DNA of 64,000 nucleotides from positions 1,345,001 through 1,409,000 of the forward strand of contig JAGYJG010000001.1 of the NCBI GenBank assembly GCA_018402155.1. The letters run 5' to 3'. The position numbers and the translations under genes were made by a program. This DNA is from Bacteroidia bacterium. Its GTDB lineage: Bacteria; Bacteroidota; Bacteroidia; NS11-12g; UBA9320. Below, in pieces: positions 1-64,000 of this stretch (positions within the stretch are counted from its first letter, which is position 1; every line of letters starts with the position of its first letter). The notes under the pieces were generated by a model. It saw only the letters and a program-made list of their open reading frames with translations, did no database searches and had not been told where the DNA came from.

Positions 1-845
<845 letters not shown>

Positions 846-854
846 TTAATATGC

Positions 855-1124
855 TTAAATTATTGCGAGAATATCTGATTCTCTCATTATTAATAAATCT
901 TTGCCCTCAACGGCTAGTTCCGTTCCGGAGTATTTGCCATACAATACAACATCTCCTATTTTGACGGTGGTAGGCTCGTCTACTTTTCCCGGTCCTACAG
1001 CTATAACTGTACCTTTTTGTGGCTTTTCTTTAGCGGTGTCTGGAATGTAAATCCCTCCAGCAGTCTTAGTTTCTGCTTCTGCGGGCTCTACCAATACTCT
1101 GTCTGATAATGGTTTTATGTTCAT
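855..1124 (-). CDS. groES: Co-chaperonin GroES
   Basis: Seven-subunit lid of the GroEL chamber. At 89 residues it has a usual length. The N-terminus [18 protein letters not shown], the mobile loop ([12 protein letters not shown], about residues 18-29) and the C-terminal SDILAII are all recognisable. It is the first gene of groESL. The 190 bp upstream hold no clear CIRCE inverted repeat. They hold two direct copies of TTGGCAC (reading towards the gene, around 1172-1197), whose role is unknown. Confidence 0.97.
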
Positions 1125-1264
1125 TTTTATTAAAAATTAAATTGTTATACCTAACGTAATATCACTTTGTGTGCCAAGATAAAGTTAGTGCCAAAACTGT
1201 ACCCTTTGTGGCAACTAAAGAAACCCAGATAGTCATATTGTCAGTTTTTTTGTAAAAAGTAGCC

Positions 1265-1294
1265 AAAAAAAGGGGATGTAATACATCCCCTTTT
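1265..1294 (-). terminator. Rho-independent terminator after secG
   Basis: An almost perfect palindrome (GGGGATGT / ACATCCCC, 3-nt loop) sits about 25 nt past the secG stop. Read on the minus strand it is followed by a run of seven T. It should end the transcript of the EBP-lptE-unknown-secG operon and separate it from groESL. Confidence 0.8.
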
Positions 1295-1316
1295 AAACCT
1301 CTTTTAATGTGAGTTA

Positions 1317-1685
1317 TTATTTTTCAGGAATAGCATCTGCAGGCACTTCCAAAACATTTTGTTCAGCTGGGCTCACTCCAGCTGGTGGTGTTAAATTGGA
1401 ATTTGGAGCCAAAGGTGTAGATTGTTCAATCCGATCTAAAAATTCATTTGACTTTTCTACATCAGGAGTATACACAAAACGACTTCCTAATGCTAAAAGT
1501 ACCAAAGATAAAGCAAGAGTCCAAGTCGCTTTTTCAACAAATTCATTGGTTTTTTTTACACCCGCTATTTGATTTGCTGCCGAAAAGTTTGATGCAATTC
1601 CTCCTCCCTTAGGATTTTGAATTAGCACAACTAGTATAAGTAATATCGAAACTATTATGGCGAGAATTATTAGTGTTGTAAACAT
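1317..1685 (-). CDS. secG: Preprotein translocase subunit SecG
   Basis: Small inner-membrane subunit of SecYEG. The 122 residues hold two hydrophobic helices (about 3-20 and 55-70) and the family's central loop QNPKGGGIASNFSAANQIAGVKKTNEFVEKATW, in pieces readable at about 23-55. The C-terminal tail is longer than in E. coli and rich in Pro, Ala and Asn, as in other Bacteroidota. It is the last gene before the terminator at 1265-1294 and starts 10 nt after the upstream unknown gene ends. Confidence 0.93.
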   Translation of the reverse strand: MFTTLIILAIIVSILLILVVLIQNPKGGGIASNFSAANQIAGVKKTNEFVEKATWTLALSLVLLALGSRFVYTPDVEKSNEFLDRIEQSTPLAPNSNLTPPAGVSPAEQNVLEVPADAIPEK

Positions 1686-1695
1686 GTAGTTGATT

Positions 1696-2757
1696 TTAAT
1701 TTTGGATTTTTGTTTCTATCTTTTTTATCAGGGCGGCAAAATAAGCTGATTTATCAGGATTTTGCAAACTTAATTTCTTATACCCTTCTATTGCTTTCAT
1801 AAAGTAGCCTTGCTTTTCATAAAGTGCACACAACGTTTCACTTACAACCTCCATTTTATCAACTTCACTTTCCTCTGCTTTTGTCTCTGCTTTAAAAAAC
1901 TCTGCATTTTTTATGGGTCGACTTCTTTTTGTGGCTAAAAATTGATCTAATAAATTCTGCACATGATCTGGAGACTTTTTACCTGAAGTAGATTTTGTTT
2001 TCTTATTGTCAAGATTATTAATCCAAAATAAAAAATCATGTTCTTGCTGCACTTCTTTCTCTTCTATTAGCCGTGATAGTTCTTCTTGTGGATTATAAAC
2101 TACAAAATGAGCAGGAATTTGTTCTTTTATTTCACTATATCGATTATTGGGCTTAAGCTCCTTCAATGGATCGTAAGTAACTAAGGTCTCAAAATCTATT
2201 TTCGGCAATATATTTTTCTGCTCTTTGGGCGAAACTATTTTTTTTTGTTCCAGATCTTGAACCTCACTTTGTAATATGTTTTCGTCCTCCGTATTCTTTC
2301 CACTTGAATTTCCATTGCGTTTTATTTTCGTTTCAGATTCCTTAAGGTTTTCTACATTACCACCTTTTGTAAGTAACATTTCATCCTGTTTACTCACTTT
2401 TTCATTATTGAGGTGTTCTTTACTTTCTACTTTTTTATCAGTATTTAGAGTAATGCTAATTTCTTCTTTAACTTCTGATAATTTCCCCTTGTTTGCTAAT
2501 TTTTCTTCTTCCCATGTTCCCATGGTAGTCATAAAATTAAATAAGGTTTCATTGTCTCCTGTATATGTAGCAGCTAGTCGAAGATATTTATCCTGCAAGT
2601 AGGACTCTTGGTTGCTATATCCGCGTGCCAAAGCAATCTTAAAAGCAGAACACCACGGGACGTCTTCTGCATATTTTTTAAGCATGACTGTATGCTCCGA
2701 AGTAATTTGTTCTGGATGTGTAACTAATGGTGTTATTTCAATGTTAACTATCACCAA
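1696..2757 (-). CDS. Unknown protein with C-terminal TPR-like helices
   Basis: A 353-residue cytoplasmic protein that I cannot assign to a named family. The N-terminal part is compact. Residues about 90-190 are very rich in Lys, Glu, Ser and Asn and look disordered. The last 45 residues (LCALYEKQGYFMKAIEGYKKLSLQNP) resemble one tetratricopeptide hairpin. It overlaps the lptE-like gene by 7 nt and lies 10 nt before secG, so translation is probably coupled. A gene of this kind between lptE and secG is, as far as I recall, a common Bacteroidota arrangement. A link with envelope biogenesis is inference. Confidence 0.7.
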   Translation of the reverse strand: MVIVNIEITPLVTHPEQITSEHTVMLKKYAEDVPWCSAFKIALARGYSNQESYLQDKYLRLAATYTGDNETLFNFMTTMGTWEEEKLANKGKLSEVKEEISITLNTDKKVESKEHLNNEKVSKQDEMLLTKGGNVENLKESETKIKRNGNSSGKNTEDENILQSEVQDLEQKKIVSPKEQKNILPKIDFETLVTYDPLKELKPNNRYSEIKEQIPAHFVVYNPQEELSRLIEEKEVQQEHDFLFWINNLDNKKTKSTSGKKSPDHVQNLLDQFLATKRSRPIKNAEFFKAETKAEESEVDKMEVVSETLCALYEKQGYFMKAIEGYKKLSLQNPDKSAYFAALIKKIETKIQN

Positions 2758-3260
2758 TTTATAGCTGCTTCATTAAAAATAGACTGCACAAGCATTTGAG
2801 AGATTTCTTCAATAAGATCTGCTTCAACACTATTGAAGTCTGACGTGGCGTCAAAATCTTGAAAATTAGTAAACGGTTTCTCGAAAGCGCTTTTAGGATC
2901 TTTACCACTAACCAGCTTCACCTCTACCTTAATAGTCAGTCTGTTTAATTGAGCATTTTCGTTAGTTTGCGCAGCCACAGGCGCTACAACATACTCTACA
3001 ATAGTACCGGTAAAATGAAAGTCCCCGTCTTTTTCTTGAATACTTAAATTGGTCTCCGATATAAATTTTTGTTTTAAATCCTCTGTGATTTTTTGACTCA
3101 GAAGGGGTGATACAATAGGTGCATTATTTTCAAAAAAACCAACAGAAAAAGACTTCACCTCGGGTGCAATACTGGTACCACTAAAACTATAAAAGCCACA
3201 AGAGGAAATAAATACTGCGGCGAACATCAAAATAAGTAGAACTTTAATTCTCGATATCAT
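2751..3260 (-). CDS. lptE: LptE-like outer-membrane lipoprotein
   Basis: Probable LPS-assembly lipoprotein that plugs the LptD barrel and helps insert lipopolysaccharide in the outer membrane. The 169-residue protein begins with a signal peptide and a lipobox (FISSC, Cys21), then CGFYSFSGTSIAPEVKSF, a typical start for Bacteroidota LptE-family proteins. The middle has alternating beta-strand-like sequence, and the C-terminus is a helix (EISQMLVQSIFNEA). It overlaps the sigma-54 activator by 17 nt and the next gene by 7 nt, so it sits in a tightly coupled operon. Confidence 0.75.
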   Translation of the reverse strand: MISRIKVLLILMFAAVFISSCGFYSFSGTSIAPEVKSFSVGFFENNAPIVSPLLSQKITEDLKQKFISETNLSIQEKDGDFHFTGTIVEYVVAPVAAQTNENAQLNRLTIKVEVKLVSGKDPKSAFEKPFTNFQDFDATSDFNSVEADLIEEISQMLVQSIFNEAAINW

Positions 3261-4488
3261 AATGTTTTATTTTGCGATATAGTGTTCGCTCAGAAATACC
3301 CAATTCTTGGGCTGCTCTTTTTCTTCTTCCGTTATTTTTGAGCAATGCTTTTCGTATCAGTTCCTCTTCTTTTGCCTCCAGCGAGAGTATTTCGTTTTTA
3401 CCAACAGAATCTTGGTCTTCAATTTCCACATGATCATAAACCTCATCATCATGATTTAATGGAGGACTTACATAATTACTAGATTCTGAATGTTTATTCT
3501 CTGATGTCAACATACGAGTTAAACTACTTCTGTTACTTTCAACAAAATCTTCACTATTTTCATTATTATCAATCATACCAAAAACAACCTTACGCAACTC
3601 AGAAACATCTTTTTTTAGATCAATAAGTACTTTATAAAATATATCTCTTTCAGAAACATCGCTTTCTTTGGCAATTTCCTTAAAAACAGCTGGAAGGTTA
3701 TTTTCCGCTCTGGCTGGCAAGTACTTCCGAATAATTGCTGCGTCAATAAGCGAACCTTGTTCTAAAACCGCAATTTGTTCCGCAATATTTTTGAGCTGTC
3801 GAATATTGCCAGGCCAACGATAATTTTGTAAAATTTGTTCACCGTCAATAGATAGTTCAAAAGTATCTTGCCGATATTTCTCGGTGGCATCAAATGCGAA
3901 TTTCTGAAAAAGTAGGACCACATCTCCTGGACGCTCCCTAAGTGGAGGAACAGCAATTGGAAGTGTTGACAATCTGTAGTAGAGGTCTTCTCTAAAGGAG
4001 TTTCGCTCTACTTCAGTAATTAAATCCCTATTTGTGGCAGTAATAATACGTACATCCGTTTTTTGGACCTTACTACTACCCACTCTAATAAATTCCCCAT
4101 TTTCCAATACACGCAGCAATCTGCTTTGTGTTTCGAGAGGCAACTCACCTATTTCATCCAAAAAAATAGTCCCTCCATTCGCTGCTTCAAAATATCCTTT
4201 TCTGTTGTCTAGAGCTCCGGTAAAAGAGCCTTTATCGTGGCCAAAAAGCTCTGAATTGATTGTACCCTCAGGCAAAGCTCCACAATTTATGGCTATAAAT
4301 GGGCCATGTTTCCGTGGGCTCAAATGATGTATTATCTTAGAAAAAGATTCTTTCCCACTTCCACTCTCACCTTGTATATAAACCGTTAATTCTGTAGGAG
4401 CTACTCGCATGGCTGTTTGTAAGGCGTAGTTAAGCTTTGCTGAGTTCCCTATTATACTAAATCGTTGTTTTACTTGCTGTAAATCCAT
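3244..4488 (-). CDS. Sigma-54-dependent activator without receiver domain
   Basis: Bacterial enhancer-binding protein of 414 residues. The AAA+ domain starts almost at the N-terminus. Walker A is GESGSGKE (40-47), the sigma-54 loop is GSFTGA (87-92, Ser in place of the more common Ala), and Walker B is GGTIFLDE (105-112). The C-terminus is a Fis-type helix-turn-helix (NNGRRKRAAQELGISERTLY). There is no N-terminal receiver or sensor domain, so activity is probably set by expression or by another protein. It is the first gene of an operon with lptE, an unknown gene and secG. An envelope-related regulon is inference. Confidence 0.9.
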   Translation of the reverse strand: MDLQQVKQRFSIIGNSAKLNYALQTAMRVAPTELTVYIQGESGSGKESFSKIIHHLSPRKHGPFIAINCGALPEGTINSELFGHDKGSFTGALDNRKGYFEAANGGTIFLDEIGELPLETQSRLLRVLENGEFIRVGSSKVQKTDVRIITATNRDLITEVERNSFREDLYYRLSTLPIAVPPLRERPGDVVLLFQKFAFDATEKYRQDTFELSIDGEQILQNYRWPGNIRQLKNIAEQIAVLEQGSLIDAAIIRKYLPARAENNLPAVFKEIAKESDVSERDIFYKVLIDLKKDVSELRKVVFGMIDNNENSEDFVESNRSSLTRMLTSENKHSESSNYVSPPLNHDDEVYDHVEIEDQDSVGKNEILSLEAKEEELIRKALLKNNGRRKRAAQELGISERTLYRKIKHYDIEN

Positions 4489-4902
4489 TGTCTGGCTGCA
4501 AAAATGGCAGTTTTTTTTGTTTTATGGCAGTTCTAAAAAAAGAATTTAAATTTTTTAAAGTAAATTAATTATGACACAACCCTTAAATTTTTTACTTTTA
4601 AGTAGTACTGCTGCAATTATTATTTTCATTAAAACTCTCATTCCATATTATGTCTTTCCCTCTTTCAAAAGGTTTTAAAATCGACTGATATTTGCATTAT
4701 ATACCTCCTTAATGGCCGTATTTATTTGAACGTGTTATTTTAATTCGACTTTATTTCATCTTAGACTTTTGTTTTTAATGAGTACCTAACTTACACATAT
4801 TTGGCTTTTTATGATCTGACTTTGTATACATTTAACAAACCACTTTTATAGTCTTTTCAGATATAAAAGGTAATGAGGATGCCTATTCTCATAAAGAACG
4901 GA
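4489..4902. other. Intergenic region upstream of the activator gene
   Basis: About 410 bp of AT-rich DNA between sppA and the sigma-54 activator. Reading towards the activator there are two direct copies of CTGCCAT about 20 nt apart, immediately before the start. The second continues into CATTTTTG, one base away from a Bacteroidota -7 box. I see no ORF, tRNA or other structured RNA. Confidence 0.4.
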
Positions 4903-6696
4903 CTATCTTAAAGAATAGTTTCTGATAGAAATATTATATGGCATGATTGCCTGTACACTATGCTGACTACCCCACCGTTGTATATCATTTAGTTGTTTCA
5001 CATAACTTTCAAAAACAGAATGTTTGGTTGCTTCGTCCAGATGTGCTTTCAGCGTTGTATTTCCTTGTATTTTATCCAAAATAATATTGAATGGGTCTTT
5101 TGTTCTCGGAAATTCTATGATTCTGTGTTCGGTGAGTCCGGCCTCTTGGACAGCACTAGCTATAGCAGCATCTAGGCCCCCTAGCTCGTCTACCAATCCT
5201 ACCTCTTTGGCCATTACCCCTGTCCATATTCTACCTTGAGCTACTTCATTGACTTGCTCTTTGGTCATTTTACGACCTTGGGCTACGCGCGCCAAAAATG
5301 TGTTATAAATTTTATCAATAATACTCTCTATATACTCTCTTTCATCTGATGTCATTGCTCTATCTATTCTTCCAATATCAGCATGTTTACCGGTTCCTAC
5401 ATATTCAAAATCTAAGCCTATTTTATCTTTTAATAATTTTTCAGCATTGGGTATAAGTCCAAATACGCCAATAGACCCAGTGATTGTTGTTGGTTCGGCA
5501 AAAATTTTATGTGCTGGTGTTGCTATGTAATATCCACCACTAGCTGCAACATCACTCATACTGACTATGAGTGGTTTTTTTTCTGCCAGTAGTTTTGCTT
5601 CTCTCCATATTATATCGCTTGCCAAGGAGCTCCCACCCCTGCTATCTATACGAAATACTACTGCTTTTATTTTATCATCTAACCTTACTTTTTTGAGCGT
5701 AGCAGCCATGTCATCTGCTGCTATTTGGGTGCCATCACCTCTACCACCTACGATATCTCCTCCAGCATAAACCACCGCTATTTTGTTATTACCGCTTCCT
5801 TTCTCGTTTAGACTTTGTACATATTTTTGTTCTGAAATCAAGGGCACTTTTTTATCTTTTTCTATGCCCATTCTTGATTTCATTGCACTGTAAAATTCAT
5901 CTCTGTAGGCCGTGGCATCTATATATCCAGCCGCTACGTAGTCTTGTACGCTTCTCAGTTTCAGTTCATCTGCATCCGCTTTTAAACGACCAAGAGGTAA
6001 GTTTCTACTCTTTGCAATAGCTTTCAATGTCTCATTAAAAACGGAGTTTATATAAGCTTCTATTTGTATTCTATTTTCTGGGCTCAGATTTTTGCGTGTG
6101 TAAGCTTCTACAGCACCTTTAAATTTACCTGCTCTAACGGCTTGTATCTCTACACCTAATTTTTCGAGTGCTCCTGCAAAGAAAGTTACTTGTGCCACCA
6201 TACCTGTAAAAGACATTTCACCTTCTGGATTTACAAAAACACTATCTGCCACACTTGCTACGTAATAGGTTGGAAAGTAGTAATAGTCTGCATACGCATA
6301 CACAAACTTTCCTGATTGTTTAAAATCTTGTAGCTTATTTCTGACCTCACTAAGCTTTGCATAGCCCGCTTCAAAAGTTGTAAGATCGAGAATAATTCCT
6401 CTAATTCTATCGTCCTTTTTGGCATCTTCTATAGCTTGTAATATTTTATTGAGACCGACTGGCATTCGTTGGTTAGGGTCTAAAGTTGCCAATAATGCAA
6501 AAGGACTATCGTCTGATACTTTATCTTGTAGCGGATAATTCAAGTGCAAATTAAGTACTCCATTTTGAGGTATTTCTACCTCGGGTTTTGCACTAGACGC
6601 AGCGCCTAGTAAAATGACTATTAATATCCCGAGTATGATTACAGCTGCTAAAATATAACCCAGAGCTGAGGCGAGTACTACCTTAAAAAATCGCAT
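4903..6696 (-). CDS. sppA: Signal peptide peptidase SppA, long (67K) type
   Basis: Inner-membrane serine/lysine protease that degrades cleaved signal peptides. The 597-residue protein has one N-terminal membrane helix (about 8-31) and two tandem ClpP-like halves. By alignment in mind with E. coli SppA, the general-base Lys is K193 (GKFKGAVEAY) and the nucleophile is S386 (DVAASGGYYIA). The segment that is usually NSPGG reads DSRGG at 351-355. The gene stands alone, 28 nt after the endonuclease gene on the same strand. Confidence 0.92.
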   Translation of the reverse strand: MRFFKVVLASALGYILAAVIILGILIVILLGAASSAKPEVEIPQNGVLNLHLNYPLQDKVSDDSPFALLATLDPNQRMPVGLNKILQAIEDAKKDDRIRGIILDLTTFEAGYAKLSEVRNKLQDFKQSGKFVYAYADYYYFPTYYVASVADSVFVNPEGEMSFTGMVAQVTFFAGALEKLGVEIQAVRAGKFKGAVEAYTRKNLSPENRIQIEAYINSVFNETLKAIAKSRNLPLGRLKADADELKLRSVQDYVAAGYIDATAYRDEFYSAMKSRMGIEKDKKVPLISEQKYVQSLNEKGSGNNKIAVVYAGGDIVGGRGDGTQIAADDMAATLKKVRLDDKIKAVVFRIDSRGGSSLASDIIWREAKLLAEKKPLIVSMSDVAASGGYYIATPAHKIFAEPTTITGSIGVFGLIPNAEKLLKDKIGLDFEYVGTGKHADIGRIDRAMTSDEREYIESIIDKIYNTFLARVAQGRKMTKEQVNEVAQGRIWTGVMAKEVGLVDELGGLDAAIASAVQEAGLTEHRIIEFPRTKDPFNIILDKIQGNTTLKAHLDEATKHSVFESYVKQLNDIQRWGSQHSVQAIMPYNISIRNYSLR

Positions 6697-6724
6697 ATTA
6701 TTTTTATTTTATTTAGTTCTTTTT

Positions 6725-8293
6725 TTAAAAAACCAAAAATTTAGAGGTATACACTTCATATTCGGTCTTTATAAGGACGAAATAAACACCTTGGCTCTGT
6801 CCGCTAAAAGGAATATCGGTCAAAGCCGAGGATAACTCGTTTAAGCCAACTAACTGTCCGTTGGCGTTCCATACTTGCACTTCTGCAATTCCTACTGGAG
6901 CATCAAGTATACTAATTGTCTGACTTTTTGGGTTGTAGTATGTTTTTAGGAGGCGATAGTCTATTGCAGTGGTACTCGCGGTACCAACGGTAAAGGTAAC
7001 AGGCAGAATTATTGTTTTACCAATTTGGCTTTGTAAATTTATAACTAGCTCATCTGTGTAGGTACCTTCAGCCAGATTTTTGAAACCAAGAGTTATTTTG
7101 GCTGCTTCGCCTTCGTTGGCAGCGACCTCAATGTTATTGACTATTATATTACCGTCGCGTACAGATACCTCTGAAATGTTGGTAATATCCTGATTGCCTG
7201 TATTTATGACATACACGCTACGCTCTTCCTTCGGGTCTATGTTTTTAAACCTAAGAGCACTTTGGCTAGTAGTGGCTTGTTTTATTACTGGCTTGATATC
7301 AGTACCGCCTATAATATTCATTCGCTCTATAAATTCGGGGTGGTCTACCAGTGGATTTCTATTTTTTTGATAGCCAACTATTTTTTCATTCCGTTGTATA
7401 TCCCGGGCATTGGGTGGATAATCGGTGTGCCATTGTTTGAGTATAGCTTCCTGCCCGTCCATAAAATTGCCATAATCTTGGTACCTCAATGCAAAATAAA
7501 TCATAGCCCTAGCTGTAGCACCTTTTTGTTCATTTCGTGGTTCAAAAGTACTTCCTCTTAGCTTGCTTCCCCCCTCTTGCCAGGTAGGTGTACCAGTCAC
7601 CACTCCAAAAGGATAACTACCTCTACGACTGTTTGCGTCCACATCCGTAGGAAAGAGGTGGTGAATATCTGCTCTTTCTGGTTCTCTTTGGTTAAATAAG
7701 TTTTGTGGCCACGTATGCTCGCAATTAAAACTATTACTATTAGCACCATTCCTACTATTGAAAATCGATATACGTCCGGTATATACACATGTCACACTTC
7801 CTTCCACATTGTCTATGTCTGAATACATTTTATCTCTAGCTCCATTATATCCTAAGTTTATATACCCCGATGCTAGCTTAGTTCTTAACGCATCTTTTAG
7901 GTCTTGATGACTTTTATTGAACGTACTAGCATAATATGTACCTTCATGACGTCCGCTACCTACCAAATCTATACGGTGTTCAGATCCATCGCTCAGTATT
8001 AAAATTAATTCCGTATTGTAGGCCACATTGTGTCGAGGTTTGAAGATTACTCGGATTTTTTCGGTACCCCCGGCACCAATATTTGCCTGAGGTATATTGC
8101 AGATAAAATCTGTATTGTAAACTTTCGCGGAGTCTATACTTAGAGGGCCGCTGGTTGTGTTGGTCACATTCACCGCAAGTTCTTTGTCTGTGGTAGTTAG
8201 CACATTTGCAAAATCTAGTTGGTTGGAAGAAAGTGTGACTTGGGAGTATGCTACAACCGAAATAGTCAAGCAGAAAAAGAGGATACTTCTCAT
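6725..8293 (-). CDS. Secreted endonuclease I family protein, T9SS cargo
   Basis: Extracellular nuclease of 522 residues. I start at the ATG complementary to 8291-8293: it gives a clean signal peptide (MRSILFFCLTISVVAYSQ), and a -7 box lies only 5 nt upstream. An upstream in-frame start would add 17 residues before the signal. After an Ig-like N-terminal domain comes the Endonuclease_1 core (NCEHTWPQNLF near residue 192, DIHHLFPTD shortly after). A second Ig-like stretch follows, then a C-terminal T9SS sorting domain (GVYFVLIKTEYEVYTSKFLVF). Likely role: DNA scavenging outside the cell. Confidence 0.88.
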   Translation of the reverse strand: MRSILFFCLTISVVAYSQVTLSSNQLDFANVLTTTDKELAVNVTNTTSGPLSIDSAKVYNTDFICNIPQANIGAGGTEKIRVIFKPRHNVAYNTELILILSDGSEHRIDLVGSGRHEGTYYASTFNKSHQDLKDALRTKLASGYINLGYNGARDKMYSDIDNVEGSVTCVYTGRISIFNSRNGANSNSFNCEHTWPQNLFNQREPERADIHHLFPTDVDANSRRGSYPFGVVTGTPTWQEGGSKLRGSTFEPRNEQKGATARAMIYFALRYQDYGNFMDGQEAILKQWHTDYPPNARDIQRNEKIVGYQKNRNPLVDHPEFIERMNIIGGTDIKPVIKQATTSQSALRFKNIDPKEERSVYVINTGNQDITNISEVSVRDGNIIVNNIEVAANEGEAAKITLGFKNLAEGTYTDELVINLQSQIGKTIILPVTFTVGTASTTAIDYRLLKTYYNPKSQTISILDAPVGIAEVQVWNANGQLVGLNELSSALTDIPFSGQSQGVYFVLIKTEYEVYTSKFLVF

Positions 8294-8298
8294 AAATA

Positions 8299-8306
8299 CA
8301 AAGGTA
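8299..8306 (-). promoter_or_regulatory. Bacteroidota -7 box of the endonuclease gene
   Basis: TACCTTTG on the minus strand fits TAnnTTTG. It lies 5 nt before the chosen ATG, so the mRNA would start at or very near the start codon. No good -33 box is seen at 19 nt. Confidence 0.5.
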
Positions 8307-8438
8307 GGAAGAATATTTGTAGGTTTAAGGAATGAAACTATCAAAAAGTAAAAATGATTTTACATCATCGTGTTGTAAAGTGCCCAATTATTTATTTTGA
8401 GATTCCTAAAAATAATTTTTTTGATTAAGTGTAGTAAA

Positions 8439-8999
8439 TTAATTGGTCTGCTGTTTCTCAGAAAACACAGGCAGAAGTATGCTTACGTTTTGTCCAGGGG
8501 TGAACAGTTTTTTTGAAGCAGGATAAAAAAGTGTAACACACGACGAGTCAATTAGTCCATAGACACATGCTTCGCCAAAATATCCCGATTCACCTCGTAT
8601 AAATGTGATATCAAGTCTTTTACCATTAATACCAAACATAGGAGCATCTCTTTTTTGAAAGTTAGCTAAAGCCACGAGCAAATAGCTACTTATCTGACCG
8701 TCTATCACAAAATAGGTCACCTGATACTTCATATCACTTTTAGTCTCTAGCACCTGTACTTTAGTCATTTTTTTAAACGGTTTTGTTACCACCTTGATTT
8801 CACGAACTCCACTAACCTTTGTTTTCCATACGCATCTTTGTTTTCCGGGTTTAGACGTTATACTTTGTAAAGAATCGCCTTGTATAGGAACCATGTCAAA
8901 ATCTAGCTGGTAGTTATTTAAGTCTAAATTTTTTTGAGCACTGCTTTGCAGCGAACCCACCACCAATATTACTAAAAAAATATATCTCAACCTTTTCAT
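8439..8999 (-). CDS. Secreted protein of unknown function
   Basis: A 186-residue protein with a clear signal peptide (MKRLRYIFLVILVVGSLQSSAQ). The mature part looks mostly beta-stranded and has no motif I recognise. It has two cysteines in the C-terminal half (near ACVYG and SSCVT). It has no T9SS sorting domain, so it is probably periplasmic or outer-membrane associated. It stands alone between the endonuclease gene and the divergent purB. Confidence 0.7.
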   Translation of the reverse strand: MKRLRYIFLVILVVGSLQSSAQKNLDLNNYQLDFDMVPIQGDSLQSITSKPGKQRCVWKTKVSGVREIKVVTKPFKKMTKVQVLETKSDMKYQVTYFVIDGQISSYLLVALANFQKRDAPMFGINGKRLDITFIRGESGYFGEACVYGLIDSSCVTLFYPASKKLFTPGQNVSILLPVFSEKQQTN

Positions 9000-9097
9000 T
9001 TTTATTTTCGAATCTACAAAGAAAACGCTCAGAAATTAAATACGTTAATAGTTTTTCACAATTAAACCTCAACAACGGCAAAAAGGCAAGTTAAACA

Positions 9098-9105
9098 TAC
9101 CTTTG
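9098..9105 (+). promoter_or_regulatory. -7 box of purB
   Basis: TACCTTTG matches TAnnTTTG and ends 5 nt before the purB ATG, so the transcript may be leaderless or nearly so. A matching -33 box is not evident. Confidence 0.5.
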
Positions 9106-9110
9106 TAAGT

Positions 9111-10457
9111 ATGTTAACACCACTAACAGCAATAAGCCCAATAGATGGCCGATACAGAGAAAAAGTGCAAGAGCTTGCACCGTATTTTTCAGAATATGGC
9201 TTATTTAAATACCGAGTTTGGGTTGAAATAGAATATTTTATAGCTCTTTCCTCACTAGGTTTGAAACAATTTCCTTCTATAACTTCGGAGATGCAAGTTT
9301 TTTTAAGAAATCTTTACCAAAATTTTAGCGAAACTGATGCCCAGCAAATCAAAGACATAGAAAAGACTACCAACCACGATGTAAAAGCCGTAGAATATTT
9401 CATTAAGGAAAAACTAAAAACCACCAAACTGAAGGAATACCTCGAGTTTGTTCATTTTGGACTTACCAGTCAAGACATTAATAACACCGCTATACCCTTA
9501 AGTTTGCAACTAGGTATAGATGAGGTAATAATTCCCAATGTAAAGAATATACTTGATCAGTTGTTGACCTTAGCAACGCAGTGGAAACATATACCAATGC
9601 TGAGCCGCACACATGGGCAAGCAGCTACACCTACCACTGTGGGCAAAGAATTTGCCGTATTTGCAGAGCGTATAACTATACAACTAGAAACACTAATCAA
9701 CACTCCGTTGAGTGCAAAATTTGGAGGGGCAACAGGTGCTTTTAATGCACACAAGCTTGCTTACCCCGCCATAGATTGGCCAACATTTGGAGACAAACTA
9801 GTGGCAGAACTCGGTCTCATACGGAGCTATCCTACAACTCAGATAGACCACTACGACCAATTAGCCGCAGTATTTGATGCTATGCGTCGTATCAACGTTA
9901 TTTTCATGGATTTTGCAAAAGATGTGTGGCAGTACATCAGCATGGATTTTTTTAAACAGCGCATCATAGCTGGGGAAGTAGGGAGCAGCGCAATGCCCCA
10001 CAAAGTAAATCCTATTGATTTTGAGAACGCCGAAGGAAATCTTGGTATAGCCAATGCCTTTCTCGACCACCTAAGCAATAAACTACCAATAAGCCGTTTG
10101 CAAAGAGACCTTACTGATAGTACGGTACTCCGCAATGTGGGTGTTCCCTTATCGCACATTCTTATAGCCTTAAAAAGTTTGAACAAAGGTATTGGAAAGC
10201 TCATATTAAACGAAGATGCAATACACTCAGACCTAGACAGAAATTGGGCCGTAACAGCTGAAGCTATTCAAACAATACTTAGACGGGAAAAAGTAGAAGG
10301 AGCCTACGAACTTCTAAAAGATCTCACGCGCACAAATGAAGGAATAAACGCTGAAAGTATAGTTAAATTTGTGCAGAATTTGCCTGTGAGTGACGCTGTA
10401 AAAATTGAAATAAGCAATGTCACTCCTTTCAACTATTTAGGATATGCTTCATTCTAA
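9111..10457 (+). CDS. purB: Adenylosuccinate lyase
   Basis: Catalyses two steps of purine synthesis: SAICAR to AICAR plus fumarate, and adenylosuccinate to AMP plus fumarate. It is 448 residues, the usual length for the E. coli-like class. Visible catalytic parts are H168 (SRTHGQAATP) and the signature loop GSSAMPHKVNPIDFENAEGN starting at residue 291, with S292/S293 as the acid-base serine. It is first of a plus-strand run of four genes and overlaps the next ORF by 14 nt. Confidence 0.97.
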   Translation: MLTPLTAISPIDGRYREKVQELAPYFSEYGLFKYRVWVEIEYFIALSSLGLKQFPSITSEMQVFLRNLYQNFSETDAQQIKDIEKTTNHDVKAVEYFIKEKLKTTKLKEYLEFVHFGLTSQDINNTAIPLSLQLGIDEVIIPNVKNILDQLLTLATQWKHIPMLSRTHGQAATPTTVGKEFAVFAERITIQLETLINTPLSAKFGGATGAFNAHKLAYPAIDWPTFGDKLVAELGLIRSYPTTQIDHYDQLAAVFDAMRRINVIFMDFAKDVWQYISMDFFKQRIIAGEVGSSAMPHKVNPIDFENAEGNLGIANAFLDHLSNKLPISRLQRDLTDSTVLRNVGVPLSHILIALKSLNKGIGKLILNEDAIHSDLDRNWAVTAEAIQTILRREKVEGAYELLKDLTRTNEGINAESIVKFVQNLPVSDAVKIEISNVTPFNYLGYASF

Positions 10458-10812
10458 AAAAACGTTGGTAGTAGGAGCATCTCCTTTTAACCAAAGATAT
10501 TCCTATATAGCAACTGAGATGCTCACAGAATACGGACATAGTGTAATTCCATTTGGCATAAAAAATGGAAACATAGGTGAACTTGACATTGTAAATGTTT
10601 GGCCATCGGAAAAAGATATAGACACGATTACCCTTTATATAAACAAGACTACACAGTTAGATTTTTATACTAAAATAATAAGATTAAAACCCCGAAGAAT
10701 CATTTTTAATCCTGGTACAGAAAATACCGAACTTCAGCAATTGGCACAAGAAAAAGGAATACTTGCGCAAAGAGCCTGCACCTTAGTACTTTTGCGCACC
10801 AATCAATATTAA
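10444..10812 (+). CDS. CoA-binding domain protein (YccU-like)
   Basis: A 122-residue Rossmann-fold protein. The N-terminus KKTLVVGASPFNQRYSYIATEML matches the CoA-binding family (YccU/YneT type), in pieces: VVGAS at 9-13 and the conserved FNPGTEN near residue 88. It contains CTLV near the C-terminus, where the family often has a conserved Cys. The cellular role of this family is not settled. It overlaps the end of purB by 14 nt, so it is probably translated with it. Confidence 0.8.
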   Translation: MLHSKKTLVVGASPFNQRYSYIATEMLTEYGHSVIPFGIKNGNIGELDIVNVWPSEKDIDTITLYINKTTQLDFYTKIIRLKPRRIIFNPGTENTELQQLAQEKGILAQRACTLVLLRTNQY

Positions 10813-10822
10813 ATAGAACACC

Positions 10823-11596
10823 GTGAAAAAAATATACATTTTACTAATAGCAGCTTCGTTGACAGCCTGCACAGAAAGCAAAGAAAACAAACTAGAAGAA
10901 ATAGCCGCGCTTTCCCAGTCTGAGGCTATGGGAAAATCTGAAGGCTTAGCGCAGCTAGCGCAACTTCATAAAGAATATGGTATGATATACAACGATGCGC
11001 AAGCTAATGAATATCTATACTCAGCTGGTCAGTACTACTTTTACGAAAACAACCTAGAGGAGGCTAAACCACTGCTAACCTTGTACATATCTAGAGATGA
11101 TAGTACAGATCTTTTTCGTAATGCGGCCATCAACCTAGCAACGGCACACCGAAAAGATGCTAATTTTTTGGCTGCAGATGAGCTTATATCCGAGGTGCTA
11201 AAAAAGGAATTACCAACCCCCGCTCAGTGGCAAGATGTCATTAAAATATATGAAGAAAAAATAAAAGCTAAGTCAGATATTAATCCCAAAGACTACGAGC
11301 GATTGTCTTTGTCATACACAGCCGTCGGCAGATTTAATGATGCCACCAATAGTCTAAACCAAGCTATCAATGATTTTCCTACGTATGAGAAACGTGCTAA
11401 TCTCTTGTACAGAGCAGGTTTTGTATGTTGGGAATATGCCAGAGATACTCCAAAAGCAAAAGAATTTTACGAAAAATTTTTAACAGAATATCCAAATGAC
11501 GAAAGAGCCTCCGAGGTAAAACAAATACTAAATACTGGGATGCTAGAGATGAGTGATGAAGCAATACTCGAAATGCTAAAAGCTAGAGCAAAATAA
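10823..11596 (+). CDS. TPR-containing lipoprotein
   Basis: A 257-residue protein with a short signal and a lipobox (SLTAC, Cys16), so it is lipid-anchored. The rest is helical, with several tetratricopeptide-like pairs (for example YLYSAGQYYFYENNLEEAKPLL and LLYRAGFVCWEYARDTPKA, each visible in part). TPR lipoproteins commonly act as scaffolds for envelope complexes; the partner is unknown here. It lies 10 nt after the CoA-binding gene and 1 nt before the SDR. Confidence 0.75.
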   Translation: MKKIYILLIAASLTACTESKENKLEEIAALSQSEAMGKSEGLAQLAQLHKEYGMIYNDAQANEYLYSAGQYYFYENNLEEAKPLLTLYISRDDSTDLFRNAAINLATAHRKDANFLAADELISEVLKKELPTPAQWQDVIKIYEEKIKAKSDINPKDYERLSLSYTAVGRFNDATNSLNQAINDFPTYEKRANLLYRAGFVCWEYARDTPKAKEFYEKFLTEYPNDERASEVKQILNTGMLEMSDEAILEMLKARAK

Positions 11597-11597
11597 A

Positions 11598-12359
11598 ATG
11601 GCACTCGCACTCATAACTGGAACCACATCTGGAATAGGTCAAGCTACAGCATACACGTTAGCAGAGCAAGGTTTTGACTTGATTATAAATGGAAGAAGAT
11701 CAGAAAGACTAGAACAACAGGCTAAGCAGCTACAGGACGATTACGGTATCAAGGTATTACAGATGCATGTTGACATTCGAAACTCAGAGGATGTAGCATT
11801 GTTTTTTGAAAATTTGCCAAACTCTTGGAAATGTATCGATGTATTGATAAATAATGCTGGCTTAGCAGCAGGATTGCAAAACATTGAAGGAGGTGACATA
11901 GATCACTGGAACCGCATGATAGATACTAACATAAAAGGTTTACTTTTTGTGACAAAGGCTATGATACCACTACTAAAACAGACCAAAGGCTATATCATAA
12001 ATATAGGTTCTATAGCTGGCAAGGAGGTTTATCCAAATGGCAACGTGTACTGTGGAACAAAGCATATGGTAGATGCTTTGAACAAGGCCATGCGACGGGA
12101 GCTAGCGGAAGCTGGAATAAGAGTAAGTAGTGTAAATCCGGGTGCAGTAGAAACTGAATTTTCTATCGTAAGAATGGACGGCGATAGCTATAAAGCAAAA
12201 AGTGTGTACGATGGTTTTGAGAATCTAATAGCCCAAGATGTAGCAGATACAATTTGGTTTGTGCTCAGCAGACCTCCCCACGTAACCATAAATGAGATTA
12301 CTATAATGCCAACAGCGCAACCTGCTGCAGGTGTAATATTAAGAGATCAAGGTCTCTAA
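11598..12359 (+). CDS. Short-chain dehydrogenase, YdfG-like
   Basis: NAD(P)-dependent oxidoreductase of 253 residues. The cofactor motif TGTTSGIG is at 7-14, the NNAG motif at 85-88, and the catalytic tetrad is N111, S138, Y151 and K155 (YCGTK). The overall pattern, including NPGAVETEFS, resembles E. coli YdfG (3-hydroxy acid/serine dehydrogenase), but the substrate cannot be read from sequence. It is the last gene of the purB run. Confidence 0.88.
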   Translation: MALALITGTTSGIGQATAYTLAEQGFDLIINGRRSERLEQQAKQLQDDYGIKVLQMHVDIRNSEDVALFFENLPNSWKCIDVLINNAGLAAGLQNIEGGDIDHWNRMIDTNIKGLLFVTKAMIPLLKQTKGYIINIGSIAGKEVYPNGNVYCGTKHMVDALNKAMRRELAEAGIRVSSVNPGAVETEFSIVRMDGDSYKAKSVYDGFENLIAQDVADTIWFVLSRPPHVTINEITIMPTAQPAAGVILRDQGL

Positions 12360-12412
12360 AAATAACCAAGACTTAGACTATTTTTAAGGAATAGCATGAA
12401 AAACCAGCATTT

Positions 12413-12432
12413 GATTATCGGTAATCCTATTT
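12413..12432 (+). terminator. Weak terminator between SDR and usp genes
   Basis: GATTA-TCGG-TAATC is a short 5-bp hairpin followed after a few bases by six T, placed between two convergent genes. The stem is weak and AT-rich, so this is a tentative call. Confidence 0.35.
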
Positions 12433-12446
12433 TTTGATGAATAATA

Positions 12447-13259
12447 CTAATACCCAGAGGCTCCAGCCAAACGAGTATCTCTACTGTGGATTGTCATCAC
12501 CGGAATAGTGCTATGATTAACTAACTGCTGCGCATAGGTATCCATAAAAACACCCGCACTTTCTGTTTCTGTCATCATCAGCATTAATCCAGCGTTTAGT
12601 TCCTTACCGTAGGCGATGCATGTTTCTGGTACTTTTACACCATACATTTCTTTTACAGTACATGATATTCCTCGTTCTAGTAGATATTTTTCAGTTTGCA
12701 CGACATATGATTTCACTTTATTTTTGGTTTCGATTCCACTCCCCTTGGACACACCAAGAATATGAACCGTAGCACCAAAAGCACTAGCTAAATTTATACA
12801 ATATGGCACTTTTTGTCTAGTAGACTTAGAATCTGCAAGCGGGAGTAGAATATTTTTTAATTCTGGAGAACTAGCTGATTCCGTGACACTTATTACAGGG
12901 CAATTAGAAGCACTTACTACTTTGAATGCATTGCTACCCATCCATAAGCCTTTCCAGCCTTTTTTACCGTGTGATCCTTGTAAAATAAGGTCAAAATTCC
13001 CTTCCTTCTCTAGCTTGAGTACTTCTTCATACACTGAGCCAGTTCGTTGTACTATTTCAATGGTTACTCCTGTTTCATGTGCAAAATCATTAATCGCAGT
13101 GACAGAATCGTTCTCATCCGAATCTTTATCACCGTTTACTACAACAGCTGTAATAGTTGACTTAAATTTTTGGGCTACCCCTAAAGCGCTCATTAAAGCA
13201 GATTTAGATGCTTTACTATGATCATAGGCTACTAAAATTTTGTTAAATATTTTTTCCAT
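12447..13259 (-). CDS. Universal stress protein, two UspA domains
   Basis: A 270-residue cytoplasmic protein made of two tandem UspA folds. The first (1-125) keeps the ATP-binding pattern GSHGKKG...GSNA (95-111). The second (about 140-260) lacks an obvious copy of it. Bacteroidota commonly have such fused Usp proteins in stress or stationary phase. A possible -7 box TAGATTTG lies at 13312-13319, giving a leader of about 50 nt. Confidence 0.88.
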   Translation of the reverse strand: MEKIFNKILVAYDHSKASKSALMSALGVAQKFKSTITAVVVNGDKDSDENDSVTAINDFAHETGVTIEIVQRTGSVYEEVLKLEKEGNFDLILQGSHGKKGWKGLWMGSNAFKVVSASNCPVISVTESASSPELKNILLPLADSKSTRQKVPYCINLASAFGATVHILGVSKGSGIETKNKVKSYVVQTEKYLLERGISCTVKEMYGVKVPETCIAYGKELNAGLMLMMTETESAGVFMDTYAQQLVNHSTIPVMTIHSRDTRLAGASGY

Positions 13260-13625
13260 TGGTTTACCATATTTTAGACGGGGTTAAATTATGAAATAAA
13301 TATGACAAATACAAATCTATATAATTCCTAAAACATGAGTTTTATACTATTTCCACCAACAGATTTGAATACCATAATCTTTTTCAAGAAACTTTATCAC
13401 GATAATCGTTGATTACTAGTACAAAGCTTGTAGATAACACTTCTTAGAAATTAAACGATAAATAAGTATTAAAACACGTTAGGGTATTTCTAGAAAAGCA
13501 TAAAAAAGCGTTTCATATTCTAAAAAATTATATTTACGGATTGTGTATCAAGAGAAAAAATATGGTTATTTATGAGAAATTTAAACCTTTTCGTTTGAGC
13601 AGATTGAGAATCATAAAACAGTAGA
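13260..13625. other. Intergenic region between usp and dnaE
   Basis: About 365 bp of AT-rich sequence. It holds the possible usp -7 box (complement of 13312-13319). I see no ORF, RNA gene or strong terminator for dnaE. Confidence 0.4.
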
Positions 13626-16600
13626 TTAATTAAATCGGAAATTAAAACCTAAGTCATCGAGTTTCTTTTTAGTTATTTCATCCATTTTTAATTTGTATCG
13701 CTGACTTGATGCTTTTATGGTTTTTCCATTATTACTTATTTTAAATGCTAAAGTCACTTTTCCTCGCTCGTCTACCAAATCAAACAAAGAAGCCATAAGA
13801 TCTTCATTTATATCTTGAGCATCAACTTCTATAGTCACTTTTTTTAATTGATTTTCCACGGTATCCTCTAAAAAAGTAAGTTGTACTGGGCGTACCTCTA
13901 CTTTATCTGGATCTCTCCAGCTTTTTTCACCTTTAGCCACTATAAAAATTTGCGCGTTTAGTTCTATCCAAGGCTTGAAGGTGGTATACTGCTCGCCAAA
14001 CAAGGCAAACTCCCGAGTGCCACTAAAATCCTCTAGATTAAAAATACAGTAAGGCTTACCATTTTTACTAACAGCTTCACGAACACTAGTAATCAGGCCT
14101 GCTAGCTTTACCTCAACACCTTCTAATTTCAAGTTTTCTTCTTCTAATTGTTGCAGATTGTGTGATGTAAAGTGTTCTATTTCAAATTTAAAATTATTAA
14201 GTGGGTGACCGGAAATATAAATTCCCACCAATTCTTTTTCACGTTGTAATTTTTCCATAAGTGACCAAGGTTCTGCCGCAGGTAATTCCGGTATTGAAAT
14301 TTCCACAGAGCCCGTATCACCAAATAGACTTGTCTGACTGCTGAGCTCGTCACTTTGAATTTGATTTCCAAACCTTACAGCCAGATCAATACCTTTGCCC
14401 TGTCCATTATCTGTAACATATCGGCTTCTTTGGACCCCGAAGTCGTCAAAAGCTCCAGCTATAGCTAAATTTTCTAGCGATTTTTTATTGACAATTCTTT
14501 GGTTCGTACGTCTGCAAATATCAAAAATAGAATCATACACTCCATTTTCTTTTCTTTCTCGTATAATTTCTTCTGCTGCATTCCCTCCAACACCCTTTAT
14601 AGCTGCTAACCCAAATCTGATAGCGCCATCTTTGTTTACACTAAACTTCCGCTCACTTTCGTTAGCACTTGGGCCTAGTATTTCTATACCCATCCACCTA
14701 CATTCATCCATAAAAAAACTCACTTTTTTAATATCGTTCATATTGTGAGTAAGTACGGAGGCCATAAACTCAGCAGGGTAATGAGCCTTGAGATATCCTG
14801 TGTGAAAGGCTAGATAAGCATAGCAAGTACTGTGGCTCTTATTGAAGGCATACGAAGCAAATGCTTCCCAATCCTTCCAAACCTTTTTGAGTGTTTCTTC
14901 TTTATGCCCACGGTGAACTCCTTGATCAATAAACAAATCGAAAAGTTTGTTCATTTCTTCAATCTTCTTTTTACCCATAGCTTTTCTTAGGCTATCCGCC
15001 TGACCTTTAGTGAATCCTGCTAGTTTTTGAGATAGCAGCATCACTTGCTCTTGATACACCGTGATACCGTAAGTATCTTTTAGATACTCTTCCATATCTA
15101 TAAGATCGTACTTTATCTCTTGCCTACCGTGCTTACGTTCCACAAAATCTTTAATATACTCCATAGGTCCTGGTCTATAGAGTGCATTCATAGCTATTAG
15201 GTCTTCAAACTTGTCTGGCTTCAGTGATTTAAGATGTTTCTGCATACCTGGGCTTTCAAACTGAAAAACACCATTTGTACTCCCCTTAGCAAATAGTTGG
15301 AGGGTTTTTTTATCATTAAGAGGAATATCGTCTGGCACAATTTCAATTCCATGCCGGTCTTTCACTATCTGAACAGCGTCTTTTATAATGGTAAGAGTTT
15401 TTAATCCTAAAAAATCCATTTTTAGTAGGCCAGCATCCTCTACCACACTATTATCATACTGAGTAACCAACAAGTCAGAATCTTTTGCAGTGGTCACGGG
15501 CACATACTTGGTTATATCATCTGGGGTAATGATGACCCCGCAAGCGTGAATTCCCGTATTACGAACGGATCCTTCAAGTCTGAGAGCTGTACGGATCATA
15601 TTACCAATTTGATCATCCTTTTCTGACATACTTCTGAATGCCTCAGCAGCTTGTATTTGCTCATTATTCATTACCTCTTTCAACTTTGGTTGAATGCCCC
15701 CTGGCGCCAACACCTTGTTGAGATTAGCACTTAAATGGTCTGGAAATGCTTTGGTTGTTGCATTTACTATGTTTAACGGTACATCCATGACCCTCCCTAC
15801 ATCTTTAATAGACGAACGTGCTGCCATACTACCATACGTAATTATTTGAGCTACTTGTTTTTGCCCATATTTTTCTACCACATAGTCTATAACACTTTGC
15901 CTACCTTCATCATCAAAATCAATGTCAATATCTGGAAGTGAAACTCGTTCTGGATTCAGAAAACGTTCAAAAAGTAAATCATATGCAATTGGATCTACAT
16001 TGGTTATACCTAGACAATAGGCTACAGCACTACCTGCAGCAGATCCTCGCCCTGGGCCAACAGATACACCCATTTCTCTTGCCACGCTTGTAAAATCTTG
16101 CACAATAAGAAAATAACCAGGGTAACCCGAATCTTTTATAACAGATAACTCAAATAGAAGCCGCTCCTCAATATCTAATGACATATTCGGATAGCGCTTT
16201 TTTGCTCCTTCAAAAGTCAAAAACTTGAGATATTCATCTTGCGATTTGAATGACGGAGGCATTACGAAATTTGGTAATAGTACATCGCGGGCAAGCTCTG
16301 GTGTAGTTATACTATCTACCACTATATTCGTATTATCTAATGCTTCGGGTATATCAACAAACAAATTTTCCATCTCTTTTTGAGTCTTAAAATAAAATTC
16401 ATTATTCGGAAACGCAAATCGTTTACCCTTGCCATATCCTTTTGGATCCGTCATACGTGAGCCCGTATTTACACACAATAAAATATCGTGCGGTAAAGCG
16501 TCATCTTCTTCCATATAGTGAGAATCGTTGGTCGCTATAACTTTAAGATTATATTTTTGTGCCATTTTTATAAGCACTTGATTGATTGCTTCTTGACTCA

Positions 16601-17165
16601 TCCCTGTACCATCAATATTTTCTATACCGTGGCGTTGAAGTTCTATGTAATAATCATCTCCAAATACCGATAAATATTCTTTCAAAATTTTTTCCGCTTC
16701 TTCCTCTCCTTTGTGCAAAATAGCCTGCGGTATTTCTGCCCCTATACAACAAGAAGTGGCTATCAAGCCTTCACTATATTTTTTGAGTATCTCTTTATCT
16801 ATACGTGGATATTTCCCATAGAGACCATCCATATAGCCTAAGGAACATAACAAAGAGAGATTTTCATAACCCTTTTGATTTTTAGCTAAAATAAGCTGGT
16901 GATACCTTTTGTCTTTCGTATCACCCACAAACGAACGCCTAAACCTATCTTCTACCACATAAAATTCGCAACCTACGATAGCTTTCACCCCATGCCTTTT
17001 TGCCGAATTAACAAATTTAAATGCTCCAAACATATTGCCATGGTCTGTTAGAGCTACAGCCCTCTGTCCGTCAGCTTTGGCTTTGGCAAACATATCATCT
17101 ATGGGTGAGGCTCCGTCTAATAGTGAAAACTGACTATGGCAATGTAGGTGTGAATATTGAGGCAT
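13626..17165 (-). CDS. dnaE: DNA polymerase III alpha subunit
   Basis: Replicative polymerase of 1179 residues. An N-terminal PHP domain starts HLHCHSQFSLLDG (6-18). The palm has PGRGSAAGS (371-379) and the catalytic acidic motif PDIDIDF with D412 and D414. The third acid lies in KMDFLGLKTLTII, as in E. coli (KFDFLGL). Helix-hairpin-helix and OB-fold regions follow. It stands alone with large gaps on both sides, and no frameshift is seen. Confidence 0.97.
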   Translation of the reverse strand: MPQYSHLHCHSQFSLLDGASPIDDMFAKAKADGQRAVALTDHGNMFGAFKFVNSAKRHGVKAIVGCEFYVVEDRFRRSFVGDTKDKRYHQLILAKNQKGYENLSLLCSLGYMDGLYGKYPRIDKEILKKYSEGLIATSCCIGAEIPQAILHKGEEEAEKILKEYLSVFGDDYYIELQRHGIENIDGTGMSQEAINQVLIKMAQKYNLKVIATNDSHYMEEDDALPHDILLCVNTGSRMTDPKGYGKGKRFAFPNNEFYFKTQKEMENLFVDIPEALDNTNIVVDSITTPELARDVLLPNFVMPPSFKSQDEYLKFLTFEGAKKRYPNMSLDIEERLLFELSVIKDSGYPGYFLIVQDFTSVAREMGVSVGPGRGSAAGSAVAYCLGITNVDPIAYDLLFERFLNPERVSLPDIDIDFDDEGRQSVIDYVVEKYGQKQVAQIITYGSMAARSSIKDVGRVMDVPLNIVNATTKAFPDHLSANLNKVLAPGGIQPKLKEVMNNEQIQAAEAFRSMSEKDDQIGNMIRTALRLEGSVRNTGIHACGVIITPDDITKYVPVTTAKDSDLLVTQYDNSVVEDAGLLKMDFLGLKTLTIIKDAVQIVKDRHGIEIVPDDIPLNDKKTLQLFAKGSTNGVFQFESPGMQKHLKSLKPDKFEDLIAMNALYRPGPMEYIKDFVERKHGRQEIKYDLIDMEEYLKDTYGITVYQEQVMLLSQKLAGFTKGQADSLRKAMGKKKIEEMNKLFDLFIDQGVHRGHKEETLKKVWKDWEAFASYAFNKSHSTCYAYLAFHTGYLKAHYPAEFMASVLTHNMNDIKKVSFFMDECRWMGIEILGPSANESERKFSVNKDGAIRFGLAAIKGVGGNAAEEIIRERKENGVYDSIFDICRRTNQRIVNKKSLENLAIAGAFDDFGVQRSRYVTDNGQGKGIDLAVRFGNQIQSDELSSQTSLFGDTGSVEISIPELPAAEPWSLMEKLQREKELVGIYISGHPLNNFKFEIEHFTSHNLQQLEEENLKLEGVEVKLAGLITSVREAVSKNGKPYCIFNLEDFSGTREFALFGEQYTTFKPWIELNAQIFIVAKGEKSWRDPDKVEVRPVQLTFLEDTVENQLKKVTIEVDAQDINEDLMASLFDLVDERGKVTLAFKISNNGKTIKASSQRYKLKMDEITKKKLDDLGFNFRFN

Positions 17166-17647
17166 ATCGATGTTATCTATTTTACATTGGACAGTATAAA
17201 CTTCTGCCCAAAAAATTATCTACAAGAATACTTCATAAACGCGATAACTAGCGTTCGTATGAAATAGCATTTTTACACATATCGTTGGATAACTTAAATA
17301 TGAACAGCAGCCAGACAAAAATAGTTATACTTGTTCATTTCAAATATGTCGCGATTTATAATTAATGTCGTATCACTAAGAATACTTGAGAACAAAGAAG
17401 AAAATTAAATCACTAAATTTAGTCCATGTAAATACATTTAGAAAAAATTAAAAAAACCCACTTCACAGCATTTAAGCACCAAAGATTATACACTCGAATA
17501 AAATAATCTAAAAAAACACTAAACTGCTTTTGTAAATAGCAGAATTTTTGAACCAACTAAATATTGATTTTACTTAAAGTTCATCAAAAGAAAAGAGAAA
17601 ACAATTGTAGGAAACTGAAATAGCTAGTAGTGTGTAAAAATTCAGAA
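17166..17647. other. AT-rich intergenic region upstream of dnaE
   Basis: About 480 bp with no gene I can support. No full TTTG-N19-TAnnTTTG promoter is recognisable for dnaE. It ends at the terminator that serves the ribosomal operon. Confidence 0.4.
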
Positions 17648-17675
17648 TAAAAAAGCCCTTGAAAAATCAAGGGCT
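17648..17675 (-). terminator. Terminator of the ribosomal protein operon
   Basis: A 9-bp perfect stem (AGCCCTTGA / TCAAGGGCT, 4-nt loop) is followed, on the minus strand, by a run of six to seven T. It lies 256 nt past the rplQ stop. No gene is visible between, so the mRNA has an unusually long 3' tail. Confidence 0.85.
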
Positions 17676-17930
17676 GTAAATTCTCAGTATATTAAAAGCA
17701 CTAATATATTTATATTATTTTATTAGACATACTTCACAAAGGTTACTGTTCTAAGTTAATTTCATAATTACATCGTAGACAATCACAGATACAATTAAAT
17801 GAAGTCATAACTAGAAAAAATGAATCCAATCTCCTACTTATATATATAAGATTATCCTGTGACCCTAAACTAATTACAAATATTGAGTAGAATTTTCAAT
17901 TTATATCGAAATTCATTTATCTACGACAAT
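17676..17930. other. Putative 3' untranslated region of the rplQ transcript
   Basis: About 255 bp between the rplQ stop and its terminator. It is very AT-rich, with no ORF and no clear stable hairpin apart from the terminator itself. Confidence 0.4.
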
Positions 17931-18560
17931 TTAAGCAATTGTATTTTCATCGGAATCTAAACTTTCCGCGTCTTCTGAATTCTCTAAATCTGTAGTATTT
18001 TCAACAGAAGAAATATTTTCATCAGAAGCAGAAGTTTCGGTACCAGAAATACTCTCGACAGAAGCAACACTTTCGGCAGATACAGTTGTTTCAGATGAAG
18101 AAGCACTAGCCACTTCGCTAGTTTTAACTTTCTTGCTTCTTCTACTTCTTTTTGAACCAGACTTAGCTTTGTCAGAAGATGATTTTGCATCTAACATAGA
18201 CTCATTAAAATCTACCAATTCCATCATACACATTTCAGCGTTATCGCCTAATCTATTGTGTGTTTTTAAAATTCGAGTATATCCACCTGGTCTATCTGCT
18301 ACTTTAACAGCAATAGTAGTAAAGAGCTCATTCACAGCGTCCTTACTTTGTAAATAACTAAACACAACCCTGCGTGAATGGGTAGTATTGTCTTTTGATT
18401 TATTTATTAGTGGCTCAACATATACTCTCAGCGCTTTAGCTTTTGCTGTAGTCGTAAAAATACGTTTGTGAGTCAATAAAGAAGCGGCCATGTTACTTAA
18501 CATAGCTGCTCTGTGTCCTTTTTTCCTACCTAAATGGTTAAATTTCTTCCCGTGCCTCAT
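17931..18560 (-). CDS. rplQ: 50S ribosomal protein L17 with long charged tail
   Basis: The L17 fold takes residues 1-120 ([20 protein letters not shown], with [17 protein letters not shown] at 92-108). It is followed by a tail of about 90 residues: first basic ([14 protein letters not shown], about 133-146), then Ser/Glu/Asp/Ala-rich to the end. E. coli L17 is 127 residues. Bacteroidota L17 is often extended, but this tail is on the long side. It is the last gene of the operon, 11 nt after rpoA. Confidence 0.95.
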
Positions 18561-18571
18561 CGTTATATATA

Positions 18572-19564
18572 TTATTCGTCGTCTAGATTATATTTTGCTA
18601 CGTCCATTCCAAAGTTTAAGCCTTTTTCTTTAACAAAATCTTCTAATTCTGTTAAGGACTTTTTACCAAAGTTTCTAAACTTGAGTAAATCTTCTATGTG
18701 AAAACTTACGAGTTCGCCCAATGTTCTTATTTCTGCTGCTTTCAAGCAGTTATAAGCTCTAACTGAGAGATCTAAATCAGACAAAGAAGTTTTGAGTATT
18801 TTTCTCATATGAAGCATATTTTCATCCACCTCATTTTTTTGAGAATGTACATGAGTATCCTCGAGAATACTCTCATCAGAAAACAACACTAGATGTCTCA
18901 TCATAATTTTAGACGCTTCTTTTAGTGCCTCTTCTGGATGAATTGAACCGTCAGTTTTAACCTCAAAGACTAACTTTTCATAATCTGTTTTTTGTTCTAC
19001 CCTGAAATCTTCAACATGATACTTAACATTTTTTATTGGGGTAAATATAGAGTCGATAGCAATCTCACCGATAGTGGCATTTTCTTGAATGTTTTCTTCA
19101 GCAGGAACATATCCTCTACCTTTTTCGACAGTTAATTCAAATTCAAGATTGACATATGGTTCCATGGTGCAAATGACAAAGTCTGGATTAAGTATTTCAA
19201 AAGCGTTTGTATAACGTGAAATTTCACCCGCTTTGAATTCATCTTTACCTTTCAAGGAAATAAATATCTTCTCACTTTCGCTTGAATCAATGAGTTTTTT
19301 GAAGCGAACTTGTTTCAAATTTAGAATAATTTCAGTAACGTCTTCTAGAACACCTTTGATAGTAGAGAACTCATGGTCTACACCGGGGATTCTCACAGAA
19401 GTAATTGCCCAACCCTCAAGGGACGAGAGCAATATACGTCTCATTGCATTTCCTACAGTCACACCATATCCTTTTTCTAGAGGACTAAACTCAAACAGAC
19501 CATAATTGTCTGTTTCTTTATGCATAATAACCTTATCAGGTTGTTGAAAATCTAATATTGCCAT
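18572..19564 (-). CDS. rpoA: RNA polymerase alpha subunit
   Basis: 330 residues: an N-terminal dimerisation and assembly domain ([23 protein letters not shown] near 28-50) and a C-terminal DNA-binding domain ([22 protein letters not shown], ending [13 protein letters not shown]). The length is standard. It lies between rpsD (4 nt) and rplQ (11 nt), the usual alpha-operon order. Confidence 0.98.
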
Positions 19565-19568
19565 AGTA

Positions 19569-20171
19569 TTATTTAGAATAAAGTTCTACGATTAATTGTT
19601 CTTTAATATTTTCTGGGATATCCGATCTTTCAGGATAATTCAGAAAAGTACCTTTCATTTCACTACTGTTCCACTCTAACCAGCTAAACGACTTATTAGC
19701 AGCTAGCGATTCAGTAATAAGTTCCAAGGATTTCGATTTTTCACGAACCTCTATAACATCTCCAGGACGCATTTGATACGATGGTATGTTCGTTAAAACG
19801 CCATTTACTCGAATATGTCTGTGACCTACCAATTGTCTTGCACTACTGCGTGTAGGAGCAATTCCCAATCGATAAACTGTATTATCTAGTCGTGCTTCTA
19901 AAAACTTGAGTAAATTCTCTCCAGTTATGCCTTTTTTCCGGTCTGCCTTATCAAAAGTTAGTGCAAACTGTTTTTCCAACATACCATATGTATATTTTGC
20001 TTTTTGCTTTTCAGCAAGCTGAACTGCATATTCTGATTTCTTCCCTCTGCGTCTAGAATTCCCATGTTGTCCTGGTGGGTAATTTTTCTTTTCTAGCGCT
20101 TTTGAGGGGCCAAAAATTGGCTCTCTAAACTTACGTGCGATTTTCGCTTTGGGTCCTCTATATCTTGCCAT
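19569..20171 (-). CDS. rpsD: 30S ribosomal protein S4
   Basis: 200 residues, start [15 protein letters not shown]. Primary 16S rRNA binder with an S4 RNA-binding domain ([20 protein letters not shown]). The N-terminal zinc cysteines of some S4 proteins are absent, so it is the zinc-free form. It follows rpsK after 31 nt, one of the wider gaps in the operon. Confidence 0.98.
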
Positions 20172-20202
20172 TATTTTTTTCTCTAATTCTGCTCCTAATT
20201 AA

Positions 20203-20592
20203 TTAAACTCTTCTACGTTTTGGAGGTCTACATCCATTGTGCGGCAAAGGTGTCACATCTCTTATGGCCGACACCTCGAGACCTGCTTGATCAAGGGTTC
20301 GTATCGCAGATTCTCTTCCAGCACCTGGACCTTTAACAAGAACTTCTACTTTTTTTAGACCTAAGTCTACTGCTACTTTAGCACAGTCTTGCGCTGCCAC
20401 TTGTGCTGCGTAAGGTGTATTTTTCTTTGAACCACGAAAACCCATTTTACCGGCGCTGCTCCATGATATCACCTGCCCTTGGCTATTGGTGATAGAAACG
20501 ATAATATTGTTGAATGTAGACTTTATGTATGCAAAGCCATTAGCATCAACATTTACCTTTCTTTTCTTTACTGATTTTTTACTACCTGCCAT
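20203..20592 (-). CDS. rpsK: 30S ribosomal protein S11
   Basis: 129 residues, platform protein of the 30S subunit. It is recognised by [17 protein letters not shown], the GPGAGRESA motif and the basic C-terminus [11 protein letters not shown]. It lies 9 nt after rpsM. Confidence 0.98.
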
Positions 20593-20601
20593 CTTGTTAT
20601 G

Positions 20602-20979
20602 TTATCTAGGTGCCTTTTTCTTATTGGCCATTGTTTTTTTCTTACCCTTTCTTGTTCGAGCATTATTTTTTGTTCGCTGACCACGTAAGGGCAAACCTTT
20701 ACGATGTCTCAACCCTCTGTAGCATCCTATATCCATTAGACGCTTTATGTTCATCTGAACTTCGGATCTCAATTCACCTTCAACCTTGAAGCCGTTACCA
20801 ATAACCTCTCGGATACCAGATATATCAGAGTCCGTCCAATCCTGAACTTTCTTATCCTCACTCACCTTAGCAGTCGCTAAAATGTAAGAAGCTCTACTGC
20901 TTCCAATACCGTGTATATAGGTAAGTCCTATTACACCTCTTTTACCTTTTGGTAAATCTATTCCTGCAATTCGTGCCAT
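20602..20979 (-). CDS. rpsM: 30S ribosomal protein S13
   Basis: 125 residues, head protein contacting the P-site tRNA and L5. It starts [26 protein letters not shown]; the helix-two-turn-helix and the basic tail ([18 protein letters not shown]) are typical. It begins 3 nt after the rpmJ stop. Confidence 0.98.
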
Positions 20980-20982
20980 GGT

Positions 20983-21099
20983 CTATCCTTGTCTTTGCTT
21001 AAATCTTGGATTTTTCTTATTAATGACGTAAATACGCCCTTTTCGTTTAACGATTTTACAATCGCTAGATCGTTTTTTAACTGAAGTTCTAACTTTCAT
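20983..21099 (-). CDS. rpmJ: 50S ribosomal protein L36
   Basis: 38-residue protein read directly from the minus strand: starts [20 protein letters not shown] and ends NPRFKQRQG. Only one cysteine (C14) remains of the usual zinc ligands, so this is the zinc-free form. It sits 4 nt after infA and 3 nt before rpsM. Confidence 0.95.
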
Positions 21100-21103
21100 A
21101 CTG

Positions 21104-21322
21104 TTATTTATATCTGTAGCTAATTCTGCCTCTTGTCAAATCATATGGACTCATTTCAACTTGCACTTTATCACCAGGCAAAATTCTAATGTAATACATC
21201 CTCATTTTGCCACTGATAGTAGCGACTATCTCGTGACCATTCTGGAGCTTTACCCTGAACATTGCGTTAGACAATGCTTCGGTGATTACACCATCTTGCT
21301 TTATTGCTTGCTGTTTTGCCAT
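21104..21322 (-). CDS. infA: Translation initiation factor IF-1
   Basis: 72 residues forming one OB-fold ([20 protein letters not shown], ending [13 protein letters not shown]). It occupies the 30S A site during initiation. A full promoter lies just upstream (21337-21367). As in many Bacteroidota, adk and map are missing between secY and infA. Confidence 0.97.
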
Positions 21323-21336
21323 TTTTTAAAGGGCTG

Positions 21337-21367
21337 CAAATTTAATTTTTTTTTCTTCTCTACCAAA
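21337..21367 (-). promoter_or_regulatory. Internal promoter before infA
   Basis: On the minus strand TTTG (21364-21367), a spacer of exactly 19 nt and TAAATTTG (21337-21344) match the Bacteroidota housekeeping consensus perfectly. It fills the 46-nt secY-infA gap, the widest in the operon. The expected start site gives a leader of about 9 nt. It would let infA, rpmJ, rpsM, rpsK, rpsD, rpoA and rplQ be transcribed independently. Confidence 0.8.
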
Positions 21368-21368
21368 A

Positions 21369-22742
21369 TTATCCTGTAATTGCACCACCAACGGAAGTTC
21401 TTCCCTTAATCCTGCCTGTTTTCATTAATCCATCATAATGTCTCATTATCAGGTACTGCTCTACCTGCTGCAAAGTATCTAATACAACTCCAACCATTAT
21501 TAGCAATGAGGTTCCACCATAAAATTGAGCAAATTGATCATTTACTCCAACTTTAATAGCGAAATATGGGAAGATAGCAACCAATCCCAAAAAGACGGAA
21601 CCTGGTAATGTTATACGTGACATCACTGCGCCAATAAAGTTTGCCGTCTTTCTACCAGGTTTTACACCGGGTATGAATCCTCCATTTTTCTTCAAGTCAT
21701 CCGCAATTTGGTTAGGATTTATTGTAATTGCTGTATAAAAATATGTAAACAATACAATTAGAATAAATGTCAAAACATTATACCCTATAGCGTCTGGCCT
21801 TGAAAGCGAAGTTAAGAAAGAAGAATCCTCTAATCCAGGTATACTTGCGGCAGTACCAGGTAAAAACATTAAAGCCTGTGCAAAAATTATCGGCATAACA
21901 CCAGCAGCATTAACTTTTAAGGGTAGATATTGTCTCACACCACCTGTTTGCCTATTACCAACAACACGCTTTGCGTATTGTACAGGAATACGACGAGTGG
22001 CTTGGACTAGAGCTATAACCGCAAGGATAACAACAACCCAAATTACCAACTCTACTATCAACAACATTACTTGACTACCTTGGAAACGGTCTACTATCTC
22101 AGCAAAAAGCGTTGCCGGTAAGCGAGCAATTATACCAACCATTATCAGAATAGAAATCCCATTTCCTACACCCCGATCTGTGATGCGCTCTCCAAGCCAC
22201 ATTGTGAACATAGTACCAGCAACTAGGGTCAAAGTACCTACTATCAAAAACATTGACCAGCCCATGGCATCAGAAGTTTCTGACATTAGCGCCAGTGGTT
22301 TACCACTGCCACTAGTAGACTTTAGATTAATGAGGTAAGCTACGCCTTGAACAGCTGTAATAGCAATCGTAAGATATCTGGTTATTGCATTTATTTTGCG
22401 TCTCCCGTCTTCTCCTTCTTTCTGCATTTTCTGAAAAGTAGGTACAGCAACTGTCAAGAGCTGAATTACGATTGAAGCTGAAATATAGGGCATTATACCT
22501 AATGCAAAAATCGACACCCTATCAAAAGCACCTCCAGAGAACGTATTTACTAGACCTAAAAAGCCTCCAGACTCTCTATTTCCGTAAAAATTAGGATCTG
22601 TTAAAATAAGAGGGTCTACTCCAGGTATAACAACAAATGTTCCAATTCTATATACTACGAGTAAGAGAATCAAATTAATGATTCTGGTTCTTAAATCCTC
22701 GATAGAGAATATGTTCTTTAAAGTGCTAATAAATTTATTCAT
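21369..22742 (-). CDS. secY: Preprotein translocase subunit SecY
   Basis: Channel subunit of the Sec translocon: 457 residues with ten expected membrane helices. Typical segments are LLVVYRIGTFVVIPGVDP near the N-terminus, GERITDRGVGNGISILI in the middle and PGRKTANFIGAVMSRITLPG near the C-terminus. It lies 5 nt after rplO and shares the window with secG but not secE. Confidence 0.97.
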   Translation of the reverse strand: MNKFISTLKNIFSIEDLRTRIINLILLLVVYRIGTFVVIPGVDPLILTDPNFYGNRESGGFLGLVNTFSGGAFDRVSIFALGIMPYISASIVIQLLTVAVPTFQKMQKEGEDGRRKINAITRYLTIAITAVQGVAYLINLKSTSGSGKPLALMSETSDAMGWSMFLIVGTLTLVAGTMFTMWLGERITDRGVGNGISILIMVGIIARLPATLFAEIVDRFQGSQVMLLIVELVIWVVVILAVIALVQATRRIPVQYAKRVVGNRQTGGVRQYLPLKVNAAGVMPIIFAQALMFLPGTAASIPGLEDSSFLTSLSRPDAIGYNVLTFILIVLFTYFYTAITINPNQIADDLKKNGGFIPGVKPGRKTANFIGAVMSRITLPGSVFLGLVAIFPYFAIKVGVNDQFAQFYGGTSLLIMVGVVLDTLQQVEQYLIMRHYDGLMKTGRIKGRTSVGGAITG

Positions 22743-22747
22743 ATAGA

Positions 22748-23194
22748 TTAAATGGTTTCGGCTGAGCCTCCTGCTTTTTCTATTGCAGCTTTTGCAGCCG
22801 CCGTAAATGCATTTACCTTAACGTCTACCTTACTGGTAAGTTCTCCTCGTCCTAGAATCTTTACTATTTGTGTCTTTTTTATAACATTAGCTTCAATAAG
22901 TGAAGAAGTTGTTACTTCTGTAGCTTTCGTCTTATCGATAAACTCTTGTAATCTATCAAGGTTGATGCCTACATATTCAACACGGGTTGGATTCTTAAAA
23001 CCAAACTTTGGTATACGTCTTTGCAGCGGCATCTGTCCACCTTCAAAACCAACTGACCTGCTATAACCAGTCCTTGATTGTGCACCTTTATGGCCTTTGG
23101 TCGAGGTTCCACCTCTCCCAGATCCTTGCCCACGTGCTATTCTTTTTCCCTGCTTTACCGAACCTTCTGCCGGTTTCAAACTGTGTAAATTCAT
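22748..23194 (-). CDS. rplO: 50S ribosomal protein L15
   Basis: 148 residues. The glycine-rich N-terminal region (RGQGSGRGGTSTKGHKGAQS) and GFEGGQMPLQRRIPKFGF are characteristic of L15. It lies 2 nt after rpmD and 5 nt before secY. Confidence 0.97.
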   Translation of the reverse strand: MNLHSLKPAEGSVKQGKRIARGQGSGRGGTSTKGHKGAQSRTGYSRSVGFEGGQMPLQRRIPKFGFKNPTRVEYVGINLDRLQEFIDKTKATEVTTSSLIEANVIKKTQIVKILGRGELTSKVDVKVNAFTAAAKAAIEKAGGSAETI

Positions 23195-23196
23195 TA

Positions 23197-23376
23197 TTAA
23201 ACTTTTTCTACCTTTAATAGGTGTTCCACTTTACGAATCATACCCAATACAGCCGGAGATTCATCTACTTCTCTTGTCTTATGAAGCTTTTTCAAGCCAA
23301 GTGCAATCAACGTTCTTTTTTGGTCAGCAGGCCTTCTTATGGCACTCCTCACCTGTGTAATTCTAACTTTTCCCAT
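23197..23376 (-). CDS. rpmD: 50S ribosomal protein L30
   Basis: 59-residue protein read from the minus strand, starting MGKVRITQVRSAIRRPADQK and ending RKVEHLLKVEKV. Its size and its place between rpsE and rplO agree with L30, a small two-helix, three-strand protein of the large subunit. Confidence 0.95.
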   Translation of the reverse strand: MGKVRITQVRSAIRRPADQKRTLIALGLKKLHKTREVDESPAVLGMIRKVEHLLKVEKV

Positions 23377-23381
23377 AGATT

Positions 23382-23900
23382 TTATCCGTTAAATACTTTG
23401 TTTAAACTTGTACCTCTTTGTTCAGCCACAGTATAAGCATCTCGCAGTTTAGAGAGTGCATCCATCGTAGCTTTAACAACATTATGTGGATTGGAAGAAC
23501 CTTTAGATTTAGCTAGTACATCGTGAACACCAGCACTTTCAAAAACCGCTCGCATTGCACCACCCGCAATAACTCCAGTACCGTTAGAGGCTGGCTTCAT
23601 AAATACAAAACCGCCCGAGTATTTACCATACTGCTCATGAGGGATTGTGTTATTTATAAGAGGAACCTTTATCAAATTCTTTTTAGCATCTTCAATACCT
23701 TTTTGTATTGCATCTATCACCTCACCAGCTTTTCCCAATCCGTGCCCTACTATTCCATTTCCATCACCAACCACAACGATTGCGTTGAAACTAAAAGTAC
23801 GTCCACCTTTGGTAACTTTTGCCACACGGTTTATGTTTACGACGGTCTCTTTCAATTCGAGATCCGTAGTTTTTACTTGTTTTAATGTTTGTGTTGCCAT
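23382..23900 (-). CDS. rpsE: 30S ribosomal protein S5
   Basis: 172 residues. Double-stranded-RNA-binding fold with [18 protein letters not shown] and [15 protein letters not shown], where fidelity mutations map in E. coli, and the C-terminal [20 protein letters not shown]. It lies 3 nt after rplR. Confidence 0.97.
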
Positions 23901-23903
23901 TTT

Positions 23904-24248
23904 TTAAAATTTTAATCCTCCTTCTCGTGCACCTTCTGCTAGATTCTTTACCCTCCCATGGTATAAATAACCGTTTCTATCAAACTTAACATTCTCTATA
24001 CCATTTGCAGCAGCTTTTTCTGCAATAGCCTTACCTACAATCTTTGCTACCTCACATTTATTGCCTTCTTTGAGCCCTTGTGAAGAAGCCGAAAGCAAGG
24101 TAACACCTTTTGTGTCATCAATAAGCTGCACATATATGGCTTTATTGCTTCTATAGACACACAGCCTTGGCATCTCAGCGGTACCTAAGACCTTACGTCT
24201 TATTCTCCTCTTTATCTTAGCTCTTCTGCTTGATTTATTTTTTATCAT
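23904..24248 (-). CDS. rplR: 50S ribosomal protein L18
   Basis: 114 residues, 5S rRNA-binding protein. It is recognised by a basic start ([20 protein letters not shown]), the YVQLIDD segment and the ending [17 protein letters not shown]. It lies 14 nt after rplF. Confidence 0.97.
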
Positions 24249-24262
24249 ACTGTTGTAACTTA

Positions 24263-24811
24263 TTATTTGGCAGAAGTTTTACCTGCTTTCTTCCTCAATA
24301 CCTCTCCTTTAAACTTGATTCCTTTACCCTTGTATGGCTCTGGTGGTCTTAAACTTCTCAATTTTGCAGCAACCTGACCGACTAATTGTTTGTCGATACT
24401 CTCAAAAGTAACCAAAGGCGGTTGACCTTTAACAGCCTCAGTAACTACTGAAACTTCTGAAGGAATTTGCATGAAAATGGTATGTGAGTATCCTAAATTT
24501 AACTCAAGTAACTGCCCTGTGACAGTAGCACGGTATCCTACACCTACAAGTTGTTGTTCGGTCTTGAAACCTTTAGTTACCCCTTCAACACAATTTGAGA
24601 TCAACGATCTATATAAACCATGTTTAGACTTTTCAATCTTGGATTCACCTTTACGGCTAACTATTAATTGGTTATTTTCTGCAGATACCTCTACGTAATC
24701 AAAAGCCTGAGATAATTCTCCTTTAGGTCCTTTGACTGTGATTTCGCCCTCGCTGATATTAACTTCAACGCCCGCCGGGATGGCTATTGGATTATTTCCT
24801 ATTCGTGACAT
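24263..24811 (-). CDS. rplF: 50S ribosomal protein L6
   Basis: 182 residues, two L6 repeats. The start [17 protein letters not shown] and the C-terminal signature [20 protein letters not shown] are typical. It sits near the factor-binding site of the large subunit, 19 nt after rpsH. Confidence 0.97.
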
Positions 24812-24830
24812 CTTATTTTACTTTATTTAT

Positions 24831-25238
24831 TTAGGAAACGTAGCACAATACTTCACCTCCTATATGTTCTGTTCTCGCTTCTTTATCTGTCATTACACCT
24901 TTTGATGTAGACACTATAGCAATACCTAAGCCGTTCAATACTCGTGGCATTTCTTCTGCACTACGATATTGTCGGAGTCCTGGCTTACTCACTCTTTTTA
25001 ATTCTCTGATTGCAGACAATTTTGTTGATGGATGATATTTCAGCGCAATTTTTATGGTACCCTGGGGACCTGCTTCATTATCAAACTTATAATTCAATAT
25101 GTACCCTTTATCAAAAAGTACAGTTGTAATTGCTTTTTTAATATTAGATGCAGGAATCTCCACGATACGGTGATTTGCTTTTATACCATTTCTTACGCGT
25201 GTAAGATAATCTGCTATTGGATCTGTAATTTTACTCAT
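24831..25238 (-). CDS. rpsH: 30S ribosomal protein S8
   Basis: 135 residues. Starts [18 protein letters not shown] and has the C-terminal [20 protein letters not shown] motif. In E. coli S8 represses the spc operon by binding its mRNA; I see no such site here. It lies 4 nt after rpsN. Confidence 0.97.
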
Positions 25239-25242
25239 AATG

Positions 25243-25512
25243 CTACCAGCTTGCTTTTGTAATTCCAGGTATTAGGCCTTTTGATGCCATTTCTCTAAAA
25301 ACATTTCTTGAGATACCAAAATCTCTCATATATCCTCTCGGTCTACCAGTTGCAGAACACCTATTTCTCAAACGAGTAGGCGACGCATTTCTTGGAAGTT
25401 TTTGAAGACCTTCATAATCTCCAGCTTCTTTTAGAGCAGCTCTTTTGGAAGCATATGTTTTCACTGCATGCTCACGTTTTCGCTGTCTCGCTTTCATTGA
25501 TTCTTTTGCCAT
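25243..25512 (-). CDS. rpsN: 30S ribosomal protein S14
   Basis: 89 residues from the ATG complementary to 25510-25512 ([15 protein letters not shown]). The frame is open for 19 more codons upstream, but that would overlap rplE, so the internal ATG is chosen. It is the long zinc-free form with no CxxC pairs. Ends [13 protein letters not shown]. Confidence 0.96.
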
Positions 25513-25520
25513 CTTATATC

Positions 25521-26066
25521 TTAATTTTTTACAAAGGGTAATCCCAATTCTTTTAATAAACTCAAGCATTCAACATCTGTTTTTGCAGTAGTAACAAAAG
25601 TGATGTCCATACCATTGATTCTCGAAACTTTATCTATATCAATTTCAGGAAAAATAATTTGCTCCGTAACTCCCATAGAGTAGTTACCTCTTCCATCAAA
25701 TCCTTTATCACTAATACCTCTAAAATCTCGCACACGTGGGAGAGATACTGATATAAATCTATCTAAAAATTCATACATTTTATCGCCCCTTAAGGTTACT
25801 CTACAACCTATTGGCATTTCTTCTCGCAATTTGAAGTTAGATATTGCTTTGCGTGAAAAAGTGGCAACAGCTTTCTGACCAGCAATTGTCGACATTTCTT
25901 CTACTGCTACATCCACTAACTTCTTATCGGCAACACCAGCCCCAACACCTTGATTTAAACAAATCTTTGTTAATCGAGGTATCTGCATTACATTTTTGTA
26001 GCCGTGCTTCTCTTTCAAGTTTGCTACCAATTCACTCTCAAACTTTTCTCTTAATCTTGGTCTCAT
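25521..26066 (-). CDS. rplE: 50S ribosomal protein L5
   Basis: 181 residues, binds 5S rRNA and contacts S13 across the subunits. [18 protein letters not shown] and [20 protein letters not shown] are typical. It starts 1 nt after the rplX stop. Confidence 0.97.
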
Positions 26067-26067
26067 C

Positions 26068-26406
26068 TTAATTTTTTATAAAATCACCCGTCTTTTTTGA
26101 ATATCGTTGAAGCTTTCCTTCTTCATTTCTTTTTCTACCTATTCGTGTGGCCTCACCATTTATTACTAATTGTAATTTAGAAACACGAATGGCCGCCTCT
26201 AACTTAACGATAGATCCATTAGGATTGTCAGCATCAGGTTTTCTGTGCTTGGTCACCATATTGACACCATCAACAATAGCCGTACCTTCAGTCAAATTGA
26301 TGACTTTAATTTCTCCGGTCTTATTTTTGTCATTACCAGACAACACTTTAACCGTGTCACCCTTGCGAACGTGCAATTTTGGTATTTTATTAAATTTCCG
26401 TCTCAT
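26068..26406 (-). CDS. rplX: 50S ribosomal protein L24
   Basis: 112 residues with an N-terminal KOW motif ([20 protein letters not shown], about 11-30). It initiates assembly of the large subunit. It lies 3 nt after rplN. Confidence 0.97.
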
Positions 26407-26409
26407 ATC

Positions 26410-26778
26410 TTATAATACTTCAGGTGCTAGTGATACTATTTTCATAAACTTCTTATCTCTTAGCTCTCTAGCTACTGGACCAAATATACGTGTAGCTCTT
26501 GGCTCATCTGTAGCTGTTAAGAGAACACAAGAATTATCATCAAAACGAATGTAAGACCCGTCTGCTCTTCTAAATTCTTTTCTTGTACGAACCACAACAG
26601 CTCTAGAAACTGTTCCTTTCTTCATGTTGCCGGCAGGCATAGCATCTTTCACTGTAACAATAATTTTATCGCCAACACTTGCATATCTGCGTTTAGTACC
26701 TCCGAGCACTCTGATACAAAGCACCTCTTTAGCGCCGCTGTTATCAGCTACTTTTAATCTTGATTCTTGTTGTATCAT
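26410..26778 (-). CDS. rplN: 50S ribosomal protein L14
   Basis: 122 residues. Starts [19 protein letters not shown] and has the family signature [20 protein letters not shown]. It lies 1 nt after rpsQ. Confidence 0.98.
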
Positions 26779-26779
26779 G

Positions 26780-27034
26780 TTATTTAGCTCTTTCTATTAT
26801 TTCTACCAATCTCCAACGTTTATCCTTACTCAACGGTCTTGTCTCCATGATACGAACAATGTCATTTTCATTGCACTCGTTCTTTTCATCATGTGCCTTA
26901 AATCGAGCAGTAGACTTAACGAACTTCTTATACTTTGGGTGTTTCATTTTTCGCTCAACGGAAACAGTGATAGTCTTCTCCATCTTATTGCTGCGAACAA
27001 CACCGATTATTTCTTTTCTAAAATTTCTTTCCAT
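26780..27034 (-). CDS. rpsQ: 30S ribosomal protein S17
   Basis: 84 residues, OB-fold protein of the 30S body. It is recognised by [20 protein letters not shown] and [20 protein letters not shown]. It lies 3 nt after rpmC. Confidence 0.97.
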
Positions 27035-27037
27035 GAT

Positions 27038-27241
27038 TTACACGTCTGTTTTCTCGTTTCTACGTCTATTGATTTCTGTCAGATATTTAGCAATAGTTTT
27101 TCTTGTAACCCTAATCTTGTGCGGGTTTTCTATTGGTGAAACAGCGTGACTGAATTTCATTTTGTGAAGCTGTGCTCTTTCTTCCCTTAGGTTGAAATGC
27201 AGATCTTTATCCGTTAAATTTTTAATGTCCTTATACTGCAT
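27038..27241 (-). CDS. rpmC: 50S ribosomal protein L29
   Basis: 67 residues, two long helices near the exit tunnel. The signature HKMKFSHAVSPIENPHKIR is present. It lies 5 nt after rplP. Confidence 0.96.
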   Translation of the reverse strand: MQYKDIKNLTDKDLHFNLREERAQLHKMKFSHAVSPIENPHKIRVTRKTIAKYLTEINRRRNEKTDV

Positions 27242-27246
27242 TTTAC

Positions 27247-27666
27247 TTAAGCGCTATAATCTGGTCTAACTACAAATTTGGTTACTACAGGTAATTTTTG
27301 AGCTGCAAGCCTCATAGCTTCTTTAGCTACCTGCTCGCCTACGCCATCAACCTCGAATATGATGGTACCTGGTTTAATAACGGCTACCCAATATTCAGGA
27401 GATCCTTTTCCTTTACCCATACGCACCTCTGCTGGTTTTTTTGTGATAGGTTTATCTGGAAAAATCCGTATCCAAACTTTACCCTCTCTTTTCATATAAC
27501 GGTTAAGAGCTATCCTCGCAGCTTCTATTTGTCTAGAAGTTATCCAAGATGGTTCTAAGGACTTCAATCCAAAATCACCAAACTGTACGCGATGGCCTCT
27601 ACCTGCCACACCTTTTACTCTGCCTTTTTGGCGTTTTCTATATTTTATTCTCTTTGGAGATAACAT
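27247..27666 (-). CDS. rplP: 50S ribosomal protein L16
   Basis: 139 residues, near the A-site tRNA. Starts [19 protein letters not shown] and has [20 protein letters not shown], a typical segment. It lies 14 nt after rpsC. Confidence 0.98.
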
Positions 27667-27680
27667 AACTATTGCCTTTC

Positions 27681-28430
27681 TTACTTATTGTTTCTTCTAC
27701 GGTCTCCGCCACGGTCTGCACCACGATCTCCACCACGTTGAACTCCTCTTTTCTCTCTCTGCTTCTTCGGCTCTCCCATTCCCATATTTATGGATAAATC
27801 TCTTTTGCCGAAAACTTCTTCTTTAAATATCCATACTTTAACACCAATTTTTCCGTAAACGGTAAGTGCTTCAGATAATGCATAATCAACATCTGCTCTG
27901 AACGTATGTAGTGGTATTCTGCCTTCTTTAAATTGTTGAGTCCTCGCCATCTCAGCACCGTTCAATCTACCTGAAACCATTATTTTAATGCCCTGAGCTC
28001 CCATTCGCATGGAAGAACCAATTGACATTTTAATAGCCCTTTTGAAATTAACTCTTCCTTCGATTTGTTGAGCAATAGACTGCCCTACAAGCATTGCGTC
28101 TAACTCAGGACGTTTAACCTCGAAAATATTTATCTGTACGTCCTTTTTTGTAAGCTTTTTTACTTCTTCTTTCAGTTTATCAACCTCTGAACCGCCCTTA
28201 CCAATTACAATGCCTGGACGTGAAGTGTGCACAGTAATGATAACTCTCTTAAGCATACGTTCTATTAAAATACGAGAAATACCCGCACGTGGCATTCTTG
28301 CGTTAAGATACTTTCTTATCTTATTATCCTCAGCAAGTTTGTCTCCAAACTCTTTACCACCGTACCAGTTGCTCTCCCAGCCTCTAACGATTCCTAATCT
28401 AAGTCCTATTGGATTTACTTTTTGTCCCAT
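27681..28430 (-). CDS. rpsC: 30S ribosomal protein S3
   Basis: 249 residues with a KH domain ([20 protein letters not shown]) and the C-terminal S3 domain. The last 30 residues are an Arg/Gly/Asp-rich tail ([17 protein letters not shown]), seen in many Bacteroidota. S3 forms part of the mRNA entry helicase. Confidence 0.98.
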
Positions 28431-28433
28431 TTC

Positions 28434-28814
28434 TTATTCTTCTGACGATGATACAGTTTCTACTTCGGCCTCTACCCTATCTACTTTCAGTGTGATATGG
28501 TTTGATCTTTTTCTTATTCGGTGAGCTCTTCCTTGGGGAGCTGGCTGAATTCTTTTTATCATTCTTCCTGGATCAACAAAAACCTCTTTTACAATTAGGC
28601 CTGTCTCCTCATCCACACGCTCATCGTTCACTTGTTGCCAATTAGCAATAGCAGACTTCAAAAGTTTTTCAACTTTTTGAGCATAGATTCTTTTTTGCGA
28701 AAATTTAAGTGTGTTTAGAGCGTCCTCAACTCGCTGACCTCTTATTTGGTCTACCACTAGCCTCATCTTACGAGGAGACATTGGGCAATTATTTAACTTT
28801 GCAATTGCTTCCAT
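28434..28814 (-). CDS. rplV: 50S ribosomal protein L22
   Basis: 126 residues, lines the exit tunnel. Recognised by [18 protein letters not shown] and [18 protein letters not shown] short acidic C-terminal tail ([12 protein letters not shown]) extends past the usual end. It lies 2 nt after rpsS. Confidence 0.97.
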
Positions 28815-28816
28815 TT

Positions 28817-29080
28817 TTACTTCTTAGCTTGGTGACCTTTAAACGTTCTTGTAGGTGAAAATTCACCCAATTTGTGTCCTACCATATTTTCTGTAACAAA
28901 AACAGGTATAAACTTATTTCCATTGTGTACTGCAAAAGTGTGACCCACAAAGTCTGGTGTTATTAATGAAGACCTACTCCACGTTTTGATTACCGACTTC
29001 TTTTCACCTTCATTCATCACATCAATCTTCCGCTGTAGCTTGAAGTGAACAAATGGTCCTTTCTTTAATGATCTAGCCAT
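28817..29080 (-). CDS. rpsS: 30S ribosomal protein S19
   Basis: 87 residues, head protein that binds S13. Starts [18 protein letters not shown] and carries [19 protein letters not shown]. It lies 3 nt after rplB. Confidence 0.98.
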
Positions 29081-29083
29081 AAC

Positions 29084-29905
29084 TTATTTTCTTTTTCTCT
29101 CCAATATTAATCGAGATGATTGTTTCTTTTTATTTCTCGTTTTCAAACCTTTAGACATCGTTCCCTTTCGTGTACGTGCTTGACCACCTTTAGAACGACC
29201 TTCACCACCACCTTGTGGGTGATCCACAGGGTTCATAGCCGCAGGTCTTGTCCTTGGTCTTCTTCCTAGCCATCTGCTTCTACCAGCTTTCCCTGATATC
29301 TCTAACTGGTGATCGCCATTAGAAACCTCACCTATGGTAGCAAGGCAAGTAGTTAATATCATTCGACTCTCACCTGAAGGTAATTTAATCACCGCATATT
29401 TTCCGTCACGAGCAACTAGCTTAGCACTCGTACCTGCGCTTCTACAAATTTCAGCACCCTTACCTGGCTTCATCTCGATATTATGAATAGTTGTACCTAG
29501 TGGTATGTTGGCCAAAAACATTGCATTTCCTACATCAGGAGTCGCTTCTTTACCACTTACAATGTTTTTACCTACTTCAATACCTTTTGGAGCAATTATA
29601 TATCTTTTTTCACCATCTTTATATTGAACCAAAGATATAAAAGCGGTTCTATTAGGATCATACTCAACAGTAAGTACTTCAGCTGATTCGTGTCTATTTC
29701 TCTTGAAATCAATAATACGGTATCTTCTTTTATGACCACCACCACGATTTCTCATAGTCATCTTACCTGTATCATTTCTACCACCAGACTTTTTTAGTGG
29801 CGCCAAAAGGCTTTTCTCTGGTCTACTTGCAGTCAATGCATCAAAAGTCACAGCCAATTTAAAGCGCTGACCTGGTGTAACTGGTTTAATTCTTCTTATA
29901 CCCAT
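29084..29905 (-). CDS. rplB: 50S ribosomal protein L2
   Basis: 273 residues, needed for peptidyl transferase activity and subunit joining. The conserved C-terminal region [17 protein letters not shown] is intact. It lies 8 nt after rplW. Confidence 0.98.
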
Positions 29906-29913
29906 TTCTCAAA

Positions 29914-30204
29914 TTATATATTCTCGTAAAAATCGATAGACTGACCTTCTAACAAGCTAACTATTGCTTTTTTATAGTTGGATGTCTTACCGTTTGATAC
30001 GCCTGACTTTGTAAATCTTGTCTTTCTTTTACCTGCTACGATTGAAGTTCGTATTTTTGTTACTTCCACTCCATACATCTTTTCAATCTCAGCCTTTATT
30101 TCTGGCTTCGTAGCTGTAAGAGCTACTCTGAAACCATATTGTTCTTTGCTCTCAGTGAGCATAGACATTTTTTCGGTAATTATTGGTTTTACTAGTATTG
30201 CCAT
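29914..30204 (-). CDS. rplW: 50S ribosomal protein L23
   Basis: 96 residues at the tunnel exit, where trigger factor and SRP dock. Starts MAILVKPIITEKMSMLTE and contains MYGVEVTKIRTSIVAGKRK. It lies 1 nt after rplD. Confidence 0.97.
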   Translation of the reverse strand: MAILVKPIITEKMSMLTESKEQYGFRVALTATKPEIKAEIEKMYGVEVTKIRTSIVAGKRKTRFTKSGVSNGKTSNYKKAIVSLLEGQSIDFYENI

Positions 30205-30205
30205 T

Positions 30206-30832
30206 TTAACTTAATATCTCTTTTAGTTTATCAATTGAGCCCTCTACAAATATTACATTGTTTGCATGCAATATGTTGTACGTATTAGCATCAGCTACAT
30301 TCATAACGCGAGCGTTCGGTATATTTCTTGCCGAAAGATGAACATTAGCGTTATGATCTTCTGTCAACCACAATGTCTTTTTGTCCGAAACTTTTAAGCT
30401 TTCTAAAATCGCAATAAAATCCTTTGTCTTTGGCTTGGTGAGGCTTAGTGCATCAATCACCATAACTTCATTATCTTTTGCCTTGTAGGATAAAGCGGAA
30501 GTACGAGCCACTTGCTTAAGTTTTTTATTCAACTTAAAGCTATAGTTTCGAGGACGAGGACCGTGCATACGACCACCACCAACAAAAACACCTGACTTCA
30601 CACTACCTGCCCTTGCAGTTCCTGTGCCTTTTTGTTTCTTTATTTTACGAGTAGAAGCGGTAACATCTCCCTTTTCAGTAGAAGAATGAGTACCGTGTCT
30701 TTGGCCCGCCAAGTACTGCTTCACATCTAAATAAATAGCGTGATCATTCGGTTCTACACCAAAAACTTCTGCGGGAAGAGTAACCTCTTTACCTGTCTCA
30801 GCACCAGCTATGTTTAATACCTTTACCTTCAT
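30206..30832 (-). CDS. rplD: 50S ribosomal protein L4
   Basis: 208 residues from the ATG complementary to 30830-30832 (MKVKVLNIAGAETGKEV). The frame opens four codons earlier, but that start would overlap rplC. The tunnel loop is visible (KKQKGTGTARAGSVKSGVF, GPRPRNYSFKLNKK). In E. coli L4 also represses the S10 operon; no leader hairpin of that kind is seen here. Confidence 0.96.
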   Translation of the reverse strand: MKVKVLNIAGAETGKEVTLPAEVFGVEPNDHAIYLDVKQYLAGQRHGTHSSTEKGDVTASTRKIKKQKGTGTARAGSVKSGVFVGGGRMHGPRPRNYSFKLNKKLKQVARTSALSYKAKDNEVMVIDALSLTKPKTKDFIAILESLKVSDKKTLWLTEDHNANVHLSARNIPNARVMNVADANTYNILHANNVIFVEGSIDKLKEILS

Positions 30833-30833
30833 T

Positions 30834-31451
30834 TTATTTCTCAATTACAACATATGAACCTTTATGACCTGGTATTGCTCCACCAATAACCAAAATGCTA
30901 TTATCTGTATCTACCTTCAACACTCTTAAATTTTGTATTTTCACTCTTTCGTTACCAGTTTGACCTGCCATCCGAGTACCTTTAAAAACCCTAGAAGGAG
31001 TAGACCCTGCACCAAGTGAACCAGGAGCTCGCAATCTATTATGCTGACCGTGAGTTGCTTCCCCAACACCACTAAAGCCATGTCTTTTAACAACACCTTG
31101 AAATCCTTTACCTTTTGAAGTTCCGATTACATCCACAAACTCTCCTTCTGAAAAAATTTCAACACCAAAAGAATCACCGAGTGATACTTCGCCTTCGAAG
31201 CCTCTAACTTCAACTATCTTTCTTTTTGGTGTAGTTTTGGCTTTTGCAAAATGACCAATCTCAGGTTTGTTAGAGCTTTTCTCTTTTTTCTCTACTGATG
31301 CTATCTGCACTGCAGTGTAACCATCTGTAGCTATCGTCTTTATTTGGGTAATAACATTAGGCTCGCAGGATACCACCGTACATGGTTGCTTCTTGCCATC
31401 CTCGCTAAATATAGCGGTCATTCCAACTTTCTTTCCTATAACACTTACCAT
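30834..31451 (-). CDS. rplC: 50S ribosomal protein L3
   Basis: 205 residues. Starts [20 protein letters not shown] and has [15 protein letters not shown] with the glutamine region that PrmB methylates in other bacteria. It lies 4 nt after rpsJ. Confidence 0.98.
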
Positions 31452-31455
31452 TACC

Positions 31456-31764
31456 TTATACTTTTATTTCAACATCGACACCACTTGGCAACTCTAGCTT
31501 CATAAGCGCATCTACCGTTTTCGCACTTGAGCTATAAATATCCATTAACCTCTTGTACGAACACAATTTAAATTGCTCTCTAGCCTTCTTGTTAACGTGC
31601 GGAGACTTCAAAACTGTAAAAATTTTCTTGTGTGTAGGAAGAGGAATAGGACCACTAACAATAGCTCCTGTTGCCTTTACTGACTTTACTATCTTTTCAG
31701 CGGACTTATCAATCAAATTATGATCGTAAGACTTAAGTTTTATTCTTATTTTTTGATTAACCAT
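31456..31764 (-). CDS. rpsJ: 30S ribosomal protein S10 / NusE
   Basis: 102 residues. Besides its place in the 30S head, S10 works with NusB and NusG in antitermination. [20 protein letters not shown] is the family signature. It lies 4 nt after fusA, joining the str and S10 clusters without a tuf gene between. Confidence 0.98.
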
Positions 31765-31768
31765 TCTT

Positions 31769-33874
31769 CTATGCTTTTGATGTTCCGTTTACTTTAGCTA
31801 TGATTTCTGATGCTTTATCCGAAGGAACCACATCATAGTTATTAAATTCCATTGTTGAGGTAGCTCTACCTGATGTTATTGTTCTCAAATCTGTCACATA
31901 TCCAAACATTGAAGACAAGGGGACCAATGCTTTAATAACTTGAGCACCACCCTTCTCAGACATGCCTTGCATTTGTCCTCGACGACGATTCAAATCACCA
32001 ATAACATCTCCCATATTTTCTTCTGGAGTAATTACCTCTAATTTCATAATAGGCTCTAAAATAACTGGGCCAGCCAATTTAGATGCTTCTTTAAATGCAA
32101 TTTTAGCCGCAAGCTCAAACGATAGGGAATCAGAGTCCACAGCGTGAAAAGATCCGTCAAATAAAGTTACTTTTAGGTTTTGAACTTCATAACCAGCCAA
32201 AGCACCGTTTTGCATTGCTGCGATAAATCCTTTTTCCACAGAAGGTATGAACTCTTTCGGGATAGCTCCACCTGCAATTTTATTCACAAATTCTAAGCCT
32301 TCCTTGCCCGCGTCACCAGGTTCTATAATAACCTGTATGTCAGCATATTTACCTTTACCCCCAGACTGCTTCTTAAACGTCTCTCTGTGAGTTACTGATT
32401 TGGTTATTGTTTCTTTGTACGCAACCTGAGGTTCTCCCTGATTAGCTTCAACACCAAATTCTCTTTTCAAACGGTCTACAATAATTTCTAGATGAAGTTC
32501 TCCCATACCAGAGATGATTGTTTGTCCAGTTTCATCATCTGACTTAACAACAAATGTAGGATCTTCCTCCGCTAATTTTGCTAAGGCCATTCCAAGTTTA
32601 TCTACGTCAGCCTGAGTTTTTGGTTCAATAGCTACACCGATTACTGGATCAGGAAAATCCATAGATTCCAAAATTATAGGGGCATTTTCAGCACATAGCG
32701 TGTCACCAGTTCTGATATCTTTAAAGCCAATGAGAGCCGCGATATCTCCAGCTTGGAGCTGAGGTATCTGATTCTGCTTATTGGCATGCATTTGAAATAT
32801 CCTTGAAATACGTTCTTTTTTCATAGTCCTTGTATTCAATACGTAAGAACCAGATTCCAGAACTCCACTGTAGGCTCTGGTAAAGCACAACCTACCTACA
32901 AATGGGTCAGTTGCTATTTTGAATGCCAAAGCAGCAAAAGGCTCTTCCGCACTTGGTTTTCTAAAAGAAGGCTCTTCTGTCTTTGGATTTATGCCCTCTA
33001 TGGCTTCAACATCCATTGGTGAAGGCAAAATTTCCATTACCATATCAAGCATAGCTTGTACACCTTTGTTTTTAAACGCAGAACCACACATCATTGGCAC
33101 TACTTTGCCAGATATTGTGGCAGCTCTTAAAGCATCTAGAATTTCTCTTTCTGTCAAAGATTCTGAATCCTCGAAATACTTTTCCATTAGCGTTTCGTCA
33201 AATTCAGCTACGGCCTCTAAAAGCTCCTCGCGTAATTGTCTTGCTTCATCTACTACGTCCGCTGGTATTTCAATTTCCTGAAAAGTCATCCCTTGGTCTT
33301 CATCATTCCAAGTAATACCTCTGAAATTAATTAGATCAACAACTCCTTGAAAACCATCTTCAGCACCAATATTCAGCTGGAGAGGAAGAGCGTGACTTCC
33401 AAGCATTTCTTTCACCTGCTTGCAAACATTTATGAAATCAGCTCCTTGACGATCCATTTTATTTACGAATCCGATTCTAGGTACATTGTAGTTATTTGCT
33501 AATCTCCAGTTAGTTTCAGATTGAGGCTCTACACCGTCTACTGCGCTAAAAAGAAACACTAACCCATCTAAAACTCTAAGTGACCGATTCACCTCTACAG
33601 TAAAATCAACGTGGCCTGGGGTGTCTATAATGTTTACGTGATACTGCTGCTCTCTGTACGTCCACTGTAATGTAGTAGCTGCAGAGGTAATTGTAATTCC
33701 TCTTTCTTGCTCTTGAGCCATCCAATCCATAGTTGCAGCACCATCGTGCACTTCACCTATCTTGTGGCTAACGCCACCATAGTACAGTATACGCTCAGTA
33801 GTTGTAGTCTTACCTGCATCAATATGCGCTGCTATACCAATATTTCGCGTATATTTTAAATCTCTTTTAGCCAT
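31769..33874 (-). CDS. fusA: Translation elongation factor G
   Basis: 701-residue GTPase that moves tRNAs and mRNA during translocation. G1 is [15 protein letters not shown] (about 16-30), G3 is DTPGHVDF and G4 is NKMD. All five EF-G domains fit in the length. It lies 6 nt after rpsG. Confidence 0.98.
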
Positions 33875-33880
33875 CTTTCC

Positions 33881-34351
33881 CTAAACTCTAAAATGTGAGA
33901 ACGCTTTGTTAGCGTCTGCCATTTTGTGTGTATCTTCTTTTTTCTTCACTGCTGCACCCTCTCCTTTTGATGCTGCCATTATTTCTCCAGCTAATTTATT
34001 AGCCATGGACTTTTCGTTTCTTTTACGAGAGTAACCAATCATCCATTTCACACCTAATGAAACTTTTAGATCAGGTTTTACCTCCATAGGTATCTGGAAA
34101 GTAGCTCCCCCTACTCTTCGGCTTTTCACCATTACTGATGGCATTACATTATTAAGTGCTTTTTTCCAAACCTCAATACCAGCTTCCTCTTCTATCTTAG
34201 CATCTACTATCTCTATTGCCTCATAAAAGATTTTTCGAGCTGTTTCTTTTTTACCAGCCAACATCATGTTGTTGATAAACTTAGAAACCAAGACGTCGTT
34301 ATATCTTGGATCTGGAACGATTTCTCGCTTCTTTGCTTTTGACTTTCTCAT
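33881..34351 (-). CDS. rpsG: 30S ribosomal protein S7
   Basis: 156 residues. Starts [19 protein letters not shown] and has [17 protein letters not shown]. It nucleates assembly of the 30S head. Its ATG overlaps the rpsL stop by one base (TAATG), so the two are translationally coupled. Confidence 0.98.
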
Positions 34352-34725
34352 TATTTTTTCGGTCTTTTAGCTCCGTATTTACTTCTTCTTTGTGTTCTGC
34401 CCTCAACTCCTGCAGTATCAAGTGCACCACGTACTATGTGGTATCGTACTCCTGGCAAATCTTTTACCCTACCACCTCTCACAAGCACAATACTGTGCTC
34501 TTGCAAGTTGTGACCCTCTCCTGGAATGTAGGCATTCACCTCATTTCCATTTGTGAGTCTTACCCTTGCGACCTTTCTCATAGCTGAGTTTGGCTTCTTT
34601 GGAGTAGTGGTATACACTCTTGTGCACACTCCTCTCCTTTGAGGGCAAGAGTCCAAAGCTCTCGACTTGCTTTTTTTGGTGAGCTCTTTTCTCCCCTTAC
34701 GTACTAGTTGCTGTATTGTAGGCAT
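34351..34725 (-). CDS. rpsL: 30S ribosomal protein S12
   Basis: 124 residues from the ATG complementary to 34723-34725 ([15 protein letters not shown]). The frame is open 11 codons further, but the -7 box at 34756-34763 places the transcript start after most of that stretch. The streptomycin region [12 protein letters not shown] has the wild-type lysines. First gene of the 17-kb ribosomal operon. Confidence 0.97.
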
Positions 34726-34755
34726 ATCTTTTCTTCCAATTTCTAAAAAGGTCTG

Positions 34756-34786
34756 CAAAAGTAATATTTAAATATGAGCGTGCAAG
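34756..34786 (-). promoter_or_regulatory. Main promoter of the ribosomal operon
   Basis: On the minus strand CTTG (34783-34786), a 19-nt spacer and TACTTTTG (34756-34763) fit the Bacteroidota consensus TTTG-N19-TAnnTTTG with one mismatch. The predicted start site leaves a leader of about 25 nt before rpsL. Confidence 0.75.
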
Positions 34787-35298
34787 GGGTTTAAATAAAA
34801 AAATAATAAAGTTATTTCAAAGGAGCTTTTTTGAATAACATTTTTGATGTTCATCTCACCTTCATAACTGGTAGATTATTTAATTGATAGTCTTTTCTAC
34901 TGTAATTTATTCTTTAATCCGCTGATTATAAGAACTACAAAATATTTGTGCTATTTCATTTTATTCTATAATTACTAATTTACCACACACCTTTCAATTC
35001 TAATTTCGCATTACTACACTAACTTACTAATAATTAAAAATGAACTCATTTCACTCTCCAAAATAACATACTCAAAACATCTCGATTCTTATGTTGGTTG
35101 GTTTTCTTGCGTATTTAGCTTTAGTGACAACTAGATCTTCAATTTAGCACTCCAGTAACAGTGGACCAATATATATATATACTTTTTTGATTTTAAAGGC
35201 CGAGCATACTTGGTAATTAGTATTATCATTTCATTTCTTGAGAAGCTATTTTGTCTTGTTCAATTATTTTGATTTTAATATTGTAAAGCAGATCTTAG
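34787..35298. other. AT-rich divergent intergenic region
   Basis: About 510 bp between the rpsL promoter and the next plus-strand gene. I see no ORF, tRNA or stable hairpin. Upstream enhancer (UP-like) A/T tracts are plausible but cannot be shown. Confidence 0.4.
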
Positions 35299-35306
35299 TA
35301 CATTTG
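35299..35306 (+). promoter_or_regulatory. -7 box of the FemAB-like gene
   Basis: TACATTTG fits TAnnTTTG and lies about 41 nt before the ATG at 35348. No good -33 box is seen at 19 nt. Confidence 0.4.
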
Positions 35307-35347
35307 CCTTCAAATTAAAACTTTTTTTGTTCGCACTTTTCAGTAGT

Positions 35348-36256
35348 ATGACGCCACAATTAATTTACACAAAACATGAGCATCTCAACTTCCATATGTG
35401 GGACCATATGGTAGAAAAGTCTCTTAGTGGCAATATATTTTGTTATTCTTGGTATCTCGACCACTTTTGCGACTGGGATGTGGTACTTTATGGAGATTAT
35501 GAAGGGGGGATTGCATTACCTAAGAAAAAAAGATATGGTATCTCAAAATTATACCAGCCTAATTTTGTGCAGCAATGCGTATGGATAGGTAAAAATCGAT
35601 TATCCAAAGAAGAAGAAATCAAATTATATAATTTATTACTATCACATTTTAGCCTTGTTCATTTCAATTGTGATATACCGCTTGGTAATCACCATCAGCG
35701 TATAAATCTGGTACTTCCTTTGGCCAACGCTTATCAGATTTTGAGGCTTAAATTTTCTAAAACAGTTAGAAAAAACATTCGTAAAGCAAGAACTGAATTG
35801 ACAGTATCACTATCTTCAGACATTGATACTGTAATTGATTTATACAAAAAGCAGTGGGGTAATCTCAACCCACAATTAACTAACATAGACTACAATCAGC
35901 TAAAATTACTGGCCAAAAAACGGCCTGAGAACATAGAGTGTTATATAGTGTGGTGCGCTAATGAGGCTATTGCTGGACTTGTGCTAGCCAAAGGTAAAAA
36001 CAGACTTCACTACATACTAGGAGCGAGTTCTGATCGAGGAAAGAAATTACGAGCGTTAACTTTGGGTCTAGATCATATTATTCGCAGTTATTCTTCATCT
36101 GCTTTTGTTTTTGACTTTGAGGGGTCATCTATTTTAAGTGTAAAATCATTTTATGAATCTTTTGGCGCTCATAATGAGCCTTTTTATGAGATTTCATTTG
36201 GAAAGGGTTTACCAAATTTATTTCAAAGCGTTTATAGGAGTTTTGCCAAATCGTAG
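35348..36256 (+). CDS. FemAB/GNAT-like acyltransferase, unknown substrate
   Basis: 302 residues from the ATG (MTPQLIYTKHEHLNF); an in-frame TTG at 35327 is a weaker alternative. The central part KFSKTVRKNIRKARTEL followed by a helix DTVIDLYKKQWGNL, and AIAGLVLAKGKNRLHYILGASS, are typical of FemAB-like GNAT proteins that transfer acyl or aminoacyl groups. The substrate is unknown. It converges with bshB1 and the two 3' ends overlap by 25 nt. Confidence 0.65.
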   Translation: MTPQLIYTKHEHLNFHMWDHMVEKSLSGNIFCYSWYLDHFCDWDVVLYGDYEGGIALPKKKRYGISKLYQPNFVQQCVWIGKNRLSKEEEIKLYNLLLSHFSLVHFNCDIPLGNHHQRINLVLPLANAYQILRLKFSKTVRKNIRKARTELTVSLSSDIDTVIDLYKKQWGNLNPQLTNIDYNQLKLLAKKRPENIECYIVWCANEAIAGLVLAKGKNRLHYILGASSDRGKKLRALTLGLDHIIRSYSSSAFVFDFEGSSILSVKSFYESFGAHNEPFYEISFGKGLPNLFQSVYRSFAKS

Positions 36257-36945
36257 AAGACAGGAGTATCAGAGGTAAATCCTTCGCCAAATTCAACGTC
36301 TATTTTTTCACCCATTTCTCTTGCTCGAGCTTCCAAGAATTTTAAAAATCGGGGTGAGCTGATAGGAGTTTCTTCTCCACTATTAGCGGGATTATAAAAT
36401 TGGGTTTTGTAGGCCAAAACGCTTTTCATTTTTGTTTCTTGATAGGGAGATATATCAATTACAAAGTGAGGTTCGATATAGTGGTGTTGTATATAGTTAA
36501 ACAAGTATTTGGGTCGGTAAGCTATTTGTGGGGTTCCATCATACATTGTTTCTATTTTTTTTAATCCACTCAAAAAGAAAGCTTCTTTCACCAATTGAGC
36601 TGCCCTAGGGTGATCAATGTGCCTATCTTGTTTAGCATTGGCAAGTACAAGAGTTGGGCTATACTTGCGTAACATTTCTACAACGCGCAATTGATTGGCC
36701 AAGGTCAATTGAAAGGTACTATCACCCAAGTCTAGATTTTCCCTTATGGAGATACCCAGAATAGATGAAGCGTCTTCAGCCTCTTGCCTTCTGGTGTGTT
36801 CATCACCTCGGGTTCCCATTTCCCCTTTAGTGAGATCCACAATCCCTACGGTTTTGCCTTGTGCTAAAAGTTTTAAAATAGTACCTGCACAAGCTAGTTC
36901 TATATCATCTGGGTGAGCGGCGAATGCCAATACATCTAATTTCAT
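36232..36945 (-). CDS. bshB1: Bacillithiol biosynthesis deacetylase BshB1
   Basis: Zinc-dependent deacetylase that turns GlcNAc-malate into GlcN-malate, the second step of bacillithiol synthesis. 237 residues of the PIG-L/LmbE family. Zinc ligands are H11 and D14 (AAHPDD) and H112 (RHIDHPRA). TKGEMGTRG and the C-terminal YKTQFYN...SSPRFLKFLEARAR match BshB1. A -7 box TAATTTTG lies at 36960-36967, about 15 nt upstream. Confidence 0.9.
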   Translation of the reverse strand: MKLDVLAFAAHPDDIELACAGTILKLLAQGKTVGIVDLTKGEMGTRGDEHTRRQEAEDASSILGISIRENLDLGDSTFQLTLANQLRVVEMLRKYSPTLVLANAKQDRHIDHPRAAQLVKEAFFLSGLKKIETMYDGTPQIAYRPKYLFNYIQHHYIEPHFVIDISPYQETKMKSVLAYKTQFYNPANSGEETPISSPRFLKFLEARAREMGEKIDVEFGEGFTSDTPVFYDLAKLL

Positions 36946-36967
36946 TTACTTTTACAATCCAAAATTA

Positions 36968-37543
36968 CTACTCTAGTTTTGCGTTTTTTATGATATATTC
37001 AATTTGATAATCCTGGATGGGATCATATTTGATGTCAATGTTGGCACTATACATCTTAGCCCACATACCGTAGAAAAAAGTACTGGCACTTCCCCTGTAT
37101 TTCTTCAATATTTCGAAGGTTGTATTACCAGTTTCTCGGTGTATCAATTTTATCAGAAGTTTCCCTTGTGAGATACTGAGTTCTTTTAGCTGAGAAATAA
37201 ACTCATCTTTAATAGCACTTTCTGTAGCTTTTATATACTTTTTTTGTGCTCGCTTACTATATAGTTGGTTCAAGTTATCGTCCATCATTTGCAACCTAAA
37301 CGCGGCTAGTTTTGCATAAGGCATAACTTTCTTTACGTTTCTAACCAGTTTCAAGTAGTCTTCTTTCTCTTTATTGGTATTAAATTCTTTTAGAATAAAT
37401 TCATCAAACGAGTAGACATAAAATGTATCTCCGTCCATAAACATTTTTCGCATCATAACGGCAGAGTCAGCACTAGCAAGCTGTGCACTACTAAACACTG
37501 ACAACAGCATAAATCCGCAAAGTGTAATTATTTTCTGAAACAT
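36968..37543 (-). CDS. DUF4294 family secreted protein
   Basis: 191 residues from the ATG complementary to 37541-37543 (MFQKIITLCGFMLLSVFSSAQ, a signal peptide). A TTG nine bases earlier lies inside the -7 box and is unlikely. KLAAFRLQMMDDNL, LSISQGKLLIKLIHRETGNT and the following YDPIQDYQIE match the Bacteroidota DUF4294 family as I remember it. Function unknown. It sits between recO and bshB1. Confidence 0.75.
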   Translation of the reverse strand: MFQKIITLCGFMLLSVFSSAQLASADSAVMMRKMFMDGDTFYVYSFDEFILKEFNTNKEKEDYLKLVRNVKKVMPYAKLAAFRLQMMDDNLNQLYSKRAQKKYIKATESAIKDEFISQLKELSISQGKLLIKLIHRETGNTTFEILKKYRGSASTFFYGMWAKMYSANIDIKYDPIQDYQIEYIIKNAKLE

Positions 37544-37549
37544 TCTGTA

Positions 37550-37557
37550 CAAAGGTA
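37550..37557 (-). promoter_or_regulatory. -7 box of the DUF4294 gene
   Basis: TACCTTTG on the minus strand, ending 6 nt before the chosen ATG. It decides the start codon, since the longer frame would begin inside the promoter. Confidence 0.5.
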
Positions 37558-37573
37558 TTGAAACTACAAGGCA

Positions 37574-38278
37574 CTATGCAAGCAAGTCTGAAAGAATATC
37601 TACAGATTTTATTTCCTTGTTTTTCATTACATGATATTGAAAATAGCGTATTAGTTGTTTCAACACACTTTTTCTAATAGATGTACTTCCACCAGTTGTG
37701 CTAGTTGTAAGCATAAGGTGAGCCACCAATTCGGATTCTTCATTGCTCAAGGTATCTGTGCCCATCTGATGCACAAATACACCTTCCTGAATACTGAGGT
37801 ATGGCGTTTTTGTACTGTACAAACCTTGCGGCTGTACCCCCAGATATGTGGTAAGTTTCAAGAGAAATCTGAGTGGCAGAAATGATAGAGATTCAGTAGT
37901 CTCGAGTTGCAGTATTTGCTCTTCTAAAAAGTCAAACAAATCCTCCTCGCACAATTCTTCTGTAATACAATGATTGAGTACTTCTATATAAAAAATAGCG
38001 ATAGACTTACGCATCATATCACTATGTATGTTGACCAATAGTGGGGTATTTTTAAGTTCTTTGACTCGACCTATCGATCTAGCTGTTTTCTCATAAACAT
38101 CCATTTCTACTAGTGACAATGGCTGAATCATACTAGGGCGTACGGAGGACTTACCCTTACGTATACTTTGCAAGATATAGGAACGTACACCAAACTCTCG
38201 GGTGTACATTTTACTGATAATACTACTTTCGCTATAGTTTGTATTTTTTAGAATAATGGCTTTCGTCTTGGCTATCAT
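37574..38278 (-). CDS. recO: DNA repair protein RecO
   Basis: Recombination mediator that loads RecA with RecR on SSB-coated DNA. 234 residues, OB-fold N-terminus (MIAKTKAIILKNTNYSESSI, YTREFGVRSYILQSIRKGKS). The zinc-finger cysteines of some RecO proteins are missing. Its ATG overlaps the porZ stop (ATGA), so the two are translationally coupled. Confidence 0.92.
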   Translation of the reverse strand: MIAKTKAIILKNTNYSESSIISKMYTREFGVRSYILQSIRKGKSSVRPSMIQPLSLVEMDVYEKTARSIGRVKELKNTPLLVNIHSDMMRKSIAIFYIEVLNHCITEELCEEDLFDFLEEQILQLETTESLSFLPLRFLLKLTTYLGVQPQGLYSTKTPYLSIQEGVFVHQMGTDTLSNEESELVAHLMLTTSTTGGSTSIRKSVLKQLIRYFQYHVMKNKEIKSVDILSDLLA

Positions 38279-40509
38279 CTTACTATGAGTAGCTTGGTAA
38301 CTAACGTATCGTCACTTTCTTTATTTGCCGTAAAAATAAGATAAACACCAGTTTGCGGTAGCTCTCCATTAAAGTTTCGTCCATCCCAAACGGCAGTACC
38401 ACCGTTTGATATTAGTTCATATACTACGCGTCCTGCTATATCCACTATTTTCACAGTGGCGTCCTGTGGCAAGCCAGAAATAGTAATGGGTCCTTCATAC
38501 CCTTTGTCTACCGGGTTTGGGAAAACCAGCGTATTTCTATGTACTTGTGTAGCCTCTGTAGCATCGCTTCTGAAGGAGGCTATACCGGCGTTAGTGCCAA
38601 AAAAAACTTCACCGGTATTAGGTATTACTCCAACACAATTTACTGCATTCTCTGGAAGTGGTGAGTTTGCACTTGTTATGTGGTTTAACACTGCTTGGCC
38701 GTCTTCTTTTACCAGCCAAGCTCCGTTGTTGGTCGCTATCCATTTTCTATTGCCCCCATCTATTTCAATGTCATTTACTACCTCGTTGCCCAAGAGATAT
38801 CCAATATCATTTCCATCATCAATTATAATTTGCTGAGCGTCTCCTAGCTTTGTTCTTTCAAAAACCCGATTTGGATTATAAACTACTGCTATTCCGGATT
38901 CTGTACCTAGCCATATTTCACCACTTTTGTCTACGGCCAAGGCTTTCACATTATTGCTAGGCAAACCACCTCTGCCTTCGTTGGTATTGAGCAATATTGA
39001 TTGTAGTTTATCATCTTTCTCCCTAAAAACAAGTAGTCCAACACTACTATTTCTTGGCACTAGTGCCCATACTTGATCGTAGTCATCTACCACCATTTCT
39101 CCCAATCTTTTTACCCCTACCTCAAAATCCTCCCACGTACCATTTGGTCTGCGCACTACCAGCGGCCTGTCTGTATCATAGTTAGACACCCAAAGATTTC
39201 CTTTGCTATCTTTCACGGTACCCAAAGCCACTGTTCTGCCTGTCACTGCTTCTTTCAATGTACTATTTATATTTGTGTATCTTGTCTTTGTTTTTCCATT
39301 TTCTAGCTGCAAAAGCCCTGAGCCAAAGCTACCTGCATATACTTCGTTTTGATATGCGTACAAGCTTGTAAAATCTATCATTCCTGCTACGCCAGTGTCT
39401 GTTAGTTTTAAATTATCCCACCGTCCATCTTCGTACGTGTATATACCAGTGCTAATGTAAGAGGGTGAAAAGGCAGATGTATGTCCACCTGAGGTTACCC
39501 ACATTTTATTGCCGCTACCTACCATATCAAAACTAGTAGATCCGTAAGGACCTTGTAAGGGTACGTAGCCATAATTATTGGCGGGGTCTTTTTTTATCAA
39601 TCCGGTATAAAATCCTCCAAACCATAAATTGTCTTGACGATCGTAAATCGCTTTTTTGCTAGCAGGCTCTCCTATAGCCTTTTGCCCATTATCATCTATC
39701 AGTAATATACCATTGCGTCTACAAACTAGTAGTCTCCCTTTAGAACTTGAAATGCTTCTGTAATCATCACCCGATTCTAGGATGGAATATGATCCATCAA
39801 AATACTGCACCAATTGATTGCCACTAGTAAAATACATAGTCCCTTTATGACTAGTAAGATTTGTGGCAGAATCAAAGGCTTCCAATGTTTGCCAACTTGC
39901 AAAATTTTTAAGATTAACATTGGGATTATTTGCCGGGGCTTTTTTTATACCTTCTGTAGTACCTATGAACAAGCTATCATTGTGCAATGCTAGTGAGTAG
40001 ACAGGCAAGCTGACCCCTTGGTCTCCGAGATTTTGATAATCGTCTACTACTTCCTCTTTGGCTAGGTCTAAAACCACTATACCAAATGAAGTAGCAAAAT
40101 AAGCAATATCGCCATAAATTTTAATTTCGTAAATATCTTTTAACCCTACTACGTTTGCACGTTTTATTGCGGGTATATTAATAATATCATCATTTTTTAT
40201 CAGGTCTACATCACCACTTTTGTATGCCAAGACTAGTGTATTATTTTCTGGTGAAAAACCTATATTAGTCACAGCAGTTTCTGTTAACCCGTCAACTTTA
40301 GATAAAAAAGTAATTTCTCCACTAGCCAAAGAAAATGTATAGATGCCCACATCTGACAGGACTACCAGTTTATCTCCAAGGTCTAAAATATCATTCACAC
40401 TATTGTACGGTAGGTGCATACGCCAAGAGTAAGTGGACGTATTATTCTGAGCAAAGCTGACTAAAGATAGTCCACTGAGTATGACTAAAATCAAAAAATA
40501 TTTTCTCAT
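38275..40509 (-). CDS. porZ: PorZ-like type IX secretion protein
   Basis: 744-residue surface protein. Signal peptide (1-20), then two beta-propellers made of repeats such as LVVLSDVGIYTFS, YFATSFGIVVLDL, GEIWLGTESGIAVVYNP and KWIATNNGAW, and a C-terminal T9SS sorting domain (VFPNPVDKGYEGPITISG, ending VTKLLIVR). In Porphyromonas gingivalis PorZ belongs to the attachment complex that processes and anchors T9SS cargo. The N-terminal pattern fits PorZ well, and the coupling with recO fits my memory of other Bacteroidota. It probably handles the many cargo proteins of this genome. Confidence 0.82.
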   Translation of the reverse strand: MRKYFLILVILSGLSLVSFAQNNTSTYSWRMHLPYNSVNDILDLGDKLVVLSDVGIYTFSLASGEITFLSKVDGLTETAVTNIGFSPENNTLVLAYKSGDVDLIKNDDIINIPAIKRANVVGLKDIYEIKIYGDIAYFATSFGIVVLDLAKEEVVDDYQNLGDQGVSLPVYSLALHNDSLFIGTTEGIKKAPANNPNVNLKNFASWQTLEAFDSATNLTSHKGTMYFTSGNQLVQYFDGSYSILESGDDYRSISSSKGRLLVCRRNGILLIDDNGQKAIGEPASKKAIYDRQDNLWFGGFYTGLIKKDPANNYGYVPLQGPYGSTSFDMVGSGNKMWVTSGGHTSAFSPSYISTGIYTYEDGRWDNLKLTDTGVAGMIDFTSLYAYQNEVYAGSFGSGLLQLENGKTKTRYTNINSTLKEAVTGRTVALGTVKDSKGNLWVSNYDTDRPLVVRRPNGTWEDFEVGVKRLGEMVVDDYDQVWALVPRNSSVGLLVFREKDDKLQSILLNTNEGRGGLPSNNVKALAVDKSGEIWLGTESGIAVVYNPNRVFERTKLGDAQQIIIDDGNDIGYLLGNEVVNDIEIDGGNRKWIATNNGAWLVKEDGQAVLNHITSANSPLPENAVNCVGVIPNTGEVFFGTNAGIASFRSDATEATQVHRNTLVFPNPVDKGYEGPITISGLPQDATVKIVDIAGRVVYELISNGGTAVWDGRNFNGELPQTGVYLIFTANKESDDTLVTKLLIVR

Positions 40510-40519
40510 AAAGTAATAG

Positions 40520-40527
40520 CAAAACTA
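40520..40527 (-). promoter_or_regulatory. -7 box of porZ
   Basis: TAGTTTTG on the minus strand fits TAnnTTTG and lies 10 nt before the porZ ATG. No clear -33 box. Confidence 0.45.
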
Positions 40528-40600
40528 ACGATAGTCTAGTATGTTTTGGTATACAATGAAGTATTTTAACCAATAAATGAGGATACTCGTAAAGTAAAAT

Positions 40601-40608
40601 TAATTTTG
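40601..40608 (+). promoter_or_regulatory. -7 box of lipA
   Basis: TAATTTTG fits TAnnTTTG and ends 8 nt before the lipA ATG, so the leader would be only a few nucleotides long. Confidence 0.5.
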
Positions 40609-40616
40609 TACGAAGA

Positions 40617-41501
40617 ATGGCAAATAAAATAGAAAACAAACCACTGGTAAAGATAAAACAAACAAAAAGGGTAAAACCGGACTGGCTAAAAACCCAAATA
40701 CCTGGCGATGGAAAGTATGCTGAAATGCTGAAACTCGTAAAAGACAATAAGCTGCACACGATATGCGAAAGTGGTAAATGTCCAAACATAGGAGAATGCT
40801 GGGGTGCAGGCACCGCTACATTTATGATAGGTGGAAACACATGTACTAGAAGTTGTCAGTTTTGCAATGTAGCAACAGGACGAGGAGATGTATTAGACCC
40901 ACTAGAGCCATTTAAAATTGCTCAATCTATAAATATAATGGGAATAAAACACGCAGTAATAACTAGTGTAGATAGAGATGACTTGCCCGATGGAGGAAGT
41001 GAACATTGGGCGAAAACGGTAAAAACTGTGCGCGAATTTAATCCTGATACCACCTTAGAAACGCTTATTCCTGATTTTCAAGGAAAGCATGAGCAGCTAG
41101 ACAAGGTAATTGAAGTACACCCCGAGATAGTGTCTCACAACATAGAAACGGTAGAGCGCCTATCTAGAGAAGTAAGGGTGCAGGCCAGTTATAGCAGATC
41201 TATGGAGGTTCTTGCATACCTCAAAAAGGCCGGCATGAAAACAAAAAGTGGGATAATGTGCGGAATGGGAGAAACCCAAGATGAGGTAGTGCAAACACTG
41301 ACAGATCTTAGATCTGTAGGGGTATCTATTGTAACTTTGGGGCAGTATATGCAACCTACGGCTCGCCATCTCACTGTGGCAGAATATGTGCATCCAGATA
41401 CCTTTGATTTTTACAAGAAAAAAGGGGAAGAACTGGGGTTCTCGTACATTGAAAGCGGCCCATTGGTGCGCTCAAGCTACCATGCTGAAAAGCATTTGTA
41501 A
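40617..41501 (+). CDS. lipA: Lipoyl synthase
   Basis: Radical-SAM enzyme that inserts two sulfurs into protein-bound octanoyl groups. 294 residues. The auxiliary cluster is C50, C55, C61 (CESGKCPNIGEC) and the radical-SAM cluster C76, C80, C83 (CTRSCQFC). The C-terminal GPLVRSSYHAEKH carries the serine ligand. It is followed by a methyltransferase after 2 nt. Confidence 0.97.
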   Translation: MANKIENKPLVKIKQTKRVKPDWLKTQIPGDGKYAEMLKLVKDNKLHTICESGKCPNIGECWGAGTATFMIGGNTCTRSCQFCNVATGRGDVLDPLEPFKIAQSINIMGIKHAVITSVDRDDLPDGGSEHWAKTVKTVREFNPDTTLETLIPDFQGKHEQLDKVIEVHPEIVSHNIETVERLSREVRVQASYSRSMEVLAYLKKAGMKTKSGIMCGMGETQDEVVQTLTDLRSVGVSIVTLGQYMQPTARHLTVAEYVHPDTFDFYKKKGEELGFSYIESGPLVRSSYHAEKHL

Positions 41502-41503
41502 AA

Positions 41504-42262
41504 ATGGATCCAAAGTTTTATAAAGAATATTACGAACTAGAGCGCAGCCATTGGTGGTTTACCGCTCGGCTAAAAATATTGGAAGCTCAGGTAATACGAC
41601 TGGCCAAAGAACGACCAAATAGGCCATTACGGATACTGAATGCTGGTGTTGCAACTGGTGCTACTAGCGAAATGCTTCAGCACTATGGTGAGGTTATTTC
41701 GCTAGAGTATGACAAAGATTGTTGCGCTTTTTTAGAAGAAAAAACAGCATTAAGGCCTGTGCAAGCTAGCCTTACAGAATTACCCTTTGCCGATAGTTCC
41801 TTTGATTTGGTATGTGCTTTTGACGTAATAGAACACATAGATGATGATGCACTAGCCTGCCGTGAAATGGCTCGTGTGCTGACCACCGATGGCACTTACT
41901 TTATCACTGTGCCTGCGTTTGGTTTTTTGTGGAGCAATCACGATGTTATCAATCATCATTTTAGAAGGTATACCCGCAAAACACTGACAGAAACCCTAAA
42001 CAAGGGAAATCTGAGCCAAAACTATACCTCATACTTCAATTTCTTATTATTTTTTCCCATTGCTAGTTTGCGATTATTGCAACGAATTATTCCAAAAGCT
42101 AAAACAACCCAGACCTCGGGATCTGACAATGAAATTTTTCAATCTAGTAATTTAATCAATAAACTACTGTACGGCATATTCATAGCCGAAAAGCCTTGGT
42201 TACAGCGCAAAAAAAATCTACCCTTCGGTATTTCTCTACTCAGCATAGGCACCAAAAAATGA
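41504..42262 (+). CDS. Class I SAM-dependent methyltransferase
   Basis: 252 residues. The SAM-binding motif is ILNAGVATGATSEML (about 44-58) and the acceptor region is FDLVCAFDVIEHIDDD (about 101-116). The start YKEYYELERSHWWFTAR is shared by methyltransferases near cell-surface glycan or lipid genes. The substrate is unknown. It is translationally coupled (ATGA) to the YfhO-like membrane protein, which suggests a joint role in envelope glycan or lipid modification. Confidence 0.82.
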   Translation: MDPKFYKEYYELERSHWWFTARLKILEAQVIRLAKERPNRPLRILNAGVATGATSEMLQHYGEVISLEYDKDCCAFLEEKTALRPVQASLTELPFADSSFDLVCAFDVIEHIDDDALACREMARVLTTDGTYFITVPAFGFLWSNHDVINHHFRRYTRKTLTETLNKGNLSQNYTSYFNFLLFFPIASLRLLQRIIPKAKTTQTSGSDNEIFQSSNLINKLLYGIFIAEKPWLQRKKNLPFGISLLSIGTKK

Positions 42263-44274
42263 GGCAAGCAAGGCTTCACATCAAAAATGTCGTCTTTTTA
42301 TGTGTCAGTATTATTGCGGTTCATTTTCAGCTAGTTTTTAAGATTTTTTACACCAAATGGGACAATCTTTCTGCATTTTTTCCCTACCGATATACTGCCA
42401 ATCATTTTTGGCGCGCAGGTGAACTGCCGTTGTGGGATTTTTATCAAAACCTCGGCTATCCGATGCACGCCAATCCACAAGGCTATGTGTGGTACCCAAT
42501 AACCCAATTTTTTGCATTCTTCGGAGAATATTCGCCGTATTTTATGAATTTAGAATTGGTATTGCACATTTGTATAGCTGCTATTGGTGTGTATTTTCTC
42601 TTTTTTTATCTAGGTATAGCGAGACACGCAAGCCTCATAGCGGGGCTCAGTTTTGGTCTATCCGGGTTTGCAACAGGTAGCTCGCATATGATAGGATTCA
42701 CAATAGCAGCCGCCTGGCTCCCTTGGGTTTTATGGTATTTACTCAAATGCTTGAAAGAGGAATCCACGCAAAACTATGTTGCATTAGCCATGCTGGGTTT
42801 TTTACATATCACAGGTGCATATAGTGCCTTTAGTGTTGTTTTACTCTATATTGTTATCGGCATCATTGCACTGCACTATGTCAAAAAACAGGTTTCAAAC
42901 CCAGTAAAAACACTGACTAGGCTACTGGTCATCAGCTTACCACTTTTTGCGCTACTGGCATCGCCCTACTTATATAGCATCTTTGACTCCTTACCCTATT
43001 TTTCTCGCGCCACACCGCTCAGTTATGACTCAAGTCACTTTGCTCGAAATTTTTCGTTTGAGTGTTTTCAGTCGCTTATATTTCCTTATATCAATTCAAG
43101 TAAAAACGGTTTTTGGGAAGTAGACGTAAGTTTGGCAAATATCTATATCGGTTCATTTCTCTTTTTGGGGGCTATTGGATATTTATTGACCTCCAAGGAT
43201 AAAAATAAAATCATTTTGTTTTTTGCACTATGTATTTTTTGGTTGCTCAGTTTGGGTATACACACTCCGGTGCATAAAATAGCCTTTAGCATATTGCCTG
43301 GGTTTAATGTATTTAGACATCCCTATTTATTTACACTTTACAGCACGCTGCTGCTTATCTATATGGGTGCTCGTTATCTTACCACAGCACATTTACGTAC
43401 CAAAACACTACTGAAAATTGGTTTAGTTTTCATCTTGGTGATTGTACTGATTGCGTTACCTGCTGCCGATTTCAGTTTATACCCCACGTTTTGGGACGCG
43501 TGGTATAGTTTGCAAGAAAAAAGCCCGTTGAATAAATATAGTCACATAGCCTTGCAAGGCATTGTCTTAGTATTGCTATTCAGTGCGATGCTGTGCATAA
43601 AATCCAAAAAACACATTGCTTTGGTTGTCATAGTGCTGGTAGATTTGGCACTTGCTGTACAGCTAAATGGCCCACTTAATATGTACTACAATGTGCCTAC
43701 AGCGGCTATAGACGCACATCTTTCTAAAATAAGCAACCCCTCGCTGACTAACCAAGCAGCATACACACCACTAGGCGTACTGTCAAATAAAACCATTGAA
43801 AACACTGCAGGACTTTGGGTCAATCTCAACACCTTCACAAGAACTACTGGTTTAGATGGTTACAATCCGTTTATTTTCAAAACATTGGCAGATTTATCTA
43901 AACAAACGTTAGCTGACTCCATCGCTTGTTTTGGTCTGGTACGTGGCGAGGGTGTACACCAATTAAAACTGGGCTACAATTCTATTGAATTTGAAATAGA
44001 AAGCGAGAAATCGCAAACACTCACTATACAACAAAATTACCACCACCGTTGGTTTGCTTCAGTAAATCAAATACCTGTAGAACTATCTCCCAATGCGTAT
44101 GGACTTATTACGCTAAAGACCCCATCAAAAGAAATTGGAACTGGTCGGTTGGTGTACGATAACCGTGCATTACGTGTTTTATTCGTCATCAGCTCATTAA
44201 TATTCTGTTTAAGTTGGGTTTTTCTCCTTTTTTTTGCCAACCATATCTTTTTTCTATTCAACTCAAAAACATAG
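42259..44274 (+). CDS. YfhO-like multi-spanning membrane protein
   Basis: 671 residues from the ATG that overlaps the methyltransferase stop (ATGA). An upstream in-frame start would overlap that gene by 67 nt. It has about a dozen hydrophobic segments and a C-terminal periplasmic-looking domain with TLTIQQNYHHRWFASVNQ, as in the YfhO family (GT-C glycosyltransferase-like). The N-terminal loop PYRYTANHFWRAGELPLWDF fits GT-C enzymes, where an early acidic pair is catalytic. Donor and acceptor are unknown. Confidence 0.7.
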   Translation: MRQARLHIKNVVFLCVSIIAVHFQLVFKIFYTKWDNLSAFFPYRYTANHFWRAGELPLWDFYQNLGYPMHANPQGYVWYPITQFFAFFGEYSPYFMNLELVLHICIAAIGVYFLFFYLGIARHASLIAGLSFGLSGFATGSSHMIGFTIAAAWLPWVLWYLLKCLKEESTQNYVALAMLGFLHITGAYSAFSVVLLYIVIGIIALHYVKKQVSNPVKTLTRLLVISLPLFALLASPYLYSIFDSLPYFSRATPLSYDSSHFARNFSFECFQSLIFPYINSSKNGFWEVDVSLANIYIGSFLFLGAIGYLLTSKDKNKIILFFALCIFWLLSLGIHTPVHKIAFSILPGFNVFRHPYLFTLYSTLLLIYMGARYLTTAHLRTKTLLKIGLVFILVIVLIALPAADFSLYPTFWDAWYSLQEKSPLNKYSHIALQGIVLVLLFSAMLCIKSKKHIALVVIVLVDLALAVQLNGPLNMYYNVPTAAIDAHLSKISNPSLTNQAAYTPLGVLSNKTIENTAGLWVNLNTFTRTTGLDGYNPFIFKTLADLSKQTLADSIACFGLVRGEGVHQLKLGYNSIEFEIESEKSQTLTIQQNYHHRWFASVNQIPVELSPNAYGLITLKTPSKEIGTGRLVYDNRALRVLFVISSLIFCLSWVFLLFFANHIFFLFNSKT

Positions 44275-44375
44275 CTCGTTACACTATTTCGGATAGGTGA
44301 GTGAGTTATTTCTGTTGGCTTTTAATTCAGAACAGGTATTTTTCGTATTAGGGATAGTATACGCTTTACTATGTA

Positions 44376-44726
44376 TTATCTTTTGCGTACTAAAAGCACC
44401 TCATCATCACTAAATTCCATCCAAGCCAAGTCATAGATGTAGTGAAAAGTTTTGCCTTTACTGTTGATTTGGACATGCGTGTGGTACTTGAATCTAAACT
44501 TCTTGTCCTCTAGCACATTTCGATACACTTTTACCTGTGTTTTATTTTTGCCTAGTTGTTCGAGCAAGATACCGTGGTTTCTTTTCAGGTATTCGTTAAT
44601 GCGGATAGCGGCTTTTTTACTCGCGTGCCTTAAGTGTATATGGTAGTAATTTTTGCACTTTATGGAGCAAAACAGCTTATCAGACCTTCCGCTCATTTCA
44701 TTTTTACATATTTTACATTTTATCAT
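44376..44726 (-). CDS. Small zinc-ribbon protein
   Basis: 116 residues. Residues 4-24 form a treble-clef-like zinc site (C4xxC7, C20xxxC24; NEMSGRSDKLFC between). The rest is a basic helix (YHIHLRHASKKAAIRINEYL) and a beta-rich C-terminus. Proteins of this type are frequent in Bacteroidota and, to my knowledge, uncharacterised. It is divergent from the integrase gene with 111 bp between, so it may share its control region. DNA binding is inference from the zinc ribbon and charge. Confidence 0.65.
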   Translation of the reverse strand: MIKCKICKNEMSGRSDKLFCSIKCKNYYHIHLRHASKKAAIRINEYLKRNHGILLEQLGKNKTQVKVYRNVLEDKKFRFKYHTHVQINSKGKTFHYIYDLAWMEFSDDEVLLVRKR

Positions 44727-44761
44727 GGTAAGGCCGATGTATAGTAACGAATATAGCCTAT

Positions 44762-44774
44762 CCGTTAATAACGG
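44762..44774. promoter_or_regulatory. Palindrome between zinc-ribbon and integrase genes
   Basis: CCGTTAATAACGG is a perfect 13-bp palindrome, followed directly by a second GTTAATAA. It lies in the 111-bp divergent control region, 64 bp before the integrase ATG. It could be an operator. The GTTA/TAAC halves also resemble the integrase core sites of the array, so an integrase binding site is the other option. Confidence 0.4.
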
Positions 44775-44837
44775 TTAATAATAAATATAAACATAATTCT
44801 TTTTGATTTAATCCCTGTTTTCTACGATTTTCACGGT

Positions 44838-45956
44838 ATGAAAGCAGCTAAAACATCTCAATCCTCTATAAATCAAAAGATTACCATCTACAAACCACTG
44901 CCCAAAAGCAAGCGAATAAAGATACACATACCGTATGAGCTTAAAACGGAAAGAGAATCTTTCAAACAGCTCAACACTTCATTTTACCACCCTACTCAAA
45001 AGCTATGGAGTATTGTGAATACGGAGGAGAATAAAGAAGAGGTGAGAAAGCTATTTAAAGGCAAATTGGTAGTCAAGGACACAGATACCACGCCTGCCCA
45101 ACCTAAGGTATTGCTATCAGAAAAAAGCCAAAACGAGCTAGATAAAAATTACCAAAAACTGGTGCTAAAAGGGCTAAGCACAAATACTATAAATACCTAC
45201 CAAGGAAACTTGGTGCAGTTTTTCTCCTACTTTGAAAATGCTGATTTGCACAATGTTACCAAAGATCAGATCGAAGGCTTTGTGTATACCTTGGTAAGTA
45301 AATATAAAATAAGTGAGCAAAAGCAAAACAGTGTAATAAATGCCATAAAGAGCTATTACGAGCATACACTAGGCAAGCCGCGAGAATATTATAATATAAC
45401 ACGACCCAAAAAGAGTAAAGACTTGCCTAACGTACTAAGCAAGGAAGAAGTGAAAGCCATTATAAACTCGCCACAAAACATAAAACACAAGGCTATACTG
45501 TACACCATATATAGCGGGGGATTGCGGCTAGGCGAACTGATTCGGCTGCGGGTAACGGATATACGCAGCGACGAAGGATTTATTTTTATAAAAGACAGTA
45601 AAGGCAAGCGGGATAGACACACCGTTTTAAGTCCTAGCTTGCTGATAATACTCCGGCAATACTACAAATCACATAAACCCAGTTACTGGTTATTCGAAGG
45701 ACAGGATGGCGGGCAGTATTCTGCCACCAGTATACAATCCATATTTCGAAAATCGGTAAAGGACACGAAATCAAATCCTTGGAGCACGCCACACACATTG
45801 AGGCATAGCTTTGCTACGCATCTATTACAAGCAGGGGTAAGCATGAGGCACATACAAAGTGCATTAGGACACAGTAGTAGCAAGACAACAGAGGTATATA
45901 CCCACGTAATGAATATTTCTAACAAAACCATAAAAAGTCCTTTGGATTTATTGTAA
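44838..45956 (+). CDS. Tyrosine recombinase at base of cassette array
   Basis: 372-residue site-specific recombinase. Residues 1-80 are an extra N-terminal region (RIKIHIPYELKTERESFKQL, FYHPTQKLWSIV). The SAM-like core-binding domain spans about 95-185. The catalytic domain has R230 (SGGLRLGEL), a beta-hairpin Lys (K255/K257), H319 and R322 (HTLRHSFATHLL), H345 (LGHSS) and the nucleophile Y354 (EVYTHV). It ends KSPLDLL, like integron integrases (VRSPLDAL in IntI1). The IntI-specific insertion of about 20 residues before the HxxR box is missing. It points towards the attC-like array, which it is the obvious candidate to mobilise. Confidence 0.9.
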   Translation: MKAAKTSQSSINQKITIYKPLPKSKRIKIHIPYELKTERESFKQLNTSFYHPTQKLWSIVNTEENKEEVRKLFKGKLVVKDTDTTPAQPKVLLSEKSQNELDKNYQKLVLKGLSTNTINTYQGNLVQFFSYFENADLHNVTKDQIEGFVYTLVSKYKISEQKQNSVINAIKSYYEHTLGKPREYYNITRPKKSKDLPNVLSKEEVKAIINSPQNIKHKAILYTIYSGGLRLGELIRLRVTDIRSDEGFIFIKDSKGKRDRHTVLSPSLLIILRQYYKSHKPSYWLFEGQDGGQYSATSIQSIFRKSVKDTKSNPWSTPHTLRHSFATHLLQAGVSMRHIQSALGHSSSKTTEVYTHVMNISNKTIKSPLDLL

Positions 45957-46065
45957 GGTTTAGTTAATTTTGGGGGGTAATAGAAATGATACGTATAACC
46001 AGTTCACAATGTTTCATCGTATACCTTTTTAATGAGACATGTTTTCTATAGTGTACATAGTGGAA

Positions 46066-46111
46066 ATATGCACAATAGGGTGTTTCTATTGCGCATATAC
46101 TGATGTTAGCA
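46066..46111 (+). repeat. First att-like site (attI candidate or worn attC)
   Basis: A 13-bp hairpin with one mismatch (ATATGCACAATAG / CTATTGCGCATAT, 7-nt loop) is followed by TACTGAT and the core GTTAGCA (46105-46111). The same TACTRATGTTAGCA ends the site at 58181. The left core is worn (TAC instead of AAC). It lies 110 bp after the integrase stop, where an attI would be expected, and marks the left edge of the array. Confidence 0.55.
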
Positions 46112-46131
46112 TTTATTAAAAAGAACAAACT

Positions 46132-46341
46132 ATGAGCGAACAAAAATTAAATAACAAAACTGTATTTCAACTAAAATTTCAAGAATTAGTAATTGTGATT
46201 TTGTCTCTTGTCTTTGGTGGTTTTACAGTTGCTGCTAAGGTTTTTGAAGAAATTGACAATGGCTATATTTATGGTGCAATTTCATTATTAGCTGGAGGTA
46301 TTTTATTGATAAAAAGTAGAAGAAAAATATCCATTAAATAA
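46132..46341 (+). CDS. Small membrane protein of unknown function
   Basis: 69 residues. Two hydrophobic segments (ELVIVILSLVFGGFTVAA and IYGAISLLAGGILLI) separated by a short charged turn, with a basic C-terminus. It is the first gene of the array, 21 nt after the first core site. No family recognised. A terminator-like hairpin follows directly. Confidence 0.55.
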   Translation: MSEQKLNNKTVFQLKFQELVIVILSLVFGGFTVAAKVFEEIDNGYIYGAISLLAGGILLIKSRRKISIK

Positions 46342-46366
46342 AACTCTCACATCTGTGAGAGTTTTC
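46341..46366 (+). terminator. Terminator after the first cassette gene
   Basis: CTCTCAC-ATCT-GTGAGAG is a perfect stem, extended by A/T pairs, and is followed by TTTTCGTATTTTT. The half CTGTGAGAG recurs 30 nt later at about 46391, which may be chance or a worn repeat. Confidence 0.7.
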
Positions 46367-46412
46367 GTATTTTTGAATTCTATAACACCTGTGAGAGAAT
46401 TTTAATCAACTA

Positions 46413-47471
46413 ATGAAAGAACTAAATACCAATAGCTACAAAACATTTATAAATGAGATTATTTCTACAATAAACTCAGCTAGGTATAACGCCTTTAAGG
46501 CAGTAAACAAGCATCATATTGGTTTAAATTTTGAATTAGGTAAACAAATAGTACTGAATCAAGAAAAGTATGGTTGGGGTAAATCCATTGTAAACTCAAT
46601 ATCAGATGACATAAACAAAATAATAGATGGTGTAAAAGGATACTCACCTCAAAATTTATGGAAAATGCGTCAATTTTATCTTGAATACAAAGATGAGAAT
46701 GACTTGTTTGAAATGGCATTAAATATTCCTTGGGGACACAATATGCTTATCATTCATAAGATAAAGGATGCTGTAGAAAGAGAGTATTACCTAAAATCAA
46801 CCGAAGAATTAGCTTGGAGCAGGTCTGTATTGCTAAATCAGATAAAAGCAGATGCTTACAAACGTCATTTATTAGATCCAAAACAAAGCAATTTTGAAAA
46901 AGCTTTGCCTGTTCATCTTTCCGAACAAGCTAATGAAGCAATGAAGAGCGAATACAACCTTGATTTTCTTGGAATAACTAAACCAATATTAGAACGAGAA
47001 TTAGAAAATAGACTTGTTGAAAACATCAGAGATTTACTTTTAGAACTTGGTTACGGTTTTACGTTTATTGGTAATCAATATCGACTAAAATTAAACGAAA
47101 AAGAATATTTTATTGACTTACTTTTCTATCACAGATTTTTAAAGTGTTTAGTTGCAATAGAACTTAAAACAGTTGAATTTGAGCCTGAGTTTGCCGGAAA
47201 AATGAATTTCTACCTTGAACTATTAGACGAAAAAGAAAAACAGCTAGATGACAACCCTTCAATTGGAATTATCCTCTGCCCCACCAAAGATAATATTGAG
47301 GTAGAGTATAGTTTAAAATCAAGCACTAAACCAATTGGAGTTTCAGAATATAAACTGACACACAATTTACCGAGCAAATTAAAAGGGAAAGTACCAAGTG
47401 CAAAAGAATTAAAACAAATGCTAACAAAAGCTATTGTTAATACGGGGTTTAGTGATAAAAGTGAAAATTAA
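46413..47471 (+). CDS. DUF1016 (YhcG-like) PD-(D/E)XK nuclease protein
   Basis: 352 residues. The N-terminal domain (INSARYNAFKAVNKHHIGLNFELGKQI, ending in the Trp-rich ILEVPW-like NIPWGHN) and the C-terminal nuclease domain (YFIDLLFYHRFLKCLVAIELK, with D and ExK at about 234-251) match the YhcG/DUF1016 family. Members often occur near restriction-modification or mobile elements, and a defence or DNA-repair role is suspected. It lies in the first cassette region. The join between it and the small membrane gene is unclear. Confidence 0.82.
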   Translation: MKELNTNSYKTFINEIISTINSARYNAFKAVNKHHIGLNFELGKQIVLNQEKYGWGKSIVNSISDDINKIIDGVKGYSPQNLWKMRQFYLEYKDENDLFEMALNIPWGHNMLIIHKIKDAVEREYYLKSTEELAWSRSVLLNQIKADAYKRHLLDPKQSNFEKALPVHLSEQANEAMKSEYNLDFLGITKPILERELENRLVENIRDLLLELGYGFTFIGNQYRLKLNEKEYFIDLLFYHRFLKCLVAIELKTVEFEPEFAGKMNFYLELLDEKEKQLDDNPSIGIILCPTKDNIEVEYSLKSSTKPIGVSEYKLTHNLPSKLKGKVPSAKELKQMLTKAIVNTGFSDKSEN

Positions 47472-47477
47472 TTCATC

Positions 47478-47550
47478 TAATAACATTAGTGCCTTATTGA
47501 AAGATTTACTACTTTTAATTCCCGTACTAACCATAGCCCAGACGTTAGCT
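47478..47550 (+). repeat. Degenerate attC-like site
   Basis: Left core TAATAAC (47478-47484) and right core GTTAGCT (47544-47550), 73 bp in all. The stem between them is poor (GTGCC against GGGCT is the best stretch). Its right core matches the left core at the end of the following cassette, so the right boundary is sound. The left part is worn or recombined. Confidence 0.5.
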
Positions 47551-47558
47551 GCCATATT

Positions 47559-48173
47559 ATGAGAAACATACTAATATTGACAATATTATTTTTGACAAGC
47601 TGTTCCTATGGACAGAAAACAAGAGATTTTTTAATTTCCTATATTGACACGACAACAGGTGAAGAATTAATAGGTTACAAGGACAAGTTTGGGAAAATAA
47701 TAATTGACGCAAAATATACTCACGTTTATACTGACACATTATATTCAATGGCAATAGTTCTTAAAAATTGGGAATGGGTAGGTATTGACAAGAACGAAAA
47801 AGTAATTTTAAAGCCTTTCATTTTTGACAATGGACCAGATTATTTAGAAGAAGGACTTTTTAGATTTGTTGAAAATAATAAAATTGGCTTTGCAGATATT
47901 GTCGGAAGAAAAATCATAATAGCAAAGTATGACTTTGCAACACCTTTTGAAAATGGACTTTCAGAATATACATTAGGTGGACAAAGAGAATACGAAAAAG
48001 GAGGTGAACATTGGTGGTGGACAGGTGGATATGAAAGTGGTTACATCAATCACGATGGAAAGGAATTTTCCAAAGTCACAGAATTAAAAGATAACAGAAG
48101 AGACGCATGGACAAAAGACAAAAAACATTTTCTTTTAAACAGCAAGGGACAAATAATTAAGCAATTAAAATGA
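47559..48173 (+). CDS. WG-repeat lipoprotein
   Basis: 204 residues. A signal with lipobox (FLTSC, Cys15) is followed by WG-like repeats (WEWVGIDKNEKVILKPFIFD, NKIGFADIVGRKIIIAKYD, ESGYINHDGKEFSKVTELKD). WG repeats are short beta-rich units of unknown function found on bacterial envelopes. It is the only gene of a 768-bp cassette, starting 9 nt after the core. The next cassette also codes for a WG-repeat protein. Confidence 0.75.
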   Translation: MRNILILTILFLTSCSYGQKTRDFLISYIDTTTGEELIGYKDKFGKIIIDAKYTHVYTDTLYSMAIVLKNWEWVGIDKNEKVILKPFIFDNGPDYLEEGLFRFVENNKIGFADIVGRKIIIAKYDFATPFENGLSEYTLGGQREYEKGGEHWWWTGGYESGYINHDGKEFSKVTELKDNRRDAWTKDKKHFLLNSKGQIIKQLK

Positions 48174-48186
48174 CAAAAAATACGGC

Positions 48187-48318
48187 AGCTAACAGCACCT
48201 ACACGCAAGTGGGGGTTCAGTGCTTCTATGAAAGTGAAGTGCTAAATCAAAGTTCAGTACTTTTAATGAAGTTCAGTGCTAAAAATCCCCACCTGCGTGT
48301 AGCTGCAAAACGTTATGC
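48187..48318 (+). repeat. attC-like site, 132 bp
   Basis: Left core AGCTAAC (48187-48193), right core GTTATGC (48312-48318). The inner arms TACACGCAAGTGGGG and CCCCACCTGCGTGTA pair with one mismatch, and the extra bases near the right core (GCTGCAAAAC) resemble the unpaired bases of attC. From AAC to GTT it differs from the site at 51080 by only five substitutions over 124 nt. Confidence 0.85.
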
Positions 48319-48359
48319 TTAATTTTAAAAACTACATTAACCACTTAAAATATCATTTT

Positions 48360-48941
48360 ATGAAAAATACAATTTTAATTTTAGTCATGTTAATTGTTTC
48401 AAATTTGACACATGGACAAAACAATTACGACAAGATTTCGGAATTTGGGCAGTACAATGGAGACTGGGCATTGGTAGAAAGCAACGGGTTATTAGGGTTC
48501 ATTGACAGAGAAGGGAATGAGGTAGTTAAACCTAAATATGACAAGATTTCGGAATTTGGGCAGTACAATGGAGACTGGGCATTGGTAGAAAGCAACGGGT
48601 TATTAGGGTTCATTGACAGAGAAGGGAATGAGGTAGTTAAACCTAAATATGACAAGATTTCGGAATTTGGGCAGTACAATGGAGACTGGGCATTGGTAGA
48701 AAGCAACGGGTTATTAGGGTTCATTGACAGAGAAGGGAATGAGGTAGTTAAACCTAAATATGACAAGATTTCGGAATTTGGGCAGTACAATGGAGACTGG
48801 GCATTGGTAGAAAGCAATGGGTTATTGGGTTTCATTGACAGAGAAGGAAATGAGGTAGTTAAACCTAAATATGATAAAATTCAAAACGAAGGGAAATTAC
48901 AAGGCGAAACAGAAGGGAAAATTGAAATAATAAAAAACTAA
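48360..48941 (+). CDS. Secreted protein with four near-identical WG repeats
   Basis: 193 residues from the ATG at 48360 (MKNTILILVMLIVSNLTHGQ, a signal peptide). An earlier in-frame ATG at 48315 lies inside the attC core and lacks a good signal. The mature part is four tandem 37-residue WG repeats (DKISEFGQYNGDWALVESNG...). The stop codon overlaps the next attC-like site. It is the only gene of a 756-bp cassette. Function unknown; a surface binding role is inference. Confidence 0.8.
   Translation: MKNTILILVMLIVSNLTHGQNNYDKISEFGQYNGDWALVESNGLLGFIDREGNEVVKPKYDKISEFGQYNGDWALVESNGLLGFIDREGNEVVKPKYDKISEFGQYNGDWALVESNGLLGFIDREGNEVVKPKYDKISEFGQYNGDWALVESNGLLGFIDREGNEVVKPKYDKIQNEGKLQGETEGKIEIIKN
48429..48872 (+). 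repeat. Four tandem 111-bp repeats
   Basis: Units start at 48429, 48540, 48651 and 48762. The first three are identical in DNA; the fourth differs by a few silent changes (for example AGCAATGGG for AGCAACGGG). Each unit encodes one 37-residue WG repeat. Recent slippage or unequal exchange is the likely origin, and the repeat number is expected to vary. Confidence 0.95.
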
Positions 48942-49074
48942 GCATAACAGCACCTATGCCCAATAGCCTATGAAAGAGCAAATTGAAATAGCAGTGCCCC
49001 GCAGAATATTTGTAGTGGTGGACAGTAACGAAGCCCGCAAAACGGCTACTGGGCATAGCTGCCAAACGTTATCG
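48942..49074 (+). repeat. attC-like site, 133 bp
   Basis: Left core GCATAAC (48942-48948), right core GTTATCG (49068-49074). Arms CTATGCCCAATAGCC and GGCTACTGGGCATAG pair with one or two mismatches. The central spacer is unrelated to the neighbouring sites, but the edge sequence AACAGCACCTA and AGCTGCCAAAC follows the same plan. Confidence 0.85.
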
Positions 49075-49131
49075 CTCAGTGTAAAAAAACAGACAGACAA
49101 GAACAAAATTAGAAAAATTAAAAAAATATAA

Positions 49132-51069
49132 ATGAACGCAACTGACCCCTCATTAGCCAACATCCTTCAAACACAAGGGAATTTAGAACATTATCACGTG
49201 CCGAAATATCAAAGAGAGTACACGTGGGGAAAAACTGAATGGGAACAACTTTTAGAAGACATAGAAGAGAATGACCCGGGTTACTTTATGGGTAGCATTA
49301 TTTGTATTGACGACAATCACGAATTAGGTCCAGGGGAATCTAGAGTATATGAAGTCGTTGACGGGCAACAAAGATTGACAACCTTATCCCTATTGCTAAT
49401 GGCTATTTATAGAGCCTATCTTGAATGGGAAGAAGAATTAACCGAAGAAGATGACGAAGAAGAAATTGAAGATTATAAGCTTAGGTTAAGCAATATCAGG
49501 AAACAATTAATTCATAAAAAGAATAGTATCAACAAAACTGAAACAGGATACTTCAAAGAGAAAGACAAATTTTGTTTTTTGAGAGTTCAGCCCTCAACGC
49601 AACGAGCAAATTATAATGACTATCTGCATATATTGGCAGAATTGGATTTAATCAAAGGTAATTTTAACTCTAAATTTTGTGGCATACGTAGAATCTACAA
49701 AGCTTATAATTTCTTTTATGACCATTTGCCCAAAACTTTAGAAGGACTGAACGAATTACTGCATAAAATTAACAGTTTAAAGTTTATTCATATCGCTGTT
49801 TCTTCGTCTTCAGATGCATTTACATTGTTTGAATCTTTAAACAATCGTGGCGTTCCGCTTTCAGTAATGGATATCATCAAAAATAAAATGCTTGCCAATT
49901 TGGAAAAGCAACACAAAATGAATATTGATGATGCTTATGACGAATGGCAAAGTTTACTTGAATTTTTACCTGAATACCAAGAGCAAGAAAGATTTCTAAG
50001 ACATTATTACAATGCATTTAAAGTATATCCAGACATAAAAATTGAAAAATACACTAGAGCCACAAAAAGTAACCTTATAAAAATATTTGAACAGTTCATT
50101 AAAAAGAACGCTAAACAACTTTTTGATGATTTAATTGAAAAGGCCGAAACTTACAATTACTTCATTCAACCTGAGAATTATGATGAAGACAGCCAAACAA
50201 AATCTTTAATAGACCTAAAAAGGATTGGTTCAGCCCCTTCATATTTACTATTGTTGTATTTATTCAGTTTGGAAAACAAAGCTTTCAATGACAGAGAAAA
50301 AAGTTTGGATGACGTACTTTCATTTCTTGTAAAGTACTACATCCGAAGAAATATAACAGACTTTCCAAATACTCGAGACCTTGATGCCATCAATATCGAA
50401 GTGATTGAAAATTGTCAAAAGCAACTAGACGACAATAAAAAGTTAAGTGGCAAAACAATTATTGACTTTTTAATCAAAGGTAAAGGAAAACCTGCCTCTA
50501 TAGAAAAATTAAAAGAAGGATTAGAAGACAACTTGTTTTATTATAATTCAGGTATGGCTAGATATGTATTAGCAAAACTTGATGAAGTAACCCATTCAAG
50601 AGAATATAAGCCTGACTTATGGGCTAGAAACGAAAAAGGACTTTTAGTTTGGACAGTAGAACATATTTTTCCACAAGGCAATAACATTCCTAAACATTGG
50701 ATTGATATGATAGCGGATGGAGATAAAACCAAAGCACAAGAAATTCAAGAAAATTGGGTTCATTGTTTAGGTAATTTGACACTTAGCGGTTATAATTCTC
50801 AATTGTCAAATGCAAGTTTTGATACGAAACAAGACCTACATCAAAACAAAAAATTCTTAGGGTATAAAATCAATATCGGGTATAAAAATGGTTTATCTCT
50901 GAATAATATTGAATTTGAATATAATGGGAAAACAACGAACTTAAGTAAGATTAAAAAATGGACAGAAGAAACTATTGAATCAAGAAATAATGCAATGGTT
51001 GACTCTCTTTTAAGACTTTTTGCATTTGAAGAAAGAGAACTTAATGAAATCAAATCAAGCGATGAATAG
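49132..51069 (+). CDS. GmrSD-like DUF262/DUF1524 nuclease
   Basis: 645 residues. The N-terminal DUF262 domain has VPKYQREYTW (23-32) and the nucleotide-binding DGQQRLTTL (77-85). The C-terminal DUF1524 domain has an HNH-type site (WTVEHIFPQ near residue 508, then GNLTLSGYNSQLSN). This single-chain plan matches GmrSD-type, type IV restriction enzymes, which cut modified phage DNA using NTP. Only gene of a 2.1-kb cassette. A phage-defence role follows from the family, not from the sequence alone. Confidence 0.85.
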   Translation: MNATDPSLANILQTQGNLEHYHVPKYQREYTWGKTEWEQLLEDIEENDPGYFMGSIICIDDNHELGPGESRVYEVVDGQQRLTTLSLLLMAIYRAYLEWEEELTEEDDEEEIEDYKLRLSNIRKQLIHKKNSINKTETGYFKEKDKFCFLRVQPSTQRANYNDYLHILAELDLIKGNFNSKFCGIRRIYKAYNFFYDHLPKTLEGLNELLHKINSLKFIHIAVSSSSDAFTLFESLNNRGVPLSVMDIIKNKMLANLEKQHKMNIDDAYDEWQSLLEFLPEYQEQERFLRHYYNAFKVYPDIKIEKYTRATKSNLIKIFEQFIKKNAKQLFDDLIEKAETYNYFIQPENYDEDSQTKSLIDLKRIGSAPSYLLLLYLFSLENKAFNDREKSLDDVLSFLVKYYIRRNITDFPNTRDLDAINIEVIENCQKQLDDNKKLSGKTIIDFLIKGKGKPASIEKLKEGLEDNLFYYNSGMARYVLAKLDEVTHSREYKPDLWARNEKGLLVWTVEHIFPQGNNIPKHWIDMIADGDKTKAQEIQENWVHCLGNLTLSGYNSQLSNASFDTKQDLHQNKKFLGYKINIGYKNGLSLNNIEFEYNGKTTNLSKIKKWTEETIESRNNAMVDSLLRLFAFEERELNEIKSSDE

Positions 51070-51079
51070 AACACCGAAG

Positions 51080-51211
51080 CGATAACAGCACCTACACACA
51101 AGTGGGGGTTCAGTGCTTCTATGAAAGTAAAGTGCTAAATCCAAGTTCTGTACTTTTAATGAAGTTCAGTGCTAAAAATCCCCACCTGCGTGTAGCTGCA
51201 ACACGTTGGTG
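51080..51211 (+). repeat. attC-like site, 132 bp
   Basis: Left core CGATAAC (51080-51086), right core GTTGGTG (51205-51211). Same arms as the site at 48187 (TACACACAAGTGGGG / CCCCACCTGCGTGTA). The cores differ while the interior is shared, as expected if each core travels with its cassette end. Confidence 0.85.
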
Positions 51212-51412
51212 ATAACCTAAAGAAAGAAAAGTAGGCGAGTTAGTGATTGCGAAAAAAGCAGTATATTAGTCGACCGAACCATTCGCTTGTAAACGAATGC
51301 AGCTCTGGACAAAGGTTAAAACCAGCATTAAAAACTGCAAGAACTTAATCAATTCTCGCAGCAATTTTAATGTTTCCGAAGAAAACGGAACGGTTTAAAC
51401 AAATAAGACAAA
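51205..51412 (+). repeat. Structured cassette leader, copy 1
   Basis: A 200-nt untranslated stretch before the metalloprotease gene. Its first 164 nt (51205-51368) are identical to 57587-57750. Three hairpins follow each other: CATTCG/CGAATG at 51280-51299, CTGCaAGAA/TTCTcGCAG at 51335-51361 and TTCCG/CGGAA at 51374-51390. The third keeps its stem in copy 2 although the bases around it change. It could be a promoter region, a regulatory RNA or a translation element. It holds no ORF. Confidence 0.7.
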
Positions 51413-54400
51413 ATGAAAAAAACAATTTCAACAAAACTAAAGTTATTTTTAGGATTAATGGCTGTAGGTGTTTTAGCGTCAGGACAGTGTGAAATGCCAC
51501 ATGATTCCTTACCTAACTTTTCAAATGGACTAGTAGCAAGCGGAGCTTGTAATATTTCATCAAATTATACTCCAAATGAAGAATACTTAGATAACTATTC
51601 TACTATTCATATCAGAGTTGATTTCCACGTATTTCAAAAAGATGATAGCTCAGATAATTTTCAAAATACAACAAATGATAAAAATCACTTAATTGCAATT
51701 CTAGATGATGTAAATCGTAGATACTCAAACTTAGTTACCCCATTCCCTTCAGGAAATTTGATTACAGATTCTAGAATTAAATTTGTTTTGGGAGGCATTT
51801 ACTTCTACCAAAATTCGTCCATTGCTGTTGATATGAACAGGTCTAAAGCAAATCAAGCACTTACGATTATACACAACAATTCAAGTTTATCTAACGATCA
51901 AAAGTTTAACACACTACATATCATTCATGGCATTGGAATATATGGAGGTCTAGCAAGTTGGTTTAATGATAAAGATTGGATATATGTAAAGAACTACTAT
52001 GGTGATTATCTTGCAGACTCTTATGATGGTACGTTTAATTATTCTATTGAAAAAAATAGTGGGCATTTGTCTCATGAAATCGGGCATTCTCTTGGTCTGT
52101 GGCACACTTTTCAAGGGGGCAATAATTGCTCTGATATAGGTTCAAATGTTCAAGGGGGAACTAATAACATGATGGATTATGTAGCATCGCCATATGAGTA
52201 CGAATCTCTCTCAGAATGCCAATTAGGCATAATCCAAAAGAATCTCAAGGGGCTATCTGGAGGGAATATTAGTGATTGTGTAATACCAACTTTTTGTTCA
52301 GTAAACCCACTAGAAAATATTGAAATTAAAAACGGCGAAAACGATGTATGGAACAACCCTAGATTTTTGAACGGCGACTTGCTGGTTAAAAATGGGGGGG
52401 TTCTTACCATCAAGTGCTACACCTCCGTTCCAAGTGATGGGAAAATTATAATTGAGAAAGGTGGGAGTTTAATTATAGATGGTGGCATAATAAGTAACGA
52501 GTGCAATCAACAATGGCAAGGAATATATGTAGAAGGTGATCCTAATAAATCCCAGGTCCCATTTAGCAATCAGGGATATGTAAGAATAATTAATGGAGGC
52601 ACCATAGAACATGCACGAACAGGTATTACTTTATGTGGCCTTAATTCTTCAGGTAACATTGATTTATCAAAAAGTGGTGGCTTAGTTATCGCCAAAGACG
52701 CAATTTTTCAAAATAATTGGAGGGACATCTCATTTACTGGATACCACAATCTGCCTTATACTGTTGCATTTGCAACCCCTAACCTTAGTAGTTTTAACAA
52801 CTGTAGCTTCATAACGACCAACGAATATCGAAGTGATCACGTTAATGATATATGGCCTAATGTAACTATGTGGGGAGTGGTTCAGGTAAAATTTACTGGT
52901 TGTACTTGGCACGATCAAAGGGATGGCTCTATCGACCCTAGGCTAGATGATTACCTACAAAGAAGAGATGGTTTGTTTGCAATGGACGCAAGTTATAGGA
53001 TAACGGATTTATTTGCTATGAGACCATTGGAAATCCCTTCTCCTTCTATTGCCACGAGTTATTTTAAAAATATGCGATATGGGATACAATCTTTGGATAA
53101 TCCGCTTGCTGGTAATAACTTTACTAATGGAAGACCAAGCACAGTACAAGATGCACAGTTTGAAAACTGTCTTGGGGGGATTTATCTCAGTGGAGTAGAA
53201 GGGGCTTTACTTACAAGAAATAACTTCCAAATAGAGCCGTATGATGTGCCAAACTTCAGAGAGATTGAGGCTTACGGAATATACTTAGACAACAGTAATG
53301 GCTATCAAACTGAGGGTAATACTTTTTCATCAAACTGGGCAATAGACCCTGTAGCTAATCTTTCAGTTGGGATTATAACCAATGCCAATGAGAATCGAAC
53401 TAATAGGATTTATCGCAACTATTTTAACGATAATTTACTAGGGGCAGAAGCTATTGGTTGGAATCGACATCAAAATGTTGGTTCATATCCAGAAATAGGT
53501 TTGAAGTATCGATGCAATGATTTTGGTTCATCTAGTGATAACAACTTAGATATTTGGGCGACCCACCACCAAACGATTCCTTATTCAACTGCACAGACTG
53601 GTTTGCCTCAACAAGGCAATTTATTTGACCCAATGGGAAATCTATTCGGAGTTTATGGAACGAGTGGGCATCGTCACTTTAACTACCTACAAAGTCCTAG
53701 TAGTTTTGTTCAATACTTTCATCACGACCTGACAGTTGAGCCTAGAGTAGAACCGAATATACAATGGGGAGTAAATAACTTTAGTGTTGGATCATCTTGG
53801 ACAACATTCAATGCTGAATGTCCTGATAATACCAGTTCAGGTTACCTAGTAACTCAAAGTCATATTGATAAAGTCGATTTTGATCTTGTTGAAATGAAAA
53901 TTAAACGAACACAATTAAAGCAGTTTGTTGATAACGGTAATACCATTGATGTTGTTCAGAGAATACAGACCGTTAATGCTAATACTATTGGAACATTAAT
54001 ATCTGATTTAACCAGCTATTCACCCTATTTATCAGACGAGGTGTTACTTACTTTGAGTACTTCAAATACGCCGATAACTCATCTACAGATTAGAGACATA
54101 TTAATGCTAAACCCTCACAGTTCGGGAAACCCGAATGTGATTGCATCGTTACAAAATAGATCAGATAATTATCCTGCTAGTTACATTGCTGATATTCTTT
54201 CTTTAAATAATACACTCACCGCAAGAGACTCCCTTGTAGCGGAAGTTTATCATCATAGTAACGAATATGATAATGGTGTAAACAGTATTTTGATCAGGGC
54301 TCTTAATGATAGTGTGGATAGATTTGAAGAATTGGTAGAACCAATTTTACTTGCTTCAAATAGACCACAACACAGATACCGTTTAGCCGCTTTATATGAC

Positions 54401-55054
54401 AGTAGAGGTGATTCTACTGAGGCACAACAGATTCTTTCTGCTATTCCAACAATGGAAAGTTTTGAAGCTTCACAGCTAGACTATCACAACGACCTTATGG
54501 CACTACGTTCCTTGCTTAAGACTTGGCGTGAACAAATTATAGATTTATCCAACCTTGATTCCTCGAGAATTGCAGCACTAAAAGTGTATGAGAATAAAAC
54601 GAATGGTATTCAATATAAAGTGTATCCTATATTAGCGTTGAACAAATCTTCTACGTATATAGCTCCAATCTACATGCCATCTGTTCCACCTTCAAGTGCA
54701 ATGAGCACCAACAATGCACAAAATAATGAAGGAGTGGATGATGAGATTGATTCTTCAATTCCTGTTGAATCACGACTTTATATAGATAGATCAATGAATA
54801 GTAACTATCTTAATGTCTATCCAAATCCTACTCAAAAATCATTAAACGTAGCTTATATATTGGAAGATGATATTGCTGGTGCTGAGATTATTATTTATGG
54901 TTTAGATGGCAAGGTGCTTAATCGTATTGTAATTTCAGACTCACATGGTAGAGAAACGATCGATGTAAGTACTATGAGAAATGGGCAATATATCTGTGCG
55001 GTAGTAGCACAAGGCATTAAGTTGAAGCAATTGAGATTTGCTATTACACGATGA
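51413..55054 (+). CDS. Large secreted metzincin protease, T9SS cargo
   Basis: 1213 residues. Signal peptide (1-24). The metzincin site is HEIGHSLGLWH (H221, E222, H225, H231) with a Met-turn NMMDY (252-256), as in M43/pappalysin-like proteases. A long region follows, with a parallel-beta-helix look (repeated GGIYLSGVEGALLTRNNF, GIYLDNSNGYQTEGN). Then comes a helical part, and a T9SS sorting domain ends the chain (NVYPNPTQKSLNVAY, LKQLRFAITR). First of three overlapping genes in a 6.4-kb cassette. Confidence 0.85.
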   Translation: MKKTISTKLKLFLGLMAVGVLASGQCEMPHDSLPNFSNGLVASGACNISSNYTPNEEYLDNYSTIHIRVDFHVFQKDDSSDNFQNTTNDKNHLIAILDDVNRRYSNLVTPFPSGNLITDSRIKFVLGGIYFYQNSSIAVDMNRSKANQALTIIHNNSSLSNDQKFNTLHIIHGIGIYGGLASWFNDKDWIYVKNYYGDYLADSYDGTFNYSIEKNSGHLSHEIGHSLGLWHTFQGGNNCSDIGSNVQGGTNNMMDYVASPYEYESLSECQLGIIQKNLKGLSGGNISDCVIPTFCSVNPLENIEIKNGENDVWNNPRFLNGDLLVKNGGVLTIKCYTSVPSDGKIIIEKGGSLIIDGGIISNECNQQWQGIYVEGDPNKSQVPFSNQGYVRIINGGTIEHARTGITLCGLNSSGNIDLSKSGGLVIAKDAIFQNNWRDISFTGYHNLPYTVAFATPNLSSFNNCSFITTNEYRSDHVNDIWPNVTMWGVVQVKFTGCTWHDQRDGSIDPRLDDYLQRRDGLFAMDASYRITDLFAMRPLEIPSPSIATSYFKNMRYGIQSLDNPLAGNNFTNGRPSTVQDAQFENCLGGIYLSGVEGALLTRNNFQIEPYDVPNFREIEAYGIYLDNSNGYQTEGNTFSSNWAIDPVANLSVGIITNANENRTNRIYRNYFNDNLLGAEAIGWNRHQNVGSYPEIGLKYRCNDFGSSSDNNLDIWATHHQTIPYSTAQTGLPQQGNLFDPMGNLFGVYGTSGHRHFNYLQSPSSFVQYFHHDLTVEPRVEPNIQWGVNNFSVGSSWTTFNAECPDNTSSGYLVTQSHIDKVDFDLVEMKIKRTQLKQFVDNGNTIDVVQRIQTVNANTIGTLISDLTSYSPYLSDEVLLTLSTSNTPITHLQIRDILMLNPHSSGNPNVIASLQNRSDNYPASYIADILSLNNTLTARDSLVAEVYHHSNEYDNGVNSILIRALNDSVDRFEELVEPILLASNRPQHRYRLAALYDSRGDSTEAQQILSAIPTMESFEASQLDYHNDLMALRSLLKTWREQIIDLSNLDSSRIAALKVYENKTNGIQYKVYPILALNKSSTYIAPIYMPSVPPSSAMSTNNAQNNEGVDDEIDSSIPVESRLYIDRSMNSNYLNVYPNPTQKSLNVAYILEDDIAGAEIIIYGLDGKVLNRIVISDSHGRETIDVSTMRNGQYICAVVAQGIKLKQLRFAITR

Positions 55055-56649
55055 TGAGGATTTTTATCACATTTTATATTATTTTGGGTACGAGCTTGTT
55101 GGCTCGTGCCCAAAATTTATATGATTTTGTTTTGACTGATGGCTGGAAGGCATCAAAGGTGTTTCATAGTAACGAAGACACAAATATTATTGTCGGACTA
55201 GTCTCTGATCCTAATCCAAGTGCATTTCATCGTTTTCATTTCACGACATTAGACAAGAATAATGATGTTATCAAAATCGATACGTTCAATCTACCATGGT
55301 CTAATTTTGTATCTTACCAATCTCCGTTTGGAATACAGAAGGATGATGGCGACATATTTATCAATGGGCACTTCTCTACCCAAAATGGTAATTATTCAGG
55401 AGGCGTTTTTCGATTTAAAGATGGACTAGAGTTAGAACAGTTTGATTCAGTGCCTTACGGAGGTACTAGCTCAGTATTTTCTTATATTTCAAGGAAAAAT
55501 ACCCAAACCGATATTTTTTACGGAGGATATCAAGATGGAAGTAGAGGAAATAGTGTACAAACTTATTTAACCCTTATACGTAATGAAGACACCACCATTA
55601 GTACATTTAATAATGGAAACTTGTTATCAGAATATGGTGATTGCATTACACTGCCACGGCAGCTAATATCCTCTAATGATGGCGGGTACTTGCTAGTTAA
55701 TACTCTAAAGCCTGTATCATGGGCGGAAAGAGAGGCATATCAAGGTCTTATAATAAAAGTGGACAGCTTAGGAGATGAATTGTGGCGTTTGCCTATATGG
55801 GAAGATAGTACTACCGTATATGATTTATTAGTTGCCCCATTGGCAAATGGCAATTATTTGGCAGTGTATCAGGACAAATGGTACCAACCCAATAAATCAC
55901 CTTGGGGCAATCATATTGCAGATGCAAACCCAAATTCGGTTACTTGGCTCGTAGAGTTCAATTCTAATGGAGAGATAATAAAAAAGTGGAATCTGCGAGA
56001 AAATCTTGAAAAAGTATTAGGTAAACGCAGATACTTAAATGGATATAGCAACCTACACATAGAAGAAAATGGAGATCTAGTATTTGTAGGTTATTCTAGG
56101 GACAATGGCAAATATGGGTACGACGTAGGTTTTTCTTTAAAACTGGATAAAAACGGAAACTTCAAGTGGTATAGACAGTATGAAGTAACCGTAGCCGGAC
56201 CTTATAACAGTGGGGAAGAGAACATCTTTCTTTATGGCATATCCAAATTAAGAAATGGAGGATATGCACTTTGTGGAGAGTACCGAAGTCACCCAAGTGA
56301 TAGTTTTCCTAGTGGTTGTCAGAAAGGGGTGGTGCTTTTTGTAGATAGTTTTGGGTGTATGGAGCCTGGATGTCAGAAGAATGACAATATCGGCGTAGCT
56401 GAATTACAAGCAGCTAAGTCGTTATTTTCGGTATATCCTAATCCGAGCAGTTCGGAATTCCATATCTTAAATACCAAATCACAAACACCAAATAGGCTAG
56501 AAGTGTATGATGCGTATGGACGATTGGTCTATGCTCCAAAAATAGTAACCAAAGTTCTGAATGTTTCTCATCTAACTCCAAATATCTATTATCTCAAATT
56601 ATTCCGTTCCGACGGCTTTTACGAAACACATAAAATAATAATACAATGA
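55051..56649 (+). CDS. Secreted T9SS-sorted protein, possible beta-propeller
   Basis: 532 residues. Signal peptide (MMRIFITFYIILGTSLLARAQ). Repeated units of the type DGGYLLVNTLKPV, NGNYLAVYQDKW, NGDLVFVGYSRDNG and NGGYALCGEYRS suggest a beta-propeller. It ends in a T9SS sorting domain (VYPNPSSSEFHI, GFYETHKIIIQ). Its ATG overlaps the protease stop, and its own stop overlaps the next gene, so the three are coupled. No enzymatic site recognised. Confidence 0.75.
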   Translation: MMRIFITFYIILGTSLLARAQNLYDFVLTDGWKASKVFHSNEDTNIIVGLVSDPNPSAFHRFHFTTLDKNNDVIKIDTFNLPWSNFVSYQSPFGIQKDDGDIFINGHFSTQNGNYSGGVFRFKDGLELEQFDSVPYGGTSSVFSYISRKNTQTDIFYGGYQDGSRGNSVQTYLTLIRNEDTTISTFNNGNLLSEYGDCITLPRQLISSNDGGYLLVNTLKPVSWAEREAYQGLIIKVDSLGDELWRLPIWEDSTTVYDLLVAPLANGNYLAVYQDKWYQPNKSPWGNHIADANPNSVTWLVEFNSNGEIIKKWNLRENLEKVLGKRRYLNGYSNLHIEENGDLVFVGYSRDNGKYGYDVGFSLKLDKNGNFKWYRQYEVTVAGPYNSGEENIFLYGISKLRNGGYALCGEYRSHPSDSFPSGCQKGVVLFVDSFGCMEPGCQKNDNIGVAELQAAKSLFSVYPNPSSSEFHILNTKSQTPNRLEVYDAYGRLVYAPKIVTKVLNVSHLTPNIYYLKLFRSDGFYETHKIIIQ

Positions 56650-57500
56650 AAACACTTATCGCATTAACAACTTTGTTAATAACCTTGTCAGCAAATGCTC
56701 AGTATTTCGGAAGAAATATCTGCTTCCTTGAAAAACACATCAACCATACGTCTAATACCTTCTCTGGAATAGTAGCTCACCTAACTTATCTAGATTCTAC
56801 TAATGTTGGGGATTTATATAGCTTTAAGTCCGATACGATTATAGAACGGAATGATTCTATTTTTCTTAAAACTATTACACCAGCACAGGATAAACATACA
56901 TCCTTATTGTTTTCTATGGCAATAAAAGAACTAGATAGTTTTTTTTTACAGCACATTTATCACAACGGAGAGGTAGAGGATATCATATTTTATGTAGATT
57001 CAGTAGTTTTTAATGGCGTTTGTGAAATCACATATTTTCATAACAAGCCAACCCAATTTGGATATTCAGAAAATTTTGCTTGGCGTGATAGCTTAGGAGA
57101 TGTAAAATTTGGGCCAAACTATACCGATGTGTTTAACCAGATTGATTATTCCATCGAATTTTTGGCTTATTCAAAAAATAATGAATTCTATTATATGGAT
57201 GGCCAATCATGGCAAACTTTAGGTGACACAAGTTGTAAATTTGAAGAAAGCCTAAGAACGTTGACAGTTAGAGACATCAAAGTGCAACAACTAGTCGTGC
57301 ATCCAAACCCAAGCTCTAGCTATCTCTATATTAAAGATAGCGTGCTTAAGGCATACAAAGTTTACAACTCCTATGGCATATTGGTTATGCAGGGTGTTGA
57401 GGCAGGGCGACTTGATATATCTAATCTAAAAACTGGTGTTTATTATGTAGAATTGTTCGATCATAATAATGTTTTACGAGGAAAATTCACTAGAGAATAA
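56646..57500 (+). CDS. Secreted T9SS-sorted protein of unknown function
   Basis: 284 residues. Signal peptide (MKTLIALTTLLITLSANAQ). The mature part is beta-rich without a known motif, and the end is a T9SS sorting domain (VVHPNPSSSYLYIKDS, LKTGVYYVELFDHNNVLRGK). It overlaps the upstream gene by 4 nt (ATGA). Last gene of the cassette, 11 nt before the attC-like site. Confidence 0.7.
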   Translation: MKTLIALTTLLITLSANAQYFGRNICFLEKHINHTSNTFSGIVAHLTYLDSTNVGDLYSFKSDTIIERNDSIFLKTITPAQDKHTSLLFSMAIKELDSFFLQHIYHNGEVEDIIFYVDSVVFNGVCEITYFHNKPTQFGYSENFAWRDSLGDVKFGPNYTDVFNQIDYSIEFLAYSKNNEFYYMDGQSWQTLGDTSCKFEESLRTLTVRDIKVQQLVVHPNPSSSYLYIKDSVLKAYKVYNSYGILVMQGVEAGRLDISNLKTGVYYVELFDHNNVLRGKFTRE

Positions 57501-57511
57501 GAAAGGCTAAT

Positions 57512-57593
57512 CACCAACACTGTGTATAACGTAATGCCGCTCCTACCCACACGCCATACAAGTGCGGCACTACGTATACACTTGCCGTTGGTG
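57512..57593 (+). repeat. attC-like site, 82 bp
   Basis: Left core CACCAAC (57512-57518), right core GTTGGTG (57587-57593). Arms GTGTATAaCGTAATGCCGC and GCGGCACTACGTATACAC pair along about 18 bp, with a bulged A on the left strand and one mismatch. The short length and extrahelical base are classic attC features. The cores on both sides are complementary because the next cassette shares the same leader. Confidence 0.87.
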
Positions 57594-57794
57594 ATAACCT
57601 AAAGAAAGAAAAGTAGGCGAGTTAGTGATTGCGAAAAAAGCAGTATATTAGTCGACCGAACCATTCGCTTGTAAACGAATGCAGCTCTGGACAAAGGTTA
57701 AAACCAGCATTAAAAACTGCAAGAACTTAATCAATTCTCGCAGCAATTTTTAATGTTCCGCAGAAAACGGAACGGTTTAAACAAATTAGAAACA
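57587..57794 (+). repeat. Structured cassette leader, copy 2
   Basis: Second copy of the leader at 51205, identical over its first 164 nt and similar to the ATG and about seven codons beyond. The third hairpin is GTTCCG/CGGAAC here, one pair longer than in copy 1. It introduces only a truncated reading frame. Confidence 0.7.
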
Positions 57795-57881
57795 ATGAAA
57801 AAAATAATTTTAACAAAAATGGTAATGCTAGCGGGACTGGTTATTGCCTTTATGTCTTGTAACGACATTGAGCTGTTGTAA
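57795..57881 (+). pseudogene. 28-codon lipoprotein signal remnant
   Basis: Reads MKKIILTKMVMLAGLVIAFM, then SCNDIELL and a stop: a lipoprotein signal with lipobox FMSC and almost nothing after it. The first codons resemble those of the protease gene that follows leader copy 1. Most likely the 5' end of a cassette gene whose remainder was lost. Confidence 0.6.
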
Positions 57882-58074
57882 GCTCCCCCAAAAATAGTAC
57901 GGAATAAAAGTAGAAAATTAATAATTTTTACAATTGTCAACAAATACATATCTGCCGACAAGCAATGTGAGAAGAAAACTTTGAAGAGTCTCCTCCAGTG
58001 GCGGATAAACTTTTGGATTTAGTTTAAGAAAAGCATATTTTTGAGAACACGATATGAGAATAAACGTACCCACT
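57882..58074. other. Decayed cassette interior
   Basis: No intact gene. A short frame around 57968-58026 reads EENFEESPPVADKLLDLV before a stop, and could be the 3' end of the lost lipoprotein gene. CTCCCCCAAAAATAGTACGG at 57884 directly follows the remnant and resembles an insertion-sequence end, without a partner that I can find. Confidence 0.4.
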
Positions 58075-58181
58075 TCACCAATAATGCTTTTTAACTATAT
58101 CAATGAACCAATTCAAAGTTGCGTAGATAGTAAAAATAGACGCATGTTTTGTGGGGAGTTACGTCTATACTAATGTTAGCA
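58075..58181 (+). repeat. Degenerate attC-like site
   Basis: Expected left core TCACCAAC is TCACCAAT at 58075-58082. The right core GTTAGCA (58175-58181) is intact and matches the end of the next cassette. Near the right end TAGACG and CGTCTA form a short stem with TAGTA/TACTA beyond it. The site closes the decayed cassette. Confidence 0.5.
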
Positions 58182-58186
58182 GTAAT

Positions 58187-59035
58187 ATGAAAAAAAGTAT
58201 TTTCTCTTTATTTTTTTGTTTCGCATCCTTGGGGCTAAGTGCACAAAAGTATGAGGGTATTAAACCGTTTGATTTGAAACCGCTAGAAATTGAATGTTCA
58301 ATAATTGCTGAGGATGTAGCCTTGGATTATTACGTAATCAGTTGGAGTGTGCCACTCATAGATTCCATTGCCAAATCAAACAATGAGTTACCAAATATGG
58401 AATTAAATTGCTTTGTTTACGATTCCTCCGGGTTAATCGGATACTACAAAGGCTTAAGTACACCTATGCAACATTGCACATTTCAAACCAAAGACTCCAT
58501 TGTTGAAGTGTTCTTTAGATGGAGAATAATGCCTTACAGTTATTACAATCAAGGTTCTACTAAAATTAGGATTTCAAGTGTAAACCTAAATCCTTTTCAT
58601 AAAGCCCCTCACCGTAACTATGAATTTGAAAGTGTTCGTCTACCCGTTAATTCAACAATAAACAAAAAACTGACACTTATAAATGATACAAATACAGTTC
58701 AAATTTCATATGGTACAAGAGGAAAGGAAGATTCTTTTGGAATGCGCATACCCGGTTCTATATATGCGTATTCTGTCATTTCTTTAGATCGGTATTATTT
58801 AAGTCTGAAAACAGGTCGAATTGCTACAGGCCAAAAGTGGATAGATCGAAAAGGTGCAAAACGAATAAGTCAGAATGCTTACCAATTTTTGCTTGTATCG
58901 CCTTCTATGCTATATCTAGATGATGACAACAATCGGCATTTAGGCTCAGAATTGATAGATAAAGGAAGAGTTAAACTTAGAAGATTTAACATAGAAGATT
59001 TCATTAGTACTGACAAAGAAAACATTCCATATTGA
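58187..59035 (+). CDS. Secreted protein of unknown function
   Basis: 282 residues from the ATG at 58187 (MKKSIFSLFFCFASLGLSAQ, a signal peptide). A GTG at 58151 in the same frame would put the start inside the att site. The mature part is beta-rich with no known motif and no T9SS domain. Only gene of a 994-bp cassette, starting 12 nt after the core. It ends shortly before the attC-like site. Confidence 0.65.
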   Translation: MKKSIFSLFFCFASLGLSAQKYEGIKPFDLKPLEIECSIIAEDVALDYYVISWSVPLIDSIAKSNNELPNMELNCFVYDSSGLIGYYKGLSTPMQHCTFQTKDSIVEVFFRWRIMPYSYYNQGSTKIRISSVNLNPFHKAPHRNYEFESVRLPVNSTINKKLTLINDTNTVQISYGTRGKEDSFGMRIPGSIYAYSVISLDRYYLSLKTGRIATGQKWIDRKGAKRISQNAYQFLLVSPSMLYLDDDNNRHLGSELIDKGRVKLRRFNIEDFISTDKENIPY

Positions 59036-59045
59036 AAAATACTAC

Positions 59046-59175
59046 TGCTAACACAGCATATAGCTTATGGCGGGTTAACGGCTGCCTGCAAGGTTTTCGC
59101 TCCTTAGCCGGTTTTGGTTTTGTGGGACAGGAAAGTGCTTCGAAACCGCCATAAGCCATATACAAACCGTTAGCG
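59046..59175 (+). repeat. attC-like site, 130 bp
   Basis: Left core TGCTAAC (59046-59052), right core GTTAGCG (59169-59175). Arms ATATAGCTTATGGCGGGTT and AACCGCCATAAGCCATAT pair over about 18 bp with one bulge or mismatch. The left flank AACACAGC is shared in part with the site at 61645 (AACACAAA). Confidence 0.87.
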
Positions 59176-59451
59176 GTTATTCAAAAATGATATCAGAAGC
59201 TAGGCAAGAGCATCGGTTTCTGAGACCAATTTTGGGTCACAAAACGTAAAAAAGGGTTCTGATTGAACCAAAAGAACAAAAAATGACGTTTTGATGATAA
59301 ATTTGAAGAATGCTGCTCAGACGGTTTGAACTTGGTGGAGTATTTAGCTCCTAGTGTAGGCTAAAAAGAGTTCGATTTTAGTGTTATCAGGATAGGATAT
59401 TTGGTTCCATCCTTTGTTTAACCGGAGAGAAATCTCCACAAAAAGAAAGAT
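59176..59451 (+). promoter_or_regulatory. Hairpin-rich cassette leader
   Basis: 276 nt without an ORF before the first gene of a three-gene cassette. Hairpins seen: GGTTC/GAACC at 59255-59269, TTTAG..CCTA/TAGG..CTAAA at 59343-59365 and GGAGA/TCTCC at 59424-59437, the last just before the ATG. The sequence is unrelated to the leader at 51205, but the plan is the same. Confidence 0.55.
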
Positions 59452-60240
59452 ATGAAAAAAACATTAATTACATTATTTTTAGTAATCGGAACATTCGCAG
59501 CAACTCAAGCTATACCTCCACTTTTTGGTCCAAATGGAACACTTAGCATGTGGAAGTGTAGTTGGAATAGTGATCTGTCGATTACAGACAATGGAGACGG
59601 TTCCTGTGGCTTTACGAGAAGTCAGACATGCACTCACTGGCTTTGGGGTTCGCAAACTAACGGCTACGAATGGTCTAAACCTTGCGGACAGAATGGGACA
59701 AATGGAGATGGAGACGACAAACCTTTTGATTGCCCCTGCGGTGTAGGAGTTGAAGCGCACTTAATTGCAGATGCAATGGTTGAAATAAATGCATCTGGAA
59801 TATCTGTTCCGAGCCAGTTTATGGATGAGACTATATTATCTACAGACAACCAAGTACTTGAAGACTGTTTTATTTTCCGAATGACGCTAGCTGGCTATGA
59901 CATGACTGACGCACAGATGTTCGATCCTTGTTATATCCCATCTACTACACTTCCTGTTCAAGTTCCACTTTTCGGTCCTCTTCCGATAAAACTTGATTGT
60001 GCTACAGTAGCACCCAATCCTGTAAGCGATATTTTATCAATTAATCTAAATGGCTTAGAAACACAGATTACAAAGATTCAACTTATTGCAAACGGTAGCG
60101 GTTTAGTAGTTCTCGAGTTAGCTAACCCTATAAGTCCTATAGTAACAATTGATGTAAATAATTACGACCATGGTTTGTACAATTTACTACTTTTCAGAAA
60201 TGAAGAGGTTCTATCAAATCTAATACAGATTATTAATTGA
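59452..60240 (+). CDS. Secreted cysteine-rich T9SS-sorted protein
   Basis: 262 residues. Signal peptide (MKKTLITLFLVIGTFAATQA). The first part of the mature chain has many Cys, Trp and Gly (KCSW, GSCGF, QTCTHW, PCGQNGTNGDGDD, CPCG), suggesting disulfides and metal or surface binding. The C-terminal third is a T9SS sorting domain (VAPNPVSDILSINLNG, GLYNLLLFRNE). First of three overlapping genes in the cassette. Confidence 0.7.
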   Translation: MKKTLITLFLVIGTFAATQAIPPLFGPNGTLSMWKCSWNSDLSITDNGDGSCGFTRSQTCTHWLWGSQTNGYEWSKPCGQNGTNGDGDDKPFDCPCGVGVEAHLIADAMVEINASGISVPSQFMDETILSTDNQVLEDCFIFRMTLAGYDMTDAQMFDPCYIPSTTLPVQVPLFGPLPIKLDCATVAPNPVSDILSINLNGLETQITKIQLIANGSGLVVLELANPISPIVTIDVNNYDHGLYNLLLFRNEEVLSNLIQIIN

Positions 60241-61136
60241 GAGTTTTTCAATCTATAATATTGTTGTTAGCGGCACAAATTTGTGCTGCTAACAACAATT
60301 TTACTTTCTTAATTAGGGTGGATAATTTCAATATTGACACTGCAATTATATCTCAAAAATGCAAACGTCAAATTGTAGATATATCTAAAGACAGTATCTC
60401 AATATTCACTAAAAAAAGTATAGAAACAATCAGTATTAATGTAGCTAATTACTACCCTTATTTTCTTGAACTTGATAGATCCATACCAAAAAAGGTATAT
60501 CATATTTCTTTAATCCAAATAAATAACGTCAATTCTGTCTATAATACTCTTAACAGACATTCCAATAAAACAATAGATATCATACCCCTTGGCAGTGTTA
60601 AAAAAAACTCTGAAGGCAGACGGGCTGCTTATACACCAATTTTTAATGGACAGAGTTTTTTGTTGCCCGTTTTCATACCAGAGTCCAACTCATTAGTGCT
60701 TGAAAATTTATCTATGTATATAAATAAATTTACTACTCCTTTTCAATCAATTGCTGTAGAAATTACAATAATTAAAACCGATGCCCACAATAGAGTAAAG
60801 GATTTGTGTAGAATTTCACAAGATACTGCTCTAATTTTAGGGAGAGATACTTTTCAAATCACAAATAAGGGTCTTTATGGCATTTCTCTTCAAACAAAAG
60901 TCAGTGGCTCCTTTCTTATTGTTTTAAACCATATATATAAAAAGCAAACAGCGACAGAGTATATCAACCCTATATTTTTCGGAATTGGCAAACGAAAATT
61001 ATTCAACAATAATAATCTAACTCACATAAATTTGGGTTACGTGAAACATCATAAAAAAGCAATAACCACAGATTTACAATATCCATTTAACATAACTAAA
61101 AATGAGCAAATTTCCTTTCAACTCAATTTCAAATAA
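60237..61136 (+). CDS. Secreted protein of unknown function, TTG start
   Basis: 299 residues if it starts at the TTG that overlaps the previous stop (TTGA). The translation begins MRVFQSIILLLAAQICAANN, a good signal peptide, which supports that start. The mature part is beta-rich with no known motif. No T9SS domain. The next gene overlaps its 3' end by 35 nt. Confidence 0.6.
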   Translation: MRVFQSIILLLAAQICAANNNFTFLIRVDNFNIDTAIISQKCKRQIVDISKDSISIFTKKSIETISINVANYYPYFLELDRSIPKKVYHISLIQINNVNSVYNTLNRHSNKTIDIIPLGSVKKNSEGRRAAYTPIFNGQSFLLPVFIPESNSLVLENLSMYINKFTTPFQSIAVEITIIKTDAHNRVKDLCRISQDTALILGRDTFQITNKGLYGISLQTKVSGSFLIVLNHIYKKQTATEYINPIFFGIGKRKLFNNNNLTHINLGYVKHHKKAITTDLQYPFNITKNEQISFQLNFK

Positions 61137-61632
61137 GTTACCACAAGTAGCAGCAGTATTATTACCAATAGTCTTCATTTTATTAAACATAAATTTGAAA
61201 GCACAAAACTCTCCGTACTATATACCTGAATCTTACCCCATACCATTGGATAGTGTAAGTCAAGTCACTAACCTTGTGCCGTTAGTAAGTGATAGTATTG
61301 ATAATAGTAGACTAATTATTGTTTATGGATTTACTGGTTGTAAACCATGCGAAGTTCTTCAACGAAGAATTCAGCACAAAATTGACAAAGAGATTATTAA
61401 ACCAAGCCAGATTATGTATGTAAACATATTTGTACTGGACACTATTTCGTTTAAAGAAAAACTACAAAAAAACAATATAAAGTTTCAGTATTATGTAACA
61501 GAGTCGCCTTATGTTGGTGAAATAAGTGGTGCCTTCCCTATGATTGCAGCTTATAAAAACGGAATAAAAGAATGGGTACTTAATGGATATAGTCCTTCAA
61601 ACAATCGTACAATGTTTAAATATCTCGAATAA
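61102..61632 (+). CDS. Exported thioredoxin-like protein
   Basis: 176 residues. An N-terminal hydrophobic segment (VAAVLLPIVFILLNINLKA) exports or anchors it. A thioredoxin-type site CKPC sits in RLIIVYGFTGCKPCEVLQRR (about 70-89), and AFPMIAAYKNG near residue 150 fits the cis-proline side, with Pro before MIA. Possible role: forming or repairing disulfides in the cysteine-rich protein of the same cassette; this is inference from context. It ends 12 nt before the attC-like site. Confidence 0.7.
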   Translation: MSKFPFNSISNKLPQVAAVLLPIVFILLNINLKAQNSPYYIPESYPIPLDSVSQVTNLVPLVSDSIDNSRLIIVYGFTGCKPCEVLQRRIQHKIDKEIIKPSQIMYVNIFVLDTISFKEKLQKNNIKFQYYVTESPYVGEISGAFPMIAAYKNGIKEWVLNGYSPSNNRTMFKYLE

Positions 61633-61644
61633 AGAACAACAAAC

Positions 61645-61746
61645 CGCTAACACAAAATAAAACGCAATGCCGCTCCGCCTCGGCGGACAGGCTGCAAGCC
61701 TGCCCCGCAGGCTATGCGGCACGTGCGTTTATTCGAGCCGTTACCT
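61645..61746 (+). repeat. attC-like site, 102 bp
   Basis: Left core CGCTAAC (61645-61651), right core GTTACCT (61740-61746). Arms AATAAAACGCAATGCCGC and GCGGCACGTGCGTTTATT pair over about 17 bp. The centre is unusually GC-rich, with nested hairpins (CAGGCTGCAAGCCTG, GCCTGCCCCGCAGGC), unlike the AT-rich surroundings. Confidence 0.85.
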
Positions 61747-61756
61747 GCAAGCTAAA

Positions 61757-61888
61757 ATGAAAAAAGTAACGGTAAACATAAGAGAAAGACCTCCCAATAT
61801 GGAGAATTGTTCTCCCTTGATAAACTATCTCGAAAAATGGTGGTACGAGTCAGTTTGTATAAAAAATCCATCACTAAATCATAAATAA
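61757..61888 (+). CDS. Possible 43-residue peptide in cassette leader
   Basis: MKKVTVNIRERPPNMENCSP and on to NPSLNHK, starting 10 nt after the core site and ending 12 nt before the next gene. It contains a hairpin GGAGAA/TTCTCC at 61801-61815. It could be a small cassette gene, a leader peptide, or non-coding leader that happens to be open. No family recognised. Confidence 0.35.
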   Translation: MKKVTVNIRERPPNMENCSPLINYLEKWWYESVCIKNPSLNHK

Positions 61889-61900
61889 CAAAACATAAAA

Positions 61901-62905
61901 ATGAAAAAACATATCAAATCTTTGCTCCTACTTGGATCCGTAGTCTCTATATCTAATTTAGCTTTTGGACAGTTTACTGGCTCTTGTCCCGAAACCTCAA
62001 CTTGCAATGTGGGAATTGGCACTAGCACTCCGTCTGCACAACTTACTATTTTTGATGACCAGACATTTGGTACACTCCCAGGAACACCAGTGGTTAATCC
62101 TTTTGAAATCAATCGCAAAATATTTTCAGGGACATCTACACTAACAGAGTCAATGTTTACCCTCACTCCTTCTGGTAGAATTGGGATATTTAATAGCAAC
62201 CCAAGTAGTTTATTCCATATTAATGCACCGAGTATCGGAGATATCCCATTTGAAATTACCAAAAAGCTTATTTCGACCACCTCACAATTGGTCGTTGACC
62301 CTCTTAATTATAATAGCATACAACTTGGTCAATCTACTCTTATTAATCAAAAAGACGCTTCTATCATTTTCTCAGACAATGCAAATGGAGATAATGTATC
62401 TGCAAGTCTTGTTATTGCTCCTAGAATGAGCAGTAACGCAGGCGGAATAAAAATAGGAAACACTGGGGATTTAAGTGTAATAAATTCTGAACTAGTACTA
62501 AACAACAGTAGACTAGTAATCAATGACGGTACGACTAACCAATTTCAAATAACAGCAACTGGTTTAGTAGCTGCACGTCAGATTGACGTTCACTTAGACC
62601 CCATCCCCGATTTTGTTTTCCATTCTGCTTTTGATACCGATAGTGCGGCTTATTATACAGAAACTGGTCGGTATATAGCAATGACTCTAGCAGAAGTTGA
62701 CACTTTTGTGAGAGCAAACAGACACCTACCAGGCATTAAAAGTGCTGCTGACTATCAAGAAGCAGGAAGCATAAATGTAGGAGAGCTCCAACTTCAACTA
62801 CTACAAAAAGTAGAAGAACTAACTTTGTACAATATCGAGCTGATGAAGCAGCTTGAAGCTTTGAAGCAGAAACAACTATTATTGGAGGAACAGTTTAATA
62901 GATAG
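61901..62905 (+). CDS. Secreted tail-fibre-like coiled-coil protein
   Basis: 334 residues. Signal peptide (MKKHIKSLLLLGSVVSISNLAFGQ), then repeats of the NVGIGTSTPSAQLTIFD type typical of fibre proteins. A C-terminal module follows (IDVHLDPIPDFVFHSAF, MTLAEVDTFVRANRHLPGIK, GSINVGELQLQLLQKVEELTL). That module is very common in Bacteroidota surface proteins and resembles phage tail-fibre ends. The last 40 residues form a coiled coil. First main gene of the last cassette in view. Confidence 0.75.
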   Translation: MKKHIKSLLLLGSVVSISNLAFGQFTGSCPETSTCNVGIGTSTPSAQLTIFDDQTFGTLPGTPVVNPFEINRKIFSGTSTLTESMFTLTPSGRIGIFNSNPSSLFHINAPSIGDIPFEITKKLISTTSQLVVDPLNYNSIQLGQSTLINQKDASIIFSDNANGDNVSASLVIAPRMSSNAGGIKIGNTGDLSVINSELVLNNSRLVINDGTTNQFQITATGLVAARQIDVHLDPIPDFVFHSAFDTDSAAYYTETGRYIAMTLAEVDTFVRANRHLPGIKSAADYQEAGSINVGELQLQLLQKVEELTLYNIELMKQLEALKQKQLLLEEQFNR

Positions 62906-62909
62906 GGAT

Positions 62910-63473
62910 ATGAAAAATATAATACTAAACATAGCAATACTCTCATTAGTAGGTTTAGCAAGTTGTTCAGACAAAAATCCGACTCCAACTTACACCCTTA
63001 GCTCCGAATTTAAAGATTACTTTGTTAATCATGATGTGGGTACAAAATGGATATATAAAGACACCTCATCGGGTTTACTTGATACTATTGAACTAATCAG
63101 TAAAGTGGGAGAAGGATGGCAAGAAGAAGGCAAGAATGCTGAATCGGGAGAAGGTTATAGGCTGGAATTTACTAGTAAAAAAAATCGTGACTTCACATTG
63201 AATGTTGCTTCTAGTAAAAGTGGTTTTTATTCCGCATATTTAAACCCAGAGCCTTCATCAACAGGTGCACATTTAGGCACCATTTCTTGGGCATACCAGC
63301 CATCTGAAGACCGATGGTATGACGAGTTTATTGACAGTTTAATCATAGAAGAAAAGAAGTTTAATGATGTAATTTTTAGCCATTCTAGTTCCGTACCATA
63401 TTTCCGCTGTTACTATTCTAAGATGGGCTTAATAGTGTTTAATGAATTCGTACTTGAAAATGTGATTAAGTGA
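62910..63473 (+). CDS. Lipoprotein of unknown function
   Basis: 187 residues. Signal with lipobox (GLASC, Cys19), then a single beta-rich domain with no known motif. It lies 4 nt after the fibre-like gene and its stop overlaps the next ATG (TGATG), so the three genes form one operon in the cassette. Confidence 0.65.
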   Translation: MKNIILNIAILSLVGLASCSDKNPTPTYTLSSEFKDYFVNHDVGTKWIYKDTSSGLLDTIELISKVGEGWQEEGKNAESGEGYRLEFTSKKNRDFTLNVASSKSGFYSAYLNPEPSSTGAHLGTISWAYQPSEDRWYDEFIDSLIIEEKKFNDVIFSHSSSVPYFRCYYSKMGLIVFNEFVLENVIK

Positions 63474-64000
63474 TGAGAAAATTATTATTACTAACAGCGA
63501 TAACACTAGCCACATTAGCGGGGTATACACAGACAAAAACATCAGGAATTCCCATTTCCAAACTTTCTGAGTTAGGTGTAGAATCTATTCCTTCAATACA
63601 ATTAAATGAATTGGACTTAGATAGTATTTTAACCTCGGATACCTGTACTGACTGCGGCGACTTAATTGGATGGGACATACCTAGATCTATTAACTTTATG
63701 GAAGAATCATCTAGCGAAATAATCAATCACGATGGACAGGACTTTTTAGTTAGAAGACTAAAAATAATTGCTCCTTCGGCAGATGGATTAAAGGCATACT
63801 TTAGTAAATTTATTTTACAACCAAACGATAAAATTTATTTCTACAGTGATAGCTTTACTAATTTCAATGGTGGATTTTCTTATAATTGGAATAGAACAGA
63901 CTTATCTTTTATTTCTGATGATATAGTTGGCAACCATATTACAATCGAATTCAACAGAAGACTAACAAACAGCCAAGCAGACCTACTACCTATAGAATTA
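63473..64000 (+). CDS. Secreted protein, possible serine protease, cut by window
   Basis: Open from the ATG overlapping the previous stop to the window end (176 codons). Signal peptide MRKLLLLTAITLATLAGYTQ. GLKAYFSKFILQPNDKIYFY and DDIVGNHITIEFNRR resemble the N-terminal region of Bacteroidota lysyl-endopeptidase-like trypsin-fold proteases, but the catalytic part is outside the window. The identification is tentative. Confidence 0.5.
   Translation, partial: MRKLLLLTAITLATLAGYTQTKTSGIPISKLSELGVESIPSIQLNELDLDSILTSDTCTDCGDLIGWDIPRSINFMEESSSEIINHDGQDFLVRRLKIIAPSADGLKAYFSKFILQPNDKIYFYSDSFTNFNGGFSYNWNRTDLSFISDDIVGNHITIEFNRRLTNSQADLLPIEL

Follow-up and report, generated by a model that had tools for sequence, protein, structure and literature searches.

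Two predicted nuclease genes, yhcG and a GmrSD-like gene, are probably defence cargo of two cassettes in what is apparently an integron-type array, with an adjacent tyrosine recombinase as the likely agent of their capture. Both genes lie in the window, i.e., the whole stretch of 64,000 nucleotides that was analysed. The cassette collector resembles an integron, and its enzyme appears to collect cassettes: it would excise and capture them through recombination between attI and a folded attC strand at G^TT. Both gene products, YhcG and the GmrSD-like one, may act as nucleases against invading DNA. The features of the region are as follows.

44838-45956, + strand: tyrosine recombinase of 372 aa that lacks the IntI-specific insertion (Pfam Phage_integrase, 128 bits)
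45942-45972, + strand: candidate Pc, a promoter-like pattern TTG-N20-TAATTTTG
45957-46107, + strand: attI-like region; its conservation in arrays A and C reaches the GTT core (46105-46107)
46106-47544, + strand: cassette 1 (69-aa ORF, terminator-like hairpin and yhcG), with complementary ends
46132-46341, + strand: 69-aa ORF, 5' of yhcG
46340-46365: terminator-like hairpin, after the 69-aa ORF
46413-47471, + strand: yhcG, intact, YhcG/DUF1016 PD-(D/E)XK nuclease, 352 aa (Pfam, PADLOC, motifs)
47416-47551, + strand: attC-like site closing cassette 1 (R1 88.5 bits)
47545-48312, + strand: cassette 2, WG-repeat protein (47559-48173; Pfam); attC 48184-48319, 101 bits
48313-49068, + strand: cassette 3, WG-repeat protein with 111-bp repeats (48315-48941); attC 48939-49075, 86 bits
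49069-51205, + strand: cassette 4 (GmrSD-like gene), with complementary ends
49132-51069, + strand: GmrSD-like DUF262/DUF1524 protein, 645 aa, intact (Pfam, motifs)
51077-51212, + strand: attC-like site closing cassette 4 (R1 106.8 bits)
51206-57587, + strand: cassette 5, encoding three proteins that bear secretion-system sorting tails; attC 57509-57594
57920-58177, + strand: second attI-like relic, without a recombinase
58177-59169, + strand: one-ORF cassette (58151-59035); attC 59043-59176
59170-61740, + strand: three-ORF cassette (59452-60240, 60237-61136, 61102-61632); attC 61642-61747

The two nucleases and their cassettes

The initial annotation had placed a YhcG/DUF1016 nuclease gene and a GmrSD-like gene in this region, and both were recovered there, on the + strand, the former by Pfam and PADLOC matches and the latter by Pfam matches and motifs. 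The yhcG product combines DUF1016_N (128 bits in Pfam) with a PD-(D/E)XK C-terminal domain (YhcG_C, 210 bits, cut-off 32.5), which is the domain make-up of the PDC-S02 candidate. The PADLOC profile PDC-S02, a candidate label and not a proven system, matches the protein with an E-value of 2e-129. Residues of the PD-(D/E)XK type are found in FIDLLFY at 233 and AIELK at 248. The protein shares a full-length match and catalytic-type residues with its family and differs in being carried by an integron-type cassette. It would cut via the PD-(D/E)XK domain, with DUF1016_N giving specificity.

The 645-aa protein shows the domains expected of type IV GmrSD, namely GmrSD_N (137 bits, cut-off 33.2) and GmrSD_C (59 bits, cut-off 23), together with their motifs DGQQRLTTL (77), EHIFPQ (510), and GNLTL (within 540-551). 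In domain content and motifs it agrees with the DUF262-DUF1524 restriction family, whereas its carrier, an integron-type cassette, sets it apart. The protein may be an NTP-dependent, modification-dependent (type IV) restriction enzyme.

Each of the two cassettes begins with the reverse complement of its own end core: GTTAGCATT with AATGCTAAC in cassette 1, and GTTATCGCT with AGCGATAAC in cassette 4. The yhcG cassette comes first in the array, beside attI and the recombinase. Since insertion would occur at attI, new cassettes would enter next to the recombinase, and yhcG would be among the latest gained. The initial annotation expected newly gained cassettes in this part of the array. The position of yhcG fits recent gain, and both genes are missing from 18 of 18 same-genus relatives; the GmrSD-like gene occupies cassette 4. 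The 3' end of yhcG overlaps the attC-like site of cassette 1; this overlap, the 69-aa ORF, and the terminator-like hairpin had been missed in the initial annotation. The hairpin, situated just upstream of yhcG, was counted against the preferred reading. Two further points were counted against it: of 16 other YhcG_C matches, just 1 is inside a cassette, and both GmrSD relatives, in G042 and G053, have no attC within about 1.5 kb.

The attC-like sites and the attI platform

All seven attC-like sites of the window lie on the + strand. They combine AAC/GTT cores with an imperfect, structure-conserved hairpin, as canonical attC sites do. A stem scan took the place of a complementarity scan in which both cores of one site had to match; since the right core is part of the following cassette, genuine sites had escaped the latter. 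In each of the 7 window cassettes that allow the comparison, the 9-nt start is exactly complementary to the cassette's own end, so that the attC would be restored on circularisation. Among all arrays compared, 68 of 96 cassettes are complementary at 4 or more of 5 nt (permuted mean 9.8, maximum 18), a count that leaves out 27 of 123 segments, which are first cassettes or have no GTT found. Complementary start and end cores are likewise a feature of canonical integrons. Cassette ORFs follow the attC orientation in 204 of 221 cases; the 17 opposite ORFs and segments below 200 or above 7000 bp are excluded from cassette counts. The hand-made cassette table omits weaker attC matches and single-site loci.

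The hairpins could be ordinary terminators or REP-like repeats, with the nuclease genes lying in a variable region next to an unrelated Xer-type recombinase. Intergenic hairpins are indeed common and the recombinase is no canonical IntI; nevertheless, this reading is very improbable. The attC-like stem covaries strongly, with 244 doubly changed cells vs. 93 in shuffles (0/500), around conserved AAC/GTT cores, and the cassette ends are self-complementary. A separate stem scan of both strands of positions 1-44000 of the window gave 0 attC-like sites, platform homology stops at GTT, and the sites co-occur in genomes with this recombinase. A gathering search of 44800-64000 against Rfam returned no match.

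The platform itself supports the integron-type reading. The platforms of arrays A and B, both in this genome, agree at 99% identity as far as the GTT crossover and diverge beyond it. When platforms A, B, and C and that of G010 are compared, they point to an attI beside the integrase, with cassettes inserted at G^TT, as in canonical integrons. Within the relic without a recombinase, the part at 58013-58193 has its counterpart in the region just after the G010 recombinase (73.5%). Canonical integrons also have a Pc promoter directed into the array; the candidate Pc here is a pattern match to a Bacteroidota consensus, and the pattern is also present in 4.5% of shuffled attI regions.

Defence genes among the cassettes

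Integrons as defence stores have already been published for Vibrio and for mobile integrons, as cited in PMC12409362, where Vibrio sedentary chromosomal integrons are given as defence 'biobanks' (Darracq 2025, Kieffer 2025, Getz 2025). The arrays described here share with them attC-bounded cassettes beside a tyrosine recombinase and attI, and defence genes among many unrelated ones. They differ in the recombinase without the IntI insertion, in the possibility of large cassettes (cassette 5 measures about 6.4 kb), and in the Bacteroidota host, to which the defence-store idea is hereby extended.

The initial annotation had suggested that the array stores defence genes, an idea that a lack of defence enrichment in related arrays would speak against. 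Enrichment was found: at least 16 of 204 cassette proteins belong to defence families vs. 0 of 130 non-cassette controls, with the categories counted (restriction, modification, Shango, YhcG, GmrSD, and PDC-M48) chosen after looking. The figure of 16 is a lower bound made up of listed families and ten proteins looked up singly; the proteins with the HaeII, SngC, and NgoPII matches are presumably separate. The controls came from 165 ORFs, of which 150 were drawn and 130 scanned. Related arrays hold a Shango system, restriction-modification genes, and a second YhcG. The bulk of the array cargo is, however, secreted or of unknown kind, and of the 11 ORFs scanned in window cassettes only 2 have a known link to defence. 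Taken with the YhcG genes outside cassettes and the hairpin before yhcG, this narrows the suggestion. Since related arrays combine whole defence systems with secreted and metabolic genes of no evident relation, the array is better described as a mixed store with defence as one component.

The array may be genuine and YhcG and the GmrSD-like protein may still serve addiction, plasmid exclusion, or DNA repair rather than phage defence. The function of YhcG is unproven, and toxin-like families, e.g., ParE and Fic, also occur among these cassettes. On the other hand, the GmrSD-type, restriction-modification, and Shango cargo of sister arrays points to DNA exclusion, and we give this alternative a minor but real chance.

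A recombinase without the IntI-specific insertion

Integron surveys recognise integrases by the IntI-specific insertion (I2 helix), which is held necessary for attC use. By its alignments, the window recombinase is of the Xer/IntI kind and lacks this additional domain of canonical integrons, so that the folded site would have to be recognised in another way; the lack was counted against the preferred reading. The TIGR02249 score is 187 bits, below the cut-off of 265. The core-binding and catalytic domains align with IntI4 (PDB 2a3v; 26% identity in the fold match); the alignment is split in two at the insertion, passing over IntI4 residues 187-243, and the window enzyme has an extra N-terminal domain. 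The insertion is absent from all 22 aligned relatives. The best sequence and fold matches are XerA-like recombinases (5hxy, 4a8e), neither of which has the insertion; unlike them, the window enzyme is associated with attC cassettes and belongs to a branch whose N-terminal domain is HARP-like. Residues 13-80 are HARP-like, with a score for the window protein of 12.2 bits against PF07443 (cut-off 25); the best PDB profile match of the N-terminus is 4o66 (E 0.033), and the fold matches are weak (Z about 5). HARP matches occur in 6 of 27 family members, with a best E-value of 5e-7.

The recombinase family is present in 52 of 148 Bacteroidota genomes. Attachment sites of the attC-like type were found in 47 of these 52 vs. 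33 of the 96 genomes without the family; the 33 genomes, and the 5 of 52 that bear the recombinase without such sites, were counted against the preferred reading. Another enzyme, housekeeping XerC/D or an IntI from outside, could move the cassettes, the adjacent recombinase being a bystander. The missing insertion and the sites in family-free genomes favour this, but it seems unlikely: canonical IntI above the cut-off occurs in 0 of 58 genomes, the array's own included; the recombinase gene was duplicated along with the attI-like region (99% identity); and nine loci of other recombinases, in short flanks, lack the sites.

With capture by the adjacent recombinase preferred, we lean towards a widespread, unrecognised class of Bacteroidota integrons in which folded attC cassettes are moved by I2-less recombinases. 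One branch would have a HARP-like domain for structure-specific DNA binding, which may help hold the hairpin; another branch is a minimal enzyme of ~280 aa. The class would stand either near the pre-I2 ancestor or on an independent route to single-strand cassette recombination. Surveys would miss such integrons because they recognise integrases by that insertion. The IntegronFinder 2.0 survey gives a single complete integron in Bacteroidetes proper, that of Salinibacter ruber M1 (PMC9024848). According to PMC8138268, conservation of the insertion is incomplete in its integron-like subgroup, so earlier work may already have met some I2-less relatives; the open-licence literature yielded no paper on an I2-less Bacteroidota integron or a HARP domain in an integrase. 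If I2-less recombinases do move folded attC cassettes, natural enzymes offer a test of the published account that integrons became possible through the gain of I2 (PMC7790495), and a large cassette store that is so far unexamined opens, possible new defence genes included.

HARP as a general replacement for I2 was also considered, and was weakened by nine further loci, of which eight (all but L203) have no evident HARP-like stretch. Among these eight, the attC-like sites are weak at L205, L206, and L209, and clear, in divergent orientation, at L201, L202, L204, L207, and L208.

Cargo of the cassette array

Within their integron-like store, the YhcG and GmrSD-like cassettes are ordinary cargo. 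The unusual feature is the store itself, attC cassettes beside a recombinase without the defining integron insertion, and such recombinase/attC stores are widespread in Bacteroidota. The initial annotation had placed two proteins, a GmrSD-like one and a YhcG/DUF1016 nuclease, in the integrase-proximal cassettes, and both genes are in place and apparently intact. The product of 46413-47471 in the window carries DUF1016_N and YhcG_C domains with scores far above the Pfam cut-offs and matches the PADLOC model PDC-S02 (E = 2e-129). That of 49132-51069 carries GmrSD_N and GmrSD_C domains and also matches the PADLOC models Orf5, HEC-06, and SspE. The expected motifs were found in both proteins. In cassette 1, a terminator-like hairpin separates a 69-aa ORF from yhcG, so that readthrough from attI into yhcG is uncertain. 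Neither YhcG_C nor a GmrSD match (E up to 1e-15) was detected in 18 of 18 same-genus relatives; elsewhere in relatives YhcG_C gave 16 matches, one of them between attC sites (genome G024, locus L192).

It had also been proposed that the array serves as a store of defence genes, as published for Vibrio integrons (cited in PMC12409362). The cassette sample comprised 123 segments from 46 loci, whose 204 proteins were compared with the PADLOC models (E up to 1e-8). Matched models numbered 247 for the first 102 cassette proteins, 87 for the second 102, and 24 for 130 non-cassette controls, where the matches are mostly helicase-type cross-matches. Because redundant models inflate such counts, the comparison was made by protein: defence families account for at least 16 of 204 cassette proteins vs. 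0 of 130 controls (Fisher p = 3e-4, with categories picked after the hits were seen). The outcome that would have counted against the proposal, no enrichment of defence families in related arrays, was thus not observed. The proteins counted are:

YhcG (two)
GmrSD
SngA, SngB, and SngC
HaeII-like enzyme and C5 methyltransferase
NgoPII-like enzyme and C5 methyltransferase
type IIG pieces (two)
further methyltransferases (three)
PDC-M48B

The commonest Pfam family among the cassette proteins is, however, a secretion-system sorting tail (16/204), so the store is mixed. The idea of a defence-gene store is plausible, but defence is one part of the cargo.

Locus L063 contains a Shango system within one cassette, SngC being presumed, bounded by attC sites at 5506-5641 and 11420-11555:

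5847-7823, SngA
7823-9133, SngB
9136-11259, ORF taken as SngC

An apparent restriction-modification unit (L167:10360-12556) lies between attC sites 10119-10254 and 12603-12738 and comprises a regulator-like ORF, a C5 methyltransferase with a PPCQ motif, and an ORF of 279 aa, possibly the NgoPII-like nuclease listed above.

attC-like sites and cassette ends

Seven AAC...GTT hairpin sites 3' of the recombinase emerged from a stem scan, which gave no site on either strand of window 1-44000. The covariance model R1, trained on 15 sites from the source genome and two relatives, located 37 sites (E up to 0.0095) in the 2.49-Mb genome. These sites fall into three arrays, among others possibly isolated: array B, that of the window, extends past it to contig position 1,440,423, and array A follows a second recombinase copy, 97% identical. 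Array C (931-967 kb; L161-L163, G000:C1) has about 12 attC-like sites and keeps the attI-like region, with no recombinase match there. Across 69 matches, of which 67 are distinct, doubly changed cells in the stem number 244 vs. 93 in shuffles (0/500), and the covariation score is 0.464 vs. a maximum of 0.074 on sliding; this alignment was made by fitting to R1, and a few of its rows came from the training set.

In all seven testable window cassettes, the 9-nt start is the exact reverse complement of the cassette's own end. Complementarity of at least 4 of 5 nt was found in 68 of 96 cassettes (200 permutations: mean 9.8, maximum 18), as is required for a cassette to rebuild attC upon circularising. 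Cassette ORFs follow the attC orientation in 204 of 221 cases.

Several cassettes start with a common leader of about 230 bp (51204-51436 and 57586-57818 are 96% identical), which occurs in arrays A and C too. The WG-repeat protein of cassette 3 (48315-48941) consists of near-identical 111-bp repeats and is probably fast-changing.

A recombinase without the IntI insertion

Surveys identify integron integrases through their additional domain, I2 (passages of PMC9668308 and PMC8352920), whose gain is linked in PMC7790495 to single-strand recombination. The window's recombinase scores 187 bits on TIGR02249 vs. a cut-off of 265, and none of 58 genomes, the source included, exceeds it. IntI4 aligns in two pieces, skipping its residues 187-243, and the best relatives cover only positions of about 3-179 and 238-315 of TIGR02249. 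The insertion is missing from 22 of 22 aligned relatives. The two catalytic boxes are 91-92 residues apart in most of these recombinases vs. 133 in both IntI-like loci met (L152 and L156). In a tree, the family clusters with IntI and with XerA-like proteins of archaeal or CPR origin, separated from housekeeping Xer (100/99); its relation to IntI is not settled by this tree. For Bacteroidetes proper, a passage of PMC9024848 names one complete integron detected by IntegronFinder 2.0, in Salinibacter ruber M1; searches of open-licence literature turned up no description of Bacteroidota integrons that lack I2.

R1 sites occur in 20 of 80 named loci, 51 of 54 on the recombinase strand, and in none of the 28 lowest-ranked loci (L133-L160); the training sites of R1 all come from one order, and divergent sites will escape it. 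Nine loci of other recombinases, with short flanks, gave no sites. Among 148 phylum genomes drawn evenly, the recombinase family (E up to 1e-42) is present in 52. Matching this list of genomes against that of attC-like sites gave at least one site in 47 of these 52 vs. 33 of the 96 others (p = 1e-11), same-genome presence not being adjacency.

A bb-a-bb-a-b unit is predicted for residues 15-80 of the window's recombinase (mean pLDDT 73). The first PDB match of a 27-sequence profile is SMARCAL1 HARP (4o66, E = 0.033), and six of its 27 sequences hit Pfam HARP (best E = 5e-7); fold matches, T4 UvsW and XPB N-termini among them, are weak (Z about 5). The recombinases of L201, L202, L204, L207, and L208 are about 280 aa long (L207: 246 aa), lack the IntI insertion, and face away from their attC arrays, the classical integron orientation; L202 has more than 10 attC-like sites. 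No HARP-like domain is evident in these five, so it is not required across the class.

The attI-like platform

From the recombinase through the attI-like region, arrays A and B share 99% identity as far as window 46107, the final base of GTT (46105-46107); beyond it they read GTTGCAAG and GTTAGCAT, respectively. In array C the attI-like region is 92% conserved, but the next sequence is GTTGGTGA. Arrays C and B also share a segment (L162:7723-10065 and L042:13956-16295, respectively; 94.8% identity) that starts at the GTT core. A promoter-like TTG-N20-TAATTTTG overlaps the 3' end of the recombinase gene, with another match at 58013; both are pattern matches to a Bacteroidota consensus, and 4.5% of shuffled attI regions have such a match as well. 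Array B also encloses a second attI-like relic (57920-58177) that has no recombinase, as if two integrons had fused; its part 58013-58193 matches the region directly 3' of the recombinase of another genome, G010.

Follow-up and report, generated by a model that had tools for sequence, protein, structure and literature searches.

Leader A opens gene cassettes of an integron-like system: it begins at the cassette joint, ends at the base before the start codon and is present in 14 full or partial copies in one Bacteroidota genome of 2.49 Mb. With moderate confidence, we interpret it as a cassette-borne structured mRNA leader that would provide a common expression control for many cassettes. The leader has a set location, recurs in many cassettes, is conserved beyond the genes that it precedes and is swapped between them as a module; its RNA would act in cis. 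The window—the whole stretch of 64,000 nt that was analysed, C1:1345001–1409000—contains two copies, and the features around them are as follows.

44838–45956, + strand: tyrosine recombinase of the array, integron-integrase-like (Phage_integrase, 5e-37)
45957–46112, + strand: attI-like site 3′ of the recombinase, with near-identical sequence at C1:388097 and before L007 (C1:944180)
51084–51207, + strand: attC-like site of the preceding cassette, joint at 51205 between G and TT (scan score 30; 96% identical to 48190–48314)
51205–51412, + strand: leader A copy 1, from the cassette joint to the base before the ATG (sequence comparison, genome search)
51205–51321, + strand: 5′ domain of leader A, approximately 117 nt (alignment A1; breakpoint at nt 117 in L005)
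51205–51218, + strand: 5′ strand of the closing helices P1/P2, its first bases being the R′ half of the recombination core (predicted fold, duplex test)
51234–51275, + strand: hairpin P3, containing TATATTAG, the sole weak −7-like sequence (predicted fold)
51280–51299, + strand: hairpin P4, CATTCG–loop–CGAATG, invariant in 14 copies (predicted fold, alignment)
51313–51326, + strand: 3′ strand of P1/P2, AGGTTAAAACCAGC in copy 1 (predicted fold, duplex test)
51326–51372, + strand: hairpin H3 of the type 1 tail (predicted fold; weak attC-scan signal)
51374–51390, + strand: hairpin H4 of the type 1 tail, TTCCG–loop–CGGAA (predicted fold)
51391–51412, + strand: A-rich unpaired stretch before the start codon (sequence, predicted fold)
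51413–55054, + strand: cassette 1 gene 1, a 1213-aa secreted protein with a weak M43-type metallopeptidase match and a T9SS tail
55051–56649, + strand: cassette 1 gene 2, with a T9SS tail and a 4-nt overlap with gene 1
56646–57500, + strand: cassette 1 gene 3, with a T9SS tail
57516–57589, + strand: attC-like site of cassette 1, with R″ CACCAAC complementary to the leader's R′ GTTGGTG
57587–57794, + strand: leader A copy 2 (sequence comparison, genome search)
57795–57881, + strand: 28-codon remnant ORF with a signal peptide, its first 26 codons being those of the intact gene of L005
58133–58177, + strand: attI-region-like sequence in the broken cassette (compared by eye with the region downstream of the G010 recombinase)

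Elsewhere in the window, the ORF at 48315–48941 contains tandem 111-nt repeats (48423–48866), and close to the start of the ORF at 60237–61136 lies an overlapping palindrome (60256–60303) with 31-nt arms that are 94% complementary.

The two window copies are identical over exactly 164 nt (51205–51368 and 57587–57750) and share only one base upstream of the joint, which bears out the first-pass annotation on both the identity and the start at the cassette join. The similarity, which the annotation had followed to the ATG, does reach it and continues at 96% into the signal-peptide codons (51204–51436 versus 57586–57818). The description of a duplicated leader before two adjacent cassettes stands in part: both copies are real and copy 1 heads a cassette, but copy 2 heads a broken one and the genome total is 14, not 2. 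An absence of further copies had been named first among the findings that would count against the idea; because the genome holds 12 additional ones, this objection falls away. The broken cassette (57795–58177) consists of leader A with the 28-codon ORF and then a sequence resembling the attI region of another recombinase, followed by a new joint.

All copies lie on the + strand (genome search, E below 1e-43) in three regions, C1:388–399 kb, 944–960 kb, and 1396–1428 kb, and a covariance model recovers the same set in its own genome. Every one of the 14 starts at a cassette joint and leads into an ATG. Common to them is the almost invariant 5′ domain (alignment A1), in which nt 15–100 show at most two differing positions in any pair among 12 copies. 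Two alternative tails connect this domain to the ATG: type 1 runs to approximately 90 nt, holds two hairpins and occurs in eight copies, whereas type 2 is A/T-rich, spans approximately 50 nt and occurs in six. Both end in an A-rich stretch, and the signal-peptide codons are alike too in most copies.

The recombinase of the array resembles integron integrases: it scores 187 bits against TIGR02249, below the cutoff of 265, and likewise does not reach the curated cutoff of NF040815. In the alignment with IntI4 (2A3V), 15 residues of the query span the stretch between residues 186 and 244 of that chain. Relative to 2A3V, the protein is short of approximately 43 residues in this stretch, where the IntI-specific insert is located, and the array thus lacks the integrase with IntI-specific insertion that marks a canonical integron. 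The locus at 44838–45956 is a non-canonical platform without this insert, yet with attI- and attC-like sites. A second copy of the recombinase (C1:386988–388097) is 97% identical to the first, and the attI-like sequence at C1:388097 adjoins it downstream. The leader cassette of L007 is directly joined to attI-like sequence, which is sequence evidence that attI receives cassettes. In all three arrays, a scored scan finds cassettes flanked by sites that have inverted arms and AAC and GTT cores—imperfect-palindrome attC sites with joints between G and TT, as expected of a cassette array. R″ of each cassette is complementary to its own R′, the flanks deviate from the canonical GTTRRRY, and an attC scan with strict canonical cores did not recover the real sites of the arrays. 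Because of the missing insert, the sub-cutoff integrase and the non-canonical flanks, the system is classed from its sequence as integron-like and not as a canonical integron. At C1:944020–944180 (L023), an attI-like site is followed by a leader A cassette in first position, and no full recombinase gene was found alongside. The leader A cassettes at C1:944180 and C1:388778 belong to different arrays, one being placed at attI and the other behind an attC, and are identical in leader and in their 717-aa protein. Near the second array, at C1:935884–935954 (L023:5884–5954), lies a DUF805 RNA motif of Rfam (RF03081, 53.4 bits).

Both window copies of leader A fold better than shuffled sequences (z of −3.1 and −3.8). 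Instead of the three successive hairpins described in the annotation, the predicted fold features a multibranch domain, in which 51205–51218 pairs with 51313–51326 around two hairpins, and two more hairpins after it. The fold is closed by the recombination-site core (GUUGGUGAUAACC), which pairs with a segment approximately 100 nt downstream. In eight of the 10 distinct copies, fewer than 2 in 100 shuffles achieve this pairing of the 5′ end, and in five of the 10 it is reached in at most 3 of 2000. The pairing is seen across three variants of the 3′ strand of P1/P2 (ACCAGC, CACCGAC, and CATCGAC); it is lost in L006, where R′ is replaced, and weak in L014. Double-sided compensatory changes were absent from the 5′ domain in automatic consensus folding, as well as from every pair among the six distinct type 1 copies. 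The annotation's point that the last stem survives sequence changes is hence weak: the window copies differ there by an indel and a loop base, without covariation. Taken as a prediction, the folding of leader A into a closed RNA domain is supported, though not proven.

An alternative sees leader A chiefly as a promoter module at the DNA level, whose conservation would reflect promoter and operator sites and by which cassettes would be transcribed independently of attI in the manner of the gene-less promoter cassettes of Vibrio. We consider this possible but unlikely. The position and the sharing of the leader match what such a module would require, cassette-borne promoters are known (PMC11014356), and the weak −7-like TATATTAG is invariant in 14 of 14 copies. 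Motif scans of leader A, however, were negative for sigma-70-like sites on the + strand and for the Bacteroidota TAnnTTTG box, with only TATATTAG remaining, and the −33- and −7-like pieces sit on opposite arms of a single hairpin. For the Vibrio gene-less cassettes, promoter prediction did not match experiments and in silico calling proved unreliable (PMC11014356), so that the absence of a motif neither proves nor excludes a promoter and counts as weak evidence. Should P1 be real in the RNA, transcription would have to begin 5′ of the leader; this fits poorly with a promoter inside it and is one of the points against the structured-leader interpretation. The annotation's proposal of a cassette-borne promoter, a cis-regulatory RNA or a translation enhancer is partly supported: as a portable expression element would predict, the leader is cassette-borne, runs from joint to ATG, occurs in many cassettes and is conserved beyond the coding sequences, but it shows no recognisable promoter box, no covariation of the last stem and no copy in the other Bacteroidota searched. 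A conserved leader peptide as in the attenuator of cmlA was excluded, the candidate ORFs varying in length and frame and being absent from L010 and L011.

The proteins behind leader A are secreted and belong to at least six families: an M43-like T9SS group; a C10 peptidase; an S74 protein; a small unknown protein; and two more groups of long proteins, one T9SS-tailed and the other without a Pfam match. More generally, the arrays of this genome encode T9SS-tailed proteins, which places it in the Bacteroidota. Between homologous cassettes, the 5′ domain is 91–100% identical, whereas fourfold sites of the genes are 25–42% identical and thus saturated: 97% versus 30% (62/210) for L001/L006; 94% versus 42% for L004/L009; 91% versus 29% for L007/L010; and 91% versus 25% for L007/L011. 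The leader is hence conserved far beyond the coding sequence, a pattern for which recent duplication of whole cassettes does not account, so that selection or local homogenisation must act on the leader.

Homogenisation alone would make leader A an ordinary 5′ UTR of no special function, kept alike by homologous recombination between cassette fronts (concerted evolution), which we regard as improbable. It draws on a clear mosaic in L005, whose first 117 nt are exactly those of L010/L011 and whose nt 108–287 are exactly those of L003, with unrelated sequence after. In addition, the gene behind leader A in L013 has a homologue at C1:955688 (52% protein identity) that lies behind the very different leader C, and signal-peptide codons are shared along with the leader. 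Both cases imply that leaders were exchanged between genes. Recombination, as judged from these sequences, takes place at cassette fronts, and this weakens the argument from conservation alone; the copies, all from one genome, represent few independent events. On the other hand, the conserved tracts are short with unrelated DNA on either side, the strong conservation fades after the ATG and signal peptide, and the leader families B and C are under independent constraint.

The structured-leader interpretation accommodates these data as follows. Leader A would be a portable 5′ UTR module of approximately 117 nt that opens with the cassette's half of the recombination core and is followed by one of two tails, the A-rich translation start and the signal-peptide codons. 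Secreted-protein genes of six or more unrelated families would thereby come under the same expression control wherever the cassette sits in the array. The fold may act in cis on mRNA stability or on the start of translation, and the leader perhaps shields the gene against read-through transcription and against attC hairpins that lie upstream. A bolder variant, which we consider very unlikely, is an RNA switch: the R′ core would have two alternative partners, R″ of an attC upstream (when transcripts read through) and the 3′ strand of P1/P2, and the cassette would sense read-through from its neighbour and set its own expression, many unrelated secreted-protein cassettes being wired in this manner. 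Least probable of all, and very unlikely, is that the 5′ domain represents a gene-less mini-cassette that became fused. Its borders would be the core GTTGGTGATAACC and, in degenerate form, the inverse core (GGTTAAAACCAGC, or CACCGAC), and the P1/P2 complementarity would be the relic of recombination-site pairing instead of an RNA helix. Cassette fusion has precedents (PMC4670013), the 3′ strand as read from the sequence agrees with the expected inverse core GGTTATCACCAAC in 10 of 13 positions and H3 is detected by the attC scan with scores of 22–27, but these scores overlap the chance hits of that scan, the type 2 tail is without such a hairpin and the arrays read contain no free-standing copy.

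In the genomes and loci searched outside its own genome, leader A was not found. The covariance-model search of other Bacteroidota that the annotation had proposed returned only the genome's own copies, with none among 107 other genomes of the order or among 394 others sampled from the class; a hit in G044 (E = 0.03) was judged to be chance, and a DNA hit in G023 lies inside coding sequence. A 17-mer scan of GTDB and IMG/VR yielded 93 loci with no real match to the model (best E = 0.38), a scan that needs an exact match and that diverged copies could therefore escape. Several contigs of the same genus stop at or near the recombinase, and since sister arrays are hence largely unassembled, the absence of the leader there is weak evidence. 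Rfam 15 has no match at leader A in the window and none at the gathering threshold at leaders of other arrays.

Leader A can be set beside four known or proposed systems. The cmlA cassette of class 1 integrons has its own promoter and a long 5′ UTR with translational attenuation (PMC8876359); it resembles leader A in carrying a long structured leader before the gene, but concerns one gene and a leader peptide, whereas leader A precedes 14 cassettes with largely unrelated genes and has no conserved leader peptide. The gene-less promoter cassettes of Vibrio superintegrons (PMC11014356) likewise offer cassette-borne expression control away from Pc; they are separate and act on neighbours, whereas leader A is fused to the front of its own gene's cassette and a promoter role is only a candidate. 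An aminoglycoside riboswitch was proposed at cassettes of class 1 integrons (PMC7588185) and is experimentally disputed (PMC9410878). What it has in common with leader A is the concept of a structured and conserved leader heading the cassette, and it cautions against over-reading conserved sequence there; its sequence, however, is the integration site, whereas leader A is conserved approximately 100 nt past the core and is owned by the cassette. Fused integron cassettes (PMC4670013) suggest a possible origin for a module at the cassette front, but consist of two gene cassettes joined after loss of an attC. What is new, within the scope of these searches, is that one leader heads many cassettes whose genes are unrelated. 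A shared leader would be one possible answer to how genes distant from the attI promoter come to be expressed in long arrays. If cassettes can carry a standard control region, insertion anywhere could give coordinated expression, and the swapping of leader plus signal peptide between genes is a possible route to new secreted-protein cassettes. Since the recombinase of this array is without the IntI-specific insert, the range of systems for studying such control is wider.

The same arrays contain two further shared leader families, B and C, which behave like leader A and speak for the structured-leader interpretation; structured leaders are thus a recurrent property of the cassettes in this genome. 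They do not look like a general property of such integrons: no shared leaders were seen in the integron-like arrays of G063 and G030, where the repeats inspected proved to be attC sites or copies of a single gene-less cassette. In the array of G063, from another species, a gene-less cassette-like sequence occurs three times (L248, 12929–13310, 14890–15269, and 16121–16386).

Family B (GTAATATGCAAGTAAG...) has five copies, at C1:1410557, 1415982, 1435314, 1440414, and 205093 (− strand), and its sites also include L225 and L226. In its hairpin, both sides are changed in five of 13 pairs when relatives from two other genera are counted, and its covariation score was reached by no shuffle. The core at the joint of this family is GTA instead of GTT, and in the two other genera the gene after the leader encodes an apparent homologue of a protein that is found behind two of the copies here.

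Family C has four copies and, in addition, one in a genome of the same genus; Rfam gave no credible match for it. Its core GGTGAAACGTGGCAACTAAGCACCAAGC...GGAGTTAGCC recurs in a genome of another family, with 50 nt that are 90% identical; the flanks there have diverged, and the core precedes the start codon of a gene that begins with a signal-peptide-like stretch. The sites of family C are L215 (C1:955688), L221, L222, L223, L211:1039–1229, and L247 at approximately 9680–9730 (minus strand). The core, also written GGTGAAAYRTGRCAACTAAGCACCAAGC...GGRGTTAGCC, lies in the 5′ region in another family of the order. Its GGUG and CACC segments enclose GGCAACU, which could pair with the downstream AGUUAGCC in a pseudoknot-like arrangement.
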